64,000 nt of DNA from Rhodococcus sp. ARC_M6 (GTDB lineage Bacteria; Actinomycetota; Actinomycetes; Mycobacteriales; Mycobacteriaceae). The position numbers and the translations under genes are program-made. Under the pieces are notes generated by a model, which made no database searches, was not told the DNA's origin, and saw only the letters and a program-made list of their open reading frames with translations. Numbering within the stretch: position 1 is the first letter of the stretch; each line of letters opens with the position of its first letter. The stretch covers positions 1-64,000 of the forward strand of contig NZ_JALGQH010000003.1 in NCBI RefSeq assembly GCF_022810305.1, read 5' to 3'. Positions 1 through 64,000 of the stretch are shown here, piece by piece.

Positions 1-53
1 CCGGACGGCCAATCCCCTTCGGCCATCAACAACAGCGACGAAATGCCAGCCAT
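1..53 (-). CDS. possible 5' end of a divergent gene running off the window
   Basis: An open minus-strand frame begins with ATG at 53 and stays open to base 1, giving 18 residues starting MAGISSLLLMAEGDWPSG. A weak purine stretch lies upstream. The fragment is too short to assign a family, and no function is proposed. It would be divergent from the adenylosuccinate-synthetase-like gene, leaving about 75 bases for two promoters. Confidence 0.2.
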   Translation of the reverse strand, partial: MAGISSLLLMAEGDWPS

Positions 54-129
54 ATCCGGCATCCCTGGGCGATCTAAGCCTAGAACTCGAAACCTCGTAG
101 ATCACCCTTCTTAAAACGTAAGGACTGAA

Positions 130-1416
130 ATGAATGCTTTTGACAGTCGTGACATCGTCGTCGTGGACCTCGGTTTCGGCGACGCCGGCAAGGGTGCCAC
201 GGTTGACTGGTTGTGTTCGCCGCAGGCGGGCCTGGGCGTAGCTGCGGTAGTTCGATTCAACGGCGGGGCGCAGGCTGCCCACAATGTTGTGAACGGAGAA
301 CACCACCACACCTTTTCGCAGTTCGGGGCCGGCACGTTGTCGGGCGTGCCGACCTTTCTCTCGAAGTTCATGTTGGTCGAACCGATTGCTCTCGCGACGG
401 AAGCGCGGGCATTGGAAGCGATCGGAGTGAACAATCCGTTCGACCTGTTGACCATCGACGGGCGAGCCCTGCTGACCACGCCGATTCACGTCGCCGCCAA
501 CAGGGCTCGCGAAGATGCCCGCGGCGGCAACCGGCACGGTTCGTGTGGCAAAGGGATCGGCGAGACGGCAGCGTATGCACTCGAGTATGCTGATGCGCCA
601 ACCGTAGGCGACTGCCTACGTCCGGACGTTCTCCGTCGAAAGTTGGTGGAGATGACGAGGTACTACGGCCGGTTGATCACCGACAGTCGACATGGCTTCC
701 CGTCGATCAACGACATGACCGAGATGTACGGGGAATTTGCTGCAGCAGTGAACATAGTCGGACCCGGTGCGTTGCAAGCGATCGGTGCCGGCGGGCGACT
801 GATTTTCGAAGGCGCCCAGGGAGTTCTACTCGACGAGTGGCGCGGATTTCACCCGCACACCACGTGGTCGACAGTCGAACCGTCCAACGCACGAGCAATG
901 ATCGGCCAGATGGGTAGGGAGAGTTACGTACTCGGCGTTACCCGGACGTACATGACACGCCACGGCGCCGGACCTTTCCCGATGGAAGACGGCCCTCTCG
1001 GGCTGGCTCTTCCGGAACCACACAACGGCGTCGGCGAGTATCAGGGTTCGTTTCGGGTCGGACACCTCGACGAGTTGCTGCTGCGGTACGCGATCGAGGT
1101 CAGCAACGGCGTCGACGGGGTGGCGCTGACGCACCTCGATGCCCTTGGCCGCGCTGCGGCAGCAAACACCCCGATCCACGGGGTGGAGAGGTACGAAGAG
1201 TGGGCGTCGATACCCGTCGGGAAGTGGAAGGACCTTGATCATCAACAAGCGTTGACGGACACTCTTCGGACGGTAGAAGTTGCGGCGAAACAAGTTCCGC
1301 CTGAACCCGAGGCGTTTGTCGACTATCTGAGCAGTGCGCTCGGAGTGCCGGTGGTGCTGACCGCCGGCGGACCGGATCGGGCCGATCGTCGGCTACGCAG
1401 CACTGTGCCTGCATGA
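130..1416 (+). CDS. adenylosuccinate synthetase family protein (divergent PurA paralogue)
   Basis: This 428-residue protein has the full length and motif order of PurA, the GTP-dependent IMP-aspartate ligase (E. coli 432 aa). The P-loop at residues 17-22 reads GDAGKG instead of GDEGKG and keeps the catalytic Asp18. GGAQAAHN keeps a His (residue 51) at the position of PurA His41. IFEGAQG and TRHGAGPFP match the family, but the loop usually TTGRGIGP reads SCGKGIGET, and the usual RRRxGWxD segment reads SFRVGHLDE. These changes argue against the housekeeping enzyme and for a paralogue acting on another purine nucleotide or amino donor. The next gene starts inside its stop codon (ATGA overlap at 1413-1416), so the two are translationally coupled. 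Family assignment is firm; substrate is unknown. Confidence 0.85.
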   Translation: MNAFDSRDIVVVDLGFGDAGKGATVDWLCSPQAGLGVAAVVRFNGGAQAAHNVVNGEHHHTFSQFGAGTLSGVPTFLSKFMLVEPIALATEARALEAIGVNNPFDLLTIDGRALLTTPIHVAANRAREDARGGNRHGSCGKGIGETAAYALEYADAPTVGDCLRPDVLRRKLVEMTRYYGRLITDSRHGFPSINDMTEMYGEFAAAVNIVGPGALQAIGAGGRLIFEGAQGVLLDEWRGFHPHTTWSTVEPSNARAMIGQMGRESYVLGVTRTYMTRHGAGPFPMEDGPLGLALPEPHNGVGEYQGSFRVGHLDELLLRYAIEVSNGVDGVALTHLDALGRAAAANTPIHGVERYEEWASIPVGKWKDLDHQQALTDTLRTVEVAAKQVPPEPEAFVDYLSSALGVPVVLTAGGPDRADRRLRSTVPA

Positions 1417-2072
1417 TGGAGAACGTGGAACAGTCACTTGTCTCGATCGACGTCATCGCTCTGCGATTCGGCAATCCGGAACCGGGGCACTTGAGGTTTG
1501 CCGTCGCGCAGCGTCAAACCGAGCCGTACACCGGGCAGCGTGCGCTGCCCGGTGTACTCCTCGGCGCTGGTGAGCGGTTGCAGGACGCGGCCCGGCGCGC
1601 AGTGACCACCAAGCTCGGATTTCCCGATGAGGCGATTCTTGCAACCGGGCAGTTGGCCGTATTCGACGAACCCAACCGCGACCCGCGTGGTCCGACATTG
1701 TCGGTTGCCATGTGGGCCGTGATCTCTCCGGCTGAGGTGCCCACCGGCGACATCACGCCGGAGTGGGTGAGTTGGGACAAGCCGGGTCACCTTGCCTTCG
1801 ACCACAACCGGATTGTCGCGGACACGCGGCCGATCCTTGCAGACACCTTGTTGTGGCGGGACGAGTCCTTCACGCGGGCGCTGTCCGGGCCGTCGTTTCC
1901 GGCGTCGTACGCACTGGCTGTCGCCGCAGAACTGTCCGGCGAGCGGCCCGACGCCGGCAACCTCAATCGCACTCTCAAAGCCCTACCGGGCCTCGAACGC
2001 ACCGACGAACGAGTGCGAGTCAGTGCGACGGGTCGTCCGTCGGTTGTGTGGCGGTGGACCGAAAACGACTGA
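1413..2072 (+). CDS. Nudix-fold protein with degenerate Nudix box, NrtR-like
   Basis: The protein has 219 residues. The N-terminal ~140 residues look like an ADP-ribose-type Nudix fold (ALPGVLLGAGERLQDAARRA, then VTTKLGF). In the expected GX5EX7REUXEEXGU box the second Gly is Val and the metal-binding EE pair has become T-K, so hydrolysis of a nucleoside diphosphate is unlikely. The C-terminal ~75 residues have the size and position of the winged-helix part of NrtR regulators and end in VVWRWTEND. NrtR proteins are transcriptional regulators that sense ADP-ribose-like ligands. Coupling to the PurA-like gene suggests it senses or controls that pathway. An enzyme with altered chemistry is the alternative. 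Confidence 0.7.
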   Translation: MMENVEQSLVSIDVIALRFGNPEPGHLRFAVAQRQTEPYTGQRALPGVLLGAGERLQDAARRAVTTKLGFPDEAILATGQLAVFDEPNRDPRGPTLSVAMWAVISPAEVPTGDITPEWVSWDKPGHLAFDHNRIVADTRPILADTLLWRDESFTRALSGPSFPASYALAVAAELSGERPDAGNLNRTLKALPGLERTDERVRVSATGRPSVVWRWTEND

Positions 2073-2078
2073 GCTGCA

Positions 2079-3344
<1,266 letters not shown>

Positions 3345-3436
3345 CTAGTCAACGAGCGTGCATTCAGCTAGGCAATTCGACGGAATGGCGCAGGAATCAG
3401 GGGACTATTCCAGTCATTGTGTATAGGTTGAGGGGC

Positions 3437-3967
3437 ATGGCGGAATCGGTGCGGAATTCGGTGTCACTCGACGGTCTGGATTTGGCCTTGCTCGAAGCGA
3501 TGCACGCGCATCCGCGTGCCGGGGCGTTGGAACTGTCGAGATTGACCAAGGTTGCCCGCGCGACAGTGCAGGCCCGACTACGCAGGCTCGAAGATGGCGG
3601 AATCATCTCAGGATATGCGCCGCACATCGACTTGGCCGCAGCAGGTTTCGGTGTCCAAGCGTTTGTAACCTTGGAGATCGCCCAAGGTGCCCTCGATACC
3701 GTCACGATCAAACTCGAGGCCATCCCCGGTGTGATCGAAGCATTCGCGACAACCGGCACCGGCGACGTTTTGTGTCGAGTGGCGGCAGCGTCGCATCAAG
3801 GTTTGCAGCAGACGTTGCTCGATCTGAACCGATCCGGCGTAGCCACTCGCTCCACGAGTGTGATGGTTCTGTCGGTGGTGGTGCCCTTCCGGGCGTTGCC
3901 GTTGCTCGAGACACTCGACACTCGCGGCGCGGTCAAAGCGCCGGCCTACCGGGAGCATCGAAGCTGA
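3437..3967 (+). CDS. Lrp/AsnC family transcriptional regulator
   Basis: The 176-residue product has an N-terminal AsnC-type winged helix (LDGLDLALLEAMHAHP, then LTKVARATVQARLRRLE and GIISGYAPHID) and a C-terminal RAM-like ligand-binding domain. Such proteins form octamers that respond to amino acids or related metabolites. The ATG at 3437 is preferred over the in-frame GTG at 3419 because GAGGGG lies directly upstream. The gene diverges from hppD, so control of tyrosine/4-hydroxyphenylpyruvate catabolism by an aromatic amino or keto acid is likely. That is inferred from position only. Confidence 0.88.
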   Translation: MAESVRNSVSLDGLDLALLEAMHAHPRAGALELSRLTKVARATVQARLRRLEDGGIISGYAPHIDLAAAGFGVQAFVTLEIAQGALDTVTIKLEAIPGVIEAFATTGTGDVLCRVAAASHQGLQQTLLDLNRSGVATRSTSVMVLSVVVPFRALPLLETLDTRGAVKAPAYREHRS

Positions 3968-3968
3968 T

Positions 3969-5483
3969 TCAGCCCTTGCGTCCGGGAGCCCAGAACCCGA
4001 GAGCAATAGCGGATACCCACATGATCGCCGCCAATGTCCACGCGCCTTGATCCATGCCGCGGATGAAGGCTTCCTTGGCGAAGTCCGCCAGTTGATCACC
4101 TTGCGGGCCGGCGATTTCCGCGACGTGGAGAGCCGCTGCCAGCGAGCCGGATACAGCGTCCTTCGCTGATTCCGGCAGCATGTCGACTGCCGGTTGCACG
4201 TGCAGTCCGTAGCCCGCAGCGAGGATGCTTCCGGCCAAGGCAACGCCGATCGCAGAACCGATTTCGCGGGTGGCGTCGTTGACTGCCGACGCGACCCCCT
4301 GCTTGGCGTCGGGCGCATTGGAAACTATGGCGGCGGTGGCGGGGGTTGTCGAGAGCCCGAGTCCGATGGCAGCCACGATCAGTGGGATGGACACTTCCGC
4401 ATAGGTTGAACCGGAGTCCAGTGTGATCATCAGTGCGATGCCCGTCCCCAGCAGTGCAACGCCCGAAGCGGTGAGAATGCGTAGTCCGACAAGCGGAATC
4501 AGGAGAGGGGAAACTACCGAAAGCAGCATGACGGGCACCGCGATCGGGAATAGTGCGAGCGCCGATTGCAGGGGTGAATAGTCGAGGACTAGTTGCAGGT
4601 ACTGCACGATCAGGAAGAACAGGCCGAAGGTGGCCAGGAACTGCAGTGTGAGTGATGCTGCACCGCTTCCGAATGCGCGGTTTGCAAACAGTCTGACGTC
4701 GAGAAGTGGATGGGCGGTACGTAATTCCACAACACTGAATATGGCTGCCAGGGCGATTCCACTGATCAGAAGAGCGAGGACCACGGGGTCCAGCCAACCC
4801 CTGGCCGGGGCCTCGATCATGCCGAGAACAAACAGTCCGATAGAAGCGGCAATGAGCGCGGTGCCGGGCAGATCGAGCGGAGTTGTCTCCGCGTCCTTCG
4901 AGGACGAGATCGTGAACGAGAGCACGAGGATCACAGCGGACACCATAGCCAGGCTGATGAAAATCGAATGCCAGGACCACTTTTCGAGCAACAGTCCCGA
5001 AATGATGAGTCCGGCGATGGCTCCGGAACCTGCCACACCGGACCAGATGCCGACGGCGCGGCCGCGTTGAGCGGTGGGAAATCCGGCGGTCAACAGCGAC
5101 AGGGTTGCGGGCATGACAAACGCGGCACCCACGCCGGCAACTACTCGGGACGCGATGATCCAGGCGGGTTCGTCGGCAAAGGCCGGAATGGCGCAACCGG
5201 CGGCGAACACGAGCAGACCGAACATGAGCAGTTCGCGTCGGCCGTAGCGATCACCGAGCGCGCCGGCCGGAAGTAGCAGGCAGGCGAGAACGAGGGTGTA
5301 CCCGTCGACGATCCATGTCAGTTGGGATTGGGTGGCACCGGTGTCTCGGGCGAGGTCGGGGAGTGCGGTGTTCAAGGACGCCATCGCGGCGACGACCAGT
5401 GCCACAGCGCAGCACGAGACCGTCAGCATCCAGATCTGCCGGGCGGTCCAGGTCGACTGTTCGATGTCCGTATCGGCGCTCAT
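3969..5483 (-). CDS. DHA2-family (EmrB/QacA type) MFS multidrug exporter
   Basis: This 504-residue integral membrane protein has the 14-helix pattern of DHA2 proton antiporters. Motif A is seen as GALGDRYGRRELL and motif C-like glycine/proline segments as GVAGSGAIAGLIISG. It probably exports hydrophobic or cationic compounds. The gene is divergent from a TetR gene with 86 bases between them, a classic drug-pump/repressor arrangement. It converges with the Lrp gene, with one base between the stops. Substrate is not predictable from sequence. Confidence 0.9.
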   Translation of the reverse strand: MSADTDIEQSTWTARQIWMLTVSCCAVALVVAAMASLNTALPDLARDTGATQSQLTWIVDGYTLVLACLLLPAGALGDRYGRRELLMFGLLVFAAGCAIPAFADEPAWIIASRVVAGVGAAFVMPATLSLLTAGFPTAQRGRAVGIWSGVAGSGAIAGLIISGLLLEKWSWHSIFISLAMVSAVILVLSFTISSSKDAETTPLDLPGTALIAASIGLFVLGMIEAPARGWLDPVVLALLISGIALAAIFSVVELRTAHPLLDVRLFANRAFGSGAASLTLQFLATFGLFFLIVQYLQLVLDYSPLQSALALFPIAVPVMLLSVVSPLLIPLVGLRILTASGVALLGTGIALMITLDSGSTYAEVSIPLIVAAIGLGLSTTPATAAIVSNAPDAKQGVASAVNDATREIGSAIGVALAGSILAAGYGLHVQPAVDMLPESAKDAVSGSLAAALHVAEIAGPQGDQLADFAKEAFIRGMDQGAWTLAAIMWVSAIALGFWAPGRKG

Positions 5484-5569
5484 CTAATCCCTCTCGATAG
5501 AAAAGAGACCATCAGTATCGTTACAAGAACGTCAGTTCCACAAGACCGGGGTGGGTATAGCTTGAACTT

Positions 5570-6202
5570 GTGACGACGGTGAGAACGGATCAGCAGCCCA
5601 TCGACGAGGATCCGCGCAAACAGCGATCCCGAACCAGATTGCTCGACGCAGCGACAACGCTCCTCTCCAAGGGCGGCGTCGACGCCGTGACGATCGACGC
5701 CGTCACCAAGCTCGCCAACGTGGCCCGCGCGACCCTGTATCGGCACTTCGACAGCGGTACCGAACTGTTGGCCGCAGCATTTGCACGGCTACTGCCGTCA
5801 GTTCCGGCGATTTCGGGAGAGGGCGACCTCCGGACTCAGTTGCTCGAACTGTTGACCAGCCAGGCCAAGGTCATCGAGAGTGCGCCGGTGCAGGTCACCG
5901 CGATGTGCTGGCTCGGCTTGGGCCCGGACCTGGCCGGTTATTCGAGCACCGAAGCCCTCTCGGCCGACAAACCGGAGATGCGGTCACTGCGGCAAACAAT
6001 CATGGAGCAGTACCGGGAGGCGTTCGATCGCGTCTTACGGACACCGGAGGCGATCGAGGAGTTGGGGGAGTACGACTACGACGTCGCCCTGGCGCAGTTG
6101 GTCGGTCCGTTGGTGCTCACCAGGTTGGCCACACTCACCCCACTCGGCGAATCGGCCTGTGAGCAGATCGTCGACGATTTCCTGGCGGCGCGCCGAGCCT
6201 GA
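5570..6202 (+). CDS. TetR/AcrR family transcriptional regulator
   Basis: The protein has 210 residues. The N-terminal helix-turn-helix is typical of TetR (RTRLLDAATTLLSKGGVDAV, then VARATLYRHFDS) and is followed by an all-helical ligand domain. The GTG at 5570 has no good Shine-Dalgarno sequence, but a TATAGC hexamer lies 8 bases upstream (5556-5561), so a leaderless transcript is possible. The gene probably represses the divergent DHA2 exporter and itself. It ends two bases before the convergent cyclase gene. Confidence 0.9.
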   Translation: MTTVRTDQQPIDEDPRKQRSRTRLLDAATTLLSKGGVDAVTIDAVTKLANVARATLYRHFDSGTELLAAAFARLLPSVPAISGEGDLRTQLLELLTSQAKVIESAPVQVTAMCWLGLGPDLAGYSSTEALSADKPEMRSLRQTIMEQYREAFDRVLRTPEAIEELGEYDYDVALAQLVGPLVLTRLATLTPLGESACEQIVDDFLAARRA

Positions 6203-6203
6203 C

Positions 6204-7277
6204 TTACGACTCGATATTCCGTCGTAGGACGTACTGCTCGAGACGGTCGATGCCGCGCACCCGTCGTGGCCTCAGGTGGCGGAGCTTGAAATTGGCGTCC
6301 AGGCCTACCGCGCCGGCTAATTCCGAATCGATCAGTACTGTGCCGGGGCGAGCAGAACTGGTGAGCCGCGCTGCCTTGTTGACCACGGAACCGTAGAGAT
6401 CGCCGAATCGAACCAAGGTCGGCCCCATTGCCAGGCCCACCCGCAATTGGGGGTCGTCATGGTCGGCTAGAACCGATTCCTGGATCTGCATCGCGATTTC
6501 AGCGGCATGATGCGGACTCTCGGCGGCGAACATCACCTCGTCGCCGACGGTTTTGACGATCCAGCCGAAATTTCGGCCGACGATTTCGGCAGAGGCGGAT
6601 TCGAAACGTTCCAGCAGATCGCTCAGCTCGGCGGGATCGAGGCCGCGGGTCAACGATGTGTACCCGACGATGTCGGCGAACCCCACGATCAAAATTCGGC
6701 TGGCAACTTCTTCACCGGGATTGCCGACATTGCGGCCGGTTGACGACGCAACATGCCTCTTCCACACGTAGGTCTGGAGCGATTCGACGGCCGGGATGAT
6801 CTCGGCGCCCAGACGTAAGATCAGTTTCCGGATCGACTCCGGGTCCTGATCGCCGGACTCGGTCAACTGATCGACGATGTGTGTTCCGATGAGCGAAACC
6901 TGCCACTCGGCGAGCCTTGACATCGACTGTCCCAGTGAACGTGCCGCGGCGACTTCGCTACTGCGCGAAATGATTCCGCGATCAACCATGCTGGTGAGGC
7001 TCTTCAGGGCGTCGGCATCTTGCTGGGTGAACATGACGGCATCCGGATCTTCGTCGACGGCAAATCCCATGGCTACCCACAGGCGATCCGCACGATCTCG
7101 CGAGACTCCGGCGAACTCGGCGATCTGGGTTTGAGTGAAGCATCGGGAACCGCCGAGGAGATATTCTTCGATGTCGGCCTGAATGCTGCTGAGCATATTC
7201 GCGTCGAACGGGTTTTGCGGTTGAGTAGCACCTGGTTCGGTGCCCTCGTTCATGCCCGACGGCTCCGAACTGCTCAC
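6204..7277 (-). CDS. class III adenylate/guanylate cyclase with N-terminal regulatory domain
   Basis: The 357-residue protein probably makes cAMP. Residues ~25-190 form a helical N-terminal domain resembling that of mycobacterial pH-responsive cyclases of the Rv1264/Rv2212 type, with a helix-turn-helix-like start (TQTQIAEFAGVSRDRADRLW). The catalytic domain shows the first metal Asp in FADIVGYTS, the K-x-x-GD segment in VKTVGDEVMF, and the transition-state Asn/Arg in VNKAARL. The GTG at 7277 has GAGGAG just upstream. It appears soluble, with no membrane segment. Regulation by pH or fatty acid is inferred from the homologues only. Confidence 0.88.
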   Translation of the reverse strand: MSSSEPSGMNEGTEPGATQPQNPFDANMLSSIQADIEEYLLGGSRCFTQTQIAEFAGVSRDRADRLWVAMGFAVDEDPDAVMFTQQDADALKSLTSMVDRGIISRSSEVAAARSLGQSMSRLAEWQVSLIGTHIVDQLTESGDQDPESIRKLILRLGAEIIPAVESLQTYVWKRHVASSTGRNVGNPGEEVASRILIVGFADIVGYTSLTRGLDPAELSDLLERFESASAEIVGRNFGWIVKTVGDEVMFAAESPHHAAEIAMQIQESVLADHDDPQLRVGLAMGPTLVRFGDLYGSVVNKAARLTSSARPGTVLIDSELAGAVGLDANFKLRHLRPRRVRGIDRLEQYVLRRNIES

Positions 7278-7445
7278 TGTGCTCCTCGGTACTTCTACGT
7301 TGTTGTTGTCATCATCTTCCAGGTTGCGCTCGCCGAACAGTACTTAATTCGACGAACATCGGGGCGGTGTGCGGGAACACGTCGGTGGCTTGTGCAAGAG
7401 TTGCCCCGAGAAAAGCACCACCGAAACTCTCGAAAGGATTTGCGA

Positions 7446-8159
7446 ATGCCACCCCGTAGACGTTCCGGCGCTACCGCATCAACGCCGGATCACCTCACTG
7501 CGGAAAACTTGGCGACTCTCGCCTCGGCAGTCGCCGAAGGTAAACGCGCCACCGTATACCTGCGCGAGGCAACCCCCAGCCTCGGTATCGAGGCAGGCAC
7601 TTCCGCCAAAGTGGTATCGGTGGACGGAACTACCGTGCTGATCCGACCCAAGGGCGTCAATGACGAATTGCCTTTCGAGGCAGAGGAATTGCGCATCAAC
7701 CGCGTGGCATCGGCGCCGCCGAAACCGGCGCCGCGCCCGAAACCAGTTGTGGAGTCCGAACCCCTCATGGAACCACTCGTCGAAACGCGACCCAAGCCGC
7801 GGCCTGCACCGGCAGCAGCCCCCGTCCCGGCAGTCATTGCGCCGACGCCGGCGCCTCGCCCAGCCGTCAAGCGTGCCAAGAAACTCCCGGCCGGAGTCAG
7901 CGTCACCATTCACGCCGGCGCCGACAACGACTGGAGTGTCACCGTCACTCTAGGCGCCAAGCGTCCGGGCAAAGCGGTTCCGGTAGCTCCCGACGCAGTT
8001 GAGCGCGCCATCCGCGAATTGGGTGAGCCGACGGCCATCGAGGCAGTCGAATCGATCATCGTGGAGGCCCGTGACGCGGCGGTTGCGCGCGTCGACGAGC
8101 TGAGCCGCCAACTCGAAGAGGCACGCAAGATGCTGGAGGCACTCGGCACCACCGAGTAA
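7446..8159 (+). CDS. actinobacterial protein with Pro-rich linker (DUF6319-like)
   Basis: The 237-residue protein has three parts: an N-terminal ~75-residue segment (TAENLATLASAVAEGKRATV, DELPFEAEELRINR), a long Pro/Ala linker (~80-145, with APPKPAPRPKP), and a C-terminal domain ending in a coiled-coil (DELSRQLEEARKMLEALGTT). I recall this architecture as the actinobacterial DUF6319 family; function is unknown. The ATG at 7446 follows GAAAGG, and the longer open frame upstream is compositionally unlike protein. It stands alone between a divergent cyclase and a secreted protease. Confidence 0.75.
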   Translation: MPPRRRSGATASTPDHLTAENLATLASAVAEGKRATVYLREATPSLGIEAGTSAKVVSVDGTTVLIRPKGVNDELPFEAEELRINRVASAPPKPAPRPKPVVESEPLMEPLVETRPKPRPAPAAAPVPAVIAPTPAPRPAVKRAKKLPAGVSVTIHAGADNDWSVTVTLGAKRPGKAVPVAPDAVERAIRELGEPTAIEAVESIIVEARDAAVARVDELSRQLEEARKMLEALGTTE

Positions 8160-8248
8160 TTCCGCACCCACCGCGTAACTCTCTTGCGTAGCTGCAAACT
8201 TTCCGGGGTATGCGTTTTGTGCAGCGGGGGTCTACCAGCGGAGAAAAT

Positions 8249-8908
8249 ATGATGTTACGAAAAATCGTATCTGTACTGGCAGCGTGGATTCTTGCATTGG
8301 GGCTCGGGTTCGTCGCCAGTGGAACGGCGATTGCTGCGGCCACGCCGATGGGTGGCGGCTCGGGCATCATCGTCAACGACGAAGTCATTTGCACTTTGAC
8401 AACGATTGGACATGACAGCGGAGGCCGGCTGGTTGGTATCACCGCAGGTCACTGCGGTGAACCAGGCTCGACCGTGGTGCCCGAGGACGATCAAGGTGCC
8501 GGAGTTGTCGGTAAATTCGTCACCTCCAACCCTGACCTCGACTACGCGGTCATTGCGTTCGATCCCGGCAAAGTCACGCCCGTCCGGACCATCCGCGGTG
8601 CCACCATCACTGCAATCGGCACGCCGGCCAGTTTCCCGGCAGTTGCATGCAAGGAAGGCCGGACCACGGGCAATACCTGCGGAATTGTGTGGGGAGATCT
8701 GAGTGCCGACGCACAAACGTGGACGCAAGTGTGTGTCGACCACGGTGATTCCGGAGCGCCCGTCACTGTCGGAACCACACTGGTCGCGATGGTGAATGCG
8801 TACGTTTTCGTTCCTTGCTTGGGGCCGGAACTCGGCACCAACATGTCATCGATCCTCGCGAGTATGAACTCGCAGGGCGGTGTCGGTGCCGGGTACCAGC
8901 CTATCTAG
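8249..8908 (+). CDS. secreted S1-family (chymotrypsin-like) serine protease
   Basis: The 219-residue product starts with a Sec signal peptide (MMLRKIVSVLAAWILALGLG, cleavage likely after the Ala-rich TAIAAA). The mature part carries a plausible catalytic triad: His in ITAGHCG, Asp in DLDYAVI, Ser in HGDSGAPV. Four Cys residues could form disulphides. It should hydrolyse peptide bonds outside the cell. GGAG 6 bases before the ATG pair at 8249/8252 sets the start; the upstream GTG at 8210 would disrupt the signal peptide. Some mycobacterial homologues have no known substrate. Confidence 0.85.
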   Translation: MMLRKIVSVLAAWILALGLGFVASGTAIAAATPMGGGSGIIVNDEVICTLTTIGHDSGGRLVGITAGHCGEPGSTVVPEDDQGAGVVGKFVTSNPDLDYAVIAFDPGKVTPVRTIRGATITAIGTPASFPAVACKEGRTTGNTCGIVWGDLSADAQTWTQVCVDHGDSGAPVTVGTTLVAMVNAYVFVPCLGPELGTNMSSILASMNSQGGVGAGYQPI

Positions 8909-8918
8909 CTCAATTCAG

Positions 8919-8966
8919 GTGGGTTCGGCCTCAGCCGCAGACTGCTCCGCCTGAGGCTGAACCCAC
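8919..8966. terminator. bidirectional hairpin between protease and ilvD
   Basis: GTGGGTTC-GG-CCTCAG pairs with CTGAGG-CT-GAACCCAC around a 16-base loop. It sits between the convergent protease and ilvD genes and overlaps the last codons of ilvD. There is no long T tract, so its efficiency is uncertain. Confidence 0.6.
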
Positions 8967-10625
8967 AAGCTTGGTGTACTTGGCCAGCACACCGCGGGTG
9001 TACCGCGGGGGCAACGGCTCCCAACCTTGTTTGCGCGCAGCCAGTTCAGAGTCGTCGACCAGCAATTCGAGCAATCCGGTACTGACGTCGAGCCGGATCT
9101 GATCACCGTCACGAACAAATGCGATGGGTCCGCCGTCTACAGCTTCCGGCGCCACGTGCCCGACACAGAGACCAGTGGTGCCGCCGGAGAACCGTCCGTC
9201 GGTCAGCAACAAGACGTCCTTGCCCAGCCCGGCTCCCTTGATTGCGCCGGTGATGGCGAGCATCTCACGCATTCCGGGGCCGCCCTTGGGGCCTTCGTAG
9301 CGGATCACCACGACGTCGCCGCTGGTGATGGTTCCGTCTTCGAGAGCGTCCATGGCGGCACGTTCACGTTCGAATACCCGTGCCGTGCCGGTGAATATGT
9401 CGGACTCGAATCCGGCAGACTTCACGACAGCGCCGCCGGGTGCCAGTGAGCCCTTGAGAATCGTGATGCCGCCGGTGGGATGGATCGGCTCGCTCATCGC
9501 CCGCAGAACCTTGCCGTCCGGATCGGGCGGGGTGATATCTGCGAGATTCTCGGCGATGGTTCGACCGGTGACTGTCATGCAGTCACCGTGTAGGAGTCCG
9601 GCGTCGAGCAATGCCTTCATGATGACGGGAACGCCGCCGATCCGGTCGACGTCGGTCATGACGTGACGACCGAAAGGCTTGACGTCCGCGAGGTGCGGAA
9701 CCTTGGCGCCGACGCGAGCAAAATCGTCGAGAGTCAGAGGTACGTACGCCTCATGCGCGATGGCGAGGAGGTGGAGCACCGCATTGGTGGAACCGCCGAA
9801 AGCCATGACGACGGCGATGGCATTTTCGAAGGCTTCCTTGGTGAGGATGTCGCGGGTGGTGATGCCCCGACGCAGGAGTTCGACGACGGCTTTGCCGCTC
9901 TCCCGAGCGAATCCGTCGCGTCGACGGTCCGGTGCCGGCGGGGACGCACTGCCGGGGAGCGACATACCCATTGCCTCGGCCGCGCTGGCCATGGTGTTTG
10001 CCGTGTACATGCCGCCGCAGGCACCTTCGCCCGGGCAGATTGCGCGTTCGATGATGTCGACGTCCGCGCGGCTCATCAGCCCCCGTGAGCACGCGCCCAC
10101 AGCCTCGAAAGCATCGATGACGGTGACTTCGCGTTCACTGCCGTCGGACAGTTTTGCCACTCCCGGCAAGGTGGAACCGGCGTAGAGGAACACGCTGGCG
10201 AGATCGAGGCGGGCAGCAGCCATCAACATTCCGGGGAGCGACTTGTCGCAGCCGGCGAGCAGGACCGAACCGTCGAGGCGCTCGGCCTGCATGACGGTTT
10301 CGACGCTGTCCGCGATCACCTCACGGGAGACGAGGGAGAAGTGCATGCCCTCATGGCCCATCGAAATGCCGTCGGAGACGGAGATGGTGCCGAATTCGAG
10401 GGGGAATCCGCCACCTTCCCGGACACCTTCCTTGACAGCCTTGGCAAGGCGGTCGAGGGACAGGTTGCAGGGGGTGATCTCGTTCCAGGACGAGGCGACG
10501 CCGATCTGCGACTTGACCCAGTCGTCGTCGCCCATTCCTACTGCGCGCAACATGCCTCGCGCTGCGGTCTTTTCGAGTCCGTCGGTGACGTCACGACTTC
10601 TAGGTTTGATGTCGGGTTCGGTCAT
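8931..10625 (-). CDS. ilvD: dihydroxy-acid dehydratase (IlvD part, separately translatable)
   Basis: IlvD dehydrates 2,3-dihydroxy-isovalerate and 2,3-dihydroxy-3-methylvalerate in branched-chain amino acid synthesis, using an iron-sulphur cluster. Counted from the ATG at 10625 it has 564 residues, the normal family length. Cluster ligands are seen in [21 protein letters not shown] and [17 protein letters not shown]. The C-terminal swivel domain with [11 protein letters not shown] is complete. GAGG lies only 2 bases from the ATG, so independent initiation would be weak, which matters because the frame upstream is open. It ends in a hairpin shared with the convergent protease gene. Confidence 0.93.
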
Positions 10626-11576
10626 TGCCTCAGCATAGGCGGAGCCTTTGTAGCCGGCCGCGGTTTCTGCGGCCCGCGTGGCAAGTTCGTCCCGGATCAG
10701 CCGTGGGGCGAGGACGACGACGCCCGGTCCGACGGCCCACAGTGCGCGGACGGCGTGGGAGTCTTCTGCGAATTCCAACTCGGCACGTGACCAGCCGTCA
10801 GGCCCGTCATCGCGGTTGTGGATGCGGAGTGACTTGCCGGATAGTGCTTCCCAGACGTCGTCGTGGACCATGCAGTGAACGGTGACGTTAGGTAGTGAAT
10901 TTCGAAAGGACTTCCAGTGCAACAGGAATGACGCTTCCAGATCGACCGTCGGGGGCCGGTTGGCAGTCGCGGCGAGAACCGTCAACTCCGCGATTCGGGA
11001 GACTCGATAGGTCCGTTCGGTACCTTCACGCTGGGCCAGCAGGTACCAGTGGGTGCCCGCGTAGACGAGACCGATCGGATCGAGTATTCGTTCGGCAGTG
11101 TCGCCATTGCGATTGCCGTAAAGCACCTGCACTCGCCATCCGTCGATCACCGCCCGCTGCAATTCGACGAGGTGAGGTTCGGGTGGGGTCGGCCAGGCGA
11201 ATCCGTCAGGGCGGAAGAGGATCCGCTGTGATGCTCGGGTGGCTTCCGCGCGGTGCGATTCAGGTAGTGCAGCGGTGACCTTGCGCATTGCGCTCGCGAA
11301 ATTCGGGGAGGCTACGCGGCCGTCGCCGGAGGAGAGAAGCGCCTTGGCTTCCTCGAGAGTGAGACCGGTCAGGTCTGTGCGATATCCGGGAATCAAACTG
11401 ATGCCACCGCCACGTCCCCGGTCGGTGTAGACGGGGACCCCGGATGTGGACAGCGCTTCGATATCGCGGAGCACGGTTCGTTTGGACACCTCCAGTTCCG
11501 TCGCGATCTCCGCGGCGGTCAACCGATTGCGATGTTGCAGAAGCATGAGGATGGATAGAAGTCGGTCGGCGCGCAT
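8931..11576 (-). CDS. in-frame WYL-type regulator / dihydroxy-acid dehydratase read-through ORF
   Basis: A single open frame of 881 residues encodes two proteins that are normally separate. Residues 1-317 are a YafY-type regulator with an HTH ([20 protein letters not shown]) and a WYL ligand domain ([20 protein letters not shown]). Residues 318-881 are IlvD. The regulator's natural end appears to be near [10 protein letters not shown], after which the frame runs without a stop into the ilvD ATG at 10625. In another frame a TGA sits 8 bases before that ATG, as expected for a normal regulator stop. So either the regulator lost its stop by a small indel (natural or sequencing error) or this is a true fusion. 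The regulator diverges from the TIGR03086 gene. Confidence 0.6.
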
Positions 11577-11610
11577 GTTGGGAAATCTTGCCAGCAGAAC
11601 ATGACAGAAG

Positions 11611-12276
11611 ATGACATCTTTGGCCGGTTTACTCGACTTCAGTGCCGATCACATCCGGCGGCACCGACGAGAGGATTCAGTCATTTCCATCATCACCGCT
11701 CCCGAGTTGATCGATCCGCGCCCCATCTACCTCGGCGCGACGGCCTGGGTGGCAACCTTGCTCCGGACAGTCCGCGCAGATCAGCTCACCTTGCCCACTC
11801 CATGCGACGAGTTTGACGTGCTGACATTGTCGGCGCACCTGATCGGTACCGTCGGCCGGATCATCGCCATTGCGGAGCTGGGGAGCCCCGATTCCGTATC
11901 GCCGATCGCTTCCGAGCACGATGCGGATACCTTTGCGCGGCTCGCCGAGCATGCCCAGCGCGTTTGGGCTGACGACGCCCTGCTGGACCAACCCGTCAAA
12001 GCTCCGTGGGGCGAGTCTTCGGGCCGCTTTGCGCTGTGGGGCTATACGAACGAAGTCCTCGTGCATGGCTGGGACCTCGCCGTAGCGATCGGTCAGCCCG
12101 CCGAGGCGGACCCGACGTTGGTCGAGTCGACGGCTGAAGTGGTGCGCCAGCTCATTCCTCCGGCCTCCCGCGTGCCCGGGGTGCCATTCTCTGCGGTCGT
12201 GGAGCCTCGCGCCGAGGCCGGCCTTACGGAACGTCTCGCCAATTGGTCAGGGCGATCCTCGCGCGCCTGGGTCTGA
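11611..12276 (+). CDS. TIGR03086-type metal-binding (DinB/MDMPI-fold) protein
   Basis: The 221-residue protein has the four-helix DinB-like fold of mycothiol-dependent maleylpyruvate isomerase N-termini. [18 protein letters not shown] carries the first His, and [15 protein letters not shown] the conserved HxWD end. Known relatives use mycothiol for isomerisation or thiol transfer; the substrate here is unknown. The start is uncertain: the first ~25 residues are atypical and the Shine-Dalgarno is poor. It diverges from the WYL regulator, a common pairing, and is probably its target. Confidence 0.75.
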
Positions 12277-12278
12277 AG

Positions 12279-12336
12279 GCTCCGCCTGTGTGTACTTCTG
12301 GTAGTTGGCGCTACCAAAAGGCGCACAGGCGAAGCC
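12279..12336. repeat. dispersed hairpin element, copy 1
   Basis: A long imperfect inverted repeat lies just after the TIGR03086 stop codon. Its arms run GGCTCCGCCTGTG to CTGGTAG, and CTACCAAAAG to GGCGAAGCC. The right arm shares CTACCAAAAGGCGCACAGG with the hairpin at 42722-42769, allowing one extra A there. It probably acts as a terminator; the sequence conservation suggests a dispersed repeat family. Confidence 0.65.
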
Positions 12337-12394
12337 TGGGTGAACATCACGAAACTCTCTTGTACGGCCGTCCAATTGCCGGTTCACTCCTAGC

Positions 12395-14074
12395 GTGCAT
12401 CCGAATGCCTTTGAACGAATAACCAGACGTGGACTCCTGCAGAGTTCGGCCGTACTTGCCGGTGCGGCAACCCTTGGTGTGGTCGGAGCGAACCGCGCTG
12501 GTGCCGAGGTGGCCGCGAGTTTTTCGCACGGCGTTGCCTCCGGAGATCCGTTGCCGCACTCCGTGATCATTTGGACGCGCGTCACGCCGGTTGCGGCGGC
12601 GACACCGGGTTCCGGAGTCGGACCGGCTGTGACGTTGAACTGGCAGGTTGCAACCGACGAAGGCTTTGCAAACGTCGCAGCGTCGGGAAGTATTGTCGCT
12701 TCGGTTAATTCCGATCACACTGCCAAAATTGATGTCACCGGACTCGATTCGTCTACCGCGTACTGGTACCGATTTACAGCAGGCTCGGCAGTCTCGCCGG
12801 TGGGTCGTACCCGTACTGCACCGTCGAATTCTGCGGACCTCGAGCGCCTACGCTTCGGAGTGGTGTCCTGCTCCAACTGGGAGGCAGGCTATTTCAGTGC
12901 CTACCGCCACCTCGGACTCCGCGATGACCTCGACGCGATCATCCACCTCGGTGACTACATCTACGAGTACGGCCAGGGGGAGTACGGCGCCAAGGACGGT
13001 TCGGTGCGGTTGCATGAGCCCGCGCACGAGATCATCTCACTGGCCGACTATCAAATCAGGCACGCGCAGTATAAGACTGATCCTGACCTCGCTGCCCTGC
13101 ACCGGAAGTTGCCGTTCATCACCACCTGGGATGATCACGAATCGGCCGACAATGCGTACAACGGTGGAGCTGAAAACCACACCCCCGGAGCCGAAGGCGA
13201 TTGGGCTGATCGAAAGGCCAACTCGGCCAAGGCCTATTTCGAGTGGATGCCGGTCCGGCCGTCGGGCAGTGGCTCGGCAACACAACTCTATCGCCGGTTC
13301 CGTTTCGGTAATCTTGCCGAAATCTCGATGCTCGACCTGCGCACCTACCGCGACGAGCAGCCCACGATGCGTCAGGTAGACGATCCGACGCGCAGCATAA
13401 CCGGACGCGCACAAATGGATTGGCTCACCAACGGGATTGTCAGCTCGCCCACCCAGTGGAAGATCGTCGGAAATCCGGTGATGATCACTCCGTGTGTGTT
13501 TCCGCCTCTGGAGCCGGCGACCACTGCGGCGATCACCGAGTTGGTCGGAATCCCGCAGGGCGGATACCCGTACAACACCGATCAGTGGGACGGTTACACC
13601 GCTGACCGGGCAAGGCTCTTCGATGCCATCACCTCGAACAACATCGACAACACGGTTTTCATCACGGGTGACATCCACACGTCCTGGGCGTGCGATCTGC
13701 CGACCAACGCCGCGAACTATCCCGGCGGCCCGACCGTCGGCGCGGAGTTCGTGGTCCCTTCGGTGACGTCTCCCAACATCGACGACTCGCTGAAAGTGCC
13801 GCCGCGCACGGTATCCGTTGCCGCAGAAGAAGCATTCAAGGTGGTCAATCGGCACGTTCGATACGTCGAGTTGGACTCACACGGCTACGGGGTATTCGAG
13901 ATCTCGCGCGGCAGTACCCAGATGGACTGGCACTACGTCGACAGTCTCACCGATCCTCAGAGCAACGCGCACTATGCGGCCGGCTACAGGCTACCGGCCG
14001 GAGCCGGTGCCAGAGTTTCACATTCGTCGATTCCGCTTGATCCAGCTTCGTACCGACCAGGAGTATCTCAGTGA
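12395..14074 (+). CDS. phoD: PhoD-type alkaline phosphatase/phosphodiesterase, Tat-exported
   Basis: The 559-residue protein releases phosphate from phosphodiesters or monoesters outside the membrane, using Fe/Ca in the Bacillus prototype. A Tat signal is visible at the N-terminus (TRRGLLQSSAVLAGAATLG). A PhoD N-domain follows (FSHGVASGDPLPHSVIIWTR), then the metallophosphatase core with FGVVSCSN, HLGDYIYEYG, WDDHESADN and FITGDIHTSW. The GTG at 12395 is the first start in frame; the nearby ATG at 12405 is out of frame. The next gene overlaps it by 4 bases, so the two exported phosphatases are made together, perhaps under phosphate limitation, though no PHO box was identified. Confidence 0.92.
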   Translation: MHPNAFERITRRGLLQSSAVLAGAATLGVVGANRAGAEVAASFSHGVASGDPLPHSVIIWTRVTPVAAATPGSGVGPAVTLNWQVATDEGFANVAASGSIVASVNSDHTAKIDVTGLDSSTAYWYRFTAGSAVSPVGRTRTAPSNSADLERLRFGVVSCSNWEAGYFSAYRHLGLRDDLDAIIHLGDYIYEYGQGEYGAKDGSVRLHEPAHEIISLADYQIRHAQYKTDPDLAALHRKLPFITTWDDHESADNAYNGGAENHTPGAEGDWADRKANSAKAYFEWMPVRPSGSGSATQLYRRFRFGNLAEISMLDLRTYRDEQPTMRQVDDPTRSITGRAQMDWLTNGIVSSPTQWKIVGNPVMITPCVFPPLEPATTAAITELVGIPQGGYPYNTDQWDGYTADRARLFDAITSNNIDNTVFITGDIHTSWACDLPTNAANYPGGPTVGAEFVVPSVTSPNIDDSLKVPPRTVSVAAEEAFKVVNRHVRYVELDSHGYGVFEISRGSTQMDWHYVDSLTDPQSNAHYAAGYRLPAGAGARVSHSSIPLDPASYRPGVSQ

Positions 14075-15345
14075 GTTCGGACGTTTCACGTCGTCAGGTT
14101 CTGATCGGCGGAAGTATTGCTGCGGGAACAGCTTTGCTCGGTTCTCCGGCATTTGCCGGTGTGCCGACAAACAAGGGTATTCCTGACGTCGACGTGTACG
14201 TCATGGTTGTCGACGGTATGCGCCCCGACGAGTTGCGCGCCGACCTCACTCCCATGCTCACGGGTCTGGCTGCTGGTGGCGTTCACTACCCGAATGCCAG
14301 CGCGATCAACATCGCCGAGACGCTCCCTAATCACACGGCGATGATGACCGGCGTCTACCCCGCTCGTTCGGGGGTGCCGGCCAATTCCGTCTACGACCCT
14401 GCCGTCGGCAAGGCCCGTGATCTTGATCGTGCATCTGATCTGCAGACGTCGACCGTCCTCGAACGGGCACGTACCGAACTCGGATTGACCACTGCGAGTG
14501 TGTTGTCCAAGCATTACCTGCACGGACTGTTCGGCGATCGTGCGTCCGTCGTGTGGGATCCGCAGCCGCTGCTTCCCGGCACGGCGCACGCTCCGGACAA
14601 CTTCACAATTGATGCCCTGATCCGTATCGTCGGCGAGAGCTCGCCGCGATTGTCGTTCACCAACCTCGGTGACGTCGATCGCGTTGGACACCTTGATCTT
14701 TCGGGACCTTCTATTCGGATCGCTCGCGCGGCCGCGTTGCAGAACACCGACAATCAGGTACGACGCTTTGTCGATTTCCTCCACGCCACCCGTCGCTGGA
14801 ACCGCAGCATCGTCATGGTGTTGGCCGATCATTCCATGGACTGGTCGGAGCCGACGCGGCTTGTCGGGCTGGATCGTCCGCTCAATGCGGATCCGTTGTT
14901 GGCCGGGAAGATTCGGATCGCACAGAACGGCGGCGCAGATCTGATTTACTTCGTGGGGCCGGATGAGGACCGAAGCGAGGCCAGCGCGCGCATTCAGAAG
15001 ATCGTCGCTTCAGTTGCTGGTGTCGAATCAAGCCATCTGCCGGCCGAATTCAACCTCGGCGCCAATGCGGGTGACGTGGTCGCATTCTGCTCGCAGGGTT
15101 GGCGGTTCAGCGATCCGACGCCACTGTCCAATCCGATCCCCGGAAACCACGGGCACTCCGTGACCTTGCCCATCCCGTTCTTCCTCAGCGGCGGGCATCC
15201 CGCACTCGACGGTGGACGAGCTGTGGCTGAGCCGGCGCGCACCATCGACGTGGCCCCGACAGTTGCTGCGTTGTTGGGACTGGGTGCACCGGTCGGTGGT
15301 TGGGACGGAGTCGCCCGCACGGCCGGGGTTGCCCTGCCGGCTTAG
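14071..15345 (+). CDS. exported alkaline-phosphatase-superfamily phosphodiesterase (NPP-like)
   Basis: The 424-residue protein has a Tat signal (SRRQVLIGGSIAAGTALLG) and the alkaline phosphatase superfamily core. The N-terminal VVDGMRPDE gives a metal Asp, ETLPNHTAMMTGVYPARSG gives the nucleophile Thr within a nucleotide pyrophosphatase/phosphodiesterase pattern, and later VMVLADHSMDWS and NHGHSVTLPIPF supply metal ligands. It likely cleaves nucleotide or phospholipid phosphodiesters. The GTG start overlaps the phoD stop. Exact substrate is unknown. Confidence 0.85.
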   Translation: MSSDVSRRQVLIGGSIAAGTALLGSPAFAGVPTNKGIPDVDVYVMVVDGMRPDELRADLTPMLTGLAAGGVHYPNASAINIAETLPNHTAMMTGVYPARSGVPANSVYDPAVGKARDLDRASDLQTSTVLERARTELGLTTASVLSKHYLHGLFGDRASVVWDPQPLLPGTAHAPDNFTIDALIRIVGESSPRLSFTNLGDVDRVGHLDLSGPSIRIARAAALQNTDNQVRRFVDFLHATRRWNRSIVMVLADHSMDWSEPTRLVGLDRPLNADPLLAGKIRIAQNGGADLIYFVGPDEDRSEASARIQKIVASVAGVESSHLPAEFNLGANAGDVVAFCSQGWRFSDPTPLSNPIPGNHGHSVTLPIPFFLSGGHPALDGGRAVAEPARTIDVAPTVAALLGLGAPVGGWDGVARTAGVALPA

Positions 15346-15464
15346 TGGCGTGGTGGATGACCCGCTGGGCGGGAGACTTGGTTCTCATCGGTGGTCGGGC
15401 GACTTATCGTAGCGACACACGATGTGCCGGGCGGCGGGCATCGGCGACGATCAGGAGACCGGCC

Positions 15465-16391
15465 ATGACACTGCTTCCAGAAGTAACCGAAATGCTTGCT
15501 GTCCTGGAAGCAGGTTTCCCTGATGTGTCGAGTGTTCCGCCGGTTGAATTACGGGCGTTGATTCGTGGCCGTCGTGCACCACTGCAACGACTTCCGGATA
15601 TGCGTGAGGTCCACGACCTCACGATAGAGGGTCCGGGTGGCGATCTGTCGCTGCGAGTCTTCCGGCCGCACGGTGGTGACGATCCTAGGCCTGTGGTGGT
15701 ATTCGCCCACGGCGGCGGGTTTGTGTTCTGCGACCTCGACAGTCACGACGAATTCTGCCGGTCGATGGCGGAAGGCGTTGGCGCCGTTGTAGTTTCCGTC
15801 GAATATCGACTGGCTCCGGAACATCAAGCTCCGGCAGCCCACGACGACGTGTATGCAGCTTTGGAGTGGACCGCGAAGAATGCGGGCGAGTTCGGCGGAG
15901 ATCCGACGAGAATTGCCCTGGCCGGAGATAGTGCCGGTGGAAACCTGGCCGCAACGGTATCCATAGCCGCCCGGGATCGAGGAGGCCCGGATGTGGTTGC
16001 GCAGGTTCTCATCTACCCGGTGATCGATGATGATTTCGACACGCAGTCGTATCGGCTGTACGGCTCGGGCTACTACAACACCGCCTCGGCAATGAAGTGG
16101 TACTGGCAGCAGTACGCCCCCGGCGGCACTGATGACGTTCGTTTGGTTCCGACACGAGCGGAATCACTGGTAGGCCTGCCGTCCGCGGTGGTTGTCACCG
16201 CAGAGTTGGATCCGCCCTGCTCGTCGGGTGATACGTATGCGCAGATGCTCGGTGCGGCGGGTGTACCCGTCCGGCATCGCCGATTCGACGGGCTCTTCCA
16301 CGGATTCCTGACTATTCCCTCACTCTCGTTCACTGAGCCTGCTCGACGAGAGGTCTGGGACATGATGCGAGCCGCGCTCGACGTGGGATAA
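15465..16391 (+). CDS. alpha/beta hydrolase of the hormone-sensitive-lipase family (esterase)
   Basis: The 308-residue protein is an HSL-type carboxylesterase. The oxyanion-hole motif HGGGFVFCD and the nucleophile elbow GDSAGGN (Ser near residue 156) are plain. The acid comes from AELDPPCSSGD and the His from GLFHGFLT. It lacks a signal peptide and should be cytosolic. The ATG at 15465 follows CAGGAG; the frame continues upstream to 15300 but that stretch is non-coding in character. A 12-bp perfect hairpin follows the gene. It probably cleaves short acyl esters. Confidence 0.9.
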   Translation: MTLLPEVTEMLAVLEAGFPDVSSVPPVELRALIRGRRAPLQRLPDMREVHDLTIEGPGGDLSLRVFRPHGGDDPRPVVVFAHGGGFVFCDLDSHDEFCRSMAEGVGAVVVSVEYRLAPEHQAPAAHDDVYAALEWTAKNAGEFGGDPTRIALAGDSAGGNLAATVSIAARDRGGPDVVAQVLIYPVIDDDFDTQSYRLYGSGYYNTASAMKWYWQQYAPGGTDDVRLVPTRAESLVGLPSAVVVTAELDPPCSSGDTYAQMLGAAGVPVRHRRFDGLFHGFLTIPSLSFTEPARREVWDMMRAALDVG

Positions 16392-16403
16392 CGGCCATTC
16401 GCG

Positions 16404-16434
16404 ACCCGGAATCGATAGTCAGTCGATTCCGGGT
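16404..16434. terminator. perfect 12-bp hairpin between convergent genes
   Basis: ACCCGGAATCGA pairs exactly with TCGATTCCGGGT around a 7-base loop. It lies 12 bases after the esterase stop and 31 bases before the end of the convergent gene, so it can serve both strands. The T tract is short. Confidence 0.75.
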
Positions 16435-16465
16435 TTCGGGCTTGTGGAACCTTGTGGTGAATTCT

Positions 16466-17116
16466 CTAGCTGCCGAGCAAGATTGGTGTATCGAGTGCAC
16501 AGAAGGTGTGGCAGACCCGATCACGAATGATGACCTCGGTGCATTCCGGATCGAACCAACGGTCCACGACGCCCCAATGAATCGGATGATCGAGGTACTG
16601 TCCCGATAACGATTCGTGGTCAGTGAATTCTTGCTCCCACACGTGTGTCCACTGCGTCGGACCAATCGACGCACTGACACGGCTGAGCCGCCACGCTCCG
16701 ATCGACGACACGAGTGCAGGCATCCGAAGTAGATCGCGTTCGAAGTGCTCGATGGCTGTCAGCGGAGTGCCGGGCGTGACGCGGACGAGTAGTGCCCGGT
16801 AGATGCCGGTTCGGGTATCGATAGTCGATCGCCCGCTGGTTCCGTTCTGGTACTCGACACCATGAAAACCTGCGACGGCCGGGTGGTCGAGGCTTCCGTC
16901 GAATGCAGTACCGGCGCGCTGCCACGAAGATTCGTCGGTGAACTCTGCGTGGACTATCAGATCTCCGCCGTTGATTACTCCCGGCAGTGTTTCGGAAACG
17001 ATGTGTCGTGCAGCGCCGCACGATTCGGCGGCTGACGTGACGGCGATGACGGCGGCGGCCCACTCGTCGGGTGCGCAGCCCTCGGCAGCCTGGACGATCC
17101 GTATGACGCTATACAT
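16466..17116 (-). CDS. hypothetical protein, two Dabb/EthD-like halves
   Basis: The 216-residue protein appears to contain two ferredoxin-like alpha/beta-barrel halves of about 100 residues. Each begins with a short beta strand (MYSVIRIVQ; IYRALLVRV) and contains an 'ExF.D..S' type segment (AEFTDESSWQ; QEFTDHESLSGQ) followed by HP..(LDHPAV; LDHPIH). That internal similarity is what stress-responsive Dabb domains show; some relatives cyclise or oxygenate polyketide/aromatic substrates. I do not recognise a characterised homologue. Its start overlaps the previous minus-strand gene by 8 bases, so the pair is coupled. Confidence 0.6.
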   Translation of the reverse strand: MYSVIRIVQAAEGCAPDEWAAAVIAVTSAAESCGAARHIVSETLPGVINGGDLIVHAEFTDESSWQRAGTAFDGSLDHPAVAGFHGVEYQNGTSGRSTIDTRTGIYRALLVRVTPGTPLTAIEHFERDLLRMPALVSSIGAWRLSRVSASIGPTQWTHVWEQEFTDHESLSGQYLDHPIHWGVVDRWFDPECTEVIIRDRVCHTFCALDTPILLGS

Positions 17117-17456
17117 TGCTCAGTCCTTCGATATCGGCGGCGTCTGCAGCCATGGTGCGACTGCGTTCCATGATCAAGGGAGCGTTGCGTTCCCACCACT
17201 GGCCGATAGTGGGATCACCTCGCCCTTGGCGTGTCATCGCCCACCAACCGGCCGTGCCCTCCACTGTCCAGGTAATCGTCACTTCGTTGGATTCGTTGTC
17301 GGTCCAGAGTGGGGGACTGACGAGAACACTTGCGAGAGTCATGCTTCGGCGCTGTGCGTCCGGCACGTACTCGGCCAGGTATGCATCGACGAACTCCTTC
17401 CCACATCCTGGTTTCGTGATGATCCGGTCGATCACGTACACCTTGTCGCCTGCCAT
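17109..17456 (-). CDS. small hypothetical protein (Dabb/NIPSNAP-like)
   Basis: This 115-residue protein starts with a beta strand (KVYVIDRIITKPG) followed by FVDAYLAEYVPDAQRR, a pattern seen in small alpha/beta-barrel proteins of the Dabb/NIPSNAP type. A Trp-rich centre (GTAGWWAMTRQGRGDPTIGQ) may line a pocket. There is no signal peptide or membrane segment. It overlaps the downstream two-half protein by 8 bases and probably forms a complex or acts in the same step. No function is assigned. Confidence 0.6.
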   Translation of the reverse strand: MAGDKVYVIDRIITKPGCGKEFVDAYLAEYVPDAQRRSMTLASVLVSPPLWTDNESNEVTITWTVEGTAGWWAMTRQGRGDPTIGQWWERNAPLIMERSRTMAADAADIEGLSNV

Positions 17457-17523
17457 ACCCGTAACCTACTGCGATCCGAATCCTGCAGAACTGGTCCGTT
17501 CCGCGCAGTGGGAGACGGGGGCA

Positions 17524-17910
17524 ATGTGCCGGTACGATTCTGTGGTGACGATCAACCGCAGTCGCAAAGCCACCTACGCGCGCCGACGCAAACGTCGGAT
17601 GGATAGCGTCGAACATGACCTCAGCAGCGAGCAGTGGTCTGCGCTCACATCAGCGTGGGACGGCTGCGCGTACTGCGGTGTGCAAGACAAACCGCTACAG
17701 CGTGATTGCGTCCTGGCGATCTCGCGCGGTGGCCGCTACACCCTCGACAATATTGCGCCGGCCTGCGCGTCGTGCAATGCCAGCAAGTGCAACAGCGAAG
17801 TCACACTCTGGTTGCGTCGCAAAGGTTATGACGAGAAAGCGTTCCTACTTCGTCATGCCGAGGTCGGCATGACGTTGCGAGCCCACTTCTCGGAGATCGA
17901 TCCGGCTTAG
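17524..17910 (+). CDS. HNH-type nuclease-fold protein with atypical active site
   Basis: The 128-residue protein has the beta-beta-alpha-metal layout of small HNH proteins: CAYCG, then RDCVLAISRGGRYTLDNIAP and ACASCNASK. The two CxxC pairs should bind structural zinc. Where most HNH proteins have Asp-His (the general base) this has Asp-Cys, so cleavage may be lost or altered; the central Asn is present. A basic N-terminus (RRRKRRMD) would favour DNA or RNA binding. GTG at 17545 is an alternative start. It overlaps the convergent TIGR03086 gene by 4 bases. Confidence 0.72.
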   Translation: MCRYDSVVTINRSRKATYARRRKRRMDSVEHDLSSEQWSALTSAWDGCAYCGVQDKPLQRDCVLAISRGGRYTLDNIAPACASCNASKCNSEVTLWLRRKGYDEKAFLLRHAEVGMTLRAHFSEIDPA

Positions 17911-18464
17911 CGGGGATCGCGGCCCGTCAGTGCAATCAGCTTGTCCTGCAACGTGGAATCATCAGGAATCTCGACTGGCTCTGCAAACAAACCGCTTTCG
18001 GCAAGCATGTCGCGCTGACCATCCAGGTCGGACCAGACGGCTTCGACGAGCGTCGGGTCCAGAGGGTCTTTTGCCCCGACGGCTCGGCCGAGATCCCAGC
18101 TGTGGATGGTGACATCGGAGGTTTGCTGGCGCAGGTACGGTTCCATGTCCACAGTGCCGTAGGACAGGTGAACTCGGGCCGAGAGGTCGGTGGATTTCCA
18201 AGCAGCAATGGCGGCTTCGGAATATTTCTGCCACTCGGTCCACAGATCGTCACCGACCGGAACGATGTCGGGCGTTGCCTCACCAACTGTGAGACCGGCC
18301 AGCAACGGAGGTACCCACTGCTGTTCTTCGATCACATGGCGAACCAGATGCTCCACATGCCAGTCGGAATCCGGCGTCGGTGCATTCCAGTCGTCGACCA
18401 AGGTGAGTCGCGAACCGAATTCACGGTGGGCTGTGAGCACGAGTTCGAGCCAATCGAAAGCCAT
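17907..18464 (-). CDS. TIGR03086-type metal-binding protein
   Basis: The 185-residue protein is of the DinB/MDMPI type: DSDWHVEHLVRHVIEEQQW carries the first His residues and TSDVTIHSWDLGRAVG the conserved HxWDL end. Such proteins bind a divalent metal and often use mycothiol. The ATG at 18464 begins MAFDWLELV. The open frame extends upstream to 19109, but that part is antisense to the aldo/keto reductase. Role unknown. Confidence 0.8.
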   Translation of the reverse strand: MAFDWLELVLTAHREFGSRLTLVDDWNAPTPDSDWHVEHLVRHVIEEQQWVPPLLAGLTVGEATPDIVPVGDDLWTEWQKYSEAAIAAWKSTDLSARVHLSYGTVDMEPYLRQQTSDVTIHSWDLGRAVGAKDPLDPTLVEAVWSDLDGQRDMLAESGLFAEPVEIPDDSTLQDKLIALTGRDPR

Positions 18465-18584
18465 CAATCGAGGGTAACCCGGCGACACCGTGCTCGACCA
18501 GAGTGGAGGCTCCTGGTGTGCGCCTGCGAATGTTCCGGGAGAGACTGTCATCAGTCGCTGTTGATTCGAACCCGAGGAGATTTC

Positions 18585-19580
18585 ATGCCCGTTTCCACCG
18601 TCACCCTGGCCGAAGGCCTCACCGTCAGCGCACAGGGGTACGGCGCGATGTCCGTGGCACCGGTGTACGGGCCGGTAGATCCGGCGGAAGCACTGGCGAC
18701 GCTTCATCACGCCGTGGATATCGGGATCACCTTCATCGACACCGCGAACATCTACGGCGAGGGTGCCAGCGAACTGGCAGTGGGCAAGCTTCTCGAAACC
18801 CGTCGGGACGAGGTGCAGTTGGCCACCAAATTCGGTTTGGTCACCAATCCCGCGACCGGTCGGCGGGGAATCAACGGTGATCCGGCGTACATGTCGCAGG
18901 CTCTCGATGCGTCCCTCGGACGGTTGGGTGTCGATCATGTCGACCTGTACTACCTGCATCGGGTTGATCCGAACGTTCCGATCGAGGACTCCGTCGGCGC
19001 GATGGCCGAGCAGGTGAAGGCCGGCAAGATCCGCCACATCGGATTGTCGGAAGCAACCGGCGACGAATTGCGTCGGGCCTACGCGGTCCATCCCATCGCC
19101 GCGATCCAATCCGAATGGAGTGTGTGGAGCCGCGATGTGGAGAACAAGGTTGTGCCCGCAGCTGCCGAACTCGGCGTGGGGTTCGTTCCGTTCTCACCGG
19201 TCGGACGAGGGTTCCTGGCCGGTTCGTTCGACGCCGATTCACTGGGCGAAAACGATCTGCGTCGACGCTTCCCCCGATACACCGATGCGGCGATGGTCGC
19301 CAACCGGAAGGTTCTCGACGTCGTGCGCGAGGTGGGCGCCGAACTTGGTGCGACGCCGGCTCAGGTATCACTCGCGTGGCTCGACGCCAAGGGCCGGCAC
19401 TACGGACTCCCGTCGGTATCCATTCCGGGCACTCGCTTCGCGAAGCGTGTCACGGAGAATGCCGGTGCTCTGGATATCGAGCTCACCGAAGATCAGATTT
19501 CGCGCCTCGACGCGCTGGCCGCGATCACCGACGGCTACCGCTCGGACGACCTCAACTGGATCTCGCAGGGGCGCGAATAG
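18585..19580 (+). CDS. aldo/keto reductase
   Basis: The 331-residue NAD(P)H-dependent oxidoreductase has the AKR tetrad: Asp and Tyr in DTANIYGEGASE, Lys in LATKFGL, His in LYYLHRVDP. The nucleotide-binding end is SIPGTRFAKRVTENAGAL. It resembles the YhdN/AKR11-13 group that reduces aldehydes or xenobiotic carbonyls. GAGGAGA 5 bases upstream fixes the ATG at 18585; the frame is open to 18102 but there it is antisense to the TIGR03086 gene. Monocistronic. Confidence 0.92.
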   Translation: MPVSTVTLAEGLTVSAQGYGAMSVAPVYGPVDPAEALATLHHAVDIGITFIDTANIYGEGASELAVGKLLETRRDEVQLATKFGLVTNPATGRRGINGDPAYMSQALDASLGRLGVDHVDLYYLHRVDPNVPIEDSVGAMAEQVKAGKIRHIGLSEATGDELRRAYAVHPIAAIQSEWSVWSRDVENKVVPAAAELGVGFVPFSPVGRGFLAGSFDADSLGENDLRRRFPRYTDAAMVANRKVLDVVREVGAELGATPAQVSLAWLDAKGRHYGLPSVSIPGTRFAKRVTENAGALDIELTEDQISRLDALAAITDGYRSDDLNWISQGRE

Positions 19581-19625
19581 TCACGTCCTGAGGCCCCCGA
19601 ACGAGAGGCGTAGCATTACATCCCG

Positions 19626-20894
19626 ATGAAAAAAGTATGGTTGGTCTGGGGTATCGGTGTTTTCGCCTACATGATCGCCGTGCTTCATCGTACCTCGTTC
19701 GGAGTCTCGGGCCTCGTTGCAACAGAACGGTTCTCGATCAGTCCGAGTGTCCTTTCGAGCTTTGTCGTCTTGCAGATCGTGGTCTATGCCGGCATGCAGA
19801 TCCCAGCCGGAGTGCTCCTGGACCGCTTCGGTTCGCGCATCATGATTGCGGTCGGTGCCGCAATCATGATGTCGGCTCAATTCACCCTTGCACTCACCGA
19901 ATCGCTGCCGATTGCGATCGGTGCGCGCATTGCGGTCGGTGCGGGCGATGCGCTCACGTTCATCTCGGTTCTGCGACTCGTTCCGCAGTGGTTCCCCGCA
20001 CGTCAGGTGCCACTGGTTTCGCAATTCACCGGCATTCTCGGGCAGATCGGCCAGGTTCTCTCGGCCTTGCCGTTCATGTTGTTGCTCAATGGTTTCGGGT
20101 GGACGATCGCGTACGGTAGCGCAGCATCCCTGGGACTGCTCGCCTTTGTCCTCGCGCTGTCGATCATCCGTGACTCCCCGCCGGGCGCGGACGTCAAAAC
20201 AGTTCCGGCGGGTGCTCGCGACGTCGTCCGACAGATTCGGGTGGTGTGGATGCGTCCCGGCACGCGTCTCGGTTTCTTCACTCACATGGGCACTCAGTTC
20301 TCGATCACCACGTTCGCCTTGCTCTGGGGTGTGCCGTACCTGTCGTCGGCGCAAGGTCTTGACGACGCAACGGTGGGTTCGTTGCTCACACTTTCGGTGA
20401 TCTCGGCGATTGTTGCCGGCCCGATCTTCGGCATTCTCAGCGGTCGTTTCCCGATGCGCCGATCGTGGTTGGTGCTGTCCATCATGATCAGCAATGCCGC
20501 AATGTGGACCATCGTGTTGTCGCTTGATCATCCGGCACCGTTGTGGCTTCTGGTGATTCTGATTGTCGTGATCTCCATCGGCGGACCCGGTTCGATGATC
20601 GGATTCGACTACGCCCGCGCATTCAACCCCAGCTCCAACATGGGTACCGCTCAGGGCATGGTCAATATCGGCGGCTTCCTGGCGTCCCTGATCGTCATCC
20701 AGATCATGGGCGTGATCCTCGGAAACATGGGCGGCTACACCTTCGACGGCTTCCGGGTGGCGTGGATGGTTCAATATCCGGTCTGGATCATCGGCATCAT
20801 CGGGGTACTGGTCACGCGAGGAAAGGCTCGACGTGAACTCGCCGCCGACGGAGTTCACGTGCGTTCGATGCGTGAGGTTCTACGCCGTCGCTGA
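19626..20894 (+). CDS. MFS transporter
   Basis: This 422-residue protein has 12 predicted membrane helices. The helix 2-3 loop carries a motif-A-like segment GVLLDRFGSRIM, and ARIAVGAGDALTFISVL resembles anion:cation symporter or metabolite transporters more than drug pumps. It starts 45 bases after the aldo/keto reductase stop and could be co-transcribed. The substrate is not predictable. The C-terminal tail is short and basic. Confidence 0.88.
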   Translation: MKKVWLVWGIGVFAYMIAVLHRTSFGVSGLVATERFSISPSVLSSFVVLQIVVYAGMQIPAGVLLDRFGSRIMIAVGAAIMMSAQFTLALTESLPIAIGARIAVGAGDALTFISVLRLVPQWFPARQVPLVSQFTGILGQIGQVLSALPFMLLLNGFGWTIAYGSAASLGLLAFVLALSIIRDSPPGADVKTVPAGARDVVRQIRVVWMRPGTRLGFFTHMGTQFSITTFALLWGVPYLSSAQGLDDATVGSLLTLSVISAIVAGPIFGILSGRFPMRRSWLVLSIMISNAAMWTIVLSLDHPAPLWLLVILIVVISIGGPGSMIGFDYARAFNPSSNMGTAQGMVNIGGFLASLIVIQIMGVILGNMGGYTFDGFRVAWMVQYPVWIIGIIGVLVTRGKARRELAADGVHVRSMREVLRRR

Positions 20895-20950
20895 CAATTT
20901 CATCCTCTGCGGGTGAGGATCCGCGACGGCGACGATGCCACGCTGAACAC

Positions 20951-21379
20951 ATGAACGAAGCACGCAACGTCGGTCCAGTCGAGTTGGTGGTGGTGGCGTT
21001 CCCCGGTTCGAGAGTGGACCCGGACACCGTCGCGGCCTTGCAGAACATTGTCGAGCGGGGGTTTGTGACGCTGCTTGATCTCGTCTACATCGCCAAAGAC
21101 ACCGAAGGCAACATCCGGCAGGTCGATGTCGATGAAGACCTCACCGACATCGGACTCGAAATACTGTCGATCGAGGCAAAAGCGTTGATCAGCGACGAGG
21201 ATCTCGATGTGGTCCGTGAGTCTCTCGAACCGGGAACGTCGGCCGCGATCATCGTCTACGAGCAGACGTGGGCACGTGACTTTGCGTCGAAGGCTCGGGC
21301 CGGCGGCGGAGAAGTGGTCCTGCACGTTCAGATCCCGCACGACGTCGTAGTGGCCGCTGTCGACGCGGCGCTTCAGTAG
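20951..21379 (+). CDS. DUF6325/DUF1269-like protein
   Basis: The 142-residue soluble protein contains GPVELVVVAFPGSRVDP, FVTLLDLVYIAKDTEGN and PGTSAAIIVYEQTWARDF, which match my memory of the small actinobacterial DUF1269/DUF6325 family. Function is unknown. A SHOCT-domain gene follows 20 bases downstream, a recurrent pairing in actinobacteria, so the two likely act together in envelope or stress-related regulation; this is inference. Confidence 0.75.
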   Translation: MNEARNVGPVELVVVAFPGSRVDPDTVAALQNIVERGFVTLLDLVYIAKDTEGNIRQVDVDEDLTDIGLEILSIEAKALISDEDLDVVRESLEPGTSAAIIVYEQTWARDFASKARAGGGEVVLHVQIPHDVVVAAVDAALQ

Positions 21380-21399
21380 ATTCAGTAGAGGAGATCGGC

Positions 21400-21726
21400 A
21401 TGGTTTTTCGAGGTGGACGTAGAGGACGGCCCGGTTTACTGGGCACCGTAGCGCGAACCGCGGTGGTCGCGGGAACAGCAAAAGCGACGTCCAATGCGAT
21501 GGATCGACGCGGCCAGCAGAAGGCTGCCGAGCAACAGGCCTATCAGCAACAGCAGCAGGCAGCTGAGCAGCAGGCCTATCAGCAACAGCAGCCGGCGGCA
21601 CAGTCGCCAGCCCCGTCGACTGGGGGCGATCTGGTGTCGAAACTGCAAGAACTCGGGAAACTGCACGAGTCCGGGGTTCTCTCGGACCAGGAATTCACGG
21701 CGGCGAAAGCGCAATTACTCGGTTAA
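21400..21726 (+). CDS. SHOCT-domain protein with Gln-rich linker
   Basis: This protein has 108 residues. The basic N-terminus (RGGRRGRPGLLGTVARTAVV) is followed by a Gln-rich linker containing a 12-residue repeat in two copies and a C-terminal SHOCT domain (LQELGKLHESGVLSDQEFTA). SHOCT domains are short oligomerisation or binding modules found at C-termini. A GAGGAG site lies 9 bases before the ATG. Probably co-transcribed with the DUF6325-like gene. Confidence 0.8.
   Translation: MVFRGGRRGRPGLLGTVARTAVVAGTAKATSNAMDRRGQQKAAEQQAYQQQQQAAEQQAYQQQQPAAQSPAPSTGGDLVSKLQELGKLHESGVLSDQEFTAAKAQLLG
21529..21600 (+). repeat. 36-bp in-frame tandem repeat (2 copies)
   Basis: Two consecutive 36-base units encode EQQAYQQQQ plus three further residues each (QAA, then PAA), inside the Gln-rich linker of the SHOCT protein. 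They differ at only a few bases, consistent with recent slippage duplication. Confidence 0.85.
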
Positions 21727-21750
21727 ATTTACTGCTGGAAGGCAATATTC

Positions 21751-23649
21751 ATGATCGATCCGCGAGACGCGTCAGCTTCGATTGCTTCGGCAAATGCGAA
21801 AGTTATTGAATCCCTACCCTTCTCCGATACATCTGACATGGATGATGCAGACCGTGGGCTCATCGCCGCGCTCGATCCGGGAACGGTGATCGACGGCAAC
21901 GGGAAAACCATCTGGGACAACGATTCTTACGCTTTTCTCGGTGAGGAGTGCCCTCCGACAGTCAACCCGAGCCTGTGGCGTCAGTCCGGTCTGGTAGCGA
22001 GGCAAGGACTGTACGAGGTTTCGGAGACGATCTATCAGGTACGCGGGCTCGACTTGTCGAATATGACGCTGATCGAGGGTGAGACCGGTGTCATCGTCAT
22101 CGATCCATTGATCAGTCAGGAGACCGGCGCCGCAGCGCTTGCTCTCTATCGGAAGCATCGCGGGGATCGCCCGGTGAAAGCGGTGATCTACACCCATTCG
22201 CACATCGACCATTTTGGTGGCGTCAAAGGCGTTACGACTGCGGAGGATGTTGCGGCGGGGCGTTGTGTCGTGTTGGCTCCCACCGGTTTCGTCGAACATG
22301 CCGTCGAGGAAAACGTGTATGCGGGAACGGCAATGGCTCGGCGGGCAGCATACATGTACGGCGCAGCGCTACCGCGTGGGCCGCGCGGAGCGGTAGGCGC
22401 AGGATTAGGGCAGACGACGTCGAAAGGAACGCCGACGCTCATTGCGCCGACCCATTCGATTTCGACGACCGGCCACACCGAAACTCTCGACGGCGTTCGT
22501 ATCGAGTTCCAGATGACTCCCGGCACGGAAGCGCCGTCCGAGATGAATTTCTACTTCCCGGACTTGCGTGCACTGTGCATGGCGGAGAACGCAACTCACA
22601 ACTTGCACAATCTGCTCACGCTGCGCGGCGCCTTGGTCAGGGATCCGCACGTCTGGTCGTCTTATCTCACCGAAGCGATCAATCGCTATGCTGCGCGTTC
22701 CGACGTGTTGTTCGCGTCGCACCATTGGCCCACTTGGGGAACCGGACGTCTCACCGAATTTTTGTCGCTGCAACGCGATCTCTACGGATACCTCCACGAT
22801 CAAACGCTGCGTCGAATCAACCAAGGCTGGACTGGTATCGAGATTGCCGAGGCTATCGAACTGCCCCCGGCGTTGGAGCAGGCGTGGCACACCCACGGGT
22901 ACTACGGGTCGGTCAGCCACAATGTCAAAGCCATCTATCAGCGGTACATGGGGTGGTTCGACGGCAATCCGGCGCACCTGTGGGAGCACCCACCCGTCGA
23001 GTCCGCGACGCGCCACGTCGAATTCATGGGCGGCTCTGCCGAAGTTCTCCGCAAGGCACGCGAATCATTCGATCAAGGCGACTTCCGTTGGGTTGCACAG
23101 GTAGTCAATTACGTAGTTTTTGCGGAACCCGAGAATGTCGAGGCCAGGAATCTGCAAGCCGATACGCTGGAACAACTCGGATACGGCGCCGAGAACGGAA
23201 CCTGGCGCAACTTCTATCTCACCGGGGCGTACGAACTGCGCAACGGATCGGTCGGGACGCCGACACAGGCGTCGGCTCCCGATATCGTGATGGCACTGTC
23301 GGTGAGCCAGGTGTTCGACGCGATCTCGCTGCGGGTCGACGGTCCACGAGCCTGGGGTGCGCACATCGTCATCGATTGGAACATCACCGACGAAGAACTG
23401 TTGTATCGAACGGAATTGAACAACGGTGTACTGGTCCACTTCGACAGGCCGGCCGATGCAGGCCCAGCGGATGCGACGTTCACTCTGGCTCGGCCCATGT
23501 TGCTGGGTGTGCTGCTGGGCGGCGCAGATCTAGCCGCTGCTATCGGCGACGGAAGTGTTGTCGTGGAAGGTGATCCAGCCAAGCTCGCAGAACTTGCCGG
23601 CTACCTGGATGAACCGGACCCGGACTTTGCGATAGTCACGCCAACGTGA
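21751..23649 (+). CDS. alkyl sulfatase, metallo-beta-lactamase fold (SdsA1/BDS1 type)
   Basis: The 632-residue enzyme should hydrolyse alkyl sulfate esters such as SDS to alcohol and sulfate. The N-terminal MBL domain has THSHIDHFGG (~148-157) and the diagnostic MTPGTEAPSEMNFY; a helical dimerisation domain follows (GWFDGNPAHLWEHPP), then a C-terminal SCP2-like hydrophobic-binding domain. Unlike Pseudomonas SdsA1 it has no signal peptide, so it is probably cytosolic. It lies 25 bases after the SHOCT gene but has its own translation signals. Its stop overlaps the convergent next gene by 14 bases. Confidence 0.92.
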   Translation: MIDPRDASASIASANAKVIESLPFSDTSDMDDADRGLIAALDPGTVIDGNGKTIWDNDSYAFLGEECPPTVNPSLWRQSGLVARQGLYEVSETIYQVRGLDLSNMTLIEGETGVIVIDPLISQETGAAALALYRKHRGDRPVKAVIYTHSHIDHFGGVKGVTTAEDVAAGRCVVLAPTGFVEHAVEENVYAGTAMARRAAYMYGAALPRGPRGAVGAGLGQTTSKGTPTLIAPTHSISTTGHTETLDGVRIEFQMTPGTEAPSEMNFYFPDLRALCMAENATHNLHNLLTLRGALVRDPHVWSSYLTEAINRYAARSDVLFASHHWPTWGTGRLTEFLSLQRDLYGYLHDQTLRRINQGWTGIEIAEAIELPPALEQAWHTHGYYGSVSHNVKAIYQRYMGWFDGNPAHLWEHPPVESATRHVEFMGGSAEVLRKARESFDQGDFRWVAQVVNYVVFAEPENVEARNLQADTLEQLGYGAENGTWRNFYLTGAYELRNGSVGTPTQASAPDIVMALSVSQVFDAISLRVDGPRAWGAHIVIDWNITDEELLYRTELNNGVLVHFDRPADAGPADATFTLARPMLLGVLLGGADLAAAIGDGSVVVEGDPAKLAELAGYLDEPDPDFAIVTPT

Positions 23650-24649
23650 TGTCGGCAATCAGTCCGTGATGGTCGGATCCCTCGATATCGATACGTTCGA
23701 GAGATGTGGCCACTGCACCTTTGGTGATGATGTGATCGATGCCCACGATCGCGGGGTACGACTTGTCCGTGGGGTAGGTGGGTATGAGTCCGGTGCCCAC
23801 CTGGTCCGCGGCGCTCGAGTAGCCGTTGGTGAGTAGATCGCGAAACTGCTTGTGCGAGTAAGTCGCATTGAAGTCGCCGCTGACAATCACATTGTCGTGG
23901 CCGGCCACCTCCGACATGTAGCTGCCGAGCTTGCGTTGTTCCGCAGCCCATACCGTAGCGGGTGAGATGTACGGCGCGGCAGTATGCACGGCAAACAACG
24001 TGACTGGTTGCGGCAAGCCGACATTCAGCTCAGCGGCCAAGGTTTCGGGTGAGAAGCCGTCTAGGCTGCGTGAATTCGACATCGGGAATCGGCTGTAAAT
24101 CCCGCCGCCACCGCCGCCGCCTGCGTAGGGGACCAAGAACTGGAACGGTAGGAGTGTCTCCAGCCCTGCGGCTTTCAAAGCGTCGGCCTCGCGTGACGTC
24201 AACTCGTCAATGGTCACCACATCTACGTTTCGATCGCGGACCGTGGCGACGAGTGATTCCGGGTTCGCCGAACCGACCATCAGATTAGCTTGCATGACGC
24301 GAATCGACGGACCATCTGCCACCGCGGTCGGACCACCCACGTACAGCGGGCCGACAAACCATCCGAAGGCGCTCAAGACGGCTACCGAAGCTGCGCACAC
24401 GATCCACTGGCGACCGATTCCGGCGACCAAGCCGCCGATCAAAGGGGCGATCATCAACAGCGGGGCGAACGACGCAAGGATGATCACCACGTTGTGGTCG
24501 ACATCGAGCCTCGTGGCGATCAAAGCGACCAGGCCAACCACGACTCCCGTAACTCCGACAACGCCTGCAAGCCGACGCAAGAGGACTCGGCGGGGGCTCA
24601 CGGCGTCGGAAGGCATGATCTCCATAGAAGCAGACTGGTTGACGGGCAC
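23636..24649 (-). CDS. membrane-anchored endonuclease/exonuclease/phosphatase family protein
   Basis: The 337-residue protein has three N-terminal membrane helices (LAGVVGVTGVVVGLVALIA; VVIILASFAPLLMIAPLIGG; WIVCAASVAVLSAFGWFVG). An extracytoplasmic EEP domain follows with IRVMQANLMVGSANPES, VIVSGDFNATYSHKQF and GSDHHGLIADITL (catalytic Asp, Asn and His). Relatives cleave phosphodiesters in nucleic acids, sphingolipids or inositol phosphates. The start is ambiguous between GTG 24649, ATG 24625 and ATG 24616; no good Shine-Dalgarno decides it. Confidence 0.85.
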   Translation of the reverse strand: MPVNQSASMEIMPSDAVSPRRVLLRRLAGVVGVTGVVVGLVALIATRLDVDHNVVIILASFAPLLMIAPLIGGLVAGIGRQWIVCAASVAVLSAFGWFVGPLYVGGPTAVADGPSIRVMQANLMVGSANPESLVATVRDRNVDVVTIDELTSREADALKAAGLETLLPFQFLVPYAGGGGGGGIYSRFPMSNSRSLDGFSPETLAAELNVGLPQPVTLFAVHTAAPYISPATVWAAEQRKLGSYMSEVAGHDNVIVSGDFNATYSHKQFRDLLTNGYSSAADQVGTGLIPTYPTDKSYPAIVGIDHIITKGAVATSLERIDIEGSDHHGLIADITLA

Positions 24650-24717
24650 AGTCGAAAATATACTGGTGTCTTTCGTTTGATCGACAGTCAGAACCTTTCA
24701 GTCCGTTCCTGAGCGAA

Positions 24718-25359
24718 TCACTCCTGGCGGTTGGCGGCCAGCGCGGCGTACCGGGCTTCGAGCCCATCGAGGAGTGCGTCGAGTGCGAGTTCAAAACTGG
24801 CGCCGTCGATTTCAGCGGCACGCTCGCGAAGGAGATGGGCCCGGGTGAGGTGGGGATAGCGTTCGTCGTAGATATCGGGATCGTCGGCAAAACCGCCGGA
24901 GAAGGTCGACATCGCGGCGCCGACAACCAGATATTTCACTGACGCGCCGATCAGGGTGGCGGTGCGCTGCGGCCAACCGGCGCGGACAAGCCCGCCGTGG
25001 ATGGCGTTCGCCCGTTCCAATGCGATAGGTCGCAGGCTGGGCCCGTACGCGAGAAACGGCACGATGTTGGGGTGTTGGGCGAGGGCGGCACGGTAGGAAC
25101 GCCCCCAGGTTTGTAGCGCCGAACGCCAATCGCCGGAAGCGAATCCGCTGACATCGACGGATTCCATGATCGTATTGGCGACGTCGTCGAGAAGTTCGTC
25201 TTTGTTGGCGTAATGGCTGTACAGAGACGGGGCTTGGACGCTCAGGGCGGTGGCCAACTTGCGCATCGAGAAGTCGTTGAGGCCCTTCTCGTCGACCAAC
25301 TTGAGGGCTGCATCTCTGATGATTTGCCTGCTCAACAGCGGAATGCGCGGTCGCGCCAT
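24718..25359 (-). CDS. TetR/AcrR family regulator (TetR_C-type ligand domain)
   Basis: The 213-residue protein has an HTH in LNDFSMRKLATALSVQAPSL followed by YSHYANKDELLDDVA. The C-terminal all-helical half resembles the tetracycline-repressor ligand domain. It diverges from the MaoC/acyl-CoA dehydrogenase operon with about 100 bases between, where two ACACTGT-type half sites are seen. It likely represses that beta-oxidation operon and responds to an acyl-CoA or related ligand. Confidence 0.88.
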   Translation of the reverse strand: MARPRIPLLSRQIIRDAALKLVDEKGLNDFSMRKLATALSVQAPSLYSHYANKDELLDDVANTIMESVDVSGFASGDWRSALQTWGRSYRAALAQHPNIVPFLAYGPSLRPIALERANAIHGGLVRAGWPQRTATLIGASVKYLVVGAAMSTFSGGFADDPDIYDERYPHLTRAHLLRERAAEIDGASFELALDALLDGLEARYAALAANRQE

Positions 25360-25394
25360 TGTGATCAGCCTCCTTGGACGTACTGGACAACCTT

Positions 25395-25431
25395 ACACTG
25401 TGAGTTTATGATCGCAATTACCTAACAGTGT
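25395..25431. promoter_or_regulatory. inverted ACACTGT/ACAGTGT half sites, possible TetR operator
   Basis: ACACTGT at 25395-25401 and its inverse ACAGTGT at 25425-25431 are separated by 23 bases, with further partial symmetry outside (CC at one end, GG at the other). They lie between the TetR gene and the MaoC operon. The wide spacing makes two separate half sites or chance possible. Confidence 0.35.
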
Positions 25432-25459
25432 TCGGAAATTGTACCGAGTGGAGAATTTG

Positions 25460-25921
25460 ATGACACGTGTGTTCGAGAGCAAGAGCGACCTTCTGGGCGC
25501 GGTCGGTGAGACGCTGGGAACAAGTGAGTGGCTCGAGATCACGCGCGAGATGGTGCACCAGTTCGCCGACGCGACCGGTGATCATCAGTGGATTCACGTC
25601 GACGACGAACGGGCGAAGCGTGAATCACCGTTTGGTGGCCCGATTGCGCACGGCTATCTGACGCTCTCACTCATTCCGGTTCTCTCCAAGAGCGTGTACC
25701 GGATCGAGGGACCGAAACTCCTGGTCAACTACGGTTCCGACAAAGTGCGATTCCCCAGTCCCGTTCCGGTGGGTTCCCGGGTTCGCAACACCGTCGTTCT
25801 GACTTCGGTCGAAGAATTGCCCAACGGTTCTCTGCAGAGTCAAGTCACCAACACGGTCGAGATCGAAGGCTCGGACAAGCCTGCTGTTGTGGCGCAAACC
25901 GTGACACGAATCTTCTTCTGA
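25460..25921 (+). CDS. MaoC-family (R)-enoyl-CoA hydratase
   Basis: The 153-residue protein has a single hot-dog domain. FADATGDHQWIHVDDERAK holds the hydratase-2 motif with the catalytic Asp and His, followed by FGGPIAHGYLTLSLIP. Mycobacterial Rv0130-type hydratases of the same size hydrate trans-2-enoyl-CoA. The ATG at 25460 has GTGGAG upstream and is preferred to 25439. The two acyl-CoA dehydrogenase genes follow, so hydratase and dehydrogenases form one small beta-oxidation operon. Confidence 0.9.
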   Translation: MTRVFESKSDLLGAVGETLGTSEWLEITREMVHQFADATGDHQWIHVDDERAKRESPFGGPIAHGYLTLSLIPVLSKSVYRIEGPKLLVNYGSDKVRFPSPVPVGSRVRNTVVLTSVEELPNGSLQSQVTNTVEIEGSDKPAVVAQTVTRIFF

Positions 25922-25948
25922 CTCTCCTGTACAAGAAAGTAGTCTCCT

Positions 25949-27121
25949 GTGAATCTTGAACTCACCAGCGAGGAAGTAGCGTTCCGCGATGAGCTGCGAA
26001 CCTTCTTCACCACTGAAATCTCGGCCGAACTCCGCGAGCGCGCAGCAGGTTTCGGAAAGCTGAGCCGCGAAGACCTCGTTGCGAGCCAGAAAGTCCTTAA
26101 CGCACACGGCCTTGCGGTTCCGCATTGGCCAGTCGAGTGGGGCGGTAAGGACTGGACTCCGGTTCAGCGCCACATCTACACCGACGAAATGCAGTTGGCG
26201 TCGGTACCCAACCCGCTGCCGTTCAATGTCGCAATGGTCGGCCCGGTTATCGCGGCTTTCGGTTCGCAGGAGCAGAAGGAGAAGTTCCTTCCCGCGACGG
26301 CCAACCTGGATATCTGGTGGTGCCAAGGGTTTTCGGAGCCCGAATCGGGTTCCGACCTGGCGTCCCTGAAGACGACCGCTGTTCGTGACGGTGACGATTA
26401 CATCGTCAACGGACAGAAGACATGGACAACCCTGGCGCAGCACGCTGATTGGATCTTCTGCCTCGTCCGCACGGACTCGGGTGCGGCGAAGCGTCAGGCC
26501 GGAATTTCTTTCCTGCTGATCGACCTGGCAACCCCCGGTATTACCGTTCGTCCCATCAAATTGATCGACGGTAGCGTCGAGGTCAACGAAGTGTTCTTCG
26601 ACAACGTACGAGTACCGGCGGAGAACCGCGTCGGCGAGGAGAACAAGGGTTGGGACTACGCCAAGTTCCTTCTCGGAAACGAGCGCACCGGCGTCACCCG
26701 CGTCGGATACTCCAAAACCCTTGTCGCCAAGGCAAAAGAGAAGGCTCGTAAGGTCCGCGTCGGAGCTGGAACGCTGCTCGAGGATCCGCTGTTCGCGGCC
26801 AGGTTAGCGGAGTTGGAAAATGAACTCCTGGCTCTGGACCTGACGCAACTTCGCGTCGTCGCGAGTTCGGCAGACGGCAAGCCGAATCCGGCGTCGTCGC
26901 TGCTCAAGCTCCGGGGCTCCGAATTGCAGCAGGCCGCAACCGAACTGTTGGCCGATGTCGCCGGACCGGATTCGTTGCCGGTGGACGCTACTGACATCAG
27001 CTCGCCCGAGTGGGCGCAGCAGTCGGTACCGCGCTACCTGAACTACCGAAAGGTTTCCATCTACAGCGGATCAAGTGAGGTGCAGCGCTCCATCATTGCC
27101 TCTTCGATTCTCGGATTGTGA
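25949..27121 (+). CDS. acyl-CoA dehydrogenase, first of a pair
   Basis: The 390-residue FAD enzyme has the ACAD layout: FSEPESGSDLASLKT (flavin/substrate loop), TWTTLAQHADWIFCLVRTD, GNERTGVTR, and the C-terminal YSGSSEVQRSIIASSILGL. It resembles the large subunit of pimeloyl-CoA-type dehydrogenases. It begins with GTG and ends 9 bases before the second ACAD gene. Actinobacterial FadE proteins coded side by side often form alpha2beta2 tetramers (ChsE1/E2 type), so this is probably one half of a hetero-oligomer. The substrate is unknown. Confidence 0.88.
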   Translation: MNLELTSEEVAFRDELRTFFTTEISAELRERAAGFGKLSREDLVASQKVLNAHGLAVPHWPVEWGGKDWTPVQRHIYTDEMQLASVPNPLPFNVAMVGPVIAAFGSQEQKEKFLPATANLDIWWCQGFSEPESGSDLASLKTTAVRDGDDYIVNGQKTWTTLAQHADWIFCLVRTDSGAAKRQAGISFLLIDLATPGITVRPIKLIDGSVEVNEVFFDNVRVPAENRVGEENKGWDYAKFLLGNERTGVTRVGYSKTLVAKAKEKARKVRVGAGTLLEDPLFAARLAELENELLALDLTQLRVVASSADGKPNPASSLLKLRGSELQQAATELLADVAGPDSLPVDATDISSPEWAQQSVPRYLNYRKVSIYSGSSEVQRSIIASSILGL

Positions 27122-27130
27122 GTATCTGAC

Positions 27131-28264
27131 ATGGATTTCGAACTCAACGACGAACAGACGATGCTGCGCGACACCACACGTGAGGTGCTCAGTCGCAGTT
27201 ACGACGCAGAGAAGCGCAACGCCGTGTCGGCCACCGAGGCGGGGTGGAGTGCCGATGTGTGGAAGCAGTTGGCGGAGTTGGGTCTGCTCGGTCTGCCGTT
27301 CGCCGAGGCTGACGGGGGCATGGGGGCCGGCCCGGTCGAGACCATGGTCGTGATGACCGAACTCGGCCGCGCACTCGCGCCGGAGCCGTATTTGGGTGGC
27401 GTTCTGACGCCCGGCGGTGTGATTGCCGCAGTCGGTTCCGCTGAGCAGCGGTCGCGTTACCTGCCGTTGCTCAGTGAGGGGACTGCACTGGCTGCCTTTG
27501 CCCATGCAGAACCCGGTACACGCTGGCCGGTTGCAGCCGTATCGACCACGGCAACAGCCTCCGCAGCGGGATGGACAATCAACGGCGTCAAAAACCCAGT
27601 CCTGCAGGGCGACAGCGCCGATGTCGTAATCGTGACTGCGACTCTGCCTGACGGTGGCACCGGACTCTTCCTGGTGGATGCCGAGGGTGCCGGTGTTTCA
27701 CGCACCACATTCACCACACATGACGGCCGACGCGGCGCGCAGTTCGCATTCACCGATGCCGCCGCAGAACCGCTCGGCGAAGGCGGCGACGCCAGTTCAG
27801 CGATCGTCGAGGCAGAAGTGCGGGCGCAGGCAGCACTGTGTGCCGAGGCAATCGGTGTTATGACCGAGGCATTGCGTCTGACGACGGAATACCTCAAGCA
27901 GCGTAAGCAGTTCGGTGTTTCGCTCTCGAAGTTCCAGGCGCTGACGCACCGCGCCGCGGACATGTACGTGACGCTCGAACTTGCGAGCAGCATGAGCCTG
28001 TACGCAACGATGTCGATCGCTGACGGCGTCATCGATCCGGTTGTGGCGTCGCGGGCAAAACTGGCTGTCGGGCGCGCTGCGCATCAGATCGGTCAGGAAT
28101 CCATTCAGATGCACGGCGGTATCGGTATGACTGCCGAATATCCAGTCGGACATTATGTCTCGCGTCTGGTTGCCATCGAGCACACACTGGGTGCATCCGA
28201 CGATCACCTGCGGGTGCTCGCCGGCAATGTTTCCAACTACTCGATGGTCAACGTCGGCGAGTAG
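27131..28264 (+). CDS. acyl-CoA dehydrogenase, second of a pair
   Basis: The 377-residue ACAD has a weaker flavin loop (AFAHAEPGTRWPVAAVST) than its neighbour and a conserved C-terminal half (YLKQRKQFGVSLSKFQALTH; SIQMHGGIGMTAEYPVGHY). The degenerate front and good back are typical of the smaller partner in heterotetrameric dehydrogenases, such as the pimeloyl-CoA dehydrogenase small subunit. It is followed by a strong terminator hairpin, closing the TetR-adjacent operon. Confidence 0.88.
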   Translation: MDFELNDEQTMLRDTTREVLSRSYDAEKRNAVSATEAGWSADVWKQLAELGLLGLPFAEADGGMGAGPVETMVVMTELGRALAPEPYLGGVLTPGGVIAAVGSAEQRSRYLPLLSEGTALAAFAHAEPGTRWPVAAVSTTATASAAGWTINGVKNPVLQGDSADVVIVTATLPDGGTGLFLVDAEGAGVSRTTFTTHDGRRGAQFAFTDAAAEPLGEGGDASSAIVEAEVRAQAALCAEAIGVMTEALRLTTEYLKQRKQFGVSLSKFQALTHRAADMYVTLELASSMSLYATMSIADGVIDPVVASRAKLAVGRAAHQIGQESIQMHGGIGMTAEYPVGHYVSRLVAIEHTLGASDDHLRVLAGNVSNYSMVNVGE

Positions 28265-28278
28265 TACGGATTCCCCCG

Positions 28279-28312
28279 GAGAAGGCCACGCAGGTTTCTG
28301 CGTGGCCTTCTC
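28279..28312 (+). terminator. strong hairpin terminator after the acyl-CoA dehydrogenase operon
   Basis: GAGAAGGCCACGCA pairs perfectly with TGCGTGGCCTTCTC around a 6-base loop, 14 bases after the stop, and is followed by TTGTG. It separates the operon from htpG. Confidence 0.88.
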
Positions 28313-28393
28313 TTGTGTCCACAGGGCCGGGTCCGTAGCTTTTGCAGTGGCGTAAAATGCCGGTGACCAGTCCGAGAAGAGAAAGGGATCGAA

Positions 28394-30322
28394 GTGACCG
28401 CGCATACCGAGCAGCTCGAGTTCCAAGCAGAAACACGTCAGCTGCTGGATCTGATGGTTCATTCAATCTATACGAACAAGGACAGTTTCCTTCGCGAGTT
28501 GATCTCCAACGCTTCGGACGCGCTGGACAAACTCCGTCTCGAGTCGTACCACGACAAGGACCTCAACGTTGACGTCTCCGACCTCCACATCGAGGTCGAC
28601 ATCGACAAGGAAGCACGCACTCTCACTATCCGCGACAACGGAATTGGCATGTCGCGTGACGAGGTCATCGACCTGATCGGCACGCTCGCCAAGTCCGGTA
28701 CCGCCGAGGTGCGTCGTAAACTCAAGGAAGCCAAGGACGCTGCGGCATCCGAGGAACTGATCGGTCAGTTCGGTATCGGCTTCTACTCCACCTTCATGGT
28801 TGCCGAGAAGGTCACACTGCTGACTCGTCGCGCCGGCGAAGACCATGCGACGCGCTGGGAGTCCACCGGCGCGGGCACGTACACCCTCGAGCATGTCAAC
28901 GAGGCGCCGCAGGGTAGTTCCGTGACGCTCCACCTGATGTCCGAGGATTCCGAGAACGGCCTGCACGACTACACGTCGGAATGGAAGATCAAGGAACTGG
29001 TCAAGAAGTACTCCGACTTCATCGCGTGGCCTATCCGTATGGATGTCGTGCGCACGTCGACGCCGGCCGAGGGTGAAGAGCCTGAGGTTACTGTCGAGAC
29101 CGAGACGATCAACTCGATGAAGGCTCTGTGGACTCGATCCAAGGACGAGGTGTCCGAGGAAGAGTACAAGGAGTTCTACAAGCACGTCAGCCACGCCTGG
29201 GATGAGCCTCTCGAGGTCATCCCGATGAAGGCGGAAGGCACTTTCGAATATCAAGCGCTGCTGTTCATTCCGTCGACGGCGCCGTTCGATCTCTTCATGC
29301 GTGAGCGCAACGCCGGCATCCACCTGTACGTCAAGCGTGTCTTCATCATGGATGACTGTGAAGAGTTGGTGCCCGACTACCTGCGCTTCGTCAAGGGTGT
29401 CGTCGACGCACAAGACCTCTCGCTCAACGTCTCTCGTGAGATTCTGCAGCAGGACCGTCAGATCGCGGCCATCCGTCGCCGTCTGACCAAGAAGGTCCTC
29501 TCGACGATCAAGGACATGAAGGCGAACGCGCCCGAGAAGTACTCGACCTTCTGGGCCGAGTTCGGGCGTGCGCTCAAGGAAGGCCTGATGGCCGATGCCG
29601 ACAACCGTAAGACGTTGCTGGACATCTCTTCCTTCGCCTCCACCAATAGCGAAGAGGGCGTCACCACTCTCGCCGAGTACGTCGAGCGGATGAAGGACGG
29701 TCAGGAACAGATCTACTTCATGACCGGCGAATCTCGCCACCTCATCGAAAGCTCTCCGCACATGGAGGCTTTCAAAGCCAAGGGCCTCGAGGTTCTCGTT
29801 CTCACCGATCCCGTCGACGAGATGTGGGTCGACGCGGTTTCCGACTTCGACGGCAAGACCTTCCAGTCGATTGCCAAGGGTGAGGTCGACCTCGACACCG
29901 AGGACGAGAAGAAGGCGGCCGAGGCCGAGCGTGAAGAGAAGGAAAAGGAATTCGGTGCACTACTGACGTGGCTCACCGAAACTCTCTCTGACGACATCAA
30001 GGAAACGCGACTGTCGACGCGCCTCACCACGTCGGCTGCTTGCATCGTCGGCGACGCGTTCAGCATGTCGCCGACGCTCGAGAAGATGTACCGGGCGTCG
30101 GGACAGCCGGTTCCGCACAGCAAACGGATTCTCGAACTCAATCCGTCGCATCCGCTCGTGACAGGTCTGCGTGAAGCCCAGGCTGCGGAAGGTAGTGCCG
30201 AGAACCTCACCGAGACAGCTCAGTTGCTGTATGGCATGGCGCTACTTGCCGAGGGCGGCGAGTTGAGCGACCCCGCTCACTTCACGCGTCTGCTCGCTGA
30301 TCGTTTGGCTCGCACCGTCTGA
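28394..30322 (+). CDS. htpG: molecular chaperone HtpG (bacterial Hsp90)
   Basis: HtpG is the cytosolic ATP-dependent Hsp90 chaperone. The 642-residue product has the N-terminal GHKL ATPase domain (LISNASDALDKLR, IRDNGIGMSRDE, IGQFGIGFYSTFMVA), a middle domain (LNVSREILQQDRQIAAIRRR), and a C-terminal dimerisation domain. Length matches Mycobacterium tuberculosis HtpG. The GTG at 28394 follows GAAAGGGA. It is monocistronic, flanked by hairpin terminators. No HspR HAIR element was seen upstream. Confidence 0.97.
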   Translation: MTAHTEQLEFQAETRQLLDLMVHSIYTNKDSFLRELISNASDALDKLRLESYHDKDLNVDVSDLHIEVDIDKEARTLTIRDNGIGMSRDEVIDLIGTLAKSGTAEVRRKLKEAKDAAASEELIGQFGIGFYSTFMVAEKVTLLTRRAGEDHATRWESTGAGTYTLEHVNEAPQGSSVTLHLMSEDSENGLHDYTSEWKIKELVKKYSDFIAWPIRMDVVRTSTPAEGEEPEVTVETETINSMKALWTRSKDEVSEEEYKEFYKHVSHAWDEPLEVIPMKAEGTFEYQALLFIPSTAPFDLFMRERNAGIHLYVKRVFIMDDCEELVPDYLRFVKGVVDAQDLSLNVSREILQQDRQIAAIRRRLTKKVLSTIKDMKANAPEKYSTFWAEFGRALKEGLMADADNRKTLLDISSFASTNSEEGVTTLAEYVERMKDGQEQIYFMTGESRHLIESSPHMEAFKAKGLEVLVLTDPVDEMWVDAVSDFDGKTFQSIAKGEVDLDTEDEKKAAEAEREEKEKEFGALLTWLTETLSDDIKETRLSTRLTTSAACIVGDAFSMSPTLEKMYRASGQPVPHSKRILELNPSHPLVTGLREAQAAEGSAENLTETAQLLYGMALLAEGGELSDPAHFTRLLADRLARTV

Positions 30323-30341
30323 TTTCAGTTTCAGCCCGAAG

Positions 30342-30377
30342 AACTCCCGGTATCCACGAGATGCCGGGAGTTTTTTA
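30342..30377 (+). terminator. Rho-independent terminator of htpG
   Basis: AACTCCCGGTATC pairs with GATGCCGGGAGTT around a 5-base loop (13 pairs with one G-U) and runs into TTTTTTATT. It is a textbook intrinsic terminator 20 bases after the htpG stop. Confidence 0.95.
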
Positions 30378-30464
30378 TTCAGAGTTTTTATTGAGGACCG
30401 TTTCTGTCCGCAATTGCTTCTAGCGTGGGTTGTACGAGCAAGGCCCGACCAGGAAAAGGACACA

Positions 30465-31007
30465 ATGATGAATGCACCGACCAGTACCGTCACCGGCGAG
30501 CGCGCAGACTTTCTCGAGAGCTTGCGCCGGCATCGCGAATTCCTTCTGTTCACGGTCAAGGACCTCACCGACGAACAAGCCGCGTCACATCCGACTGTGA
30601 GCGAACTGTGCCTGGGCGGATTGATCAAGCATGTGGGGGAGATGGAGCGAGGATGGGTCAATTTCATCCTGGAAGGGCCGGCCGGACTGGGTGGGGATTT
30701 TGATCCGTCTGCGTGGTCGGAAGAAATGCAGAAAGAGCGCGCGAACGAGTTCGCGATGGTCGGCGACGACACAGTGGAATCCATCGTGTCCGAGTACGGG
30801 CGGATTGCAGCCCGGACCGACGAGTTGGTGATTTCGTTGGACAGCCTTGATATCGCACACCCGCTACCGGCGGCGCCGTGGTTCGAGCCCGGAGCGCAGT
30901 GGTCGGCGCGACGTGTCCTGCTCCACCTGGTTGCGGAGACTTCGCAGCATGCGGGACACGCAGACATGCTGAGGGAAGCAATCGACGGTTCCAAGACAAT
31001 GGGTTAG
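30465..31007 (+). CDS. DinB-superfamily protein (DUF664/mycothiol transferase-like)
   Basis: The 180-residue protein begins MMNAPTSTVTGERADFLESL and has the DUF664-type DinB fold: SELCLGGLIKHVGEMERGW with the first His, and RRVLLHLVAETSQHAGHADM with the paired His of the metal site. Such proteins in actinobacteria act as thiol-dependent transferases. AGGAAAAGGA gives a good ribosome site before the ATG at 30465. It stands just upstream of the AGPS-like gene, but the palindrome at 31021 suggests separate control. Confidence 0.85.
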   Translation: MMNAPTSTVTGERADFLESLRRHREFLLFTVKDLTDEQAASHPTVSELCLGGLIKHVGEMERGWVNFILEGPAGLGGDFDPSAWSEEMQKERANEFAMVGDDTVESIVSEYGRIAARTDELVISLDSLDIAHPLPAAPWFEPGAQWSARRVLLHLVAETSQHAGHADMLREAIDGSKTMG

Positions 31008-31020
31008 TGTCCGAAATCCC

Positions 31021-31045
31021 GTTACACATTGACTAAATGTGTAAC
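31021..31045. promoter_or_regulatory. perfect 10-bp palindrome, probable repressor operator
   Basis: GTTACACATT and AATGTGTAAC are exact inverted arms around a 5-base spacer. It lies 11 bases before the ATG of the AGPS-like gene and covers the likely promoter, so it is well placed for repression by a TetR or GntR dimer. No regulator gene is adjacent. Confidence 0.7.
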
Positions 31046-31055
31046 ACTAGTAGGT

Positions 31056-32669
31056 ATGAGCACTGAAAAATCTTCGCTTCAGCCGCCGATGCAGTGGGAC
31101 GCCTGGGGCGACTCGTCCAAGAAACGCCCACTGTCGGAGGCTGTTCAGTCTCTCCTGACGCAATTCCTAGGTGTCTCAGCACCGACGGAACCACGGAAGG
31201 GCCTCGGCGACGTCCTGGTGGTGCCGTCAGCGCTCGCGAAAGGGCATGTCGATGCACTGGTAGCGATTGTCGGTGCGGAGTTCGTCAGGGTCGACGACGT
31301 TTCGCGGATCTTGCGAGCGGGCGGCAAGAGCACTCCAGATCTGCTCCGCCGACGCAGTAAGGGGCCGCAAGAGGCTCCCGACGCGGTGGTCACCCCAGGG
31401 ACCGATGCCGAGGTCGAGCAGATTCTGCGGTACTGCTCGGCAAACGCCATCGCCGTTGTTCCCTTCGGCGGTGGCACCAGCGTTGTCGGTGGGCTCGATC
31501 CCATCCGCGACGGATTCGACGCGGTGCTTTCGCTGGATCTGCGCCGGTTCGATGACCTGACCGATCTGGACGAAGAATCCGGCATCGCGACGTTCGGCGG
31601 CGGCACAACCGGACCCCGCGCTGAGGAATTGCTCCGTGAACACGGATTCTCGGTGGGGCATTTCCCCCAGAGTTTCCTCTTCGCGACACTCGGCGGATTT
31701 GCCGCGACGCGTTCTTCCGGACAGGCCTCGGCCGGGTACGGACGATTCGAGGACATGGTTCAGGGCCTCACGGTCGTCACGCCGAGTGGTGTGCTCGAAA
31801 CAGGCCGGGCACCGGCATCAGCTGCCGGCCCTGATCTCGGCGAATTGTTTGTCGGTTCCGAGGGAACATTCGGGGTCATCACGCACGTGCGCGTTCGAGT
31901 TCACGCGTTGCCCGAGACCACAGTTCGTGAAGGTTGGAGTTTCCCCGACTTCGCTACCGGCGCCGCGGCATTGCGTGAGTTGGTCCAGGAAGGTTCAGCG
32001 CCGACGGTATTGAGGTTGTCCGACGAAGCCGAGAGTGGCGTCAACCTGGCGACCACCGACAAAATCGGTGAAAACGCTTTCACCGGTGGATGTCTCGGTA
32101 TCACCACCTACGAAGGTACGGCGTCGCACACGGCTGAGCGTATGGCAGAGGCCCGCGCAATCCTGACGGCGCAGGGAGGCACCTCTCTCGGTGAGGAGCC
32201 CGGAAACAGTTGGGAACACGGACGATTCAATGCGCCGTATCTGCGCGATGCACTACTCGATGCCGGCGCGCTGTGTGAAACTCTTGAAACTGCGGCGACC
32301 TGGGGCAACCTCACCAATCTGCGCTCGGCAGTTACCGCGGCCCTGACAACGGCATTGGTCGAGCAGGGAACTCAACCGCTCGTGATGTGCCATATTTCGC
32401 ACACCTACAAGACTGGTGCGTCGCTGTACTTCACCGTTGTCTGCGCACAGACCGCCGATCCCCTCGAACAGTGGAAGAAGGCGAAGACCGCTGCCGGTGA
32501 CGCCATCATCGCGGCCGGTGGCACGATTACCCACCACCATGCCGTCGGCGCGGACCATCGTCCGTGGATGAAAGACGAAATCGGCGAATTGGGCGCGAAT
32601 ATTCTTCGTGCAGTAAAGAATGCAGTTGACCCTGCTGGAATCCTCAACCCTGGGAAGCTCATTCCATGA
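31056..32669 (+). CDS. FAD-binding oxidase, alkyl-dihydroxyacetonephosphate-synthase-like
   Basis: The 537-residue flavoprotein belongs to the VAO/PCMH family. The FAD-binding domain has VTPGTDAEVEQILRYCSAN and VPFGGGTSVVGG, the middle HFPQSFLFATLGGFAATRSS, and the C-terminus ITHHHAVGADHRPWM, which corresponds to the HHH segment of AGPS. In eukaryotes AGPS makes alkyl-DHAP for ether lipids; Mycobacterium tuberculosis Rv3107c is the actinobacterial counterpart and its reaction is unproven. A diacylglycerol kinase overlaps its stop by 4 bases, supporting a lipid role. The ATG at 31056 is preferred to 31029, which lies inside the palindrome. Confidence 0.85.
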   Translation: MSTEKSSLQPPMQWDAWGDSSKKRPLSEAVQSLLTQFLGVSAPTEPRKGLGDVLVVPSALAKGHVDALVAIVGAEFVRVDDVSRILRAGGKSTPDLLRRRSKGPQEAPDAVVTPGTDAEVEQILRYCSANAIAVVPFGGGTSVVGGLDPIRDGFDAVLSLDLRRFDDLTDLDEESGIATFGGGTTGPRAEELLREHGFSVGHFPQSFLFATLGGFAATRSSGQASAGYGRFEDMVQGLTVVTPSGVLETGRAPASAAGPDLGELFVGSEGTFGVITHVRVRVHALPETTVREGWSFPDFATGAAALRELVQEGSAPTVLRLSDEAESGVNLATTDKIGENAFTGGCLGITTYEGTASHTAERMAEARAILTAQGGTSLGEEPGNSWEHGRFNAPYLRDALLDAGALCETLETAATWGNLTNLRSAVTAALTTALVEQGTQPLVMCHISHTYKTGASLYFTVVCAQTADPLEQWKKAKTAAGDAIIAAGGTITHHHAVGADHRPWMKDEIGELGANILRAVKNAVDPAGILNPGKLIP

Positions 32670-33583
32670 CCGAAAGCCGCTGTCAGATCGAGAAGGTTAC
32701 CGTCCTCATCAATCCGATGGCGGGACATGGGCACGCGCCCGAAGCCGGTCGTAAAGGTGTTGCGCAACTGCGTTCTCGCGGAATTGCCGTCACCGAGATC
32801 ATCGGCACCGATGCCGACGACGCCAAGAAACTCGCGAAGCGAGCGATCGCGGAGGGTACCGACGCCCTGGTCGTGGTCGGCGGTGACGGTGCCATCAGCA
32901 TCGGATTGCAGGCGGCCGCATTGACCGACACCCCGATCGGACTCATTCCGGCCGGCACGGGCAACGACCATGCCCGTGAATTCGGTATTCCCACAGGCAA
33001 TCCGGAGGCGGCGGCCGACGTCATCGCCGATGGAATCGTTCAGCAGTCGGATCTCGCGAAGATCACCTTGAGCGATGGAAGCATCGTGTGGTCGGGAACG
33101 ATCATCGCCAGCGGCTTCGACTCGATTGTCACCGAACGGGCCAACCAGATGTCCTGGCCCAAGGGGCCGATGCGGTACAACTTGGCCATGGTGGCGGAAC
33201 TGGCCAGGTTGCGTCCGCTGAAGTACCGAATCGAACTCGACGACGAGGTTGTCACCGTCGACGCGACTCTCGTCGCGGTCGGCAACGGGCGCTCCTACGG
33301 CGGTGGCATGCTCATTACCCCTGACGCATCCAAGTCCGACGGTCTACTTGATGTCACGGTAGTTTCGCACACCTCCAGATTGCGTCTGATGCGGCTGTTT
33401 CCCAAGGTATACAAGGGAACTCACATTGACCTCGACGCCGTGCAGACCTACCGATCGAAAAAGATTCGGCTTATCTCCGAAGGCATCATCGCTTACGCCG
33501 ACGGTGATCGGGTGGGCCCCCTGCCCGTCACGATCGAAGCAGTTCCGGCGGCATTGAAGATTCTGACTGCTGTACCGGTGTGA
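32666..33583 (+). CDS. diacylglycerol kinase family lipid kinase
   Basis: The 305-residue protein phosphorylates a lipid such as diacylglycerol (to phosphatidate) or a sphingosine-like alcohol. VLINPMAGHGHAPEAG, the nucleotide motif VVVGGDGAISI, and PAGTGNDHAREFGIP are diagnostic. It is cytosolic or peripheral to the membrane. Its ATG overlaps the stop of the AGPS-like gene (ATGA), so the two are coupled and may act in glycerolipid recycling or ether-lipid synthesis. Mycobacterial Rv2252 is the nearest characterised type. Confidence 0.92.
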   Translation: MTESRCQIEKVTVLINPMAGHGHAPEAGRKGVAQLRSRGIAVTEIIGTDADDAKKLAKRAIAEGTDALVVVGGDGAISIGLQAAALTDTPIGLIPAGTGNDHAREFGIPTGNPEAAADVIADGIVQQSDLAKITLSDGSIVWSGTIIASGFDSIVTERANQMSWPKGPMRYNLAMVAELARLRPLKYRIELDDEVVTVDATLVAVGNGRSYGGGMLITPDASKSDGLLDVTVVSHTSRLRLMRLFPKVYKGTHIDLDAVQTYRSKKIRLISEGIIAYADGDRVGPLPVTIEAVPAALKILTAVPV

Positions 33584-33721
33584 GCTCAGTAGCGCCCCTG
33601 CCGGGAGTAGTGCTGCTAGCCAACGTGTAGTTGACGACGCACGCGGATCTCCGAAGGTGCGGAGGACTGTTGACACTGCCAGCAGAGCGCACCGGTAGCC
33701 CGGCAGTTGCATACAGCGGCC

Positions 33722-34222
33722 TTACGGAAACTGCGGAAGGCAATGGGTGCACAACATCGAACTGCGCCCACCAGCCGCTTTCATGTCGGTTTCGCCGGAT
33801 ACCTCGGGCAACCAACCGAGGCGAGCGTCGAGAGGCAGTCCATCGCACGATGCGGCCGCGTGAATGGTGCCGGTCCGATCGACGAAGGTGCGTGGCCATG
33901 GATGCTCGTAGTAGGGGCCTTCGATTCGCGAGAACGTTTCGTCGAGGTCGAAGAGGTCGGCCCTGAGTTGCAGGAGATGACGGAGAATCTCGGAGCACTC
34001 CGACACACGGGGGCTGGACGCCGTGTCGATAAGCTGCGAGATGAGGGCTGCCTCAGCAGCCGAATCCGACAGGGCCCAACGAGTGGACGAAATCATCCGG
34101 TCCTCGATTGCGTTGTGAATCATGTTGTAGGTGAACGCAATTTGGTCGACGAGCTCCCAGCGTTGAATGCTGAGTTGGGAGAGTTGGCGGTCGATACGCT
34201 TCGGGTCGACGAAGGTAATCAT
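33722..34222 (-). CDS. hypothetical protein with C-terminal H-C-C-C putative zinc motif
   Basis: The 166-residue product starts at an ATG with GGAAGGG upstream. The first ~100 residues are helical and acidic. The C-terminus WPRTFVDRTGTIHAAASC, WLPEVSG and MLCTHCLPQF matches a pattern I know from many actinobacterial and actinophage proteins: Trp-x-Arg, Gly-x-Ile-His, Cys, Trp-Leu-Pro-x-Leu-Ser-Gly, then CxxC-x-Pro. The His and three Cys could bind zinc. Function is unknown. It lies in the accessory patch next to IS remnants. Confidence 0.6.
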   Translation of the reverse strand: MITFVDPKRIDRQLSQLSIQRWELVDQIAFTYNMIHNAIEDRMISSTRWALSDSAAEAALISQLIDTASSPRVSECSEILRHLLQLRADLFDLDETFSRIEGPYYEHPWPRTFVDRTGTIHAAASCDGLPLDARLGWLPEVSGETDMKAAGGRSSMLCTHCLPQFP

Positions 34223-34250
34223 CTGGGGCCCTTCCGGGGGACGTGGGGTT

Positions 34251-34275
34251 GGCCGTGCGTGGCCGTGCGTGGCCG
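34251..34275. repeat. 10-bp tandem repeat, 2.5 copies
   Basis: GGCCGTGCGT is repeated twice and followed by GGCCG in the intergenic DNA upstream of the H-C-C-C protein gene. It is short and probably the result of slippage. Confidence 0.7.
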
Positions 34276-34389
34276 AAGCTGAGTGGGCGAGGCTTCGACC
34301 GGCAAATATGTATTGGTCACTAACGGGAACGGCAGCCCCACCCAGACCTGCCAGAACTTTCTTGCTTGCAAGGATCGAGTCTTCGGGCG

Positions 34390-34785
34390 CTAACTCGAAA
34401 CCCTTGCTGCCACCAGTTGGTCGGACTCCTCGGAGATTTCGGACCGCAACAGATGCTCGAAAGCTTGATACAGCAGATCCAGCGATTCGTCGGAGAGACC
34501 CTCGGCTGCCTGTACTAGCGATACAGGCTGAGGGCTCGAAAAGCCGACTCCTGCCACACTCGTTGGCGCACTGATCTCAGGTTTCACGGTCTCGCGCTGG
34601 GGATCGGACAGAACTTCCGCAAGGCGTCGAGGAGTCACCAGTTCTCCCGAAGTAGTCGCTTCTCGAAACAGGCCGCTCAGCCGCTCGACTAATCCCTTAT
34701 CGGTTGAGGGTTGGATATCGTTGTTGCGCAATTTATTTGAAGCATGGATAGCAAACAAGCCGTAGATCGAGGTGTTGTCGTTCAC
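34390..34785 (-). CDS. hypothetical protein
   Basis: The 131-residue soluble protein is not recognised. The GTG at 34785 is chosen because GGAG lies 9 bases upstream; the frame continues to 34869 with unlikely composition. It contains FAIHASNKLRNN, a helical LVTPRRLAEVLSDPQR segment and an acidic C-terminal helix (SDESLDLLYQAFEHLLRSEI). It shares strand and neighbourhood with the H-C-C-C protein gene downstream. The upstream DNA to 35040 is AT-rich and holds no other gene I can support. Confidence 0.5.
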   Translation of the reverse strand: MNDNTSIYGLFAIHASNKLRNNDIQPSTDKGLVERLSGLFREATTSGELVTPRRLAEVLSDPQRETVKPEISAPTSVAGVGFSSPQPVSLVQAAEGLSDESLDLLYQAFEHLLRSEISEESDQLVAARVSS

Positions 34786-35039
34786 AGTATGTTCTCCGCA
34801 GGTTAGTGGGAAGCTGTGCCTGGAACACCGTTGCCCGTCCGGCACCCGTGATCGAGTTTTCTCAACCACTCACAACCTTCGAGTTCAGCGAACCTGCCAC
34901 GCCGAATCCTTGACGGATTCGACTGCGGTAGACATTCGGTTCGCTGTTCCTATCCGGCTGGCAGTTACAGATTATCGCCCTATGTAACTACAAGCAAGCA
35001 TTTTGTTACTATTGCCCTAAATATACCTATAGTACGAAT

Positions 35040-35270
35040 ATTGGCCTTTTAGCCACGGACCGGTCCGTATTAGTCCCCTTTTCCGTTGCCGTGATTGGAC
35101 ACCCGACGTTCTCTCGGTGTGGTTTTTGTGATGCGAAGAATCGTCGCAGTCACGCAGGGTTCGAGTGCAGCGAGTGTGGGTGGACCTGGCATGCGGACCA
35201 TAATGCTGCCCGCAACATTGCTGCGCCGGGCGTGAAAAATATTGGTCCGCCCTGTCAACCGTGCCTATAG
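35040..35270 (+). pseudogene. TnpB (IS200/IS605 OrfB) C-terminal zinc-ribbon remnant
   Basis: Reading from 35040 to the TAG at 35268-35270, the frame gives the OrfB zinc-ribbon pattern: HPTFSRCGFCDAKNRRSHAG, then FECSECGWTWHADHNAARNI. The two CxxC pairs, the NRRS motif and the final HADxNAARNI (with the last RuvC Asp) are typical of TnpB C-termini. Nothing of the RuvC-I/II regions is found upstream; instead the DNA is AT-rich and lacks a start. It is a decayed transposon fragment with no independent coding capacity. Confidence 0.75.
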
Positions 35271-35345
35271 CAGCCCACTTCTCTGGCATCGGTGAGCAGC
35301 AACCTGGTCCTTGAGGGCGGGTAGTTGATCGAGTCTGCAAGGTGA
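35271..35345 (+). other. possible right-end/omega-RNA remnant of the TnpB element
   Basis: Directly after the TnpB remnant stop come CTTGAGGGCGGGTAGTTGA and flanking GC-rich paired segments. Actinobacterial IS200/IS605-type elements often end their TnpB guide scaffold with a similar GAGGGCGGGTAGTTGA-like segment. This is position plus remembered similarity only; no structure was computed. Confidence 0.35.
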
Positions 35346-35426
35346 ACGAGGACCGAACGTATCGAGTCCACTATCCAACTGAATGCCGGACCATCAGGAC
35401 GAGAATGCAGATGCGAAACTTCTGCG

Positions 35427-36266
35427 ATGGTGATCGATAACTCGAAGTCGGCTGAGCGCGCACTTGGTCAGCGCGCGTGGACCAGCGAACGATGGCAGGG
35501 CGCCACCGACATGCCACTGATCGCGACGGCACTGTTCTATCTGTTCGCGTATGCATTTCAGGTGCTGGCCCAGCCGTCCGGTTTGCTGGGTTCCCTTGTC
35601 CGGTGGTCGCTCATCGCGGCGTGGGTAGTGTTTACCGTCGATTATCTCGTCCGCTTGTCACTGGCGACGGACCGCTGGAACTGGTTTGCGCGGCACCTTC
35701 TGGATTTGGCGATGGTGGTGCTTCCGATGTTCCGGCCGTTGCGATTGCTCAGGCTGGTTACGCTCCTCACCGTGATGCACCGATCCAGCGGCGCGACACT
35801 TCGCGGGCGGGTTGTGTTCTATGCAATTTCGGGCACAGCACTGCTGATCAGTGTTGCGGCACTTGCCATGTTGGACGCCGAGCGCCATGCCGACGGTTCC
35901 GAGATCAGAACCTACGGTCAGGCGCTGTGGTGGGCGATCGTGACCGTGACAACCGTTGGATACGGCGATATTTCACCGGTCACCGCGACGGGACGGGTGA
36001 TAGCGGCAACTCTGATGATCAGTGGAATTGCCTTGTTGGGTATCGTGACTGCCACCCTGGCATCGTGGTTGCTCGAGCAGATAGCCGAGCAAGACGACGC
36101 AGCACAGAGTGCTACACGTAAACAGGTCGCGGATCTTGCCGCGCAGGTTCAACTCCTGGCACAGCGGTCTGATCACGACTCTCTCGAGCATGTGGGTACC
36201 GAAGAATTGCGTCGCGAATTGGAGCGACGTGAACTGGCTAAGCGGAACGCAGTGTCAGCACAGTGA
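35427..36266 (+). CDS. voltage-gated-type potassium channel
   Basis: The 279-residue membrane protein has the Kv plan. Residues ~30-130 hold four helices, including an S4-like Arg series (LPMFRPLRLLRLVTLLTVMH). A further helix follows, then the pore with the selectivity filter TVTTVGYGDIS, and the last membrane helix. The C-terminal ~50 residues (TRKQVADLAAQVQLLAQRSD) form a cytoplasmic coiled-coil. It should conduct K+ and may set membrane potential. Its 3' end overlaps the convergent metallophosphoesterase by 29 bases. Confidence 0.9.
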   Translation: MVIDNSKSAERALGQRAWTSERWQGATDMPLIATALFYLFAYAFQVLAQPSGLLGSLVRWSLIAAWVVFTVDYLVRLSLATDRWNWFARHLLDLAMVVLPMFRPLRLLRLVTLLTVMHRSSGATLRGRVVFYAISGTALLISVAALAMLDAERHADGSEIRTYGQALWWAIVTVTTVGYGDISPVTATGRVIAATLMISGIALLGIVTATLASWLLEQIAEQDDAAQSATRKQVADLAAQVQLLAQRSDHDSLEHVGTEELRRELERRELAKRNAVSAQ

Positions 36267-37170
36267 TTTCGCTGGGCGCGAAGATGCGTATCGGCGGACC
36301 CCAGAACCCTGAACCGCGGCTTGTGTACAACTGGGTGCGTTCGCCGTGGTGACTGAGTCCGTGGACGTTAGGCTGATCGAGGCGGACCAGGAAGTTGAAC
36401 GGCCAGATCTGCCCGCCGTGTGTGTGACCTGCGATCTGTAGGTCGACGCCCGCGGCTTCGGACTGGAAAACCTGCTTGGGTTGGTGCGCCAACATCAATA
36501 CCGGCAGGTCGGGATCGGTTCCGGCAAGAGCCATTTCGAAGTTTGCGCCGTGACCGGCCATCTTTGACGACTCGGCGGTGGCGTCGTCGACGCCCGCGAT
36601 AATCAAGCTGTCACCGCCACGTTCGACGGCAATGTGCCTGTTGTGCAGCGGTTCCCAGCCAATGGAGTCCATGTAGTCGAGCCAGCCTTGAGCCTCGCGG
36701 GGGTATTCGTGGTTTCCGGTCACGTAGACGCTGGCGAGTTCGGCTCGGATGGTGGCAAGTGGGGCCGCCTGTCCGCGTCGTTGCTCGACGGTACCGTTGG
36801 CGATATCACCGACGTGGGCGACGATGTCGGGGCGCAGTTCGTTCACGGCGGCAGCGACGCCTTCAGACCACTTGGTGCGGTTGATCGGACCGAAATGTGT
36901 ATCGGTGACGGCAACAACTCGGGTGCCGTCGAATCCCTTGCCGAGCCGGGGAATCGTAACGTCCACATGTTTGATCTTCCGTTTCGCGGACTTCGTGCCG
37001 ACCTTCTGCAACGCCGTCCGCATCACCTGGTTCTTCTTGCGGCGGGCGGTGACGGCGCCGCCGGACCACCGCACATCAAGCTCGTCCGGATCGTCGTCGG
37101 TGGTGACCGCAAGGTTCACGATCCCCAGATCCACGCTCAACCAACCCGCCACCTTCCGCCGATACGGCAC
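36238..37170 (-). CDS. metallophosphoesterase with TnpB-derived N-terminus (chimera)
   Basis: Residues ~66-310 are a calcineurin-like phosphoesterase: VVAVTDTHFGP (first metal ligands), HVGDIANG, VTGNHEYPR, and HTHGGQIWPF. The YkuE-type family normally has N-terminal membrane helices before its HVDVTIPRL-like segment. Here residues 1-65 instead match TnpB: LSVDLGIVNLAV is the RuvC-I motif with its catalytic Asp, and WSGGAVTARRKKNQ and LQKVGTKSAKRK continue the TnpB pattern (36976-37170). So the native N-terminus is lost, and the protein may be soluble or untranslated. It begins with GTG; a TGA lies in frame 8 codons upstream. The phosphoesterase domain itself appears intact. Confidence 0.8.
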   Translation of the reverse strand: MPYRRKVAGWLSVDLGIVNLAVTTDDDPDELDVRWSGGAVTARRKKNQVMRTALQKVGTKSAKRKIKHVDVTIPRLGKGFDGTRVVAVTDTHFGPINRTKWSEGVAAAVNELRPDIVAHVGDIANGTVEQRRGQAAPLATIRAELASVYVTGNHEYPREAQGWLDYMDSIGWEPLHNRHIAVERGGDSLIIAGVDDATAESSKMAGHGANFEMALAGTDPDLPVLMLAHQPKQVFQSEAAGVDLQIAGHTHGGQIWPFNFLVRLDQPNVHGLSHHGERTQLYTSRGSGFWGPPIRIFAPSEITVLTLRSA

Positions 37171-37236
37171 GTAAATTTGTGTGGCTGGATCTCAAACGAT
37201 CACGGCAGCTGCCCCAACGCTGTAGCGTCGACCGAT

Positions 37237-37851
37237 ATGTCGGTTCCCACATATCGTGACTACGCTTGGACCAGAGATCGTCCCGACCTCTTCGAGGCAT
37301 TCTGTCTGAGCATCATCCCGAACGTCACTGCGGAACAGGTTCTTGCTGCGCTCCCGACCCCAGCGAGCACACTGATCGGCACATACTCGGACCTGGACGA
37401 GCGGGCGTTCGACAACGTCGGCCGGGGAGCGCCCGACGTAGTGGGACTGCTCGAGTACAAATCTTCGGTTGTGATGTTCGAACCCAACGGAGTGCTTGGT
37501 ATCAATCCGACGATCATGCAGCCGCTGTCCTCCGGACGAGAGATTGTCTGCAACTATTCTGGCGGACACGGTGTCTCCCATTTTTACTGGTTCGTCGACG
37601 GGGACGTGAGAACATCGTTCGAGCCACTGTTCGCGCACTCCCGCGAAGGCACGGAACCGGACGCGTTGTTGCCGCTGATGTCAGAGATCGGTGGCTTCCA
37701 TCTCGATTCGCCGGAGACGGAGCCGGACGAATACCTTGATGACGAAGCAACTTTCGCGCTGTGTGAAGCCGTTACCGGCATCCGTGTCACGGATACGCTA
37801 CTGCTGGAATCGACGTACGTGCTGGCCGATATACCGACGTCAGAGATCTAG
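37237..37851 (+). CDS. hypothetical protein (DUF6461-like)
   Basis: The 204-residue soluble protein begins MSVPTYRDYAWTRDRPDLFE. TAEQVLAALPTP, GLLEYKSSVVMFEPNGVLGI and YSGGHGVSHFYWFVDGDVRT resemble the actinobacterial DUF6461 family, often found as immunity-like or orphan proteins. Function is unknown. It diverges from the TnpB-chimeric phosphoesterase with only 66 bases between, and its 3' end overlaps the convergent S4 gene by 12 bases. Confidence 0.7.
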   Translation: MSVPTYRDYAWTRDRPDLFEAFCLSIIPNVTAEQVLAALPTPASTLIGTYSDLDERAFDNVGRGAPDVVGLLEYKSSVVMFEPNGVLGINPTIMQPLSSGREIVCNYSGGHGVSHFYWFVDGDVRTSFEPLFAHSREGTEPDALLPLMSEIGGFHLDSPETEPDEYLDDEATFALCEAVTGIRVTDTLLLESTYVLADIPTSEI

Positions 37852-38229
37852 ACCGCGAAGCTTCTCGAGATCTCGCCGTTCCCGCTTGGTGGGGCGGCCC
37901 GCGCCACGATCGCGTGTCGGTATGGACGCCAGGAGTTCCGGCGGTGGGGGCGGCGGCGAATTGTCTTTCAAACAGTCGGCAACCAGGACCGCGCCGACGC
38001 GTTTGGTGATCGGTTTGACTACGAGAACGATGCGTTCGACGCCGGACACCCGCACCCGAACCTCGTCGCCGGCTTTGACCTGCTGAGCAGCCTTGGCAGA
38101 GGTTCCGTTCACGCGGACGTGCCCGGAGCGGCATGCGGCCGCAGCCTGCGAACGGGTCTTGAACAGGCGGACAGCCCAGGTCCAACTGTCCACTCGGACA
38201 CTGATCGCGTCGGAAGGTAGTTGGGCCAT
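37840..38229 (-). CDS. S4-domain RNA-binding protein (Hsp15/YrfH-like)
   Basis: The 129-residue protein has an S4 domain near its N-terminus (RVDSWTWAVRLFKTRSQAAA, then CRSGHVRVNG and VKAGDEVRV) and a basic C-terminal tail (RPTKRERRDLEKLRGLDL). E. coli Hsp15 binds 50S subunits carrying a stalled nascent chain and helps recycle them; this is the likely type of role. The ATG at 38229 is reasonable. Alternative: a general rRNA-binding protein. Confidence 0.88.
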   Translation of the reverse strand: MAQLPSDAISVRVDSWTWAVRLFKTRSQAAAACRSGHVRVNGTSAKAAQQVKAGDEVRVRVSGVERIVLVVKPITKRVGAVLVADCLKDNSPPPPPPELLASIPTRDRGAGRPTKRERRDLEKLRGLDL

Positions 38230-38269
38230 GGCAACGACGATACCGTCCGCGCAATGTTTGCCTGAGTGG

Positions 38270-39865
38270 CTAGGACACCTTGACGGCAGTGCGAGCTTCT
38301 ACGGACTCGTCTAGTTCGATGTCGGCGAGCTGCTCGATACCTGATTTGTTGCCGAGAGCTGCGTTCGGGATGAAGATGACGCAGATCAGGGCGATCACGG
38401 CGAACGGAACGGCGATGAGGAAGACTTCTCCGATGCCCTGTCCGTACGCGGATTCGACTATGTTGCGCACTTCGTCGGGCAAGGTATGCAAGTCGGGGAG
38501 CGTTCCGTCCGTCAGCCCACTCGCCGATTTTGCTATGTCTGATTCTTGAAGGCCGTTGTCGATCTCGGTATCGACTCGTGTGGAGAGTACTGCTCCGAGC
38601 ACTGCTACGGCGAGGGCGCCGCCAAGGCTGCGGAAGAATGCGGCGGCAGAGCTGGCCGCGCCGATCTCGAGGACGCTCGCGGCATTCTGTACGACCAGGA
38701 CAAGGTTTTGCGCCATGATGCCGAGGCCGAGTCCGATGATCGGTGTGGCAAGGAAGATTACGGCATACGGGCTGTCCACCCGCAGAGTCGAGAGCAGGAT
38801 GGTGCCGACGACGAGTAGCGACGCTCCGGTGATCAGTGCAGGCTTCCATTTGCCGGTACGACTGATGAGGGCGCCGACGACGGTAGAGGCGATGAGGTTG
38901 CCGGCGACCTGCGGGAGTGTCATCAGGCCGGCGCCGCTGGCGGTGGCGCCGCGGCTGAGCTGCATGTACTGGCTGAAGAAGACGGAGACGCTGTAGAGGA
39001 CGATGCCAACGGACAGACTGGCGATGATCGCCAAGGTGAAGGTTCTTTCCCGGAACATGTGTAAGGGGAGGACAGGGTCCTTCACTTTGCTCTCGACGAT
39101 CAACGTCACTGCGATCAGCACCGCTGTGCCGACGCCCAGTCCCCACGACAATGTGGAGTCCCACGCGAATTCGTTGCCGCCGAGCGAGAGCCAGATGAGA
39201 AGCGTCGAAATTGCGGCGGTGAGTAGGACCGACCCGATGTAGTCGATGCGAGCGGCACCCTTGGGTGTGGCCACGATGAGCTTGAGTTGGATGACGATCA
39301 TCGCGATGACGGCAACGGGAATGACGATATAGAAGTTCCAGCGCCAGCCGAACGTATCGGTGACGAAGCCGCCGAGGAGTGGTCCGCCGGCCGTGCCGGC
39401 CACGACGACAGCACCGAGGACGCCCATGTACTTTCCGCGTTCGCGAGGGCTGATGATGTCAGCGATCGCGACCTGGGAGAGGGCAAGGAGTCCGCCGGTT
39501 CCAATTCCCTGTGCCACGCGCGCGGCGATCATCATCATGGGCGTTGGCGCGAGTCCGGCAGTGAGTGAGCCGGCCATGAAGATCGCCAGCGAGATTTGCA
39601 GAAGACGTTTTCGGTTGAAGAGATCGGCGAGCTTGCCCCAAATCGGGGTGCTCACGGTGACCGCGAGCAACGATCCGGTGACGACCCAGGTGAGCGTCGA
39701 TTGATTGCCATCGAGATCGGTGACGATGCGAGGGAGGGAGGTGTTGATGACGGAAGTCGACAAGATGGCGACGAGCATGCCCATGAGAATTCCGCCGAAG
39801 GCTTCGTTTACCTGGCGTCGAGACATTGTCGTGTTCGGACTGTTATCGACTGTCGTTACCTTCAT
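38270..39865 (-). CDS. DHA2-family (EmrB/QacA type) MFS multidrug exporter
   Basis: The 531-residue product has 14 predicted helices; motif A reads GKLADLFNRKRLL and motif C-like Gly-rich segments follow (GAVVVAGTAGGPLLGGFVTD). AAGGA precedes the ATG at 39865, which is preferred to the upstream in-frame ATG at 39913. It probably extrudes lipophilic drugs by proton antiport. It diverges from a MarR gene; the interval contains two short palindromes that may be the repressor sites. Confidence 0.9.
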   Translation of the reverse strand: MKVTTVDNSPNTTMSRRQVNEAFGGILMGMLVAILSTSVINTSLPRIVTDLDGNQSTLTWVVTGSLLAVTVSTPIWGKLADLFNRKRLLQISLAIFMAGSLTAGLAPTPMMMIAARVAQGIGTGGLLALSQVAIADIISPRERGKYMGVLGAVVVAGTAGGPLLGGFVTDTFGWRWNFYIVIPVAVIAMIVIQLKLIVATPKGAARIDYIGSVLLTAAISTLLIWLSLGGNEFAWDSTLSWGLGVGTAVLIAVTLIVESKVKDPVLPLHMFRERTFTLAIIASLSVGIVLYSVSVFFSQYMQLSRGATASGAGLMTLPQVAGNLIASTVVGALISRTGKWKPALITGASLLVVGTILLSTLRVDSPYAVIFLATPIIGLGLGIMAQNLVLVVQNAASVLEIGAASSAAAFFRSLGGALAVAVLGAVLSTRVDTEIDNGLQESDIAKSASGLTDGTLPDLHTLPDEVRNIVESAYGQGIGEVFLIAVPFAVIALICVIFIPNAALGNKSGIEQLADIELDESVEARTAVKVS

Positions 39866-39896
39866 GAGGTTCCTTGCTTGGCTGGCAAAAAGTATG

Positions 39897-39935
39897 TGAC
39901 TATAGTCAATCATATTTAGTTACATCATGCAACTA
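39897..39935. promoter_or_regulatory. two palindromes between DHA2 exporter and MarR gene
   Basis: TGACTATAGTCA (39897-39908) is a perfect 12-bp palindrome. TAGTTACA/TGCAACTA around TCA (39917-39935) is nearly perfect, with one mismatch. Both fit MarR-type operators in size and place. The second covers the ATG at 39927, which argues against that start for the MarR gene. Confidence 0.65.
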
Positions 39936-39983
39936 TATTTATGGGGTGAGACTCAGGACGCGCGGCGTCTCTATGCTGATCAG

Positions 39984-40424
39984 GTGAGTTCGACAAAATC
40001 TGAGACGGATATCCGGGCGATTCAAGAGGCAATCAGCAAGCTTGTGCGGAGTTCTCGGAAGGCTGTGTTGACCAGTGCGGGTGCGGTTGCGCCAGGGATG
40101 GCGCCCGCTGCGTTTGTCATTATGGCGCGAATTGCGGACGTGGCTCCAATGTCACCAGCGGCGATTATTGCTGCCACGGGATTAGCCAGAAGTGTGGTGA
40201 GTCGACAGTTGGCTGCTCTGGTCAAGGAGGGCTATCTGGTCTCCGAACCTGACCCTCATGACGGCAGGGTGGCGCTGTTTTCGCCGACGCCGGAAGCGGC
40301 TGCGAAGTTCGGGGACGTGAGCAAGGCCAGGCGTGACGGGATCGCCGACATGCTCGAGGGGTGGAAGCAAGAGGACGTGTCGACTTTCGTCACGTTGTTG
40401 GAGAGATTCGCTCAATCTGCATAG
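39984..40424 (+). CDS. MarR family transcriptional regulator
   Basis: The 146-residue protein has a winged-helix core: VAPMSPAAIIAATGLARSVV, SRQLAALVKEGYLVS and the wing DPHDGRVALFSPTP. It likely represses the divergent DHA2 exporter and responds to a small aromatic or drug. GTG at 39984 is preferred because the other candidate ATG (39927) lies inside a palindrome and would add an atypical leader; neither has a strong ribosome site. Confidence 0.85.
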   Translation: MSSTKSETDIRAIQEAISKLVRSSRKAVLTSAGAVAPGMAPAAFVIMARIADVAPMSPAAIIAATGLARSVVSRQLAALVKEGYLVSEPDPHDGRVALFSPTPEAAAKFGDVSKARRDGIADMLEGWKQEDVSTFVTLLERFAQSA

Positions 40425-40509
40425 AGCATTGAGCTGGGTCGGCCAAAACATCTCCGCGCGTGACGCTTTCGGCTTTGCCGGATAACTTGATTCAGGTGGT
40501 GGAGAACTC

Positions 40510-40805
40510 TTGTCGAAGACAAAAATCTGGTGGTCGATCGGGGCGGTGCTGTGGGGCAGGTTCGGACCGGTCCCCGACGGCGTTGTTATATCGACGCTTC
40601 ACCTGCCGCCCGATACGAGTGTGCATTTCACCTCGGAGGGCGAACCGGTTTTCGGCACTCGAAGTTGGCGAGCTCCGAGTGCTGGTTAGTGCAGGTGCGT
40701 ACCGAAGGCGGGGAAATCGTCAAGGTGTGTACCAGTGAGGAGCGTTGGGACGAACTGACTTCCGGTGCAGAGTTCACCGCAGCAGATGGGGACCGCAAGC
40801 ACTGA
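40510..40805 (+). pseudogene. probable frameshifted small gene
   Basis: A TTG at 40510 with GGTGGAG upstream opens a frame (LSKTKIWWSIGAVLWGRFGP) that stops near 40686. A convincing C-terminus lies in a different frame (CWLVQVRTEGGEIVKVCTSE, ERWDELTSGAEFT) and ends near 40804. The second part resembles the end of small actinobacterial proteins ending in '...V.V....W..L..G..F'. A single-base shift around 40640-40680 would join them. No family is named. The rest of 40425-40811 holds nothing else. Confidence 0.45.
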
Positions 40806-40811
40806 GGTGAC

Positions 40812-41687
40812 TTACCGGCCCTGCTTGCGCATTCCGGCGTAGGCGCGCGGAGCGTATCGCAGGCGTGGCGGTAGGAGGTGCCAGAACCGATCTGTCGTGG
40901 TCATGGCGCGGGTGAACCACGTGTAGATCCTTTGGTCGCGCGCAGTCCATTCCCATTCGAGTGTCTCGCGTGCCTTTTCGGGCATCAATGCCTTGGCGAG
41001 CCAGTTTCCAGCGACGGTCGTGGGACGGCCGATGATCTTCCACAACCACGGCGGTACCCCCGGCGCGGGTGCGATGCGATGCTCCGAAATGCGGCTCGAC
41101 CACTGGGTGGTGTACGTGTTGATCAACTGGTTGTCGAGCATGTTTTCCCAGTACGTGCGGAAGCTTGCATAGTCGTCGAAGGCCGGCCGGTCGGTGAGAC
41201 CGTAACAGCGCCACCAGGTTACGGCCTCGCGGACAACTTGGTCCTTTTGGGCGGACGTGAACTTCTTGTACGCGAACCTTTCGTTGAAATCGAGAATCAC
41301 CTCGAAGAACGTGACGTGTGTCCACCAGAAAATATCGGGTGCGAGTGCGTGGTAGCGCTGGCCGGTTTCGTCGATTCCCTTGAGATCCTTGTGGAAATCG
41401 CGGACTACGGTTCCGGTGCGCCGATCATGCTGGTCGTAGATAACGCCGTAGATGGGTGGCAGCGATCGGAACAGTCGGTCGAGTGGATCCTCGAAGAAGT
41501 TCGAATGGTCTTGCAATGCTCCGCTTACCGCTGGGTGCATATTCTGCAGGGATCCCGCGCGTCCGAGATAGAGCAGGCCGCGAATGTCGCCGAAGTGCTT
41601 CCACGTCAGTGAGCCGGGTCCGATCGGAGCGGCTCGGAGTTCATGTGACTCTGGGCGTTGCGAACGAGTATCGGCGTCACTGGTCAT
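40812..41687 (-). CDS. MpaB/DUF2236 oxygenase family protein
   Basis: The 291-residue protein matches the actinobacterial DUF2236 family related to ER-bound oxygenase MpaB and latex-clearing protein. Key His segments are HALAPDIFWWTHVTFFEV and the C-terminal TRAMTTTDRFWHLLPPRLRY. LCP members bind haem and cleave polyisoprene; MpaB cleaves a prenyl side chain; most bacterial members are uncharacterised. A perfect 15-bp palindrome lies 17-50 bases upstream of its ATG, so expression is probably tightly repressed. Confidence 0.82.
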   Translation of the reverse strand: MTSDADTRSQRPESHELRAAPIGPGSLTWKHFGDIRGLLYLGRAGSLQNMHPAVSGALQDHSNFFEDPLDRLFRSLPPIYGVIYDQHDRRTGTVVRDFHKDLKGIDETGQRYHALAPDIFWWTHVTFFEVILDFNERFAYKKFTSAQKDQVVREAVTWWRCYGLTDRPAFDDYASFRTYWENMLDNQLINTYTTQWSSRISEHRIAPAPGVPPWLWKIIGRPTTVAGNWLAKALMPEKARETLEWEWTARDQRIYTWFTRAMTTTDRFWHLLPPRLRYAPRAYAGMRKQGR

Positions 41688-41703
41688 GTCGGCGGACCTT
41701 TCT

Positions 41704-41737
41704 GCATGTTATGACAACGCCTGTTGTCATAACATGC
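41704..41737. promoter_or_regulatory. perfect 15-bp inverted repeat, probable operator
   Basis: GCATGTTATGACAAC and GTTGTCATAACATGC are exact inverse arms separated by 4 bases. The site is just upstream of the MpaB-like gene. Its size and perfection suit a TetR dimer-of-dimers; no regulator gene is next to it. Confidence 0.85.
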
Positions 41738-41795
41738 ACTTTCGCGGCACCGCGTGAAAATGTCAATAGATGCAGCACTCACTCGGATACAAATC

Positions 41796-41826
41796 CGGCC
41801 CCATACCGTCGAAAGGTATGGGGCCG
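41796..41826 (-). terminator. 11-12-bp hairpin terminator after 3-hydroxyacyl-CoA dehydrogenase
   Basis: CGGCCCCATACC pairs with GGTATGGGGCCG around a 7-base loop, 20 bases beyond the stop of the minus-strand gene. The T tract is weak. It may also separate this gene from the MpaB operator. Confidence 0.8.
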
Positions 41827-41845
41827 AAACTGAAAGGTGAAGTGA

Positions 41846-42694
41846 TTACGCGTAGTCGTAGAACCCGCGACCGGTCTTCTTGCCGAGGCGGCCGGCGTCG
41901 ACCATGCGACGAAGCAATGCCGGGGGAGCGTAGTGAGGCTCGGCAAATTCTGCGTACAGCGATTCGGATGCTGCGAGTGCAACATCGAGGCCGACGGTGT
42001 CGAGGAGCGTCAGCGGGCCCATCGGGTAGCCGCAGCCGCCCTTCATGGCCTCGTCGATGTCTTCTGCTGTGGCGTAGCCGGAATCGAGCATCCGGACGGC
42101 CTGGCACAGGTACGGGATGAGCAGTGCATTGACGATGAAGCCCGAACGGTCACCCGCGCGAACTGTCTTCTTGCGCAACGTGTTCTTGGCGTAATCGGTG
42201 ACAGCGAGGACGGTCTCCTCGGACGTCGTCAGGCTGACCACGATCTCCACGAGCGGCATGACCGGCACGGGGTTGAAGAAGTGAACACCGACAACCTGGC
42301 CGGGGCGCGAAGTGGCCTTGGCGATCTTGATGACGGGGATCGACGACGTGTTGGTCGCCAGAATGCCGGACGGCTTGACGATCTTGTCGAGCTTGCCGAA
42401 AATCTCGTACTTGAGGGCTTCGATCTCGGGAGCAGCTTCGATCACCAGATCACGATCGGCGAACTCTTCCATGTCCAGGGTGACGCGGACGCGAGCGACA
42501 GCCGCATCTGCATCTTCCTGAGTGATCTTGCCTTTGGCGACGCCGCGGTTGATCGACTTCGAAATTCGTTCGCGCGCAGCGGCAGCGAATTCTTCCTTGG
42601 TTTCGAGCACCAGCACCGAGCTGCCGGCTTTTGCGCAAATCTCAGCGATGCCTGCACCCATGGTGCCGCCGCCGATAACGCCTACGAGTTCCAC
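41846..42694 (-). CDS. 3-hydroxybutyryl-CoA dehydrogenase
   Basis: The 282-residue protein oxidises 3-hydroxyacyl-CoA with NAD+ (beta-oxidation or PHB/butyrate route; FadB2 type). The Rossmann fold starts immediately (VELVGVIGGGTMGAGIAEIC), with NTSSIPVIKIAK, VGVHFFNPVPVMPLVEIV (catalytic His) and RSGFIVNALLIPYL. The GTG at 42694 has AAGGAGA upstream and is preferred to 42718, which lies in a hairpin flank. It follows the acyl-CoA dehydrogenase on the same strand, separated by a repeat-type hairpin. Confidence 0.93.
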   Translation of the reverse strand: MELVGVIGGGTMGAGIAEICAKAGSSVLVLETKEEFAAAARERISKSINRGVAKGKITQEDADAAVARVRVTLDMEEFADRDLVIEAAPEIEALKYEIFGKLDKIVKPSGILATNTSSIPVIKIAKATSRPGQVVGVHFFNPVPVMPLVEIVVSLTTSEETVLAVTDYAKNTLRKKTVRAGDRSGFIVNALLIPYLCQAVRMLDSGYATAEDIDEAMKGGCGYPMGPLTLLDTVGLDVALAASESLYAEFAEPHYAPPALLRRMVDAGRLGKKTGRGFYDYA

Positions 42695-42721
42695 AATTCT
42701 CCTTCGATTGATGGGCAAAGC

Positions 42722-42769
42722 CCCCGTGCGCCCTTTTGGCAGTCGTAACTACCAAAAAGGCGCACAGGG
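42722..42769. repeat. dispersed hairpin element, copy 2
   Basis: CCCCGTGCGCCCTTTTGGCAGT and ACTACCAAAAAGGCGCACAGGG (split here as two arms) form a near-perfect hairpin with a 4-base loop, between the acyl-CoA dehydrogenase and dehydrogenase genes. Its right arm is shared with 12279-12336. It likely terminates or attenuates transcription from the upstream gene. Confidence 0.7.
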
Positions 42770-42778
42770 TCGTAGACC

Positions 42779-43936
42779 CTACTTAAGCAGTGCGCGCGAC
42801 ATCACGACACGCTGGATCTGGTTGGTGCCCTCGTAGATCTGCGTGATCTTGGCGTCGCGCATCATGCGCTCGACCGGGAAATCGGTGGTGTAGCCGGCGC
42901 CGCCGAACAGCTGAACTGCGTCGGTGGTGACCTCCATGGCCACGTCGGAAGCGAAGCACTTGGCTGCTGCGGAGATGAAGCCGAGGTTCTTCTCGCCGCG
43001 CTCTGCGCGAGCAGCGGAGGTGTAGACCATCAGGCGTGCGGCCTCGATCTTCATTGCCATGTCGGCGAGCATGAACTGCACGGACTGGAAGTCGCTGATG
43101 GACGTTCCGAACTGCTTGCGGTCCTTGGTGTATGCCAGTGCGGCGTCGAATGCGCCCTGGGCCAGGCCGACGGCCTGCGCGCCGATGGTGGGGCGGGTGT
43201 GATCGAGGGTCTCGAGTGCCGTCTTGAAGCCGGTGCCCGGTGCGCCGATCATGCGGTCGCCGGGGATGCGGCAGTTCTCGAAGTACAGCTCAGCGGTGGG
43301 GGAGCCCTTGATGCCGAGCTTCTTTTCCTTGGGGCCTACGACGAAGCCTTCGTCGTCCTTGTGAACCATGAAGGAGGAGATGCCGTTGGCGCCCTTGTCG
43401 GGGTCGGTGACAGCCATGACGGTGTACCAGGTTGACTTGCCGCCGTTGGTGATCCAGCACTTGGAGCCGTTGAGGATCCAGTCGTCGCCGTCGGCCTTTG
43501 CGCGGGTACGCATGGCAGCGGCGTCGGAGCCGGCCTCACGCTCGGAGAGGGCGTACGACGCCATTCCGCCGTTCACGAGATCCGGGAGAACCTTGGCCTT
43601 GAGCTCTTCGGAACCCTTGAGGATCAGGCCCATGGTGCCGAGCTTGTTGACGGCGGGGATCAGGGAGGACGAGCCACACACGCGGGCAACTTCTTCGATG
43701 ACGATGCAGGTGGCGACGGAGTCTGCGCCCTGGCCGTCGTACGCCTCGGGGACGTGAATGGCGTTGAAGCCCGACGCGTTGAGCGCGGTCAGTGCTTCTT
43801 CGGGGAAACGTGCGTTCTCGTCGACGTCCTTGGCGTAGGGCGCAATTTCCTTCTCGGAGAGTCCGCGGATAGCAGCCCGCAGCTCGTCGTGCTCTTCGTT
43901 GAGCTTGAAGAGATTGAAGTCCGGGTTTCCGGCCAT
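42779..43936 (-). CDS. acyl-CoA dehydrogenase (FadE25-like)
   Basis: The 385-residue FAD enzyme has canonical ACAD signatures: YALSEREAGSDAAAMRT, CWITNGGKSTWYTVMAVTD, QAVGLAQGAFDAALAYTKDR and YEGTNQIQRVVMSRALL. It oxidises acyl-CoA to trans-2-enoyl-CoA. It strongly resembles mycobacterial FadE25 in length and sequence. The ATG at 43936 follows AAGGAG. A TetR gene lies upstream on the same strand; the hydroxyacyl-CoA dehydrogenase downstream supplies a later step. Confidence 0.93.
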   Translation of the reverse strand: MAGNPDFNLFKLNEEHDELRAAIRGLSEKEIAPYAKDVDENARFPEEALTALNASGFNAIHVPEAYDGQGADSVATCIVIEEVARVCGSSSLIPAVNKLGTMGLILKGSEELKAKVLPDLVNGGMASYALSEREAGSDAAAMRTRAKADGDDWILNGSKCWITNGGKSTWYTVMAVTDPDKGANGISSFMVHKDDEGFVVGPKEKKLGIKGSPTAELYFENCRIPGDRMIGAPGTGFKTALETLDHTRPTIGAQAVGLAQGAFDAALAYTKDRKQFGTSISDFQSVQFMLADMAMKIEAARLMVYTSAARAERGEKNLGFISAAAKCFASDVAMEVTTDAVQLFGGAGYTTDFPVERMMRDAKITQIYEGTNQIQRVVMSRALLK

Positions 43937-44073
43937 GGGAACACTCCTTGTTAGAAGGGGGTCGTGCGGCGCCGACAAGACCAGCATGGCTCGTCAGCAG
44001 ACTAGTGCCAATGCACTCAGTCAAACACGGCACTCAGTGCCAGGTCAAGGAGTGGGCGTCAGTACGATGCATC

Positions 44074-44766
44074 TCAGCCGAGTTGTTCGTGGATCTTTCT
44101 GCTGATTTCCTCGGCGGAAGTTCCCGGAGAAAATGCCACTACCAGGACGGACTTCTCCATAGTGGTGATTTCCTTGGATCCTGGTACCACCCCGTACGTA
44201 CGACGCACATCAAGCAGCGCCTGACGCAATGCGTCGGCGGTGGCATCGGAATCGCCTTTGATCATGCTTCGCAAAAGGTAGTTGTGGCACGCAGTGACAG
44301 CGGCGGCAAAGCCGACGACTTTGAGTACCGGTTCGCGAGGCACAGAGCTACGTAGGTAATCGACGAAGAGTCGTTCGTAGCGGAACCCGGTGACCAGTTC
44401 GCGGTCACGCAGCGCGGGAACATGCTGGACGACGCGGTACCGCCGCATCGACAGGTCACGGTTCTGCTGGAAGAAGTCGAAGACCAATCCGGCTGCTTCG
44501 CACACCGACGCCCACGGATCGGTGGAATCGGCTGACAGGAATTCCGCTACGTGCTGGAGTAGCGACTCGTGATCTGCGAAGATCACGTCTTCCTTGGACC
44601 GGAACTGTCGGAAGAACGTGCGACGCGATACTCCGGCAGCAGCGGCGATCTGTTCGACGGTGGTGGCGTCGTAGCCGTTTTCGGAGAACAGTCGAATTGC
44701 CTGGGACGCGACATGGACCCGGAACTGTGCCGGGTCGGTTCCGGGGATGTCTGCGCGTTCACTCAT
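44074..44766 (-). CDS. TetR/AcrR family regulator
   Basis: The 230-residue protein has the HTH VEQIAAAAGVSRRTFFRQF, followed by a helical ligand domain and a C-terminal extension (MEKSVLVVAFSPGTSAEEIS). It lies upstream of the FadE25-like gene on the same strand, so it may regulate the beta-oxidation genes or itself. No palindrome was seen in the 136-base gap to fadE. Target unknown. Confidence 0.88.
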   Translation of the reverse strand: MSERADIPGTDPAQFRVHVASQAIRLFSENGYDATTVEQIAAAAGVSRRTFFRQFRSKEDVIFADHESLLQHVAEFLSADSTDPWASVCEAAGLVFDFFQQNRDLSMRRYRVVQHVPALRDRELVTGFRYERLFVDYLRSSVPREPVLKVVGFAAAVTACHNYLLRSMIKGDSDATADALRQALLDVRRTYGVVPGSKEITTMEKSVLVVAFSPGTSAEEISRKIHEQLG

Positions 44767-44823
44767 ACGGACAAGTATTGCGCCTGCAGCCGGTGTGACG
44801 GACCATGGCAGATTAACGACCGC

Positions 44824-45444
44824 TCAACGATGTGCGGTGGACGTGAATTGGAATGTTGCCGCCTCGACGATTTCCCCAGGCGTAATAGCGATCTCCTCGT
44901 TCAGCCATGCGGTGACCAGCTCGGCCAAGCCGCCCACGAACAGCAGTCCGTTGATCTCACCCTGATGTGGTGGCCACGCTCGGTCTCCGTACATACGTGT
45001 GGCTTCATCCGCCACCATCTGGGCAAAGCCCCGCAGTGCTGCGCGTCGATGAGTGCGGAGGGGTTCGAACGCGGCGGATTCGATCATCGCGACCCGCCCC
45101 TTGCGCGGATCGTCCGTAAGGATGGTGACAAATGACGCGATGGCATTTTGTACGCGCTGCTCGAGCGTTCCGGTGCTCGCTCGAAGCGCGGACAGTCCGG
45201 CGTCACGGATCTCGTCGGCGATTCCGTCCAGGACTTTGTGCAGTAATTCGTCTCTGCTGGTGAAGCTTTCGTAAAAGTATCGCTCCGTCAACTTGGCGTG
45301 CGCGCAGATGGCGGTCATCGTGGCGCCGCGATTTCCTGCGACCGCAAATACTTCCAGTCCAGCCTCGAGCAAGCTTTCGCGACGCAGTGCTGCGCGCTGG
45401 TCGCCGCTCAGGCCGGCATACCGACGCGGCGTAGGAGAAGTCAT
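44824..45444 (-). CDS. TetR/AcrR family regulator, divergent from P450
   Basis: The 206-residue protein has HTH segments TMTAICAHAKLTERYFYESF and TSRDELLHKVLDGIADE, typical of TetR repressors with a helical effector domain. It diverges from the P450 gene, and a perfect inverted repeat (ATCTGACAG/CTGTCAGAT) sits between them. It is almost certainly the repressor of the P450 and of itself; the effector is probably a P450 substrate. Confidence 0.9.
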   Translation of the reverse strand: MTSPTPRRYAGLSGDQRAALRRESLLEAGLEVFAVAGNRGATMTAICAHAKLTERYFYESFTSRDELLHKVLDGIADEIRDAGLSALRASTGTLEQRVQNAIASFVTILTDDPRKGRVAMIESAAFEPLRTHRRAALRGFAQMVADEATRMYGDRAWPPHQGEINGLLFVGGLAELVTAWLNEEIAITPGEIVEAATFQFTSTAHR

Positions 45445-45489
45445 AGTTCGATATTGACAGACGCAATCGCTGTGACGCAGACTGCAGGT

Positions 45490-45513
45490 ATCTGACAGGA
45501 TGCACTGTCAGAT
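45490..45513. promoter_or_regulatory. perfect 9-bp palindromic operator upstream of P450
   Basis: ATCTGACAG and CTGTCAGAT are exact inverse arms with a 6-base spacer, 24 bases before the P450 ATG and 45 bases before the divergent TetR start. Position and symmetry point to the TetR binding site. Confidence 0.8.
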
Positions 45514-45536
45514 TGAAACGGGAGTTGAGGTTCATC

Positions 45537-46925
45537 ATGTCCAAGATCCTGGCCAGCCCACCCGCACGCTCACAGTTGCACCCGATCTCGGGCCGAGCAG
45601 GGCTGCCCGTCGTCGGGCACGCACTCGAGTACATCCGCAATCCACTCGCTTTGATGCAAAAGCATTGGGATCGTTACGGCGAGGTCTCGTGGTTCTCGAT
45701 GGTCGGTCGGCGTTGGATCGCTGTTCTCGGACCTGACGCTTGCCAAGAAGTGCTGCAGAACAAGGATCGAGCTTTTGTCAACAGCGATGGTTGGTCAGTC
45801 CTGATCGGCCCCTTCTTTCACGGTGGCTTAATGCTTCTCGATTCGGAAGAGCACCTACGGCACCGTCGAATCATGCAGCAGGCGTTCACCCGATCGCGAC
45901 TCGAGAAGACGGTCGAAGTTCTCAACCCGGCGATCGACGCGGCACTTGACGCCTGGATCCCCACTGACGGATTTCGTGCATACACGGAAGTCAAAACGCT
46001 CACCCTCGATCTCGCCACCACCATCTTCATGGGCGGCGCGGAAGGAACCACCGAAAGCGAGATTTCCTCGGTGAAGGAGGCCTTCGTCGATTGCGTCCAG
46101 GCGGCAACCTCGGTGATCCGCTATCCCGTCCCGGGGACCCGATGGAAGCGAGGACTCGACGGACGCCGAGTCCTGGAAGACTTCTTTCGTCGCTACCTAC
46201 CGGCGCGACGAACTCGTGAAACCGACGACCTGTTCTCCGTGCTCTGTCACATCGAATCCGAAGCAGGGCAACGCTTCAGCGACGACGAGGTGATCAATCA
46301 TATGATCTTCCTACTGATGGCCGCGCACGACACCTCTACGATCACCATCTCCACGATGATGCAGTACCTGGGGCAACACCCACAGTGGCAGGACAGGTGT
46401 CGGGCAGAGTCCCTCGCATTAGAGACCTCGACGCCGAGTTATGCAGATCTCGACGGACTGGGCAGCCTCGATCTGGTTATGAAGGAATGTCTCCGAATCG
46501 TCTCTCCCGTACCGGTCATGGCGCGCCGAGCGGTACGCGATACCGAAGTGCAGGGGCACTTCGTGCCGGCGGGGACCTATGCTGCAGTTGCTCCTCACTT
46601 CACCCACCACATGTCGCAATACTGGCCTGAACCAGAGCGTTTCGATCCCGAGCGCTTCGCGGAGCATCGACGCGAAGACAAAGTGCATCGATACGCCTGG
46701 GAACCGTTCGGCGGTGGTGTACACAAATGCCTCGGAATGCACTTCGCCGGTGCCGAGATCAAAGCAATCATGCATCACGTCCTCCTGCGCTTCGACTGGC
46801 ACGTCGACGCAGGTTATGTCGCCCCGCTCAACTTCACGTCCTTGCCGTTCCCTTCCGACGGGCAACCTGTCGATCTGCGTCTACGCCCACTTCTTCCCGC
46901 TGATTCCTTACAGCCGGACACGTAA
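45537..46925 (+). CDS. cytochrome P450
   Basis: The 462-residue soluble haem monooxygenase has the I-helix motif AAHDTS (normally AGxDT; the Gly-x pair is A-H here), the K-helix MKECLRI, and the haem loop EPFGGGVHKCLG with the thiolate Cys near residue 398. It has no membrane anchor and needs separate redox partners, none of which are nearby. The start at 45537 has GAGG upstream. A divergent TetR and palindrome suggest substrate induction. Sterol or fatty-acid hydroxylation is possible; substrate not assigned. Confidence 0.93.
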   Translation: MSKILASPPARSQLHPISGRAGLPVVGHALEYIRNPLALMQKHWDRYGEVSWFSMVGRRWIAVLGPDACQEVLQNKDRAFVNSDGWSVLIGPFFHGGLMLLDSEEHLRHRRIMQQAFTRSRLEKTVEVLNPAIDAALDAWIPTDGFRAYTEVKTLTLDLATTIFMGGAEGTTESEISSVKEAFVDCVQAATSVIRYPVPGTRWKRGLDGRRVLEDFFRRYLPARRTRETDDLFSVLCHIESEAGQRFSDDEVINHMIFLLMAAHDTSTITISTMMQYLGQHPQWQDRCRAESLALETSTPSYADLDGLGSLDLVMKECLRIVSPVPVMARRAVRDTEVQGHFVPAGTYAAVAPHFTHHMSQYWPEPERFDPERFAEHRREDKVHRYAWEPFGGGVHKCLGMHFAGAEIKAIMHHVLLRFDWHVDAGYVAPLNFTSLPFPSDGQPVDLRLRPLLPADSLQPDT

Positions 46926-46942
46926 GAAGCTGCTGGACTGAA

Positions 46943-48541
46943 CTACGTGGCAGTGGCCCGGAGTTCGAACTTGAGGACCTTGCCAGTCGGGGTGCGAGGA
47001 AGTTCCAGCGGGAAGACGATGTCGCGAGGCACCTTGTAGCCGGCCAGCAAGGAGCGGGTGTGCTCGACAAGTTCTTCAGCGGTAGCGGTCAAACCCTTGC
47101 CCAGAACCACAAATGCCTTGGGACGCTCACCCCACTTCTCGTCAGGGACACCGATCACGGCGACGTCGACCACTGCAGGATGGCTCATGATCGCCTGCTC
47201 CACCTCGACGGTAGAGATGTTCTCGCCGCCGGAGATGATGATGTCCTTCGCGCGGTCCTTGAGTTGGATGTATCCGTCGGGATGCATGACACCGAGATCG
47301 CCGGTGTGGAACCAGCCACCGGCAAAGGCCTGCGCAGTGGCGGCTTCGTCGCGGTAGTACCCGAGCATCACATTGTTGCCGCGCAGCATGATCTCGCCCA
47401 TGGCGACGCCGTCGGCGGGGACGTCGTTCATATCGGGATCGACGACGCGGGCGTTCTCGGCCTGCACCATCCCGACGCCCTGACGAGAGAGCAATGCGGC
47501 GCGCTCGGCGGGCGACTTCTCGTCCCAGGACTCTTGGTACTCACAGATCGTGTACGGCCCGTACACCTCTGTGAGTCCGTAGACATGGACGACGGTGATG
47601 CCGATTTCTTCGAGTTGACCGATGACTGTCGGCGACGGGGGAGCGCCCGCGGTGGTGATGCGCAGGGTGTTGACCTTGTGGGCCTGTTCCGCGCCGGCGA
47701 TCGTGGAGCAGACCGTCGGAGCCCCGCACAGATGTGTCACGCCGAGGTTGTCGATGGCGTCCCAGATGGCGTCGGCGCGGACAGCGCGCAAGCAGATGTG
47801 GGTACCGGCGGCCTGAGTGACGGCCCAGGGTGTGCACCAGCCGTTGCAGTGGAACATCGGCAGCGTCCACAGGTACTTCGTGGATCCGTCGAAGCCGTTG
47901 TGGAAGGTCTCGCCGAGGGAGTTGAGGTATGCCCCGCGGTGGGAGTACATGACGCCCTTGGGTTTTCCAGTGGTACCGGAGGTGTAATTGATGGCGATGC
48001 ACTGCTGTTCGTCGTCGACGCCCCAGTGCAGCGGCTGATCGCCGAGTGCTTCGCCCTCGGCCAACAGGTCTTCGTATTGTGCGGTGACGATTCCGGCAGG
48101 AACTTCGGGGGCGGGCACCGTCGAATCGGGGATCTCGATGATTTCGCGCAAGCTCGATACGTTTGTCTTGGAGGAGGCGACGGAACCGACAAATTCGGAG
48201 TCGACAAACAGGATCGTGGTGCCCGAGTGATCGAGGATGTATTCGAGTTCGGGGCCCGCCAGACGCGAATTGAGAGCGATGAGTACGCCGCCGGCCAGAG
48301 GGACGGCGAAGTGGGCAAACAGCATCTCGGGGATGTTCGGCGCCAGGTAGGCGATGCGATCACCGGGTTGGATGCGCCCACGCAGTACTCGCGCGAGCGT
48401 GGCTACCTCTTCGCCGAATTCGCGGTACGTGTACGTCCGGTCGCCATGGATGACGGCGGTGCGATCGGGGAACACCGATGCACTGCGTTCGAGAAAACGC
48501 AGCGGGCTGAGCGGGGTGTTATTGGCTGTCGGTGCAGACAC
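46943..48541 (-). CDS. acyl-CoA synthetase (AMP-forming)
   Basis: The 532-residue ANL-superfamily ligase activates a carboxylic acid with ATP and CoA. Signature motifs: NYTSGTTGKPKGVMYSH (P-loop), VYGLTEVYGPYT, the GGWFHTGDLGVMHPDGYIQL hinge, and the catalytic Lys in PRTPTGKVLK. It resembles medium/long-chain or FadD3/35-like actinobacterial ligases. The GTG at 48541 has GGAGG 5 bases upstream. It converges with the P450 gene (17-base gap); a functional link with the P450 is possible but unproven. Confidence 0.9.
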   Translation of the reverse strand: MSAPTANNTPLSPLRFLERSASVFPDRTAVIHGDRTYTYREFGEEVATLARVLRGRIQPGDRIAYLAPNIPEMLFAHFAVPLAGGVLIALNSRLAGPELEYILDHSGTTILFVDSEFVGSVASSKTNVSSLREIIEIPDSTVPAPEVPAGIVTAQYEDLLAEGEALGDQPLHWGVDDEQQCIAINYTSGTTGKPKGVMYSHRGAYLNSLGETFHNGFDGSTKYLWTLPMFHCNGWCTPWAVTQAAGTHICLRAVRADAIWDAIDNLGVTHLCGAPTVCSTIAGAEQAHKVNTLRITTAGAPPSPTVIGQLEEIGITVVHVYGLTEVYGPYTICEYQESWDEKSPAERAALLSRQGVGMVQAENARVVDPDMNDVPADGVAMGEIMLRGNNVMLGYYRDEAATAQAFAGGWFHTGDLGVMHPDGYIQLKDRAKDIIISGGENISTVEVEQAIMSHPAVVDVAVIGVPDEKWGERPKAFVVLGKGLTATAEELVEHTRSLLAGYKVPRDIVFPLELPRTPTGKVLKFELRATAT

Positions 48542-48700
48542 GGGTTCCTCCGAAGGTGACGTGGTCGGACGCTGTCGCCCACGCACCACTCTAAGTGTGA
48601 TCGGGACAACAAATGCTCGGGTTGCACGCTATTGTGCGGCCGACGAAGCCGCTACCCTCTGAAGTGGGTATGTGCCATCAACCCCCGACCAGGAGGGCAC

Positions 48701-49552
48701 GTGAACAGGGTTTTGAGGCCGAGCGACGACGACGCATTACGCGCAGCGCTGCGTCGCTTGCATCCGCAAACCGAGTTGCCGGTCCTGTTCGGCGGCTGCG
48801 TGAGCGGGAACTCGTTGATCATCACCGGCTACGTCGGAACGCGCACCAACATCCTGCGAAACCTCGAGATCAACGCCGAGTGCGGACTTGGTGGGCGTGC
48901 GATCGCGGAACAGCGACCCGGCGCGGTGCAGGACTATGCCAACTCGTCGCACATCACGCACGACTACGACCACGAGGTCGGTACCGAGCGAATTGAGTCG
49001 TTGATGGCGGTTCCCATCGTCGTTCGGGGCAAGACGCGCGGCGCGCTCTACGGCGGCTTGCGGGCCAATCTGCCGATCGGGGATGTGATCGCAGACAAGA
49101 TGATGCGCGCGTCGTATTCGCTCGCTCGTGAGATCGAGATTCGAGACGAAGTGGATCGGCGCGTCGCGATGCTTGATGCCGCTGCAGTGGAGCAGGTTTC
49201 GATTCGCGAAGCCGAGGTGTCCGTGGCGTTGACCGAGAGCTTTCTGGCATTGAGTGAGATCGCAGCCGGACTCGAGGACAAGGGCGTCAGCGCGCAGATG
49301 CAGGCGATTGAAGCAAAACTTAGGGCATTGGCATCGCCGAATCGAGTGGAGGGCGAGGTTGTTCTCTCGCCGCGTGAAACCGAAGTGATGCGCTATGTCG
49401 CGCTTGGTCTGCGCAATGCGGAAATCGCGGAGCGACTCTCCTTGAGCGTCGAAACGGTGAAGACGTACATGCGCAACCTCATGGGCAAGCTCGACGTGCG
49501 GAGCCGTCACGCGGCGGTTGTGGAGGCCAAGCGGCAGGGACTGATTTTGTAG
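48701..49552 (+). CDS. LuxR family regulator with N-terminal GAF-like domain
   Basis: The 283-residue protein has a GAF-like sensor (GLGGRAIAEQRPGAVQDYAN, SLMAVPIVVRGKTRGALYGG), a coiled-coil linker, and a C-terminal LuxR HTH (LSPRETEVMRYVALGLRNAE, IAERLSLSVETVKTYMRNL). It resembles regulators of acetone/acetophenone or aromatic degradation that respond to small ligands. GTG at 48701 follows AGGAGGG. It diverges from the acyl-CoA synthetase and is likely its activator. Confidence 0.9.
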   Translation: MNRVLRPSDDDALRAALRRLHPQTELPVLFGGCVSGNSLIITGYVGTRTNILRNLEINAECGLGGRAIAEQRPGAVQDYANSSHITHDYDHEVGTERIESLMAVPIVVRGKTRGALYGGLRANLPIGDVIADKMMRASYSLAREIEIRDEVDRRVAMLDAAAVEQVSIREAEVSVALTESFLALSEIAAGLEDKGVSAQMQAIEAKLRALASPNRVEGEVVLSPRETEVMRYVALGLRNAEIAERLSLSVETVKTYMRNLMGKLDVRSRHAAVVEAKRQGLIL

Positions 49553-49653
49553 GCAAGTCCCGGTAAGCGGAATCGGGCGGCCGCTGCGACTGAACAGCTT
49601 GATATGACGGACCTCACAATCGTACGAGCCGTACACGAGTGATGAGGGCATCG

Positions 49654-51081
49654 ATGCAGGATTTGTTCGACAACAGCGACATGACCGGCCTGGCCGAGGC
49701 GATCCGCAAGGGAGACGTATCGGCAAAGGAAGTGTTGGAGTTCAGTCTGAGCCGACTCGACGAGCGCAATCCTGCGGTCAACGCTGTGATCAGTGAATGC
49801 CGTGACGAAGCGCGCAACGAAGTGGCTGCAGGCCTGCCCGACGGGCCACTCCACGGCATCCCGTTCGTGATCAAGGACCTCGGCATGGACGTCGCGGGCC
49901 TGCCCAGCACGAACGGATCTCGATTGTTTGCTGACGCTGTGGCAGAAGAGGATTCCACGCTCGTCGAGAGGTACCGTCGCGCCGGGCTCGTCATTATCGG
50001 TAAGACCAACACTCCTGAGTTCGGTAAGAACGCAAGCACCGAACCGGCGCTGTTCGGCCCCACTCGTAACCCTTATGCACTTGATCGATCGCCTGGAGGA
50101 TCCTCGGGTGGTACGGCAGCGGCCGTTGCGGTGGGTATCGTGCCTGCCGGCCATGGCAGCGATGGCGGCGGATCGATCCGCATTCCGGCATCGGCCTGCG
50201 GCTTGGTCGGGCTCAAGCCCAGTCGCGGTCGAACGCCGACGGCGCCGGCACGAACTTTGTTCGCGTCGCCGATGGGCGTTCATCACGCGCTCACCCGAAG
50301 TGTGCGGGACACCGCGTTGCTCCTCGATCTTTCCGCCGGACCGACCGTGGGCGATCCGTACGTGATCCTGGCGCCGAAGCGGCCGTACGTCGAGGAAGTG
50401 GGCGCGGATCCCGGACGGTTGCGGATCGCTCTGAGTAACGCGTTGCCGGATGGCACCCCGGTGGACCCGGAGTGCGCGGCCGTCACCACGACCGTTGCCG
50501 GTCTGCTCGAAGAACTCGGTCACCATGTCACCGAAGGTGCCCCGGACTTTCCGCTCGATGCGCTCACTGCCGGGCTTTCCGTGTTGATGGGTATTCCCAT
50601 GACCATTGAGGTTGACGCACGACTCGAGGTCGTGAACCGCGCAATCCGCGACGACGACCTCGAGCCGATGGCTCGGATGATCTACGACCGCGCGAAGACC
50701 GAGAGTGCGACCAACGTCGTCAAAGCACTGCAGGAACTCGAGCGGGCGGCCCAGGTGATCGGCGCGTTCTTTGTCGATCACGATCTGTTGCTTACCCCGA
50801 CGATGGCTCGGCCGGCCGCACCGCTGGGTCTACTCGATACGGCGAATCCCATGTCGATCTGGGAGCACTCGGCCGGATACAGCGGCTTGACCAGTCCGTT
50901 CAACAGCTCTGGTCAGCCGGCGATTTCCTTGCCGATGGGTCATGACTCGGCCGGTGTTCCTATCGGCGTGCAGTTGGTTGCCGCGTTCGGGCGCGAAGAT
51001 TTGCTGATTCAGGTTGCGTCGCAACTCGAAACGGCACGTCCGTGGTCCATCGCCCCGGTATGGCCGCCGACCCAGGGATAA
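49654..51081 (+). CDS. amidase (amidase signature family)
   Basis: The 475-residue enzyme has the Ser-cisSer-Lys triad: Lys in VIKDLGMD, cis-Ser in [14 protein letters not shown], and the nucleophile in [13 protein letters not shown]. It hydrolyses aliphatic or aryl amides to acid and ammonia. The ATG at 49654 is preferred (GAGGGC 4 bases before) over the closely spaced upstream starts. A hairpin terminator follows. It is adjacent to, but separated by a terminator from, the large ligase-transporter cluster. Confidence 0.92.
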
Positions 51082-51096
51082 CAGCGCGACAATAGC

Positions 51097-51136
51097 GGTT
51101 CGGCGGTGTGTTCTTTACACACTGCCGGGCCGTTTT
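51097..51136 (+). terminator. hairpin terminator after amidase
   Basis: CGGCGGTGTGT pairs with ACACACTGCCG around TCTTT (one mismatch), with GGTT/GGCC extending the base, followed by TTTTG. It ends amidase transcription. The rest of 51137-51339 holds only the presumed promoter of the next cluster; no gene is seen there. Confidence 0.8.
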
Positions 51137-51339
51137 GTCGTGCGTCGAGCGGGGTCGACGGGGCTCCAGGAACTCAAAAGTATTTCTAATCGAAATATCC
51201 CATGTTGAACGACTCTTCTGCGTAGTATCCACAATGAGCGGTAGTGAGTAGTCGCCTCGAGTAGAACAAGTAGGCGTCGATCCGCATCGAGTTTTCGCCC
51301 AGCGCGACCGAACTGCGTTGTCACAGAAATGGATCAAGG

Positions 51340-54300
51340 ATGGTCGTTCAACCGGACATGGCACACCGGCGTTCTCTGGCCGTGGAAGAACTAACAGGCC
51401 CGGGGCAGTTGTTCGAGGTGGCTGACGAATCCGTGCGCGGCCATGTCATGCCGGTGTTCACTAACCGGGCGCACACGCTTCGTGAGATTCTGGCCGCATC
51501 GGTCCGGTACGGCGATGCCGAGTATCTGGTGTGTGACGAACTGCGGATCACGTTCGCCGATCATTTCTCTCGTGTGGCGTCACTAGCGGAGGAGTTGCGA
51601 CGCACGTACTCGATCGGCAAGGGCGACCGCGTGGCGATTCTGTCTGCGAACAACGCCCAGTGGATCATCACATTCTGGGCGGCGACGTCACTCGGGGCAA
51701 TCGTGGTCGGAATGAACGCGATGTGGTCCGCTCCCGAGATCGATTACGGCATGAAGCATTCCACTCCGAAACTTCTTGTCGCCGATGCAAAACGACGAGA
51801 ACTGCTCGGTGATGTGAACGTGCCGGTGCTGTCCGTCGAATCCGACGTACCGCGGTTGTCCACGGTGCACGTGGCCGCAGAACTGTCGACCGGCGCTATT
51901 GACGAGGACGATCCCGCCGTCATCTTGTATACCAGCGGCACAACCGGGAGACCGAAGGGTGCAACACACTCGCATCGGAACATCATCACGGCAAACGACT
52001 TTCACCGATTCAACGACGCGTTGGCAACGCATCTCGGAAGTCCACCCGCGGACCGGCGGTTTCTCCTGTCGAATCCGCTGTTCCACATCGCGTCACTGCA
52101 CAATCTCGCCGTTCCACGGTTGTCGATCGGTGACACCGCAGTCATCTATAGCGGGCGCTTCGAGATCGAACGTGTGCTGCGATTGATCGAGCGTGAGCAG
52201 GTCACCAACTGGGGAGCTGTGCCGACGATGGCGAATCGCCTTGTTTCGCATGGTGATCTGTCCCGATACGATCTGTCCTCACTCAAGACGATGTCACTGG
52301 GATCGGCGCCGTCGTCGACGGCGCTGAAGGAGAAGGTCCGCGAACTGTTACCGGTGGCAGGGCGTTCGTTGGGGACGACGTACGGGCTCACCGAGTCGTC
52401 CACAGGAGCCACCTTGGCGACAGCAGCCGATCTCGAGGACTACCCCGATTCCGTGGGTCGCCCCGTCGTCACGATGAGTGTCGAGATCCGGGACGACAAC
52501 GGTCATCGGCTCCCGGACGGTTACGAGGGCGAGATATGCCTGCGCGGGCCGCACGTGATGGTGGGCTACTGGAACAACGAATCCGCGACGTCGGCGGCAC
52601 TCGACGCGGAAGGATGGCTGCGCACCGGAGATCTGGGGTTCATGGCAGACGGTCACCTTCGCGTCAGCAGCCGTCGTTCCGATCTGATTCTGCGTGGTGG
52701 GGAGAACATCTACCCGGTCGAGGTCGAGAACGTTCTCAGTGAGCACCCGGCAGTGCAGGAATGCGCGGTAATCGGAATTCCCCAAGCGGACTACGGCGAA
52801 GAAGTGGCAGCAATTGTTGTTGTCGAGGAGCCGGGATCCGTCACGGAGGTAGAGCTGCTCGGGTATCTGCGGGAACGCCTCGCCAAGTACAAGGTTCCGT
52901 CGCGATGGCGACTGACAACAGAACCGTTACCGCGCAATGCAACCGGAAAAGTGGTACGCAAACAACTCGATGTCGACGCGGAACCGGCGATCGTCTCGGA
53001 GAATCGTCACGCCTGGACTCCCTTGTTGGCTGCACTCGATGAGCGCCGCCTGGCGGCTCGGGCAATGGGTGGGCCGGACAAGCTGCTGCGTTACCGACGA
53101 TTCGGCCGGGTGGATTCCCGAGAGCGCATAACAAAGCTGTTGGATCACGGCACTTTCCAGGAAATCGGCGTTCTCGCCGGCGACACATCGATACCGTCGG
53201 ATGGATTTGTTGCCGGATCCGGTCTTCTCGACGGTCGACCGGTTCTGGTCGGTTCGGAGGACTTCACGGTTGCCGGCGGATCGATCGGGACTGCGGCCGC
53301 AACCAAACGTGCCCGCATCGCGGAACTTGCCAAGCGGGAGCGTATTCCGTTGATCATGTTGTTGGAAGGCGCGGGGCATCGGGCCACCAATGCACTGCAC
53401 CCGCATCGGCCGGCACCCAACGATCTTCAAGCGATGGCGGAACTTTCAGGACTTGTTCCAACGGTCTCGGTAGTCTGTGGTCCGTCCGCCGGCCACGGTG
53501 CACTCACTGCACCTATGTCTGATTTTGTGGTGATGATCGAAGGTCACGGCGCACTGTTTACTGCGGGCCCACCATTGGTGGAGGCGTCGCTGGGCGAAAA
53601 GGTGACCAAGGAAGATCTTGGTGGGCCGCACGTGCACGCCGTGCAGAGTGGTGTCGCAGACAATGTGGCCGCAGACGTCGACTCTGCGCTCGCGATGGCT
53701 CGGCGCTACCTGTCGTATTTTCCGTCGAATGCGTGGAGTCGCACGGAACACTCGGATGCCGAAGCCCCCATTGCGGCACCACGGTCACTCGAAACTCTTC
53801 TCGACATCGTTCCGCCGAATCCTCGTATCCCGTATGACATGCGAGATGTGTTGTCAGTGATGGTGGACGAGGACAGTCTTTTCGAACTGCAGCCACACCA
53901 CGGTTCTTCCGTGATCACTGCACTGGCCAGGATGGGTGGTCGAGCAGTCGCCGTCGTAGCAAATCAGCCACTGGTACTAGCTGGTGCGCTCGACGTTGCA
54001 GCGGCGGAGAAGGCAACGCGGTTCATCGAGATGACCGGCGCTTTTCATCTGCCGTTGATCTTCCTGGCCGATAACCCGGGTGTTCTGGCGGGAAGTAAGT
54101 CCGAACGAGACGGGATACTTCGGGCGAGTGCTCGAATGTTTGCGGCTCAGCATCGGTCAACGGTGCCGAAAATGCATGTGACAGTGCGGAAAGCGTTCGG
54201 CTTCGGTGGATCCGTGATGGGGCAAAATGCTTTTGACCGTCAGACGATTTCACTCTCCTTTCCTGGCGGCATGTTGGGTGGAATTCCGGCCGCCGTGGGT

Positions 54301-54510
54301 GGGCGAACCGCGAAAGCCGACGAGCGCACACAGCGCGCACTGATCGAGAACGAGGCCGCAGGTCCGTGGCGTCTGGCAAGTTCGGTGACCTATGACGATG
54401 TGATTGACCCGCGCGAATTGCGCAATGCGCTTCTCGGTGCCCTGCGACTCTCAGGTGGCCGTGATTCGGAGCCCGCCAGCCCGGTCATGCGTACTGGATA
54501 TTTGCCCTGA
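51340..54510 (+). CDS. acyl-CoA ligase fused to a carboxyltransferase
   Basis: This 1056-residue protein has two enzymes. Residues ~30-545 are an ANL ligase: LYTSGTTGRPKGATHSH, TTYGLTESSTG, GWLRTGDLGF, and the catalytic Lys in PRNATGKVVRK. Residues ~580-1056 are an acyl-CoA carboxyltransferase with both crotonase-fold halves: GGSIGTAAATKRARIAELAK and LLEGAGHR in the first, FLADNPGVLAGSKSERDG and GGSVMGQNAFDR in the second. No biotin carboxylase or carrier is encoded in the window. The fusion implies that one acid is converted to its CoA ester and then carboxylated, decarboxylated or transcarboxylated. The frame is clean. The start is uncertain; AAGG touches the ATG, and ATG 51358 is an alternative. 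Confidence 0.88.
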   Translation: MVVQPDMAHRRSLAVEELTGPGQLFEVADESVRGHVMPVFTNRAHTLREILAASVRYGDAEYLVCDELRITFADHFSRVASLAEELRRTYSIGKGDRVAILSANNAQWIITFWAATSLGAIVVGMNAMWSAPEIDYGMKHSTPKLLVADAKRRELLGDVNVPVLSVESDVPRLSTVHVAAELSTGAIDEDDPAVILYTSGTTGRPKGATHSHRNIITANDFHRFNDALATHLGSPPADRRFLLSNPLFHIASLHNLAVPRLSIGDTAVIYSGRFEIERVLRLIEREQVTNWGAVPTMANRLVSHGDLSRYDLSSLKTMSLGSAPSSTALKEKVRELLPVAGRSLGTTYGLTESSTGATLATAADLEDYPDSVGRPVVTMSVEIRDDNGHRLPDGYEGEICLRGPHVMVGYWNNESATSAALDAEGWLRTGDLGFMADGHLRVSSRRSDLILRGGENIYPVEVENVLSEHPAVQECAVIGIPQADYGEEVAAIVVVEEPGSVTEVELLGYLRERLAKYKVPSRWRLTTEPLPRNATGKVVRKQLDVDAEPAIVSENRHAWTPLLAALDERRLAARAMGGPDKLLRYRRFGRVDSRERITKLLDHGTFQEIGVLAGDTSIPSDGFVAGSGLLDGRPVLVGSEDFTVAGGSIGTAAATKRARIAELAKRERIPLIMLLEGAGHRATNALHPHRPAPNDLQAMAELSGLVPTVSVVCGPSAGHGALTAPMSDFVVMIEGHGALFTAGPPLVEASLGEKVTKEDLGGPHVHAVQSGVADNVAADVDSALAMARRYLSYFPSNAWSRTEHSDAEAPIAAPRSLETLLDIVPPNPRIPYDMRDVLSVMVDEDSLFELQPHHGSSVITALARMGGRAVAVVANQPLVLAGALDVAAAEKATRFIEMTGAFHLPLIFLADNPGVLAGSKSERDGILRASARMFAAQHRSTVPKMHVTVRKAFGFGGSVMGQNAFDRQTISLSFPGGMLGGIPAAVGGRTAKADERTQRALIENEAAGPWRLASSVTYDDVIDPRELRNALLGALRLSGGRDSEPASPVMRTGYLP

Positions 54511-54543
54511 ACGTTTGTATTGCAGGAGAATTGGAGCAGTTTT

Positions 54544-55584
54544 GTGAGCCAGAGTTCAGTCGGTGTTGAAGAGTCCGATCCGGTGCAAACCTTTCGGAAT
54601 ATGTTCGGCAGCCGTCTGCGGATCCCGGTCATTGCAGCTCCGATGCTCAGGGTGAGCGGGATTGAACTTGTCTCGGCCGCCTGTGCCGCGGGAGTAGTCG
54701 GCGCCTTTCCGACGGCGAACGCTCGCACAGTGGAGGAACTCGATGCCTGGCTAACGATCTTCGACCGCGAGCAGGAGGAGAGCGGCGGAACAATCGCCCC
54801 GTATTGCCCCAACCTGATCATCAGGCAACCTCGACTGGCAGACGATGTTGCGTGTCTACTCCGACACCGGGTGGAATTGGTTATTGCGAGTGTGGGGTCT
54901 CCCGCGCCGATCATCGGTCCGCTTCACGATATCGGTGCCAAGGTCCTTGCCGACGTGGGGACTCTTCGTCATGCGGAGAAAGCAGTTGCGGCCGGAGCAG
55001 ACGGACTGGTGTTGTTGTCTGCGGGGGCCGGTGGTCAGACGGGTTGGATGAACCCGTTTGTCTTTGTTCGTACTGTTCGCGAATTATTCGATGGCACAGT
55101 AATTCTCGCCGGCGGCATCTCGGACGGGCACGCATTGTGGGCTGCGGAGGTGGCGGGATACGATGCGGCCTACATGGGCACTCGGTTCATTGCCACGGAC
55201 GAGAGCGCCGGTGCCCCGGCGTACAAGGATATGTTGGTCGCCAGCACTATGGACGATGTACTTCTGACCAACGCGTTCACCGGGTTGCGCACGAACATGC
55301 TCGAGCCGTCCATCCGAGCGCAGGGACTCGATCCTGGAAAATTGAACGAGCAGATCTCCGTGAAGGATTCGGCCGAACTGTTCGGGGCAAAGGCGCCGGC
55401 AGCGGGTCCGGTGCGATGGATCGATGTCTGGAGTGCCGGACATACGGTGTCGGGTGTGAAGCGGCGAGGGCCGGTATCGGACCTCGTCCGAGATACGCGG
55501 AACGAGTACCACAGTGCCCGTGCGAGAACCCGATCGATGCTCGAGACGCAGTCCAACGTGACTGTGTTGGAGGAACTTCAGTGA
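54544..55584 (+). CDS. nitronate monooxygenase family flavoprotein (NPD/FabK-like)
   Basis: The 346-residue TIM-barrel FMN protein has RIPVIAAPMLRVSG, the phosphate/FMN loop AAGADGLVLLSAGAGGQTG, and ILAGGISDGHALWAAEVAG followed by YMGTRFIATDES. Relatives oxidise nitronates or reduce enoyl thioesters (FabK), or act on CoA-bound catabolic intermediates. GTG 54544 has GGAG 7 bases upstream. The next gene overlaps its stop by 4 bases. With two CoA ligases around it, an acyl-CoA substrate is likely. Confidence 0.88.
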   Translation: MSQSSVGVEESDPVQTFRNMFGSRLRIPVIAAPMLRVSGIELVSAACAAGVVGAFPTANARTVEELDAWLTIFDREQEESGGTIAPYCPNLIIRQPRLADDVACLLRHRVELVIASVGSPAPIIGPLHDIGAKVLADVGTLRHAEKAVAAGADGLVLLSAGAGGQTGWMNPFVFVRTVRELFDGTVILAGGISDGHALWAAEVAGYDAAYMGTRFIATDESAGAPAYKDMLVASTMDDVLLTNAFTGLRTNMLEPSIRAQGLDPGKLNEQISVKDSAELFGAKAPAAGPVRWIDVWSAGHTVSGVKRRGPVSDLVRDTRNEYHSARARTRSMLETQSNVTVLEELQ

Positions 55585-57146
55585 TAACTGGAGGAAATCG
55601 AAATGCGGGGATCTTCGGTCCCGGACAGACGATGGGTTCACTGACGATTCGAGCGCTACGTCGATATCCGGAACGGCCGGCATTCTCCTGGGACGGCGGG
55701 ACGCTCTCGTATGCCGGTGCGGAAGACCTGATCGGACGCTATCAACATATACTGCAGCGCAGGGGATTAGGTCGAGGATCTACGCTCGCAATATTGGCCG
55801 GCAATCGCGCCGAAGCCTGGTGCATCGGTGCAGCCGCGCACGCTTCAGGAATCGCGACGTCATGGTTGCATCCGATGGGCTCGTTCGGCGATCAGATGTT
55901 CCAGATACGCGACGCCGAGGTAGACGGCTTGGTGGTCGACGAACGCCATCATGGTGAGCGTGCAGGGCAGCTGGCCGCCGTGTGCGTAGACGATGTCACC
56001 GCTGTTTTCAGTTTCAGCCCGTGCGACTTTGCCTGTGACCTGCAAGATTTGGCGAGTTCGGTAGGAAGTTCGCGGGCAGTCGACCTTGCCTCGCGATCGG
56101 ACATCGCAGTGATCGCATACACCGGCGGAACTACTGGCAAACCGAAAGGCGTGATGCGTCGTCATGCGTCTGCTGTCCGTGCGACGGCCGGCATATTGAG
56201 CGACTTCGAGATTCCGGACAACCCCCGTTACCTTTCGGTAGCGCCGTTGAGTCATGTCGGTGGGTCGAAAGTGTTGTCCACCTTCATTCGTGGTGGCAGC
56301 GTGCATCTGATCAACGGATTCACCCCGGAGCGTGTCTTCGCGGCGATAGAGCGTGAGCGATCGAACTTCACGCTCCTTGTGCCGTCAATGATTTACTCGA
56401 TGCTCGACGACCCTGCGATCGCCGGCGCGGATCTTTCTTCACTGGAGTTGATCTTGTACGGTGCATCGCCGATGTCACCGTCCCGGTTGATCGAGGGGCT
56501 GGATCGAGTGGGCCCGGTATTTTCGCAACTGTACGGACAGACCGAGTGTTATCCGATTGCACTACTGAAGAAGTCCGACCACGATCCGAGCGATCCGGAT
56601 CTGCTCTCGTCCTGCGGATTTCCGCTCAGTCCGTTCACGGTTTCGGTGCGGGACACCGAGGGGCGGGAGGTCCCCACGGGTGAACTCGGAGAAGTGTGTG
56701 TGCGCGACGGTGCGACCATGGATGGCTATTGGAAGAACGACGAGTTGACGGCAGAGACGCTCGTGGACGGTTGGTTGCACACCGGCGATATCGCCCGCGT
56801 CGATGATCGGGGATACCTGTACATCGTTGATCGCAAGAAGGACATGATCATCAGCGGTGGGTTCAATGTCTATCCCAAGGAAGTCGAGGATGCGTTGACT
56901 TCCCACCACGGCGTCTCCAGTGCGGCGGTGTACGGAACTCCGGACGACAAATGGGGTGAGGCTGTGACGGCGTCGGTAGTCCTACGGCCCGGCGTAATCG
57001 TGGATGAGTCCGAACTGGTGGCGTTGGTCAAGCAACGCAAAGGGTCGGTCCAAGCCCCGAAGCGGATTCACATTGTGGACAGCCTCCCGTTGACCGCGTT
57101 GGGCAAGGTGGATAAGAGGGCATTGCGAGATCAGTCAGGGTGCTGA
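55581..57146 (+). CDS. acyl-CoA synthetase (AMP-forming), second ligase of the cluster
   Basis: The 521-residue ANL ligase shows AYTGGTTGKPKGVMRRH (Gly replaces the usual Ser in TSGTTG), LYGQTECYPIAL, GWLHTGDIARVDDRGYLYIV, and the catalytic Lys in LTALGKVDKR. The GTG start overlaps the preceding stop (GTGA). It probably activates an acid related to, or derived from, the substrate of the fused ligase. The frame is open further upstream, but that part is antisense-like shadow of the flavoprotein gene. Confidence 0.9.
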   Translation: MITGGNRNAGIFGPGQTMGSLTIRALRRYPERPAFSWDGGTLSYAGAEDLIGRYQHILQRRGLGRGSTLAILAGNRAEAWCIGAAAHASGIATSWLHPMGSFGDQMFQIRDAEVDGLVVDERHHGERAGQLAAVCVDDVTAVFSFSPCDFACDLQDLASSVGSSRAVDLASRSDIAVIAYTGGTTGKPKGVMRRHASAVRATAGILSDFEIPDNPRYLSVAPLSHVGGSKVLSTFIRGGSVHLINGFTPERVFAAIERERSNFTLLVPSMIYSMLDDPAIAGADLSSLELILYGASPMSPSRLIEGLDRVGPVFSQLYGQTECYPIALLKKSDHDPSDPDLLSSCGFPLSPFTVSVRDTEGREVPTGELGEVCVRDGATMDGYWKNDELTAETLVDGWLHTGDIARVDDRGYLYIVDRKKDMIISGGFNVYPKEVEDALTSHHGVSSAAVYGTPDDKWGEAVTASVVLRPGVIVDESELVALVKQRKGSVQAPKRIHIVDSLPLTALGKVDKRALRDQSGC

Positions 57147-57241
57147 CTAGGCCCTTCGTCCCGAATTTCCGTCTCGTTGACCGGGATTCGAGGTTGGTGA
57201 ATCGCCGTTCTGGATCGAAACTCAAACTTAGTTCCACGAAA

Positions 57242-57264
57242 CGTATACCTAATAGGCATATACG
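57242..57264. promoter_or_regulatory. inverted repeat upstream of the ABC transporter genes
   Basis: CGTATA (57242-57247) and TATACG (57259-57264) flank an 11-base spacer containing CCTAATAGG. It lies in the 199-base gap before the substrate-binding protein gene and is a candidate site for the IclR regulator or promoter. Only 6-bp arms, so moderate support. Confidence 0.4.
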
Positions 57265-57345
57265 CGTTAGTCTGCCAAATAGACCTGAGCGGCTCTGTGC
57301 GTACGGGGTTTCTGATCCGTAGAGATCCACTTCGAGAGGAATTCG

Positions 57346-58926
57346 ATGACCGGAAAATGGAACGGTAGAGGCAAAGTTGCCGCCGTGGCGTTGGTGACTG
57401 CGCTGGCGGTTGCCGGCTGCGGCGGTGGTGGCGGAACAACCACGGCCGGCGGCTCGACTGCATCGGCCGCAGACATCGATCGCAGTGCCGTCCTTCGGGT
57501 GACGGCGGCGGCGCCGACTCGAAATCTGGACCCGTACCTGCAAGCAAGCTACGGCGGATGGGGTTATCTGACTCCGATGTTCGATCGTTTGACGATGGTC
57601 GACAAGGACGGCAACCTCGTTCCCGGACTTGCCAAGTCATGGGAGTTCGCCCCCGATGGCGCGTATCTCGAATTGAAACTGCGGGACGACGTCACGTTCC
57701 ATGACGGATCCAAGTTCGATGCCGCAGCTGTCGCCGCGAACTTCCAACGTGGAAAGACAATGGCCGGCAGCACAGTCGTGGCGGCTCTCGACGACATTGC
57801 GTCCGTCGACGTTGTCGATCCGACCACCGCACGCTTGAACCTGGTGCCGGGGTCCGGTGTGGAATTACCCGGATTGTTCAGTACCAACGTCGGTATGATG
57901 GTCAGTCCTAAGACTATCGAGGCAGGAACGGACATTCGAAATGACCCGGGCCAGAGTGGATCCGGACCGTATACCGTTAGCAAGTACGTACCGGAGGAGT
58001 CGCTCGAGGTTACTCGGGCGCAGGGCGATTACTGGGATCCTGCAGCTGGATTGCTCGGCGGAATCAGCTTCAAAACGATGCCTGACGCGACGACGCGTCT
58101 CAACGGTATGCAGACCGATGCAACCGACCTAAGTTGGGTGAGTTCTGCCAATGAGATCGTCCAAGCGCAGACCCTCGCGGACCGCAACGTCCTGGGTATC
58201 GACAAGGTGAAGTTCCGCAACGTGCTCGGTGTTTTCATGCGTTCGCGCGATGACCTCGCGAAACCTGAAGTGCGTCAAGCTGTTGCGCACGCCATCGATC
58301 CCGAGGCGATCAGTGCGCTGTTCTCGGGCACGTGTACTCCGTACCGTCAGATGTACCCCGAATCGAGTTGGGCAGCGGACCCGTCGTACAAGTACCCCTA
58401 CACCTTTGACGTGAACAAGGCCAAGAGCTTGGTCGAAGCGGCTGGGGGAGCCAAGATCAAGTTGACCTTCGGTGCAGGAACCAATACGGAGAAGCCTGCC
58501 AATGTGATTCAGTCATCCTTGACTGCAGCGGGATTCGATGCCGAGTTGGATCCGGTGCCGAACACGCAGAACGAGCCCGGCTACATTGCCGGAGCGTTCC
58601 AGTCGATGGTATCGAACAGTTTCAGCCCGAAGGTCGACCCGGCCGAGACCGTCAACACGTTCGTCGTGGGTCCGTACGACTTCGCCAACGGCAATCCCGA
58701 GATCGCTGCACTTGCCAAGAAGGCAGCCAACCCGACGTTGTCCCAGGACGAGCGGGGCACCATGTACCACGAGATCTGGTCGAAGACACTGGCTGAGGCC
58801 ATGTTCGTGCCCATCTGCAACCAGACGAATGCCACGATCTTCAGTGGCAAGGTTGTCAATGCCGACAACATCCCGTGGGTAGACACCGGAATCTTCGACC
58901 TTCGATACGTCGGATTGACCAAGTAG
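57346..58926 (+). CDS. ABC transporter substrate-binding lipoprotein (SBP_bac_5, Opp/Dpp type)
   Basis: The 526-residue lipoprotein has a signal peptide ending in a lipobox (VTALAVAGC, Cys near residue 25), a Gly-rich tether, and the family 5 extracytoplasmic fold (LVPGLAKSWEFAPDG, VTFHDGSKFDAAAV, EVRQAVAHAIDPEAI). It captures peptides or, in relatives, opines, nickel or small conjugates. GAGAGG precedes the ATG. Permeases and ATPases follow, separated by a 17-bp hairpin that would raise SBP levels over the rest. Confidence 0.93.
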   Translation: MTGKWNGRGKVAAVALVTALAVAGCGGGGGTTTAGGSTASAADIDRSAVLRVTAAAPTRNLDPYLQASYGGWGYLTPMFDRLTMVDKDGNLVPGLAKSWEFAPDGAYLELKLRDDVTFHDGSKFDAAAVAANFQRGKTMAGSTVVAALDDIASVDVVDPTTARLNLVPGSGVELPGLFSTNVGMMVSPKTIEAGTDIRNDPGQSGSGPYTVSKYVPEESLEVTRAQGDYWDPAAGLLGGISFKTMPDATTRLNGMQTDATDLSWVSSANEIVQAQTLADRNVLGIDKVKFRNVLGVFMRSRDDLAKPEVRQAVAHAIDPEAISALFSGTCTPYRQMYPESSWAADPSYKYPYTFDVNKAKSLVEAAGGAKIKLTFGAGTNTEKPANVIQSSLTAAGFDAELDPVPNTQNEPGYIAGAFQSMVSNSFSPKVDPAETVNTFVVGPYDFANGNPEIAALAKKAANPTLSQDERGTMYHEIWSKTLAEAMFVPICNQTNATIFSGKVVNADNIPWVDTGIFDLRYVGLTK

Positions 58927-58960
58927 AACTGTTGAATTCAGATCGTTCTCGATGAAGACC

Positions 58961-59008
58961 GGTTCGCTTCCGGGTACGTGCAATCTGCACGTACCCGGAA
59001 GCGGAACC
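58961..59008 (+). terminator. 17-bp perfect intra-operon hairpin (attenuator)
   Basis: GCTTCCGGGTACGTGCA (58966-58982) and TGCACGTACCCGGAAGC (58986-59002) pair exactly around ATC, and GGTTC/GGAACC extends the stem with one bulge. No T tract follows. It lies between the binding protein and permease genes, a usual place for partial termination or mRNA stabilisation. Confidence 0.8.
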
Positions 59009-59048
59009 GCCGACACGGACCGGCTGTAAGCGCCGGTGAGGGGTGCTT

Positions 59049-59990
59049 ATGTTGCGTTATGCCGGGCGACGGCTGCTGGCGGCTGTGCCGCTTCTGTTGA
59101 TCGTGCCCTTGATGATCTTCTTGTTGATCGATCTGTCGCCCGGAGATCCGGCGGTAATTCTCGCCGGAGAGAATCCGACGCCCGAGCGGCTGGCTGAGAT
59201 CCGTACGTCACTTCATTTGGACGACAACATCTTCCTGCGTTATCTCCGATGGGTCGGGGGTGTGCTGCAAGGAGATTTGGGAACGTCGTTCCTCTCCGAC
59301 CAGTCGGTTACGGATCTGATACTCCGGAGGATGGCGACAACGCTGTCGCTGGTCATCTTCACAATGGTGCTTGCGGTGACGGTCGGCGTGGTCCTCGGCG
59401 TTGTCGCATCGCTGCATCCCGGCGGAATCGTCGACCGTATGGTCAACGTCGTGGCATCCATCGCGATTGCCATTCCGGCCTTCTGGTTCGGCTTGGTATT
59501 GGTATCCGTCTTTGCCGTAACGAATCAGATCTTTCCGGCCTTCGGTTACGCACCGCTGTCCGATGGCTTTGTTCCTTGGATTCAGCACCTGATTTTGCCC
59601 GGTACTGCCCTGGCCTTGCTGCCTGCCGCGGAAGTGACACTTCAATTACGCTCGTCGCTGGGACAAGTCCTGAAGAGCGACTACATTCTCAACGCGGAGG
59701 CGAAGGGCCTTAGTCGCCCCAGCGTCGTCTTCAAACATGGACTCAAGAACGCGTGTATCCCGGTGGTCACCGTGCTTGGTTTCCGCGTCTCCGAAGTGCT
59801 GGGTGGAGCAGTGACCATCGAAATCATCTATGGCATGCCAGGTCTCGGAAGTCTAGCGGTGGACAGCGTCCAGAACCGAGATATTCCGGTGCTACTCGGA
59901 TTCGTGCTCTTCACGACCGTGGTGGTCGTGGTCGTGAATCTGCTTGTCGACATTTCCTATGGCTACTTCAACCCTAAGGTTCGCGCATGA
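59049..59990 (+). CDS. ABC transporter permease, DppB/OppB type
   Basis: The 313-residue inner-membrane protein has 6 helices and the DppB signatures LLIDLSPGDPAVILAG at its N-terminus and the EAA-like loop YILNAEAKGLSRPSVVFKHG. It pairs with the next gene. GAGGGG 5 bases upstream favours ATG 59049 over GTG 59043. The stop overlaps the next start by 4 bases. Confidence 0.93.
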   Translation: MLRYAGRRLLAAVPLLLIVPLMIFLLIDLSPGDPAVILAGENPTPERLAEIRTSLHLDDNIFLRYLRWVGGVLQGDLGTSFLSDQSVTDLILRRMATTLSLVIFTMVLAVTVGVVLGVVASLHPGGIVDRMVNVVASIAIAIPAFWFGLVLVSVFAVTNQIFPAFGYAPLSDGFVPWIQHLILPGTALALLPAAEVTLQLRSSLGQVLKSDYILNAEAKGLSRPSVVFKHGLKNACIPVVTVLGFRVSEVLGGAVTIEIIYGMPGLGSLAVDSVQNRDIPVLLGFVLFTTVVVVVVNLLVDISYGYFNPKVRA

Positions 59991-60874
59991 CTGACCCTGA
60001 GGCACTTACGGAGAGCGCTACGACGAAGCGTTCCAGTCGCAATCGCGGGCTGAAACTTCTACTGAAGAAGCCGGTTACGCTGGTGGCAGGTGTCTTTATT
60101 CTGCTGCTGGTGCTCATGGCTGTTTTTGCCCCGATCCTGGCTCCGCACGATCCGTACTTGCAGGAAGTTGTCAACCGACTGCAGCCGCCGAGCGCCGATC
60201 ATCTCTTGGGAACCGACGACTACGGGCGAGATGTGCTGAGCAGATTGATCTATGGTGCTCGGATCTCCCTGACAGCATCCCTCCAAGCTGTGAGTGTCGC
60301 ACTGATTCTGGGGCTTCCGCTGGGCGTTATGGCGGGCTATCGAGGTGGCTGGGTTGATTCCGTGATCACTCGAGTGATGGACGCGTTGATGAGTGCCCCG
60401 TCGCTCGTACTCGCAATTACGATCGTTGCGGTTCTCGGATCCGGAATCACCAATGCGATGCTCGCCATCGGATTGGTGATGGCGCCAAGATTCTTCCGTG
60501 TCGCAAGAGCTTCCACCATGGATGTGCGCCAAGAGACCTATATCGAGGCCGCAATCGCACTGGGGTGTTTGCCGATCAGGACAATTGTCCGCCATATCCT
60601 CCCGAATGTCTTGCCGCCTGTCGTGCTGGTCATCTCGGTGTCGCTCGGCGCAGCCGTAGCGGCTGAAGCGAGCTTGAGTTTCCTCGGTCTCGGGGCAAAG
60701 GCCCCGGCCGCGAGTTGGGGTTCGATGCTCAGTACCGCGGCGTCGAATATGCAGATTGCGCCATACCTGGTCTGGCCGCCCGGCGTGATGATCTTTCTGA
60801 CCGTCCTGTCCTTCACCTACCTGGGCGACGGTGTTCGTCGATCCCTTCTACGGAGTCGCAATGGTGACAATTAG
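59987..60874 (+). CDS. ABC transporter permease, DppC/OppC type
   Basis: The 295-residue protein has an N-terminal helix, the DppC segment FAPILAPHDPYLQEVVNRLQ, HLLGTDDYGRDVLSRLIYGA, and the EAA loop TYIEAAIALGCLPIRTIVRH. It forms the second half of the membrane channel. It overlaps both neighbours, so the transporter genes are translationally coupled. Confidence 0.93.
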   Translation: MTDPEALTESATTKRSSRNRGLKLLLKKPVTLVAGVFILLLVLMAVFAPILAPHDPYLQEVVNRLQPPSADHLLGTDDYGRDVLSRLIYGARISLTASLQAVSVALILGLPLGVMAGYRGGWVDSVITRVMDALMSAPSLVLAITIVAVLGSGITNAMLAIGLVMAPRFFRVARASTMDVRQETYIEAAIALGCLPIRTIVRHILPNVLPPVVLVISVSLGAAVAAEASLSFLGLGAKAPAASWGSMLSTAASNMQIAPYLVWPPGVMIFLTVLSFTYLGDGVRRSLLRSRNGDN

Positions 60875-61910
60875 TGATGACACCCGCACATCAGCAGGGC
60901 TCGGAACGAAAAGTGAACCGCTTCTACGGGTTCGAGATCTGACGATCGAGTTTCCGAGTGCAGGCGGATGGCAAACTACGGTCGACGGCGTCTCGTTCGA
61001 CGTCGGCGCCGGAGAATCCGTGGCGCTGGTGGGTGAATCCGGATCCGGGAAGACTGTTTCGTCGCTGGCGGTGATGGGATTGACCGCGGCAACCGGCGGC
61101 CGGATTGCGAGAGGGTCCATAGAATTCGACGGACGAGATCTGACCAAGGTTCACGAGCGTGAGTGGCGAAAGCTGCGCGGTAGGGGAATGGGCATGATCT
61201 TCCAGCAGCCCATTCGTAGTCTCAATCCTGCCTATACGGTCGGCGATCAGATCGCGGAATCCGTTCGCAAGCATCTGGGTTTGGATCGCAAGGCTGCTAT
61301 GGCGAGGGCAGTGGAGATGCTCGAACTGGTACAGATTCCCCGAGCCAAGGAGCGGGTGACCGAGTACCCGCATGCGTTCAGTGGTGGCATGTGCCAGCGA
61401 GTGATGATCGCAATGGTGATGGCATGCAATCCGCGGTTGCTGATTGCCGACGAACCCACCACCGCGCTCGATGTGACCGTACAAGCGAAAATCCTCGATC
61501 TGCTGCGAGATCTGCAGGAGCAGACGGGAGTGGCGTTACTCTTCGTCAGTCACGATCTTGCTGTGGTTGCGGAGCTGTGCGAGCGTGTTGTGGTCATGTA
61601 TGCCGGCGAGATCGCGGAAAATGCGGCTGCAGAAGAAGTTTTCTTCCGGCCACAGCATCCCTACACTTCTGGGCTCCTTGCGTCGATACCCCAGCCTGGA
61701 CTGAACGCGGATCGCAGACTGGTTGCGATTCCCGGAGGAATCCCCGCAGCCGCAGATTGGCCGACGGGTTGCCGTTTCGCGCCGAGATGCGGACATGTCA
61801 CTCCGGGAGTCTGCGACGTGGGGCATCCACCGATGGCGAGTGTTCCCACCGGAGAAGCACGATGCCTGCGTGTCCAGGATCTCGATCTGCAAGGAGTGAG
61901 TGTGCGATGA
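60861..61910 (+). CDS. ABC transporter ATP-binding protein, DppD/OppD type
   Basis: The 349-residue ATPase has Walker A GESGSGKT, the Q-loop MIFQQPIRSLNPAYTVG, signature FSGGMCQRVMIAMVM, Walker B LLIADEPTTALDVTV and the Opp-type C-terminal Cys cluster (GCRFAPRCGHVTPGVCDVG), which in related proteins binds an iron-sulphur cluster. ATG 60861 lies inside the permease gene with GGAG 5 bases upstream. It overlaps the next gene by 4 bases. Confidence 0.93.
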   Translation: MVTISDDTRTSAGLGTKSEPLLRVRDLTIEFPSAGGWQTTVDGVSFDVGAGESVALVGESGSGKTVSSLAVMGLTAATGGRIARGSIEFDGRDLTKVHEREWRKLRGRGMGMIFQQPIRSLNPAYTVGDQIAESVRKHLGLDRKAAMARAVEMLELVQIPRAKERVTEYPHAFSGGMCQRVMIAMVMACNPRLLIADEPTTALDVTVQAKILDLLRDLQEQTGVALLFVSHDLAVVAELCERVVVMYAGEIAENAAAEEVFFRPQHPYTSGLLASIPQPGLNADRRLVAIPGGIPAAADWPTGCRFAPRCGHVTPGVCDVGHPPMASVPTGEARCLRVQDLDLQGVSVR

Positions 61911-62746
61911 GTCTTCTCGAAGTTTCGAATGTCTCGAAATCGTTCTCGTCCGGACGCGACTTCCTTGGGCGTCGCACGAAGTGGTCCCATGCGGTCAAGG
62001 ATGTCAGCTTCACCCTCGAGGCCGGCGAATGTCTTGCAGTCGTGGGGGAGTCGGGCGCAGGTAAATCGACGGTCGGCCGCATTGCACTCCGGTTGATCGA
62101 ACCCGATACCGGCTCGATTACGTTTGACGGCGTCGACGTTCGGGCGGCCAAGCCGGCTGAACTACGCAAGATGCGTCGTGGGATGCAGATGATTTTCCAG
62201 GATCCGCACAGTTCACTCAATCCACGAATGACAGTGGTGGATGCAGTAATCGAACCGCTTGTCGTCCATACCGACATGGACCGGGCTGCGCGCGAGAAGC
62301 TGGCGACGCAGATGTTGGGCAAAGTCGGTATCGGCTCACGCTATTTCGGTAGATATCCAGCGGAATTGTCGGGTGGGCAGCTTCAGCGCGTGGCTATTGC
62401 GCGTGCATTGACGTTGAATCCCAAGATGATCGTCTGCGATGAGCCCGTTGCAGCACTAGATGTTTCGGTTCGTGCCCAGGTGCTCAATCTCCTGCGAGAC
62501 CTTCAGGAGGAACTAGGACTTGCCTATCTCTTCGTGTGCCACGACTTGGCATTGATCGAAGTCATCGCGGACCGTGTACTGGTGATGGCGCGCGGCGAGG
62601 TGGTCGAGAGTGGGCCGGTGGCAGACATCTTCCGGAATCCGCAGCAGGAGTACACCCGGTCCCTGCTCGAAGCGATCCCCGTACCGGTGCCACGTTCGGC
62701 GCGCGAACGGGACTTCGGCGTGGTTCCTGTGGAAACCGTGGGATGA
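61907..62746 (+). CDS. ABC transporter ATP-binding protein, DppF/OppF type
   Basis: The 279-residue ATPase has Walker A GESGAGKS, MIFQDPHSSLNPRMTV, the signature LSGGQLQRVAIARAL, and Walker B MIVCDEPVAALDVSV. It lacks the C-terminal Cys cluster. It completes the five-gene importer. The frame is open upstream to 61391, but that region is the coding strand of the preceding ATPase in another frame. Confidence 0.92.
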   Translation: MSLLEVSNVSKSFSSGRDFLGRRTKWSHAVKDVSFTLEAGECLAVVGESGAGKSTVGRIALRLIEPDTGSITFDGVDVRAAKPAELRKMRRGMQMIFQDPHSSLNPRMTVVDAVIEPLVVHTDMDRAAREKLATQMLGKVGIGSRYFGRYPAELSGGQLQRVAIARALTLNPKMIVCDEPVAALDVSVRAQVLNLLRDLQEELGLAYLFVCHDLALIEVIADRVLVMARGEVVESGPVADIFRNPQQEYTRSLLEAIPVPVPRSARERDFGVVPVETVG

Positions 62747-62756
62747 CGGGGATCTG

Positions 62757-63470
62757 ATGAACTCGGCACCTAATGCAGTCACGCCAGAGCAGTCCCGAAC
62801 GGTCCTGAGGGCCACGGATGCTGGTGATTTCTTGATGAGCGACTACCTGGGAGGGCATTCGGACGGCTCGGACGACGGTGGCTTTCAGGCCTATCTCGTC
62901 GGGCAGAAAGCGCCGGTACTTCGGCCGCACTACCACGAGGTCGATCAATTTCAGGTTGTATTGGACGGTGACGGCCGCTTGGGTAGACACGCAATAGGCT
63001 CGGGCACGGTGCATTACAGCGATGCGTACACGGTGTACGGCCCGATCTTCGCCGACGGCCCGGATGGTCTGTCGTACTTCACCCTGCGACTCGATCCTGC
63101 CGTCGGACTGAACTACATGCCCGAGTCGCGAGTTAAGGGTGAGACTCGTGCCGGTGAGCATTTCACCTGCAGCGTTGAGGAGAAGTTCAGTGGTACAGGT
63201 GAGTTGAATCTACTGGCCCGCACTCGTCGTGGTGCTTCGGCATTCGGTGTCGCGCTTGTCCCGGGCGTGGCGCTAGCGGCCGAGGCGTTGCGTCCGTGTG
63301 AGGGCCGAGGATACGTTGTGGTGCTCTCCGGTACAGCCGACCTGGGTGGTCGATCACTGCCGACCGGAAGCCTGATCCCGTTCGAGACCGCGCTGGATGT
63401 GAAAGGCGTTACCGCACAATCCGAACAGGTCCGTCTGGCGATAGTCGCATTTTCGACGCAAGTCGACTGA
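62757..63470 (+). CDS. cupin-fold protein of the transporter cluster
   Basis: The 237-residue protein appears bicupin-like: the first half has RPHYHEVDQFQVVLDGDGRL (metal-type His/Glu set) and GTVHYSDAYTVYGPI; the second half (LRPCEGRGYVVVLSGTADLG) looks metal-free. Cupins of this sort act as dioxygenases, isomerases or sugar/acid-binding proteins. It starts 10 bases after the last ATPase and is probably the final gene of the operon. Substrate unknown; homogentisate-dioxygenase-like chemistry is possible but unsupported. Confidence 0.75.
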   Translation: MNSAPNAVTPEQSRTVLRATDAGDFLMSDYLGGHSDGSDDGGFQAYLVGQKAPVLRPHYHEVDQFQVVLDGDGRLGRHAIGSGTVHYSDAYTVYGPIFADGPDGLSYFTLRLDPAVGLNYMPESRVKGETRAGEHFTCSVEEKFSGTGELNLLARTRRGASAFGVALVPGVALAAEALRPCEGRGYVVVLSGTADLGGRSLPTGSLIPFETALDVKGVTAQSEQVRLAIVAFSTQVD

Positions 63471-63477
63471 CGACTGC

Positions 63478-64000
63478 TCAAGGCGTCCCACCGAGCTGGT
63501 CTGCGGCAGTTCGGAGTAACTGGCCGTAATGAGCGAAGTAGTCTTCCGTGACTCGTGTTTCGGGCCCGCTGATCACTACCGCGCCGATCGGAGAGCCTGA
63601 TACATCGAGGATCGCTGAAGCGAGACTGGTTGATCCCTGCTGTACTGCACCGGCGCTGACGGACCATCCGCGAGAGCGAATCTCTTGGTATTCCTGAGGA
63701 CTCAGCAACAAATGTGGTTCGCTCGAACCGTTTTCGCGTTCTTGCTGTGTGAGATAGGCGTGGATCACGCGTCCGGAAGCGCTGGTCTCGGGCGCGTGTA
63801 CCTGTCCTACCTTCAGCGCTGTACGGACCATCTGGTTGCCGTCGACTACGCCGAGCACGATCATGTGTTCGTTCTCTGCAACGGCGAGATGAACGCTCTC
63901 TCCGGTTGCATTGCGGAGCTCTGTCATGACCGGTTGTGCGCGTGCTGTAAGTGACGAGCCGTTGTAGACCTGGCCGGCGACGACGACGCAGCGAGTGGAG
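63478..64000 (-). CDS. IclR family transcriptional regulator (5' end beyond window)
   Basis: The frame is open from the stop at 63478 to base 64000, so the gene continues off the window; an internal ATG at 63927 is not its start. LRNATGESVHLAVAENEHMI, KVGQVHAPETSASGRVIHAY and GWSVSAGAVQQGSTSLASAI are the IclR effector-binding domain; the N-terminal HTH lies outside. It converges on the cupin gene (7-base gap) and is the likely regulator of the ligase-transporter cluster, responding to an organic acid. Confidence 0.9.
   Translation of the reverse strand, partial: STRCVVVAGQVYNGSSLTARAQPVMTELRNATGESVHLAVAENEHMIVLGVVDGNQMVRTALKVGQVHAPETSASGRVIHAYLTQQERENGSSEPHLLLSPQEYQEIRSRGWSVSAGAVQQGSTSLASAILDVSGSPIGAVVISGPETRVTEDYFAHYGQLLRTAADQLGGTP

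Follow-up and report, generated by a model that had tools for sequence, protein, structure and literature searches.

What acid is handled by a block of import and CoA-ligase genes in Rhodococcus sp. ARC_M6, and how far does this block extend? The window, that is, the whole stretch of 64,000 nucleotides analysed, contains nine + strand genes from position 51340 and one convergent IclR gene on the - strand. The sequence-only reading had counted ten units on one strand and had proposed import, activation and transformation of an unknown organic acid by no described pathway.

Layout and extent of the block

The gene content given in that reading was recovered. A ligase-carboxyltransferase fusion, an NPD-type flavoprotein, a second ligase, a binding protein, two permeases, two ATPases and a cupin protein are all encoded on the + strand, and their Pfam families match the expected identity for all nine genes except the cupin gene. 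The tenth gene, cut by the window end, encodes the IclR regulator and lies on the opposite strand. Overlaps of 4 bases, announced for most junctions, occur at three of the eight same-strand junctions with the start codons selected for each gene; the remaining junctions are one 14-base overlap and gaps of 10, 33, 116 and 199 bases. The initial boundaries were too narrow, as an amidase gene upstream (49639..51081, + strand) and about 8.6 kb past the window also belong. The genes past the window end encode a pair of steroid-type acyl-CoA dehydrogenases, two CoA-transferases of the CaiB family, two proteins resembling hydratases and a Sal-type aldolase with its DUF35 partner; the DUF35 gene (C85:72591) marks the far end of these ~8.6 kb. 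The block is real and conserved, as the leading half of a longer island. Searches for the binding protein (E 1e-100), for the fusion (E 1e-250) and, at E 1e-100, for the downstream aldolase all hit exactly the same five among 28 genomes of the genus, indicating that transporter and enzymes are co-conserved. Scans of the window for tRNA genes and Rfam families gave no matches. A plasmid search returned six records, each with pieces covering 1-2% of the query, and revealed no related cluster; a viral contig search returned one pattern stretch and no relative.

The amidase-signature protein (Pfam Amidase, 323 bits) is encoded 258 bp upstream of the fusion, carries a GGSSGG motif at residue 153 and is predicted to perform deconjugation or amide hydrolysis. 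Its orthologues occupy the same place in four other Rhodococcus genomes (71-97%) and occur in the island of a Nocardioides strain (53%). The earlier idea that a conjugate is taken up thus gains from the presence of the amidase in all five Rhodococcus genomes and in Nocardioides, but not from two other genomes outside the genus, G907 and G1029, in which a search for close relatives (E 1e-80) gave no match. A different amidase-family gene lies directly 3' of the DUF35 gene of G907.

The flavoprotein (54544..55584, + strand; NMO, 75 bits) is NPD/FabK-like and a distant relative of the IpdC type. Its best paralogue in the same genome adjoins ipdAB-like genes. The flavoprotein was rejected as an IpdC orthologue, being 31% identical to this IpdC-like protein and scoring 75 versus 257 Pfam bits. 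The second acyl-CoA ligase (55581..57146, + strand), FadD8-like at a score under the cut-off, appears accessory. Both G000 and G003 have an intact copy, G004 has a broken one, and G008 and G011 lack it; it is dispensable because it is missing or broken in three of the five strains, and it was discarded as an essential part. The protein encoded at 62757..63470 (+ strand) gave no match in Pfam and NCBIfam searches, and its predicted model (pLDDT 92.1) has a double cupin fold, with cupin folds as best structural matches. The family is rare, with 39 homologues (90% clusters) in a word-limited search of ~5.8 billion proteins, and a relative (47%) is present in the Nocardioides island. The IclR-family gene (63478..64000, - strand; IclR_C, 89 bits), whose 5' part lies beyond the window, is kept in place in the four other genomes, and the Nocardioides island has two IclR genes. 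IclR and PadR regulators stand here in place of KstR3, the TetR-type regulator encoded in the HBC operon considered below.

A 19-bp operator-like inverted repeat, GTATTTCTAATCGAAATAT, lies upstream of the fusion (51180..51198, + strand) and is kept in 5/5 genomes; a second 19-bp copy, GTATACCTAATAGGCATAT, precedes the importer (57243..57261, + strand). The pattern occurs in two copies only in each of the five genomes, upstream of the fusion and of the binding-protein gene, and no copy was found in the third promoter region (IclR / class II aldolase). Since 110 of 500 shuffles over whole promoters were as good, the shared box, and with it a single regulon, is only suggestive.

The fusion and the enzymes past the window

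The fusion protein (51340..54510, + strand; 1056 aa) combines a steroid-24-oyl-CoA synthetase-like ligase with a PccB-type carboxyltransferase. The ligase half scored 838.3 bits against NF052580 (steroid-24-oyl-CoA synthetase, CasG), above the curated cut-off of 750, and the carboxyltransferase half matched Pfam Carboxyl_trans with 316 bits over residues 589-1037. Unlike the stand-alone CasG form (~548 aa), the ligase is fused in all five genus genomes having it, and unfused ligase and carboxyltransferase neighbours were found in G1029, in G907 and in three g42 genomes. The unfused G1029 ligase also exceeds the CasG cut-off (775). Two other ligases of the ARC_M6 genome outscore the fusion for CasG (967 and 974); five neighbours scanned for the CasG-like paralogues at C79 and C94 (E 1e-60) gave no NCBIfam match.

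The enzymes past the window gave matches of the same kind. The aldolase scored 456 bits against CtSal (9MYR) versus 128 against TcLtp2 (6OK1) and contains the sequence IYDCYTI at residues 297-303. YDCY is the motif of the bile-acid aldolase CtSal, and with the catalytic residues given in the excerpted text of PMC12329534, glutamine is found at the places of CtSal Gln161, Gln347 and Gln352 (alignment, counted by hand). The DUF35 protein scored 111 bits against the CtShy partner versus 39 against ChsH2; its zinc-finger region has no cysteines, hence neither a C3H1 nor a C4 finger, and its sole cysteine lies near the C-terminus. One hydratase-like protein falls under the Pfam cut-off (MaoC, 25.7 versus 27). 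The larger dehydrogenase is closest to 4X28 and 6WY8, which we take to be steroid dehydrogenases. Farther along the same contig, ~28-35 kb past the window, are genes for an NF005889 thiolase (717) and for two paired Ltp-like thiolases.

Because ligase, dehydrogenase, aldolase and DUF35 match steroid side-chain catabolism, the acid is not wholly unknown. The statement that no described pathway applies has to be revised likewise, as related islands of other genomes are surrounded by steroid-type genes. Alternatively, the island might break down a bulky acid other than a steroid, for instance a terpenoid acid, using enzymes recruited from the families of steroid side-chain degradation. Carboxyltransferase relatives in other actinobacteria adjoin, by eye, P450, alcohol dehydrogenase and ligase-looking genes, and the G907 ligase stays under the CasG cut-off (646 versus 750). 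However, steroid-named models score above cut-off in the ARC_M6 genome, in Nocardioides and in G1029, though not in G907, the aldolase is closest to CtSal, and the steroid thiolase locus begins ~28 kb past the window; we regard a non-steroid acid as unlikely.

The carboxyltransferase domain scored 289 bits against propionyl-CoA carboxylase versus 190 against methylcrotonyl-CoA carboxylase and 169 against geranyl-CoA carboxylase. It has Gly and Ser where propionyl-CoA carboxylase chains carry Tyr and Asp or Ile, positions which we assign to the acyl pocket. No biotin carboxylase or biotin carrier gene was recognised among the cluster genes scanned with Pfam. Carboxylation of the acid by the block is probable. 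A special case within the steroid reading would be that the carboxyltransferase performs C-28 carboxylation of C24-branched (phytosterol-type) side chains, the island serving branched sterol acids and not bile acids. The substituted residues would suit this, and the island combines ligase, dehydrogenase, carboxyltransferase, hydratase-like proteins and aldolase, in keeping with the C-28 carboxylation, hydration and retro-aldol cleavage described in the excerpted texts of PMC3546705 and PMC6678751. On the other hand, one review assigns the step to methylcrotonyl-CoA carboxylase (PMC10049677) whereas the domain is nearer to propionyl-CoA carboxylase, and the cited parts of PMC6498646 and PMC6678751 report sterol entry via Mce4, not via Opp/Dpp importers. 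C-28 carboxylation seems rather unlikely. Quite unlikely in our view is the fuller proposal that the fusion is a dedicated steroid-acyl-CoA ligase-carboxylase for C24-branched acids, fed by an Opp/Dpp importer of peptide-like steroid amides; if true, a single island would assign a gene to the C-28 carboxylation step and would also introduce a new importer class for steroid acids.

The importer and its conservation

The five importer genes, all on the + strand, encode a family-5 substrate-binding lipoprotein of the Opp/Dpp type (57346..58926; SBP_bac_5, 180 bits) with a signal sequence and a cysteine at residue 25, permease B (59043..59990; BPD_transp_1), permease C (59987..60874; BPD_transp_1, OppC_N), ATPase D (60861..61910; ABC_tran, oligo_HPY) and ATPase F (61907..62746; ABC_tran). 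Both ATPases have Walker A, signature and Walker B motifs, and the oligo_HPY tail of F is slightly under the cut-off (26.1 versus 27.1). With a family-5 binding protein, two permeases and two ATPases with intact motifs, this is an ABC importer of the Opp/Dpp type. No characterised peptide or nickel subtype was assigned: the NCBIfam equivalog models listed stayed under their cut-offs, those for the second permease and the ATPases being the best 25 models.

Orthologues of the binding protein (91-95%) are present in the other four of the five genus genomes and in none of the remaining 23. Its nearest paralogue in the ARC_M6 genome (58%) adjoins a sulfatase gene and an ipdAB-like pair; the match of this pair, 6CO6, we read as IpdAB. 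In G907, which belongs to another family, permeases B (73%) and C (74%), ATPases D (71%) and F (79%), 70-79% overall, and a binding protein (54%) lie beside the unfused ligase-carboxyltransferase pair, immediately following an operon that includes a lipid-transfer aldolase gene; steroid-named models remain below their cut-offs there, and only a general lipid-transfer model passes. In G1029, ligase and carboxyltransferase genes overlap by 4 bases, an Opp/Dpp importer and a Sal module are present, and a steroid 3-ketoacyl-CoA thiolase (NF005889) scored 573 bits (cut-off 515). The island of Nocardioides sp. YIM 152315 has an Opp/Dpp importer, the carboxyltransferase (64%) and the aldolase (80%), with HsaA at 604 (cut-off 450) and an NF005889 thiolase at 577. 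The binding protein of ARC_M6 is 25-29% identical to those of Nocardioides and G1029.

Three of the six outside-genus genomes searched (G121, G907 and G1029) have the carboxyltransferase at 64-67%, in all three with an Opp/Dpp importer in the same region. In G882, G906 and G945 the carboxyltransferase reached at most 40%, and the 6-20 kb read showed no such binding protein or permease and one ATPase (35%, G906). At three g42 loci the ligase-carboxyltransferase pair is present at 45-47%, and no importer was found in the 19-20 kb of each.

These data also bear on the alternative of a common peptide or metal importer that adjoins the enzymes by chance. The best named relatives of its parts are, among the models listed, nickel, glutathione and peptide systems, and between it and the enzymes lies the 199-bp gap, in which a promoter-like region is conserved. 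Yet the listed peptide and nickel models fall under their cut-offs, the importer co-occurs with the enzymes in the same 5/28 genomes, and orthologous permeases and ATPases adjoin the ligase-carboxyltransferase pair in G907, making a chance neighbour very improbable. Gene content and co-conservation, both inside the genus and in a second family, support import, activation and transformation of an acid.

Proposed route and comparison with known systems

We consider it likely that the block, as the leading part of a conserved island with enzymes matching those of steroid side-chain breakdown, imports a steroid carboxylic acid, perhaps conjugated as an amide; it is predicted to link this acid to CoA and would pass it to the downstream enzymes. 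Gene content, conserved order, family matches, motif and co-occurrence are direct observations; homology and gene context suggest the following course. The acid would be brought in by the Opp/Dpp-type importer with its lipoprotein binding protein, and the upstream amidase may release it from an amide. The CasG-like ligase half would form the acyl-CoA, from which the heteromeric steroid-type dehydrogenase and the MaoC-type hydratases would produce a beta-hydroxyacyl-CoA. The Sal-type aldolase and DUF35 would then cut the C22-C23 bond, giving an aldehyde and acetyl-CoA. Together with a biotin carboxylase from elsewhere in the genome, the carboxyltransferase half may carboxylate one CoA ester, and the two CaiB transferases could shift CoA between acids. 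The NPD flavoprotein, the class II aldolase and the cupin protein have no place in this course. The carboxyltransferase being tied to steroid-acid activation, carboxylation in steroid side-chain breakdown becomes approachable at the gene level.

The importer shares with Opp/Dpp (PepT) importers the five-gene layout, family-5 binding protein, two BPD permeases and two ATPases, but differs in failing the listed peptide and nickel cut-offs and in its linkage to steroid-acid enzymes. The fusion shares a full carboxyltransferase domain with propionyl-/acyl-CoA carboxylase beta subunits; here, in contrast, a CoA ligase is fused to it, residues near the acyl site are changed and no biotin carboxylase gene was recognised beside it.

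The Sal/Shy module of bile-acid degrading Proteobacteria (excerpted text of PMC12329534) likewise has a YDCY aldolase with a DUF35 partner, and its catalytic residues are kept here. In comparison with the module as presented there, the DUF35 and hydratase-like proteins of the island are separate, DUF35 lacks zinc-finger cysteines, and CaiB genes, a carboxyltransferase and an importer are added. The HBC operon of Mycolicibacterium neoaurum, atf1-chsH4-chsE6-kstR3, also encodes a Sal-type aldolase and a stand-alone DUF35 protein (138 aa; 139 here), but has four genes in the cited part of PMC10398937, where an importer, a carboxyltransferase and a CaiB pair are not named.

The cas (cholate) cluster of Rhodococcus jostii RHA1 resembles the island in its CasG-type ligase, dehydrogenases, hydratases and actinobacterial host (excerpted text of PMC8399759). 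The same text gives the porin RjpA for cholate uptake and CamM and CamABCD for uptake of cholate metabolites, and no carboxyltransferase is found in the cited part of its gene table. According to the cited part of a 2019 review (PMC6678751), the system by which cholic acid crosses the plasma membrane of R. jostii had not been identified, and the excerpt of PMC6498646 notes that genes resembling CamABCD and CamM are absent from an R. ruber able to grow on cholate. The island supplies a candidate bile-acid importer, and R. globerulus NBRC 14531 (locus L030) is a named species that carries it. Finally, RHA1 is reported in the cited sections to lack Sal, the thiolase CasB handling the C5 side chain (PMC8399759), whereas the island, with its Sal-type aldolase, suggests that an aldolase route of the Sal type exists in Rhodococcus alongside the reported RHA1 thiolase route.

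Organisation of the gene island

The gene island extends past the end of the window and is larger than the block described by the sequence-only reading. Gene calling and family matches recovered all the genes named there, starting with the ligase-carboxyltransferase fusion (51340..54510, +). The ten units had been placed on one strand, which holds for nine of them (+), but the IclR gene lies on the - strand. Most junctions had been described as 4-base overlaps; with the start codons chosen, this is the case for only three of the eight same-strand junctions, the others being one 14-base overlap and gaps of 33, 199, 116 and 10 bases. Since a conserved promoter-like region lies inside the 199-base gap preceding the binding-protein gene (57346..58926, +), the block is probably transcribed as two or more units. 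The cupin matched none of the families searched (Pfam, NCBIfam); its structure model (pLDDT 92.1) is a high-confidence prediction of a double cupin, and the structures it resembles most are largely cupins, of many different functions.

The window corresponds to G000:C85:1-64000, G000 being the ARC_M6 genome. Beyond it, the contig carries genes for a class II aldolase (C85:64289-65083), two acyl-CoA dehydrogenases (C85:65108-66307 and C85:66347-67489), two CaiB-type transferases (C85:67500-69958), a FAS1-dehydratase-like and a MaoC-like protein (C85:69971-70970; the latter at 25.7 bits, below the Pfam cut-off of 27), a thiolase-fold aldolase (C85:70970-72172) and a DUF35 protein (C85:72172-72591; L013:10173-10589), followed by PadR on the opposite strand and a third ligase.

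Upstream, an amidase gene lies 258 bp before the fusion; the amidase of Rhodococcus sp. IEGM 1379 (L026:4488-5927) shows 71% identity vs 95-97% in the other three strains. A P450 and a ligase gene are found on opposite strands at window positions 45513-48589, and this ligase is kept upstream of the block in IEGM 1379 (96%) and in a fifth Rhodococcus, G011 (92%, as far as read). A further gene run at 25439-28264 encodes, by eye, a MaoC-like and two acyl-CoA dehydrogenase-like proteins.

Distribution of the island

The transporter and enzyme genes, assigned to one cluster by the sequence-only reading, are indeed conserved together: the same five of 28 genus genomes contain the fusion, the binding protein (91-100% identity) and the aldolase (94-100%). 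Five of the best 120 of 1599 protein-database matches cover the whole fusion, with 83-97% identity. Gene order, compared over 20 kb per genome other than our own, was identical in all five as far as read, except for the second ligase, which is intact in ARC_M6 and OK302, broken in IEGM 1379 (L026:10921-11714) and absent from R. globerulus NBRC 14531 and G011.

Each of the five genomes has exactly two copies of a 19-bp box, GTATNNCTAATNGNNATAY, one ahead of the fusion gene and the other ahead of the importer genes; no copy was detected in G907, a genome from another family, or in G1029, from outside the genus. Its chance expectation in the window is 0.01 with up to one mismatch, for a pattern derived from the same sites at which it was counted. 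Shuffling whole promoters gave an equally good match in 110 of 500 trials, and shuffling between two conserved blocks, picked after being seen, in 0 of 2000. The box is thus only suggestive of common regulation of fusion and importer.

In G907, the permeases and ATPases share 70-79% and the binding protein 54% identity with our importer. Directly before this region lies an operon that encodes dehydrogenases and a lipid-transfer aldolase; a MmgE/PrpD protein, a CasG-like ligase (47%; 646 bits, under the CasG cut-off) and a carboxyltransferase (66%) follow, and a Sal module is located about 53 kb away. An amidase-family gene right behind the DUF35 gene of that module (L136:15198-16268, Pfam 193 bits) is distinct from the window amidase, to which neither G907 nor G1029 has a close match. 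In G1029, ligase (58%; 775 bits against CasG) and carboxyltransferase (65%) are encoded by two unfused genes with a 4-base overlap. This genome also has PadR (64%), an Opp/Dpp importer (25-48%) and a Sal module, as well as an NF005889 thiolase among other steroid-type genes. Counterparts of the importer genes (29-54%), cupin (47%) and amidase (53%) are present in Nocardioides sp. YIM 152315, along with a complete dehydrogenase-CaiB-hydratase-aldolase-DUF35 run, an NF005889 thiolase (577 bits), HsaA (604 bits vs a cut-off of 450) and HsaC- and HsaD-like genes scoring below cut-off.

At E 1e-130 the aldolase was found in eight of 396 genomes of a phylum sample, our own and seven of g29 (probably Mycobacterium). 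Four g29 loci hold the dehydrogenase-hydratase-aldolase-DUF35 run but lack CaiB, carboxyltransferase, binding protein and permeases; one distant ATPase (31%) is present in three of the four. Another four hold aldolase and DUF35 genes only, with a distant dehydrogenase in three.

Probable steroid chemistry and uptake

The probable assignment to steroid chemistry draws on the ligase score, the aldolase, the DUF35 protein, the dehydrogenase matches and a thiolase locus on the same contig. The ligase half of the fusion scored 838 bits against CasG, the steroid-24-oyl-CoA synthetase (cut-off 750); two other ligases of the genome scored higher (967 and 974 bits). For the larger dehydrogenase, 4X28 and 6WY8 are the nearest matches. 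Some 28-36 kb past the window, L162:10187-18172 (C85:91686-99671) encodes a P450, a pair of Ltp-like thiolases accompanied by a DUF35 protein, and a steroid 3-ketoacyl-CoA thiolase (NF005889, 717 bits vs a cut-off of 515), and is probably the host's sterol locus.

The nearest binding-protein paralogue in the genome (58%; G000:C117:88610-90169, locus L150) adjoins an ipdAB-like pair, an IpdC-like NPD gene, a sulfatase gene and some genes of a second Opp/Dpp importer. The pair best matches 6CO6 (353 bits), which we take to be IpdAB, and the L150 system may import steroid sulfates or ring fragments. IpdC is described in a section of PMC5380842 as a FabK-like flavoprotein of steroid-ring breakdown. 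According to passages of two reviews (PMC6678751, PMC8399759), the system that carries cholate across the Rhodococcus membrane had not been identified, and Mce4 is not used for it; among the papers listed in a limited search of open-licence literature, none linked Opp/Dpp importers to steroids.

Comparison with known side-chain systems

The aldolase scored 456 bits to the bile-acid aldolase CtSal vs 128 to TcLtp2, and contains the YDCY motif, whose first Tyr and Cys are the catalytic residues of CtSal according to part of PMC12329534. The DUF35 protein is closest to the domain of CtShy, the partner of CtSal, but is devoid of the zinc-finger cysteines that CtShy and ChsH2 have. In M. neoaurum, sterol side chains are served by the Sal-type aldolase Atf1 and the stand-alone DUF35 protein ChsH4, as stated in part of PMC10398937; a passage of PMC8399759 reports no Sal in R. 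jostii RHA1.

Ligase and carboxyltransferase form a repeated pair, fused in the five Rhodococcus and adjacent but unfused in G1029, G907 and three genomes of another genus (g42); the carboxyltransferase of Nocardioides sp. YIM 152315 is solitary (64%). A looser relative (50-55%) occurs at E 1e-100 in 34 of 394 class genomes, our own fusion included, 23 of the 34 being g29. By eye, several of the eight loci read have this relative near P450 and alcohol dehydrogenase genes; in L121, L122 and L123 (g29) a stand-alone carboxyltransferase (about 51%) adjoins P450, alcohol dehydrogenase and ligase genes. The conserved motif around KAFGFG-S-VMG differs from that of propionyl-CoA carboxylase chains, a difference that may widen the acyl pocket. 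Carboxylation of branched sterol side chains at C-28 is a described step (PMC3546705; also in a passage of PMC6678751), for which the carboxyltransferase of the fusion would be a candidate; this is a bold reading, because part of one review (PMC10049677) attributes the step to methylcrotonyl-CoA carboxylase.
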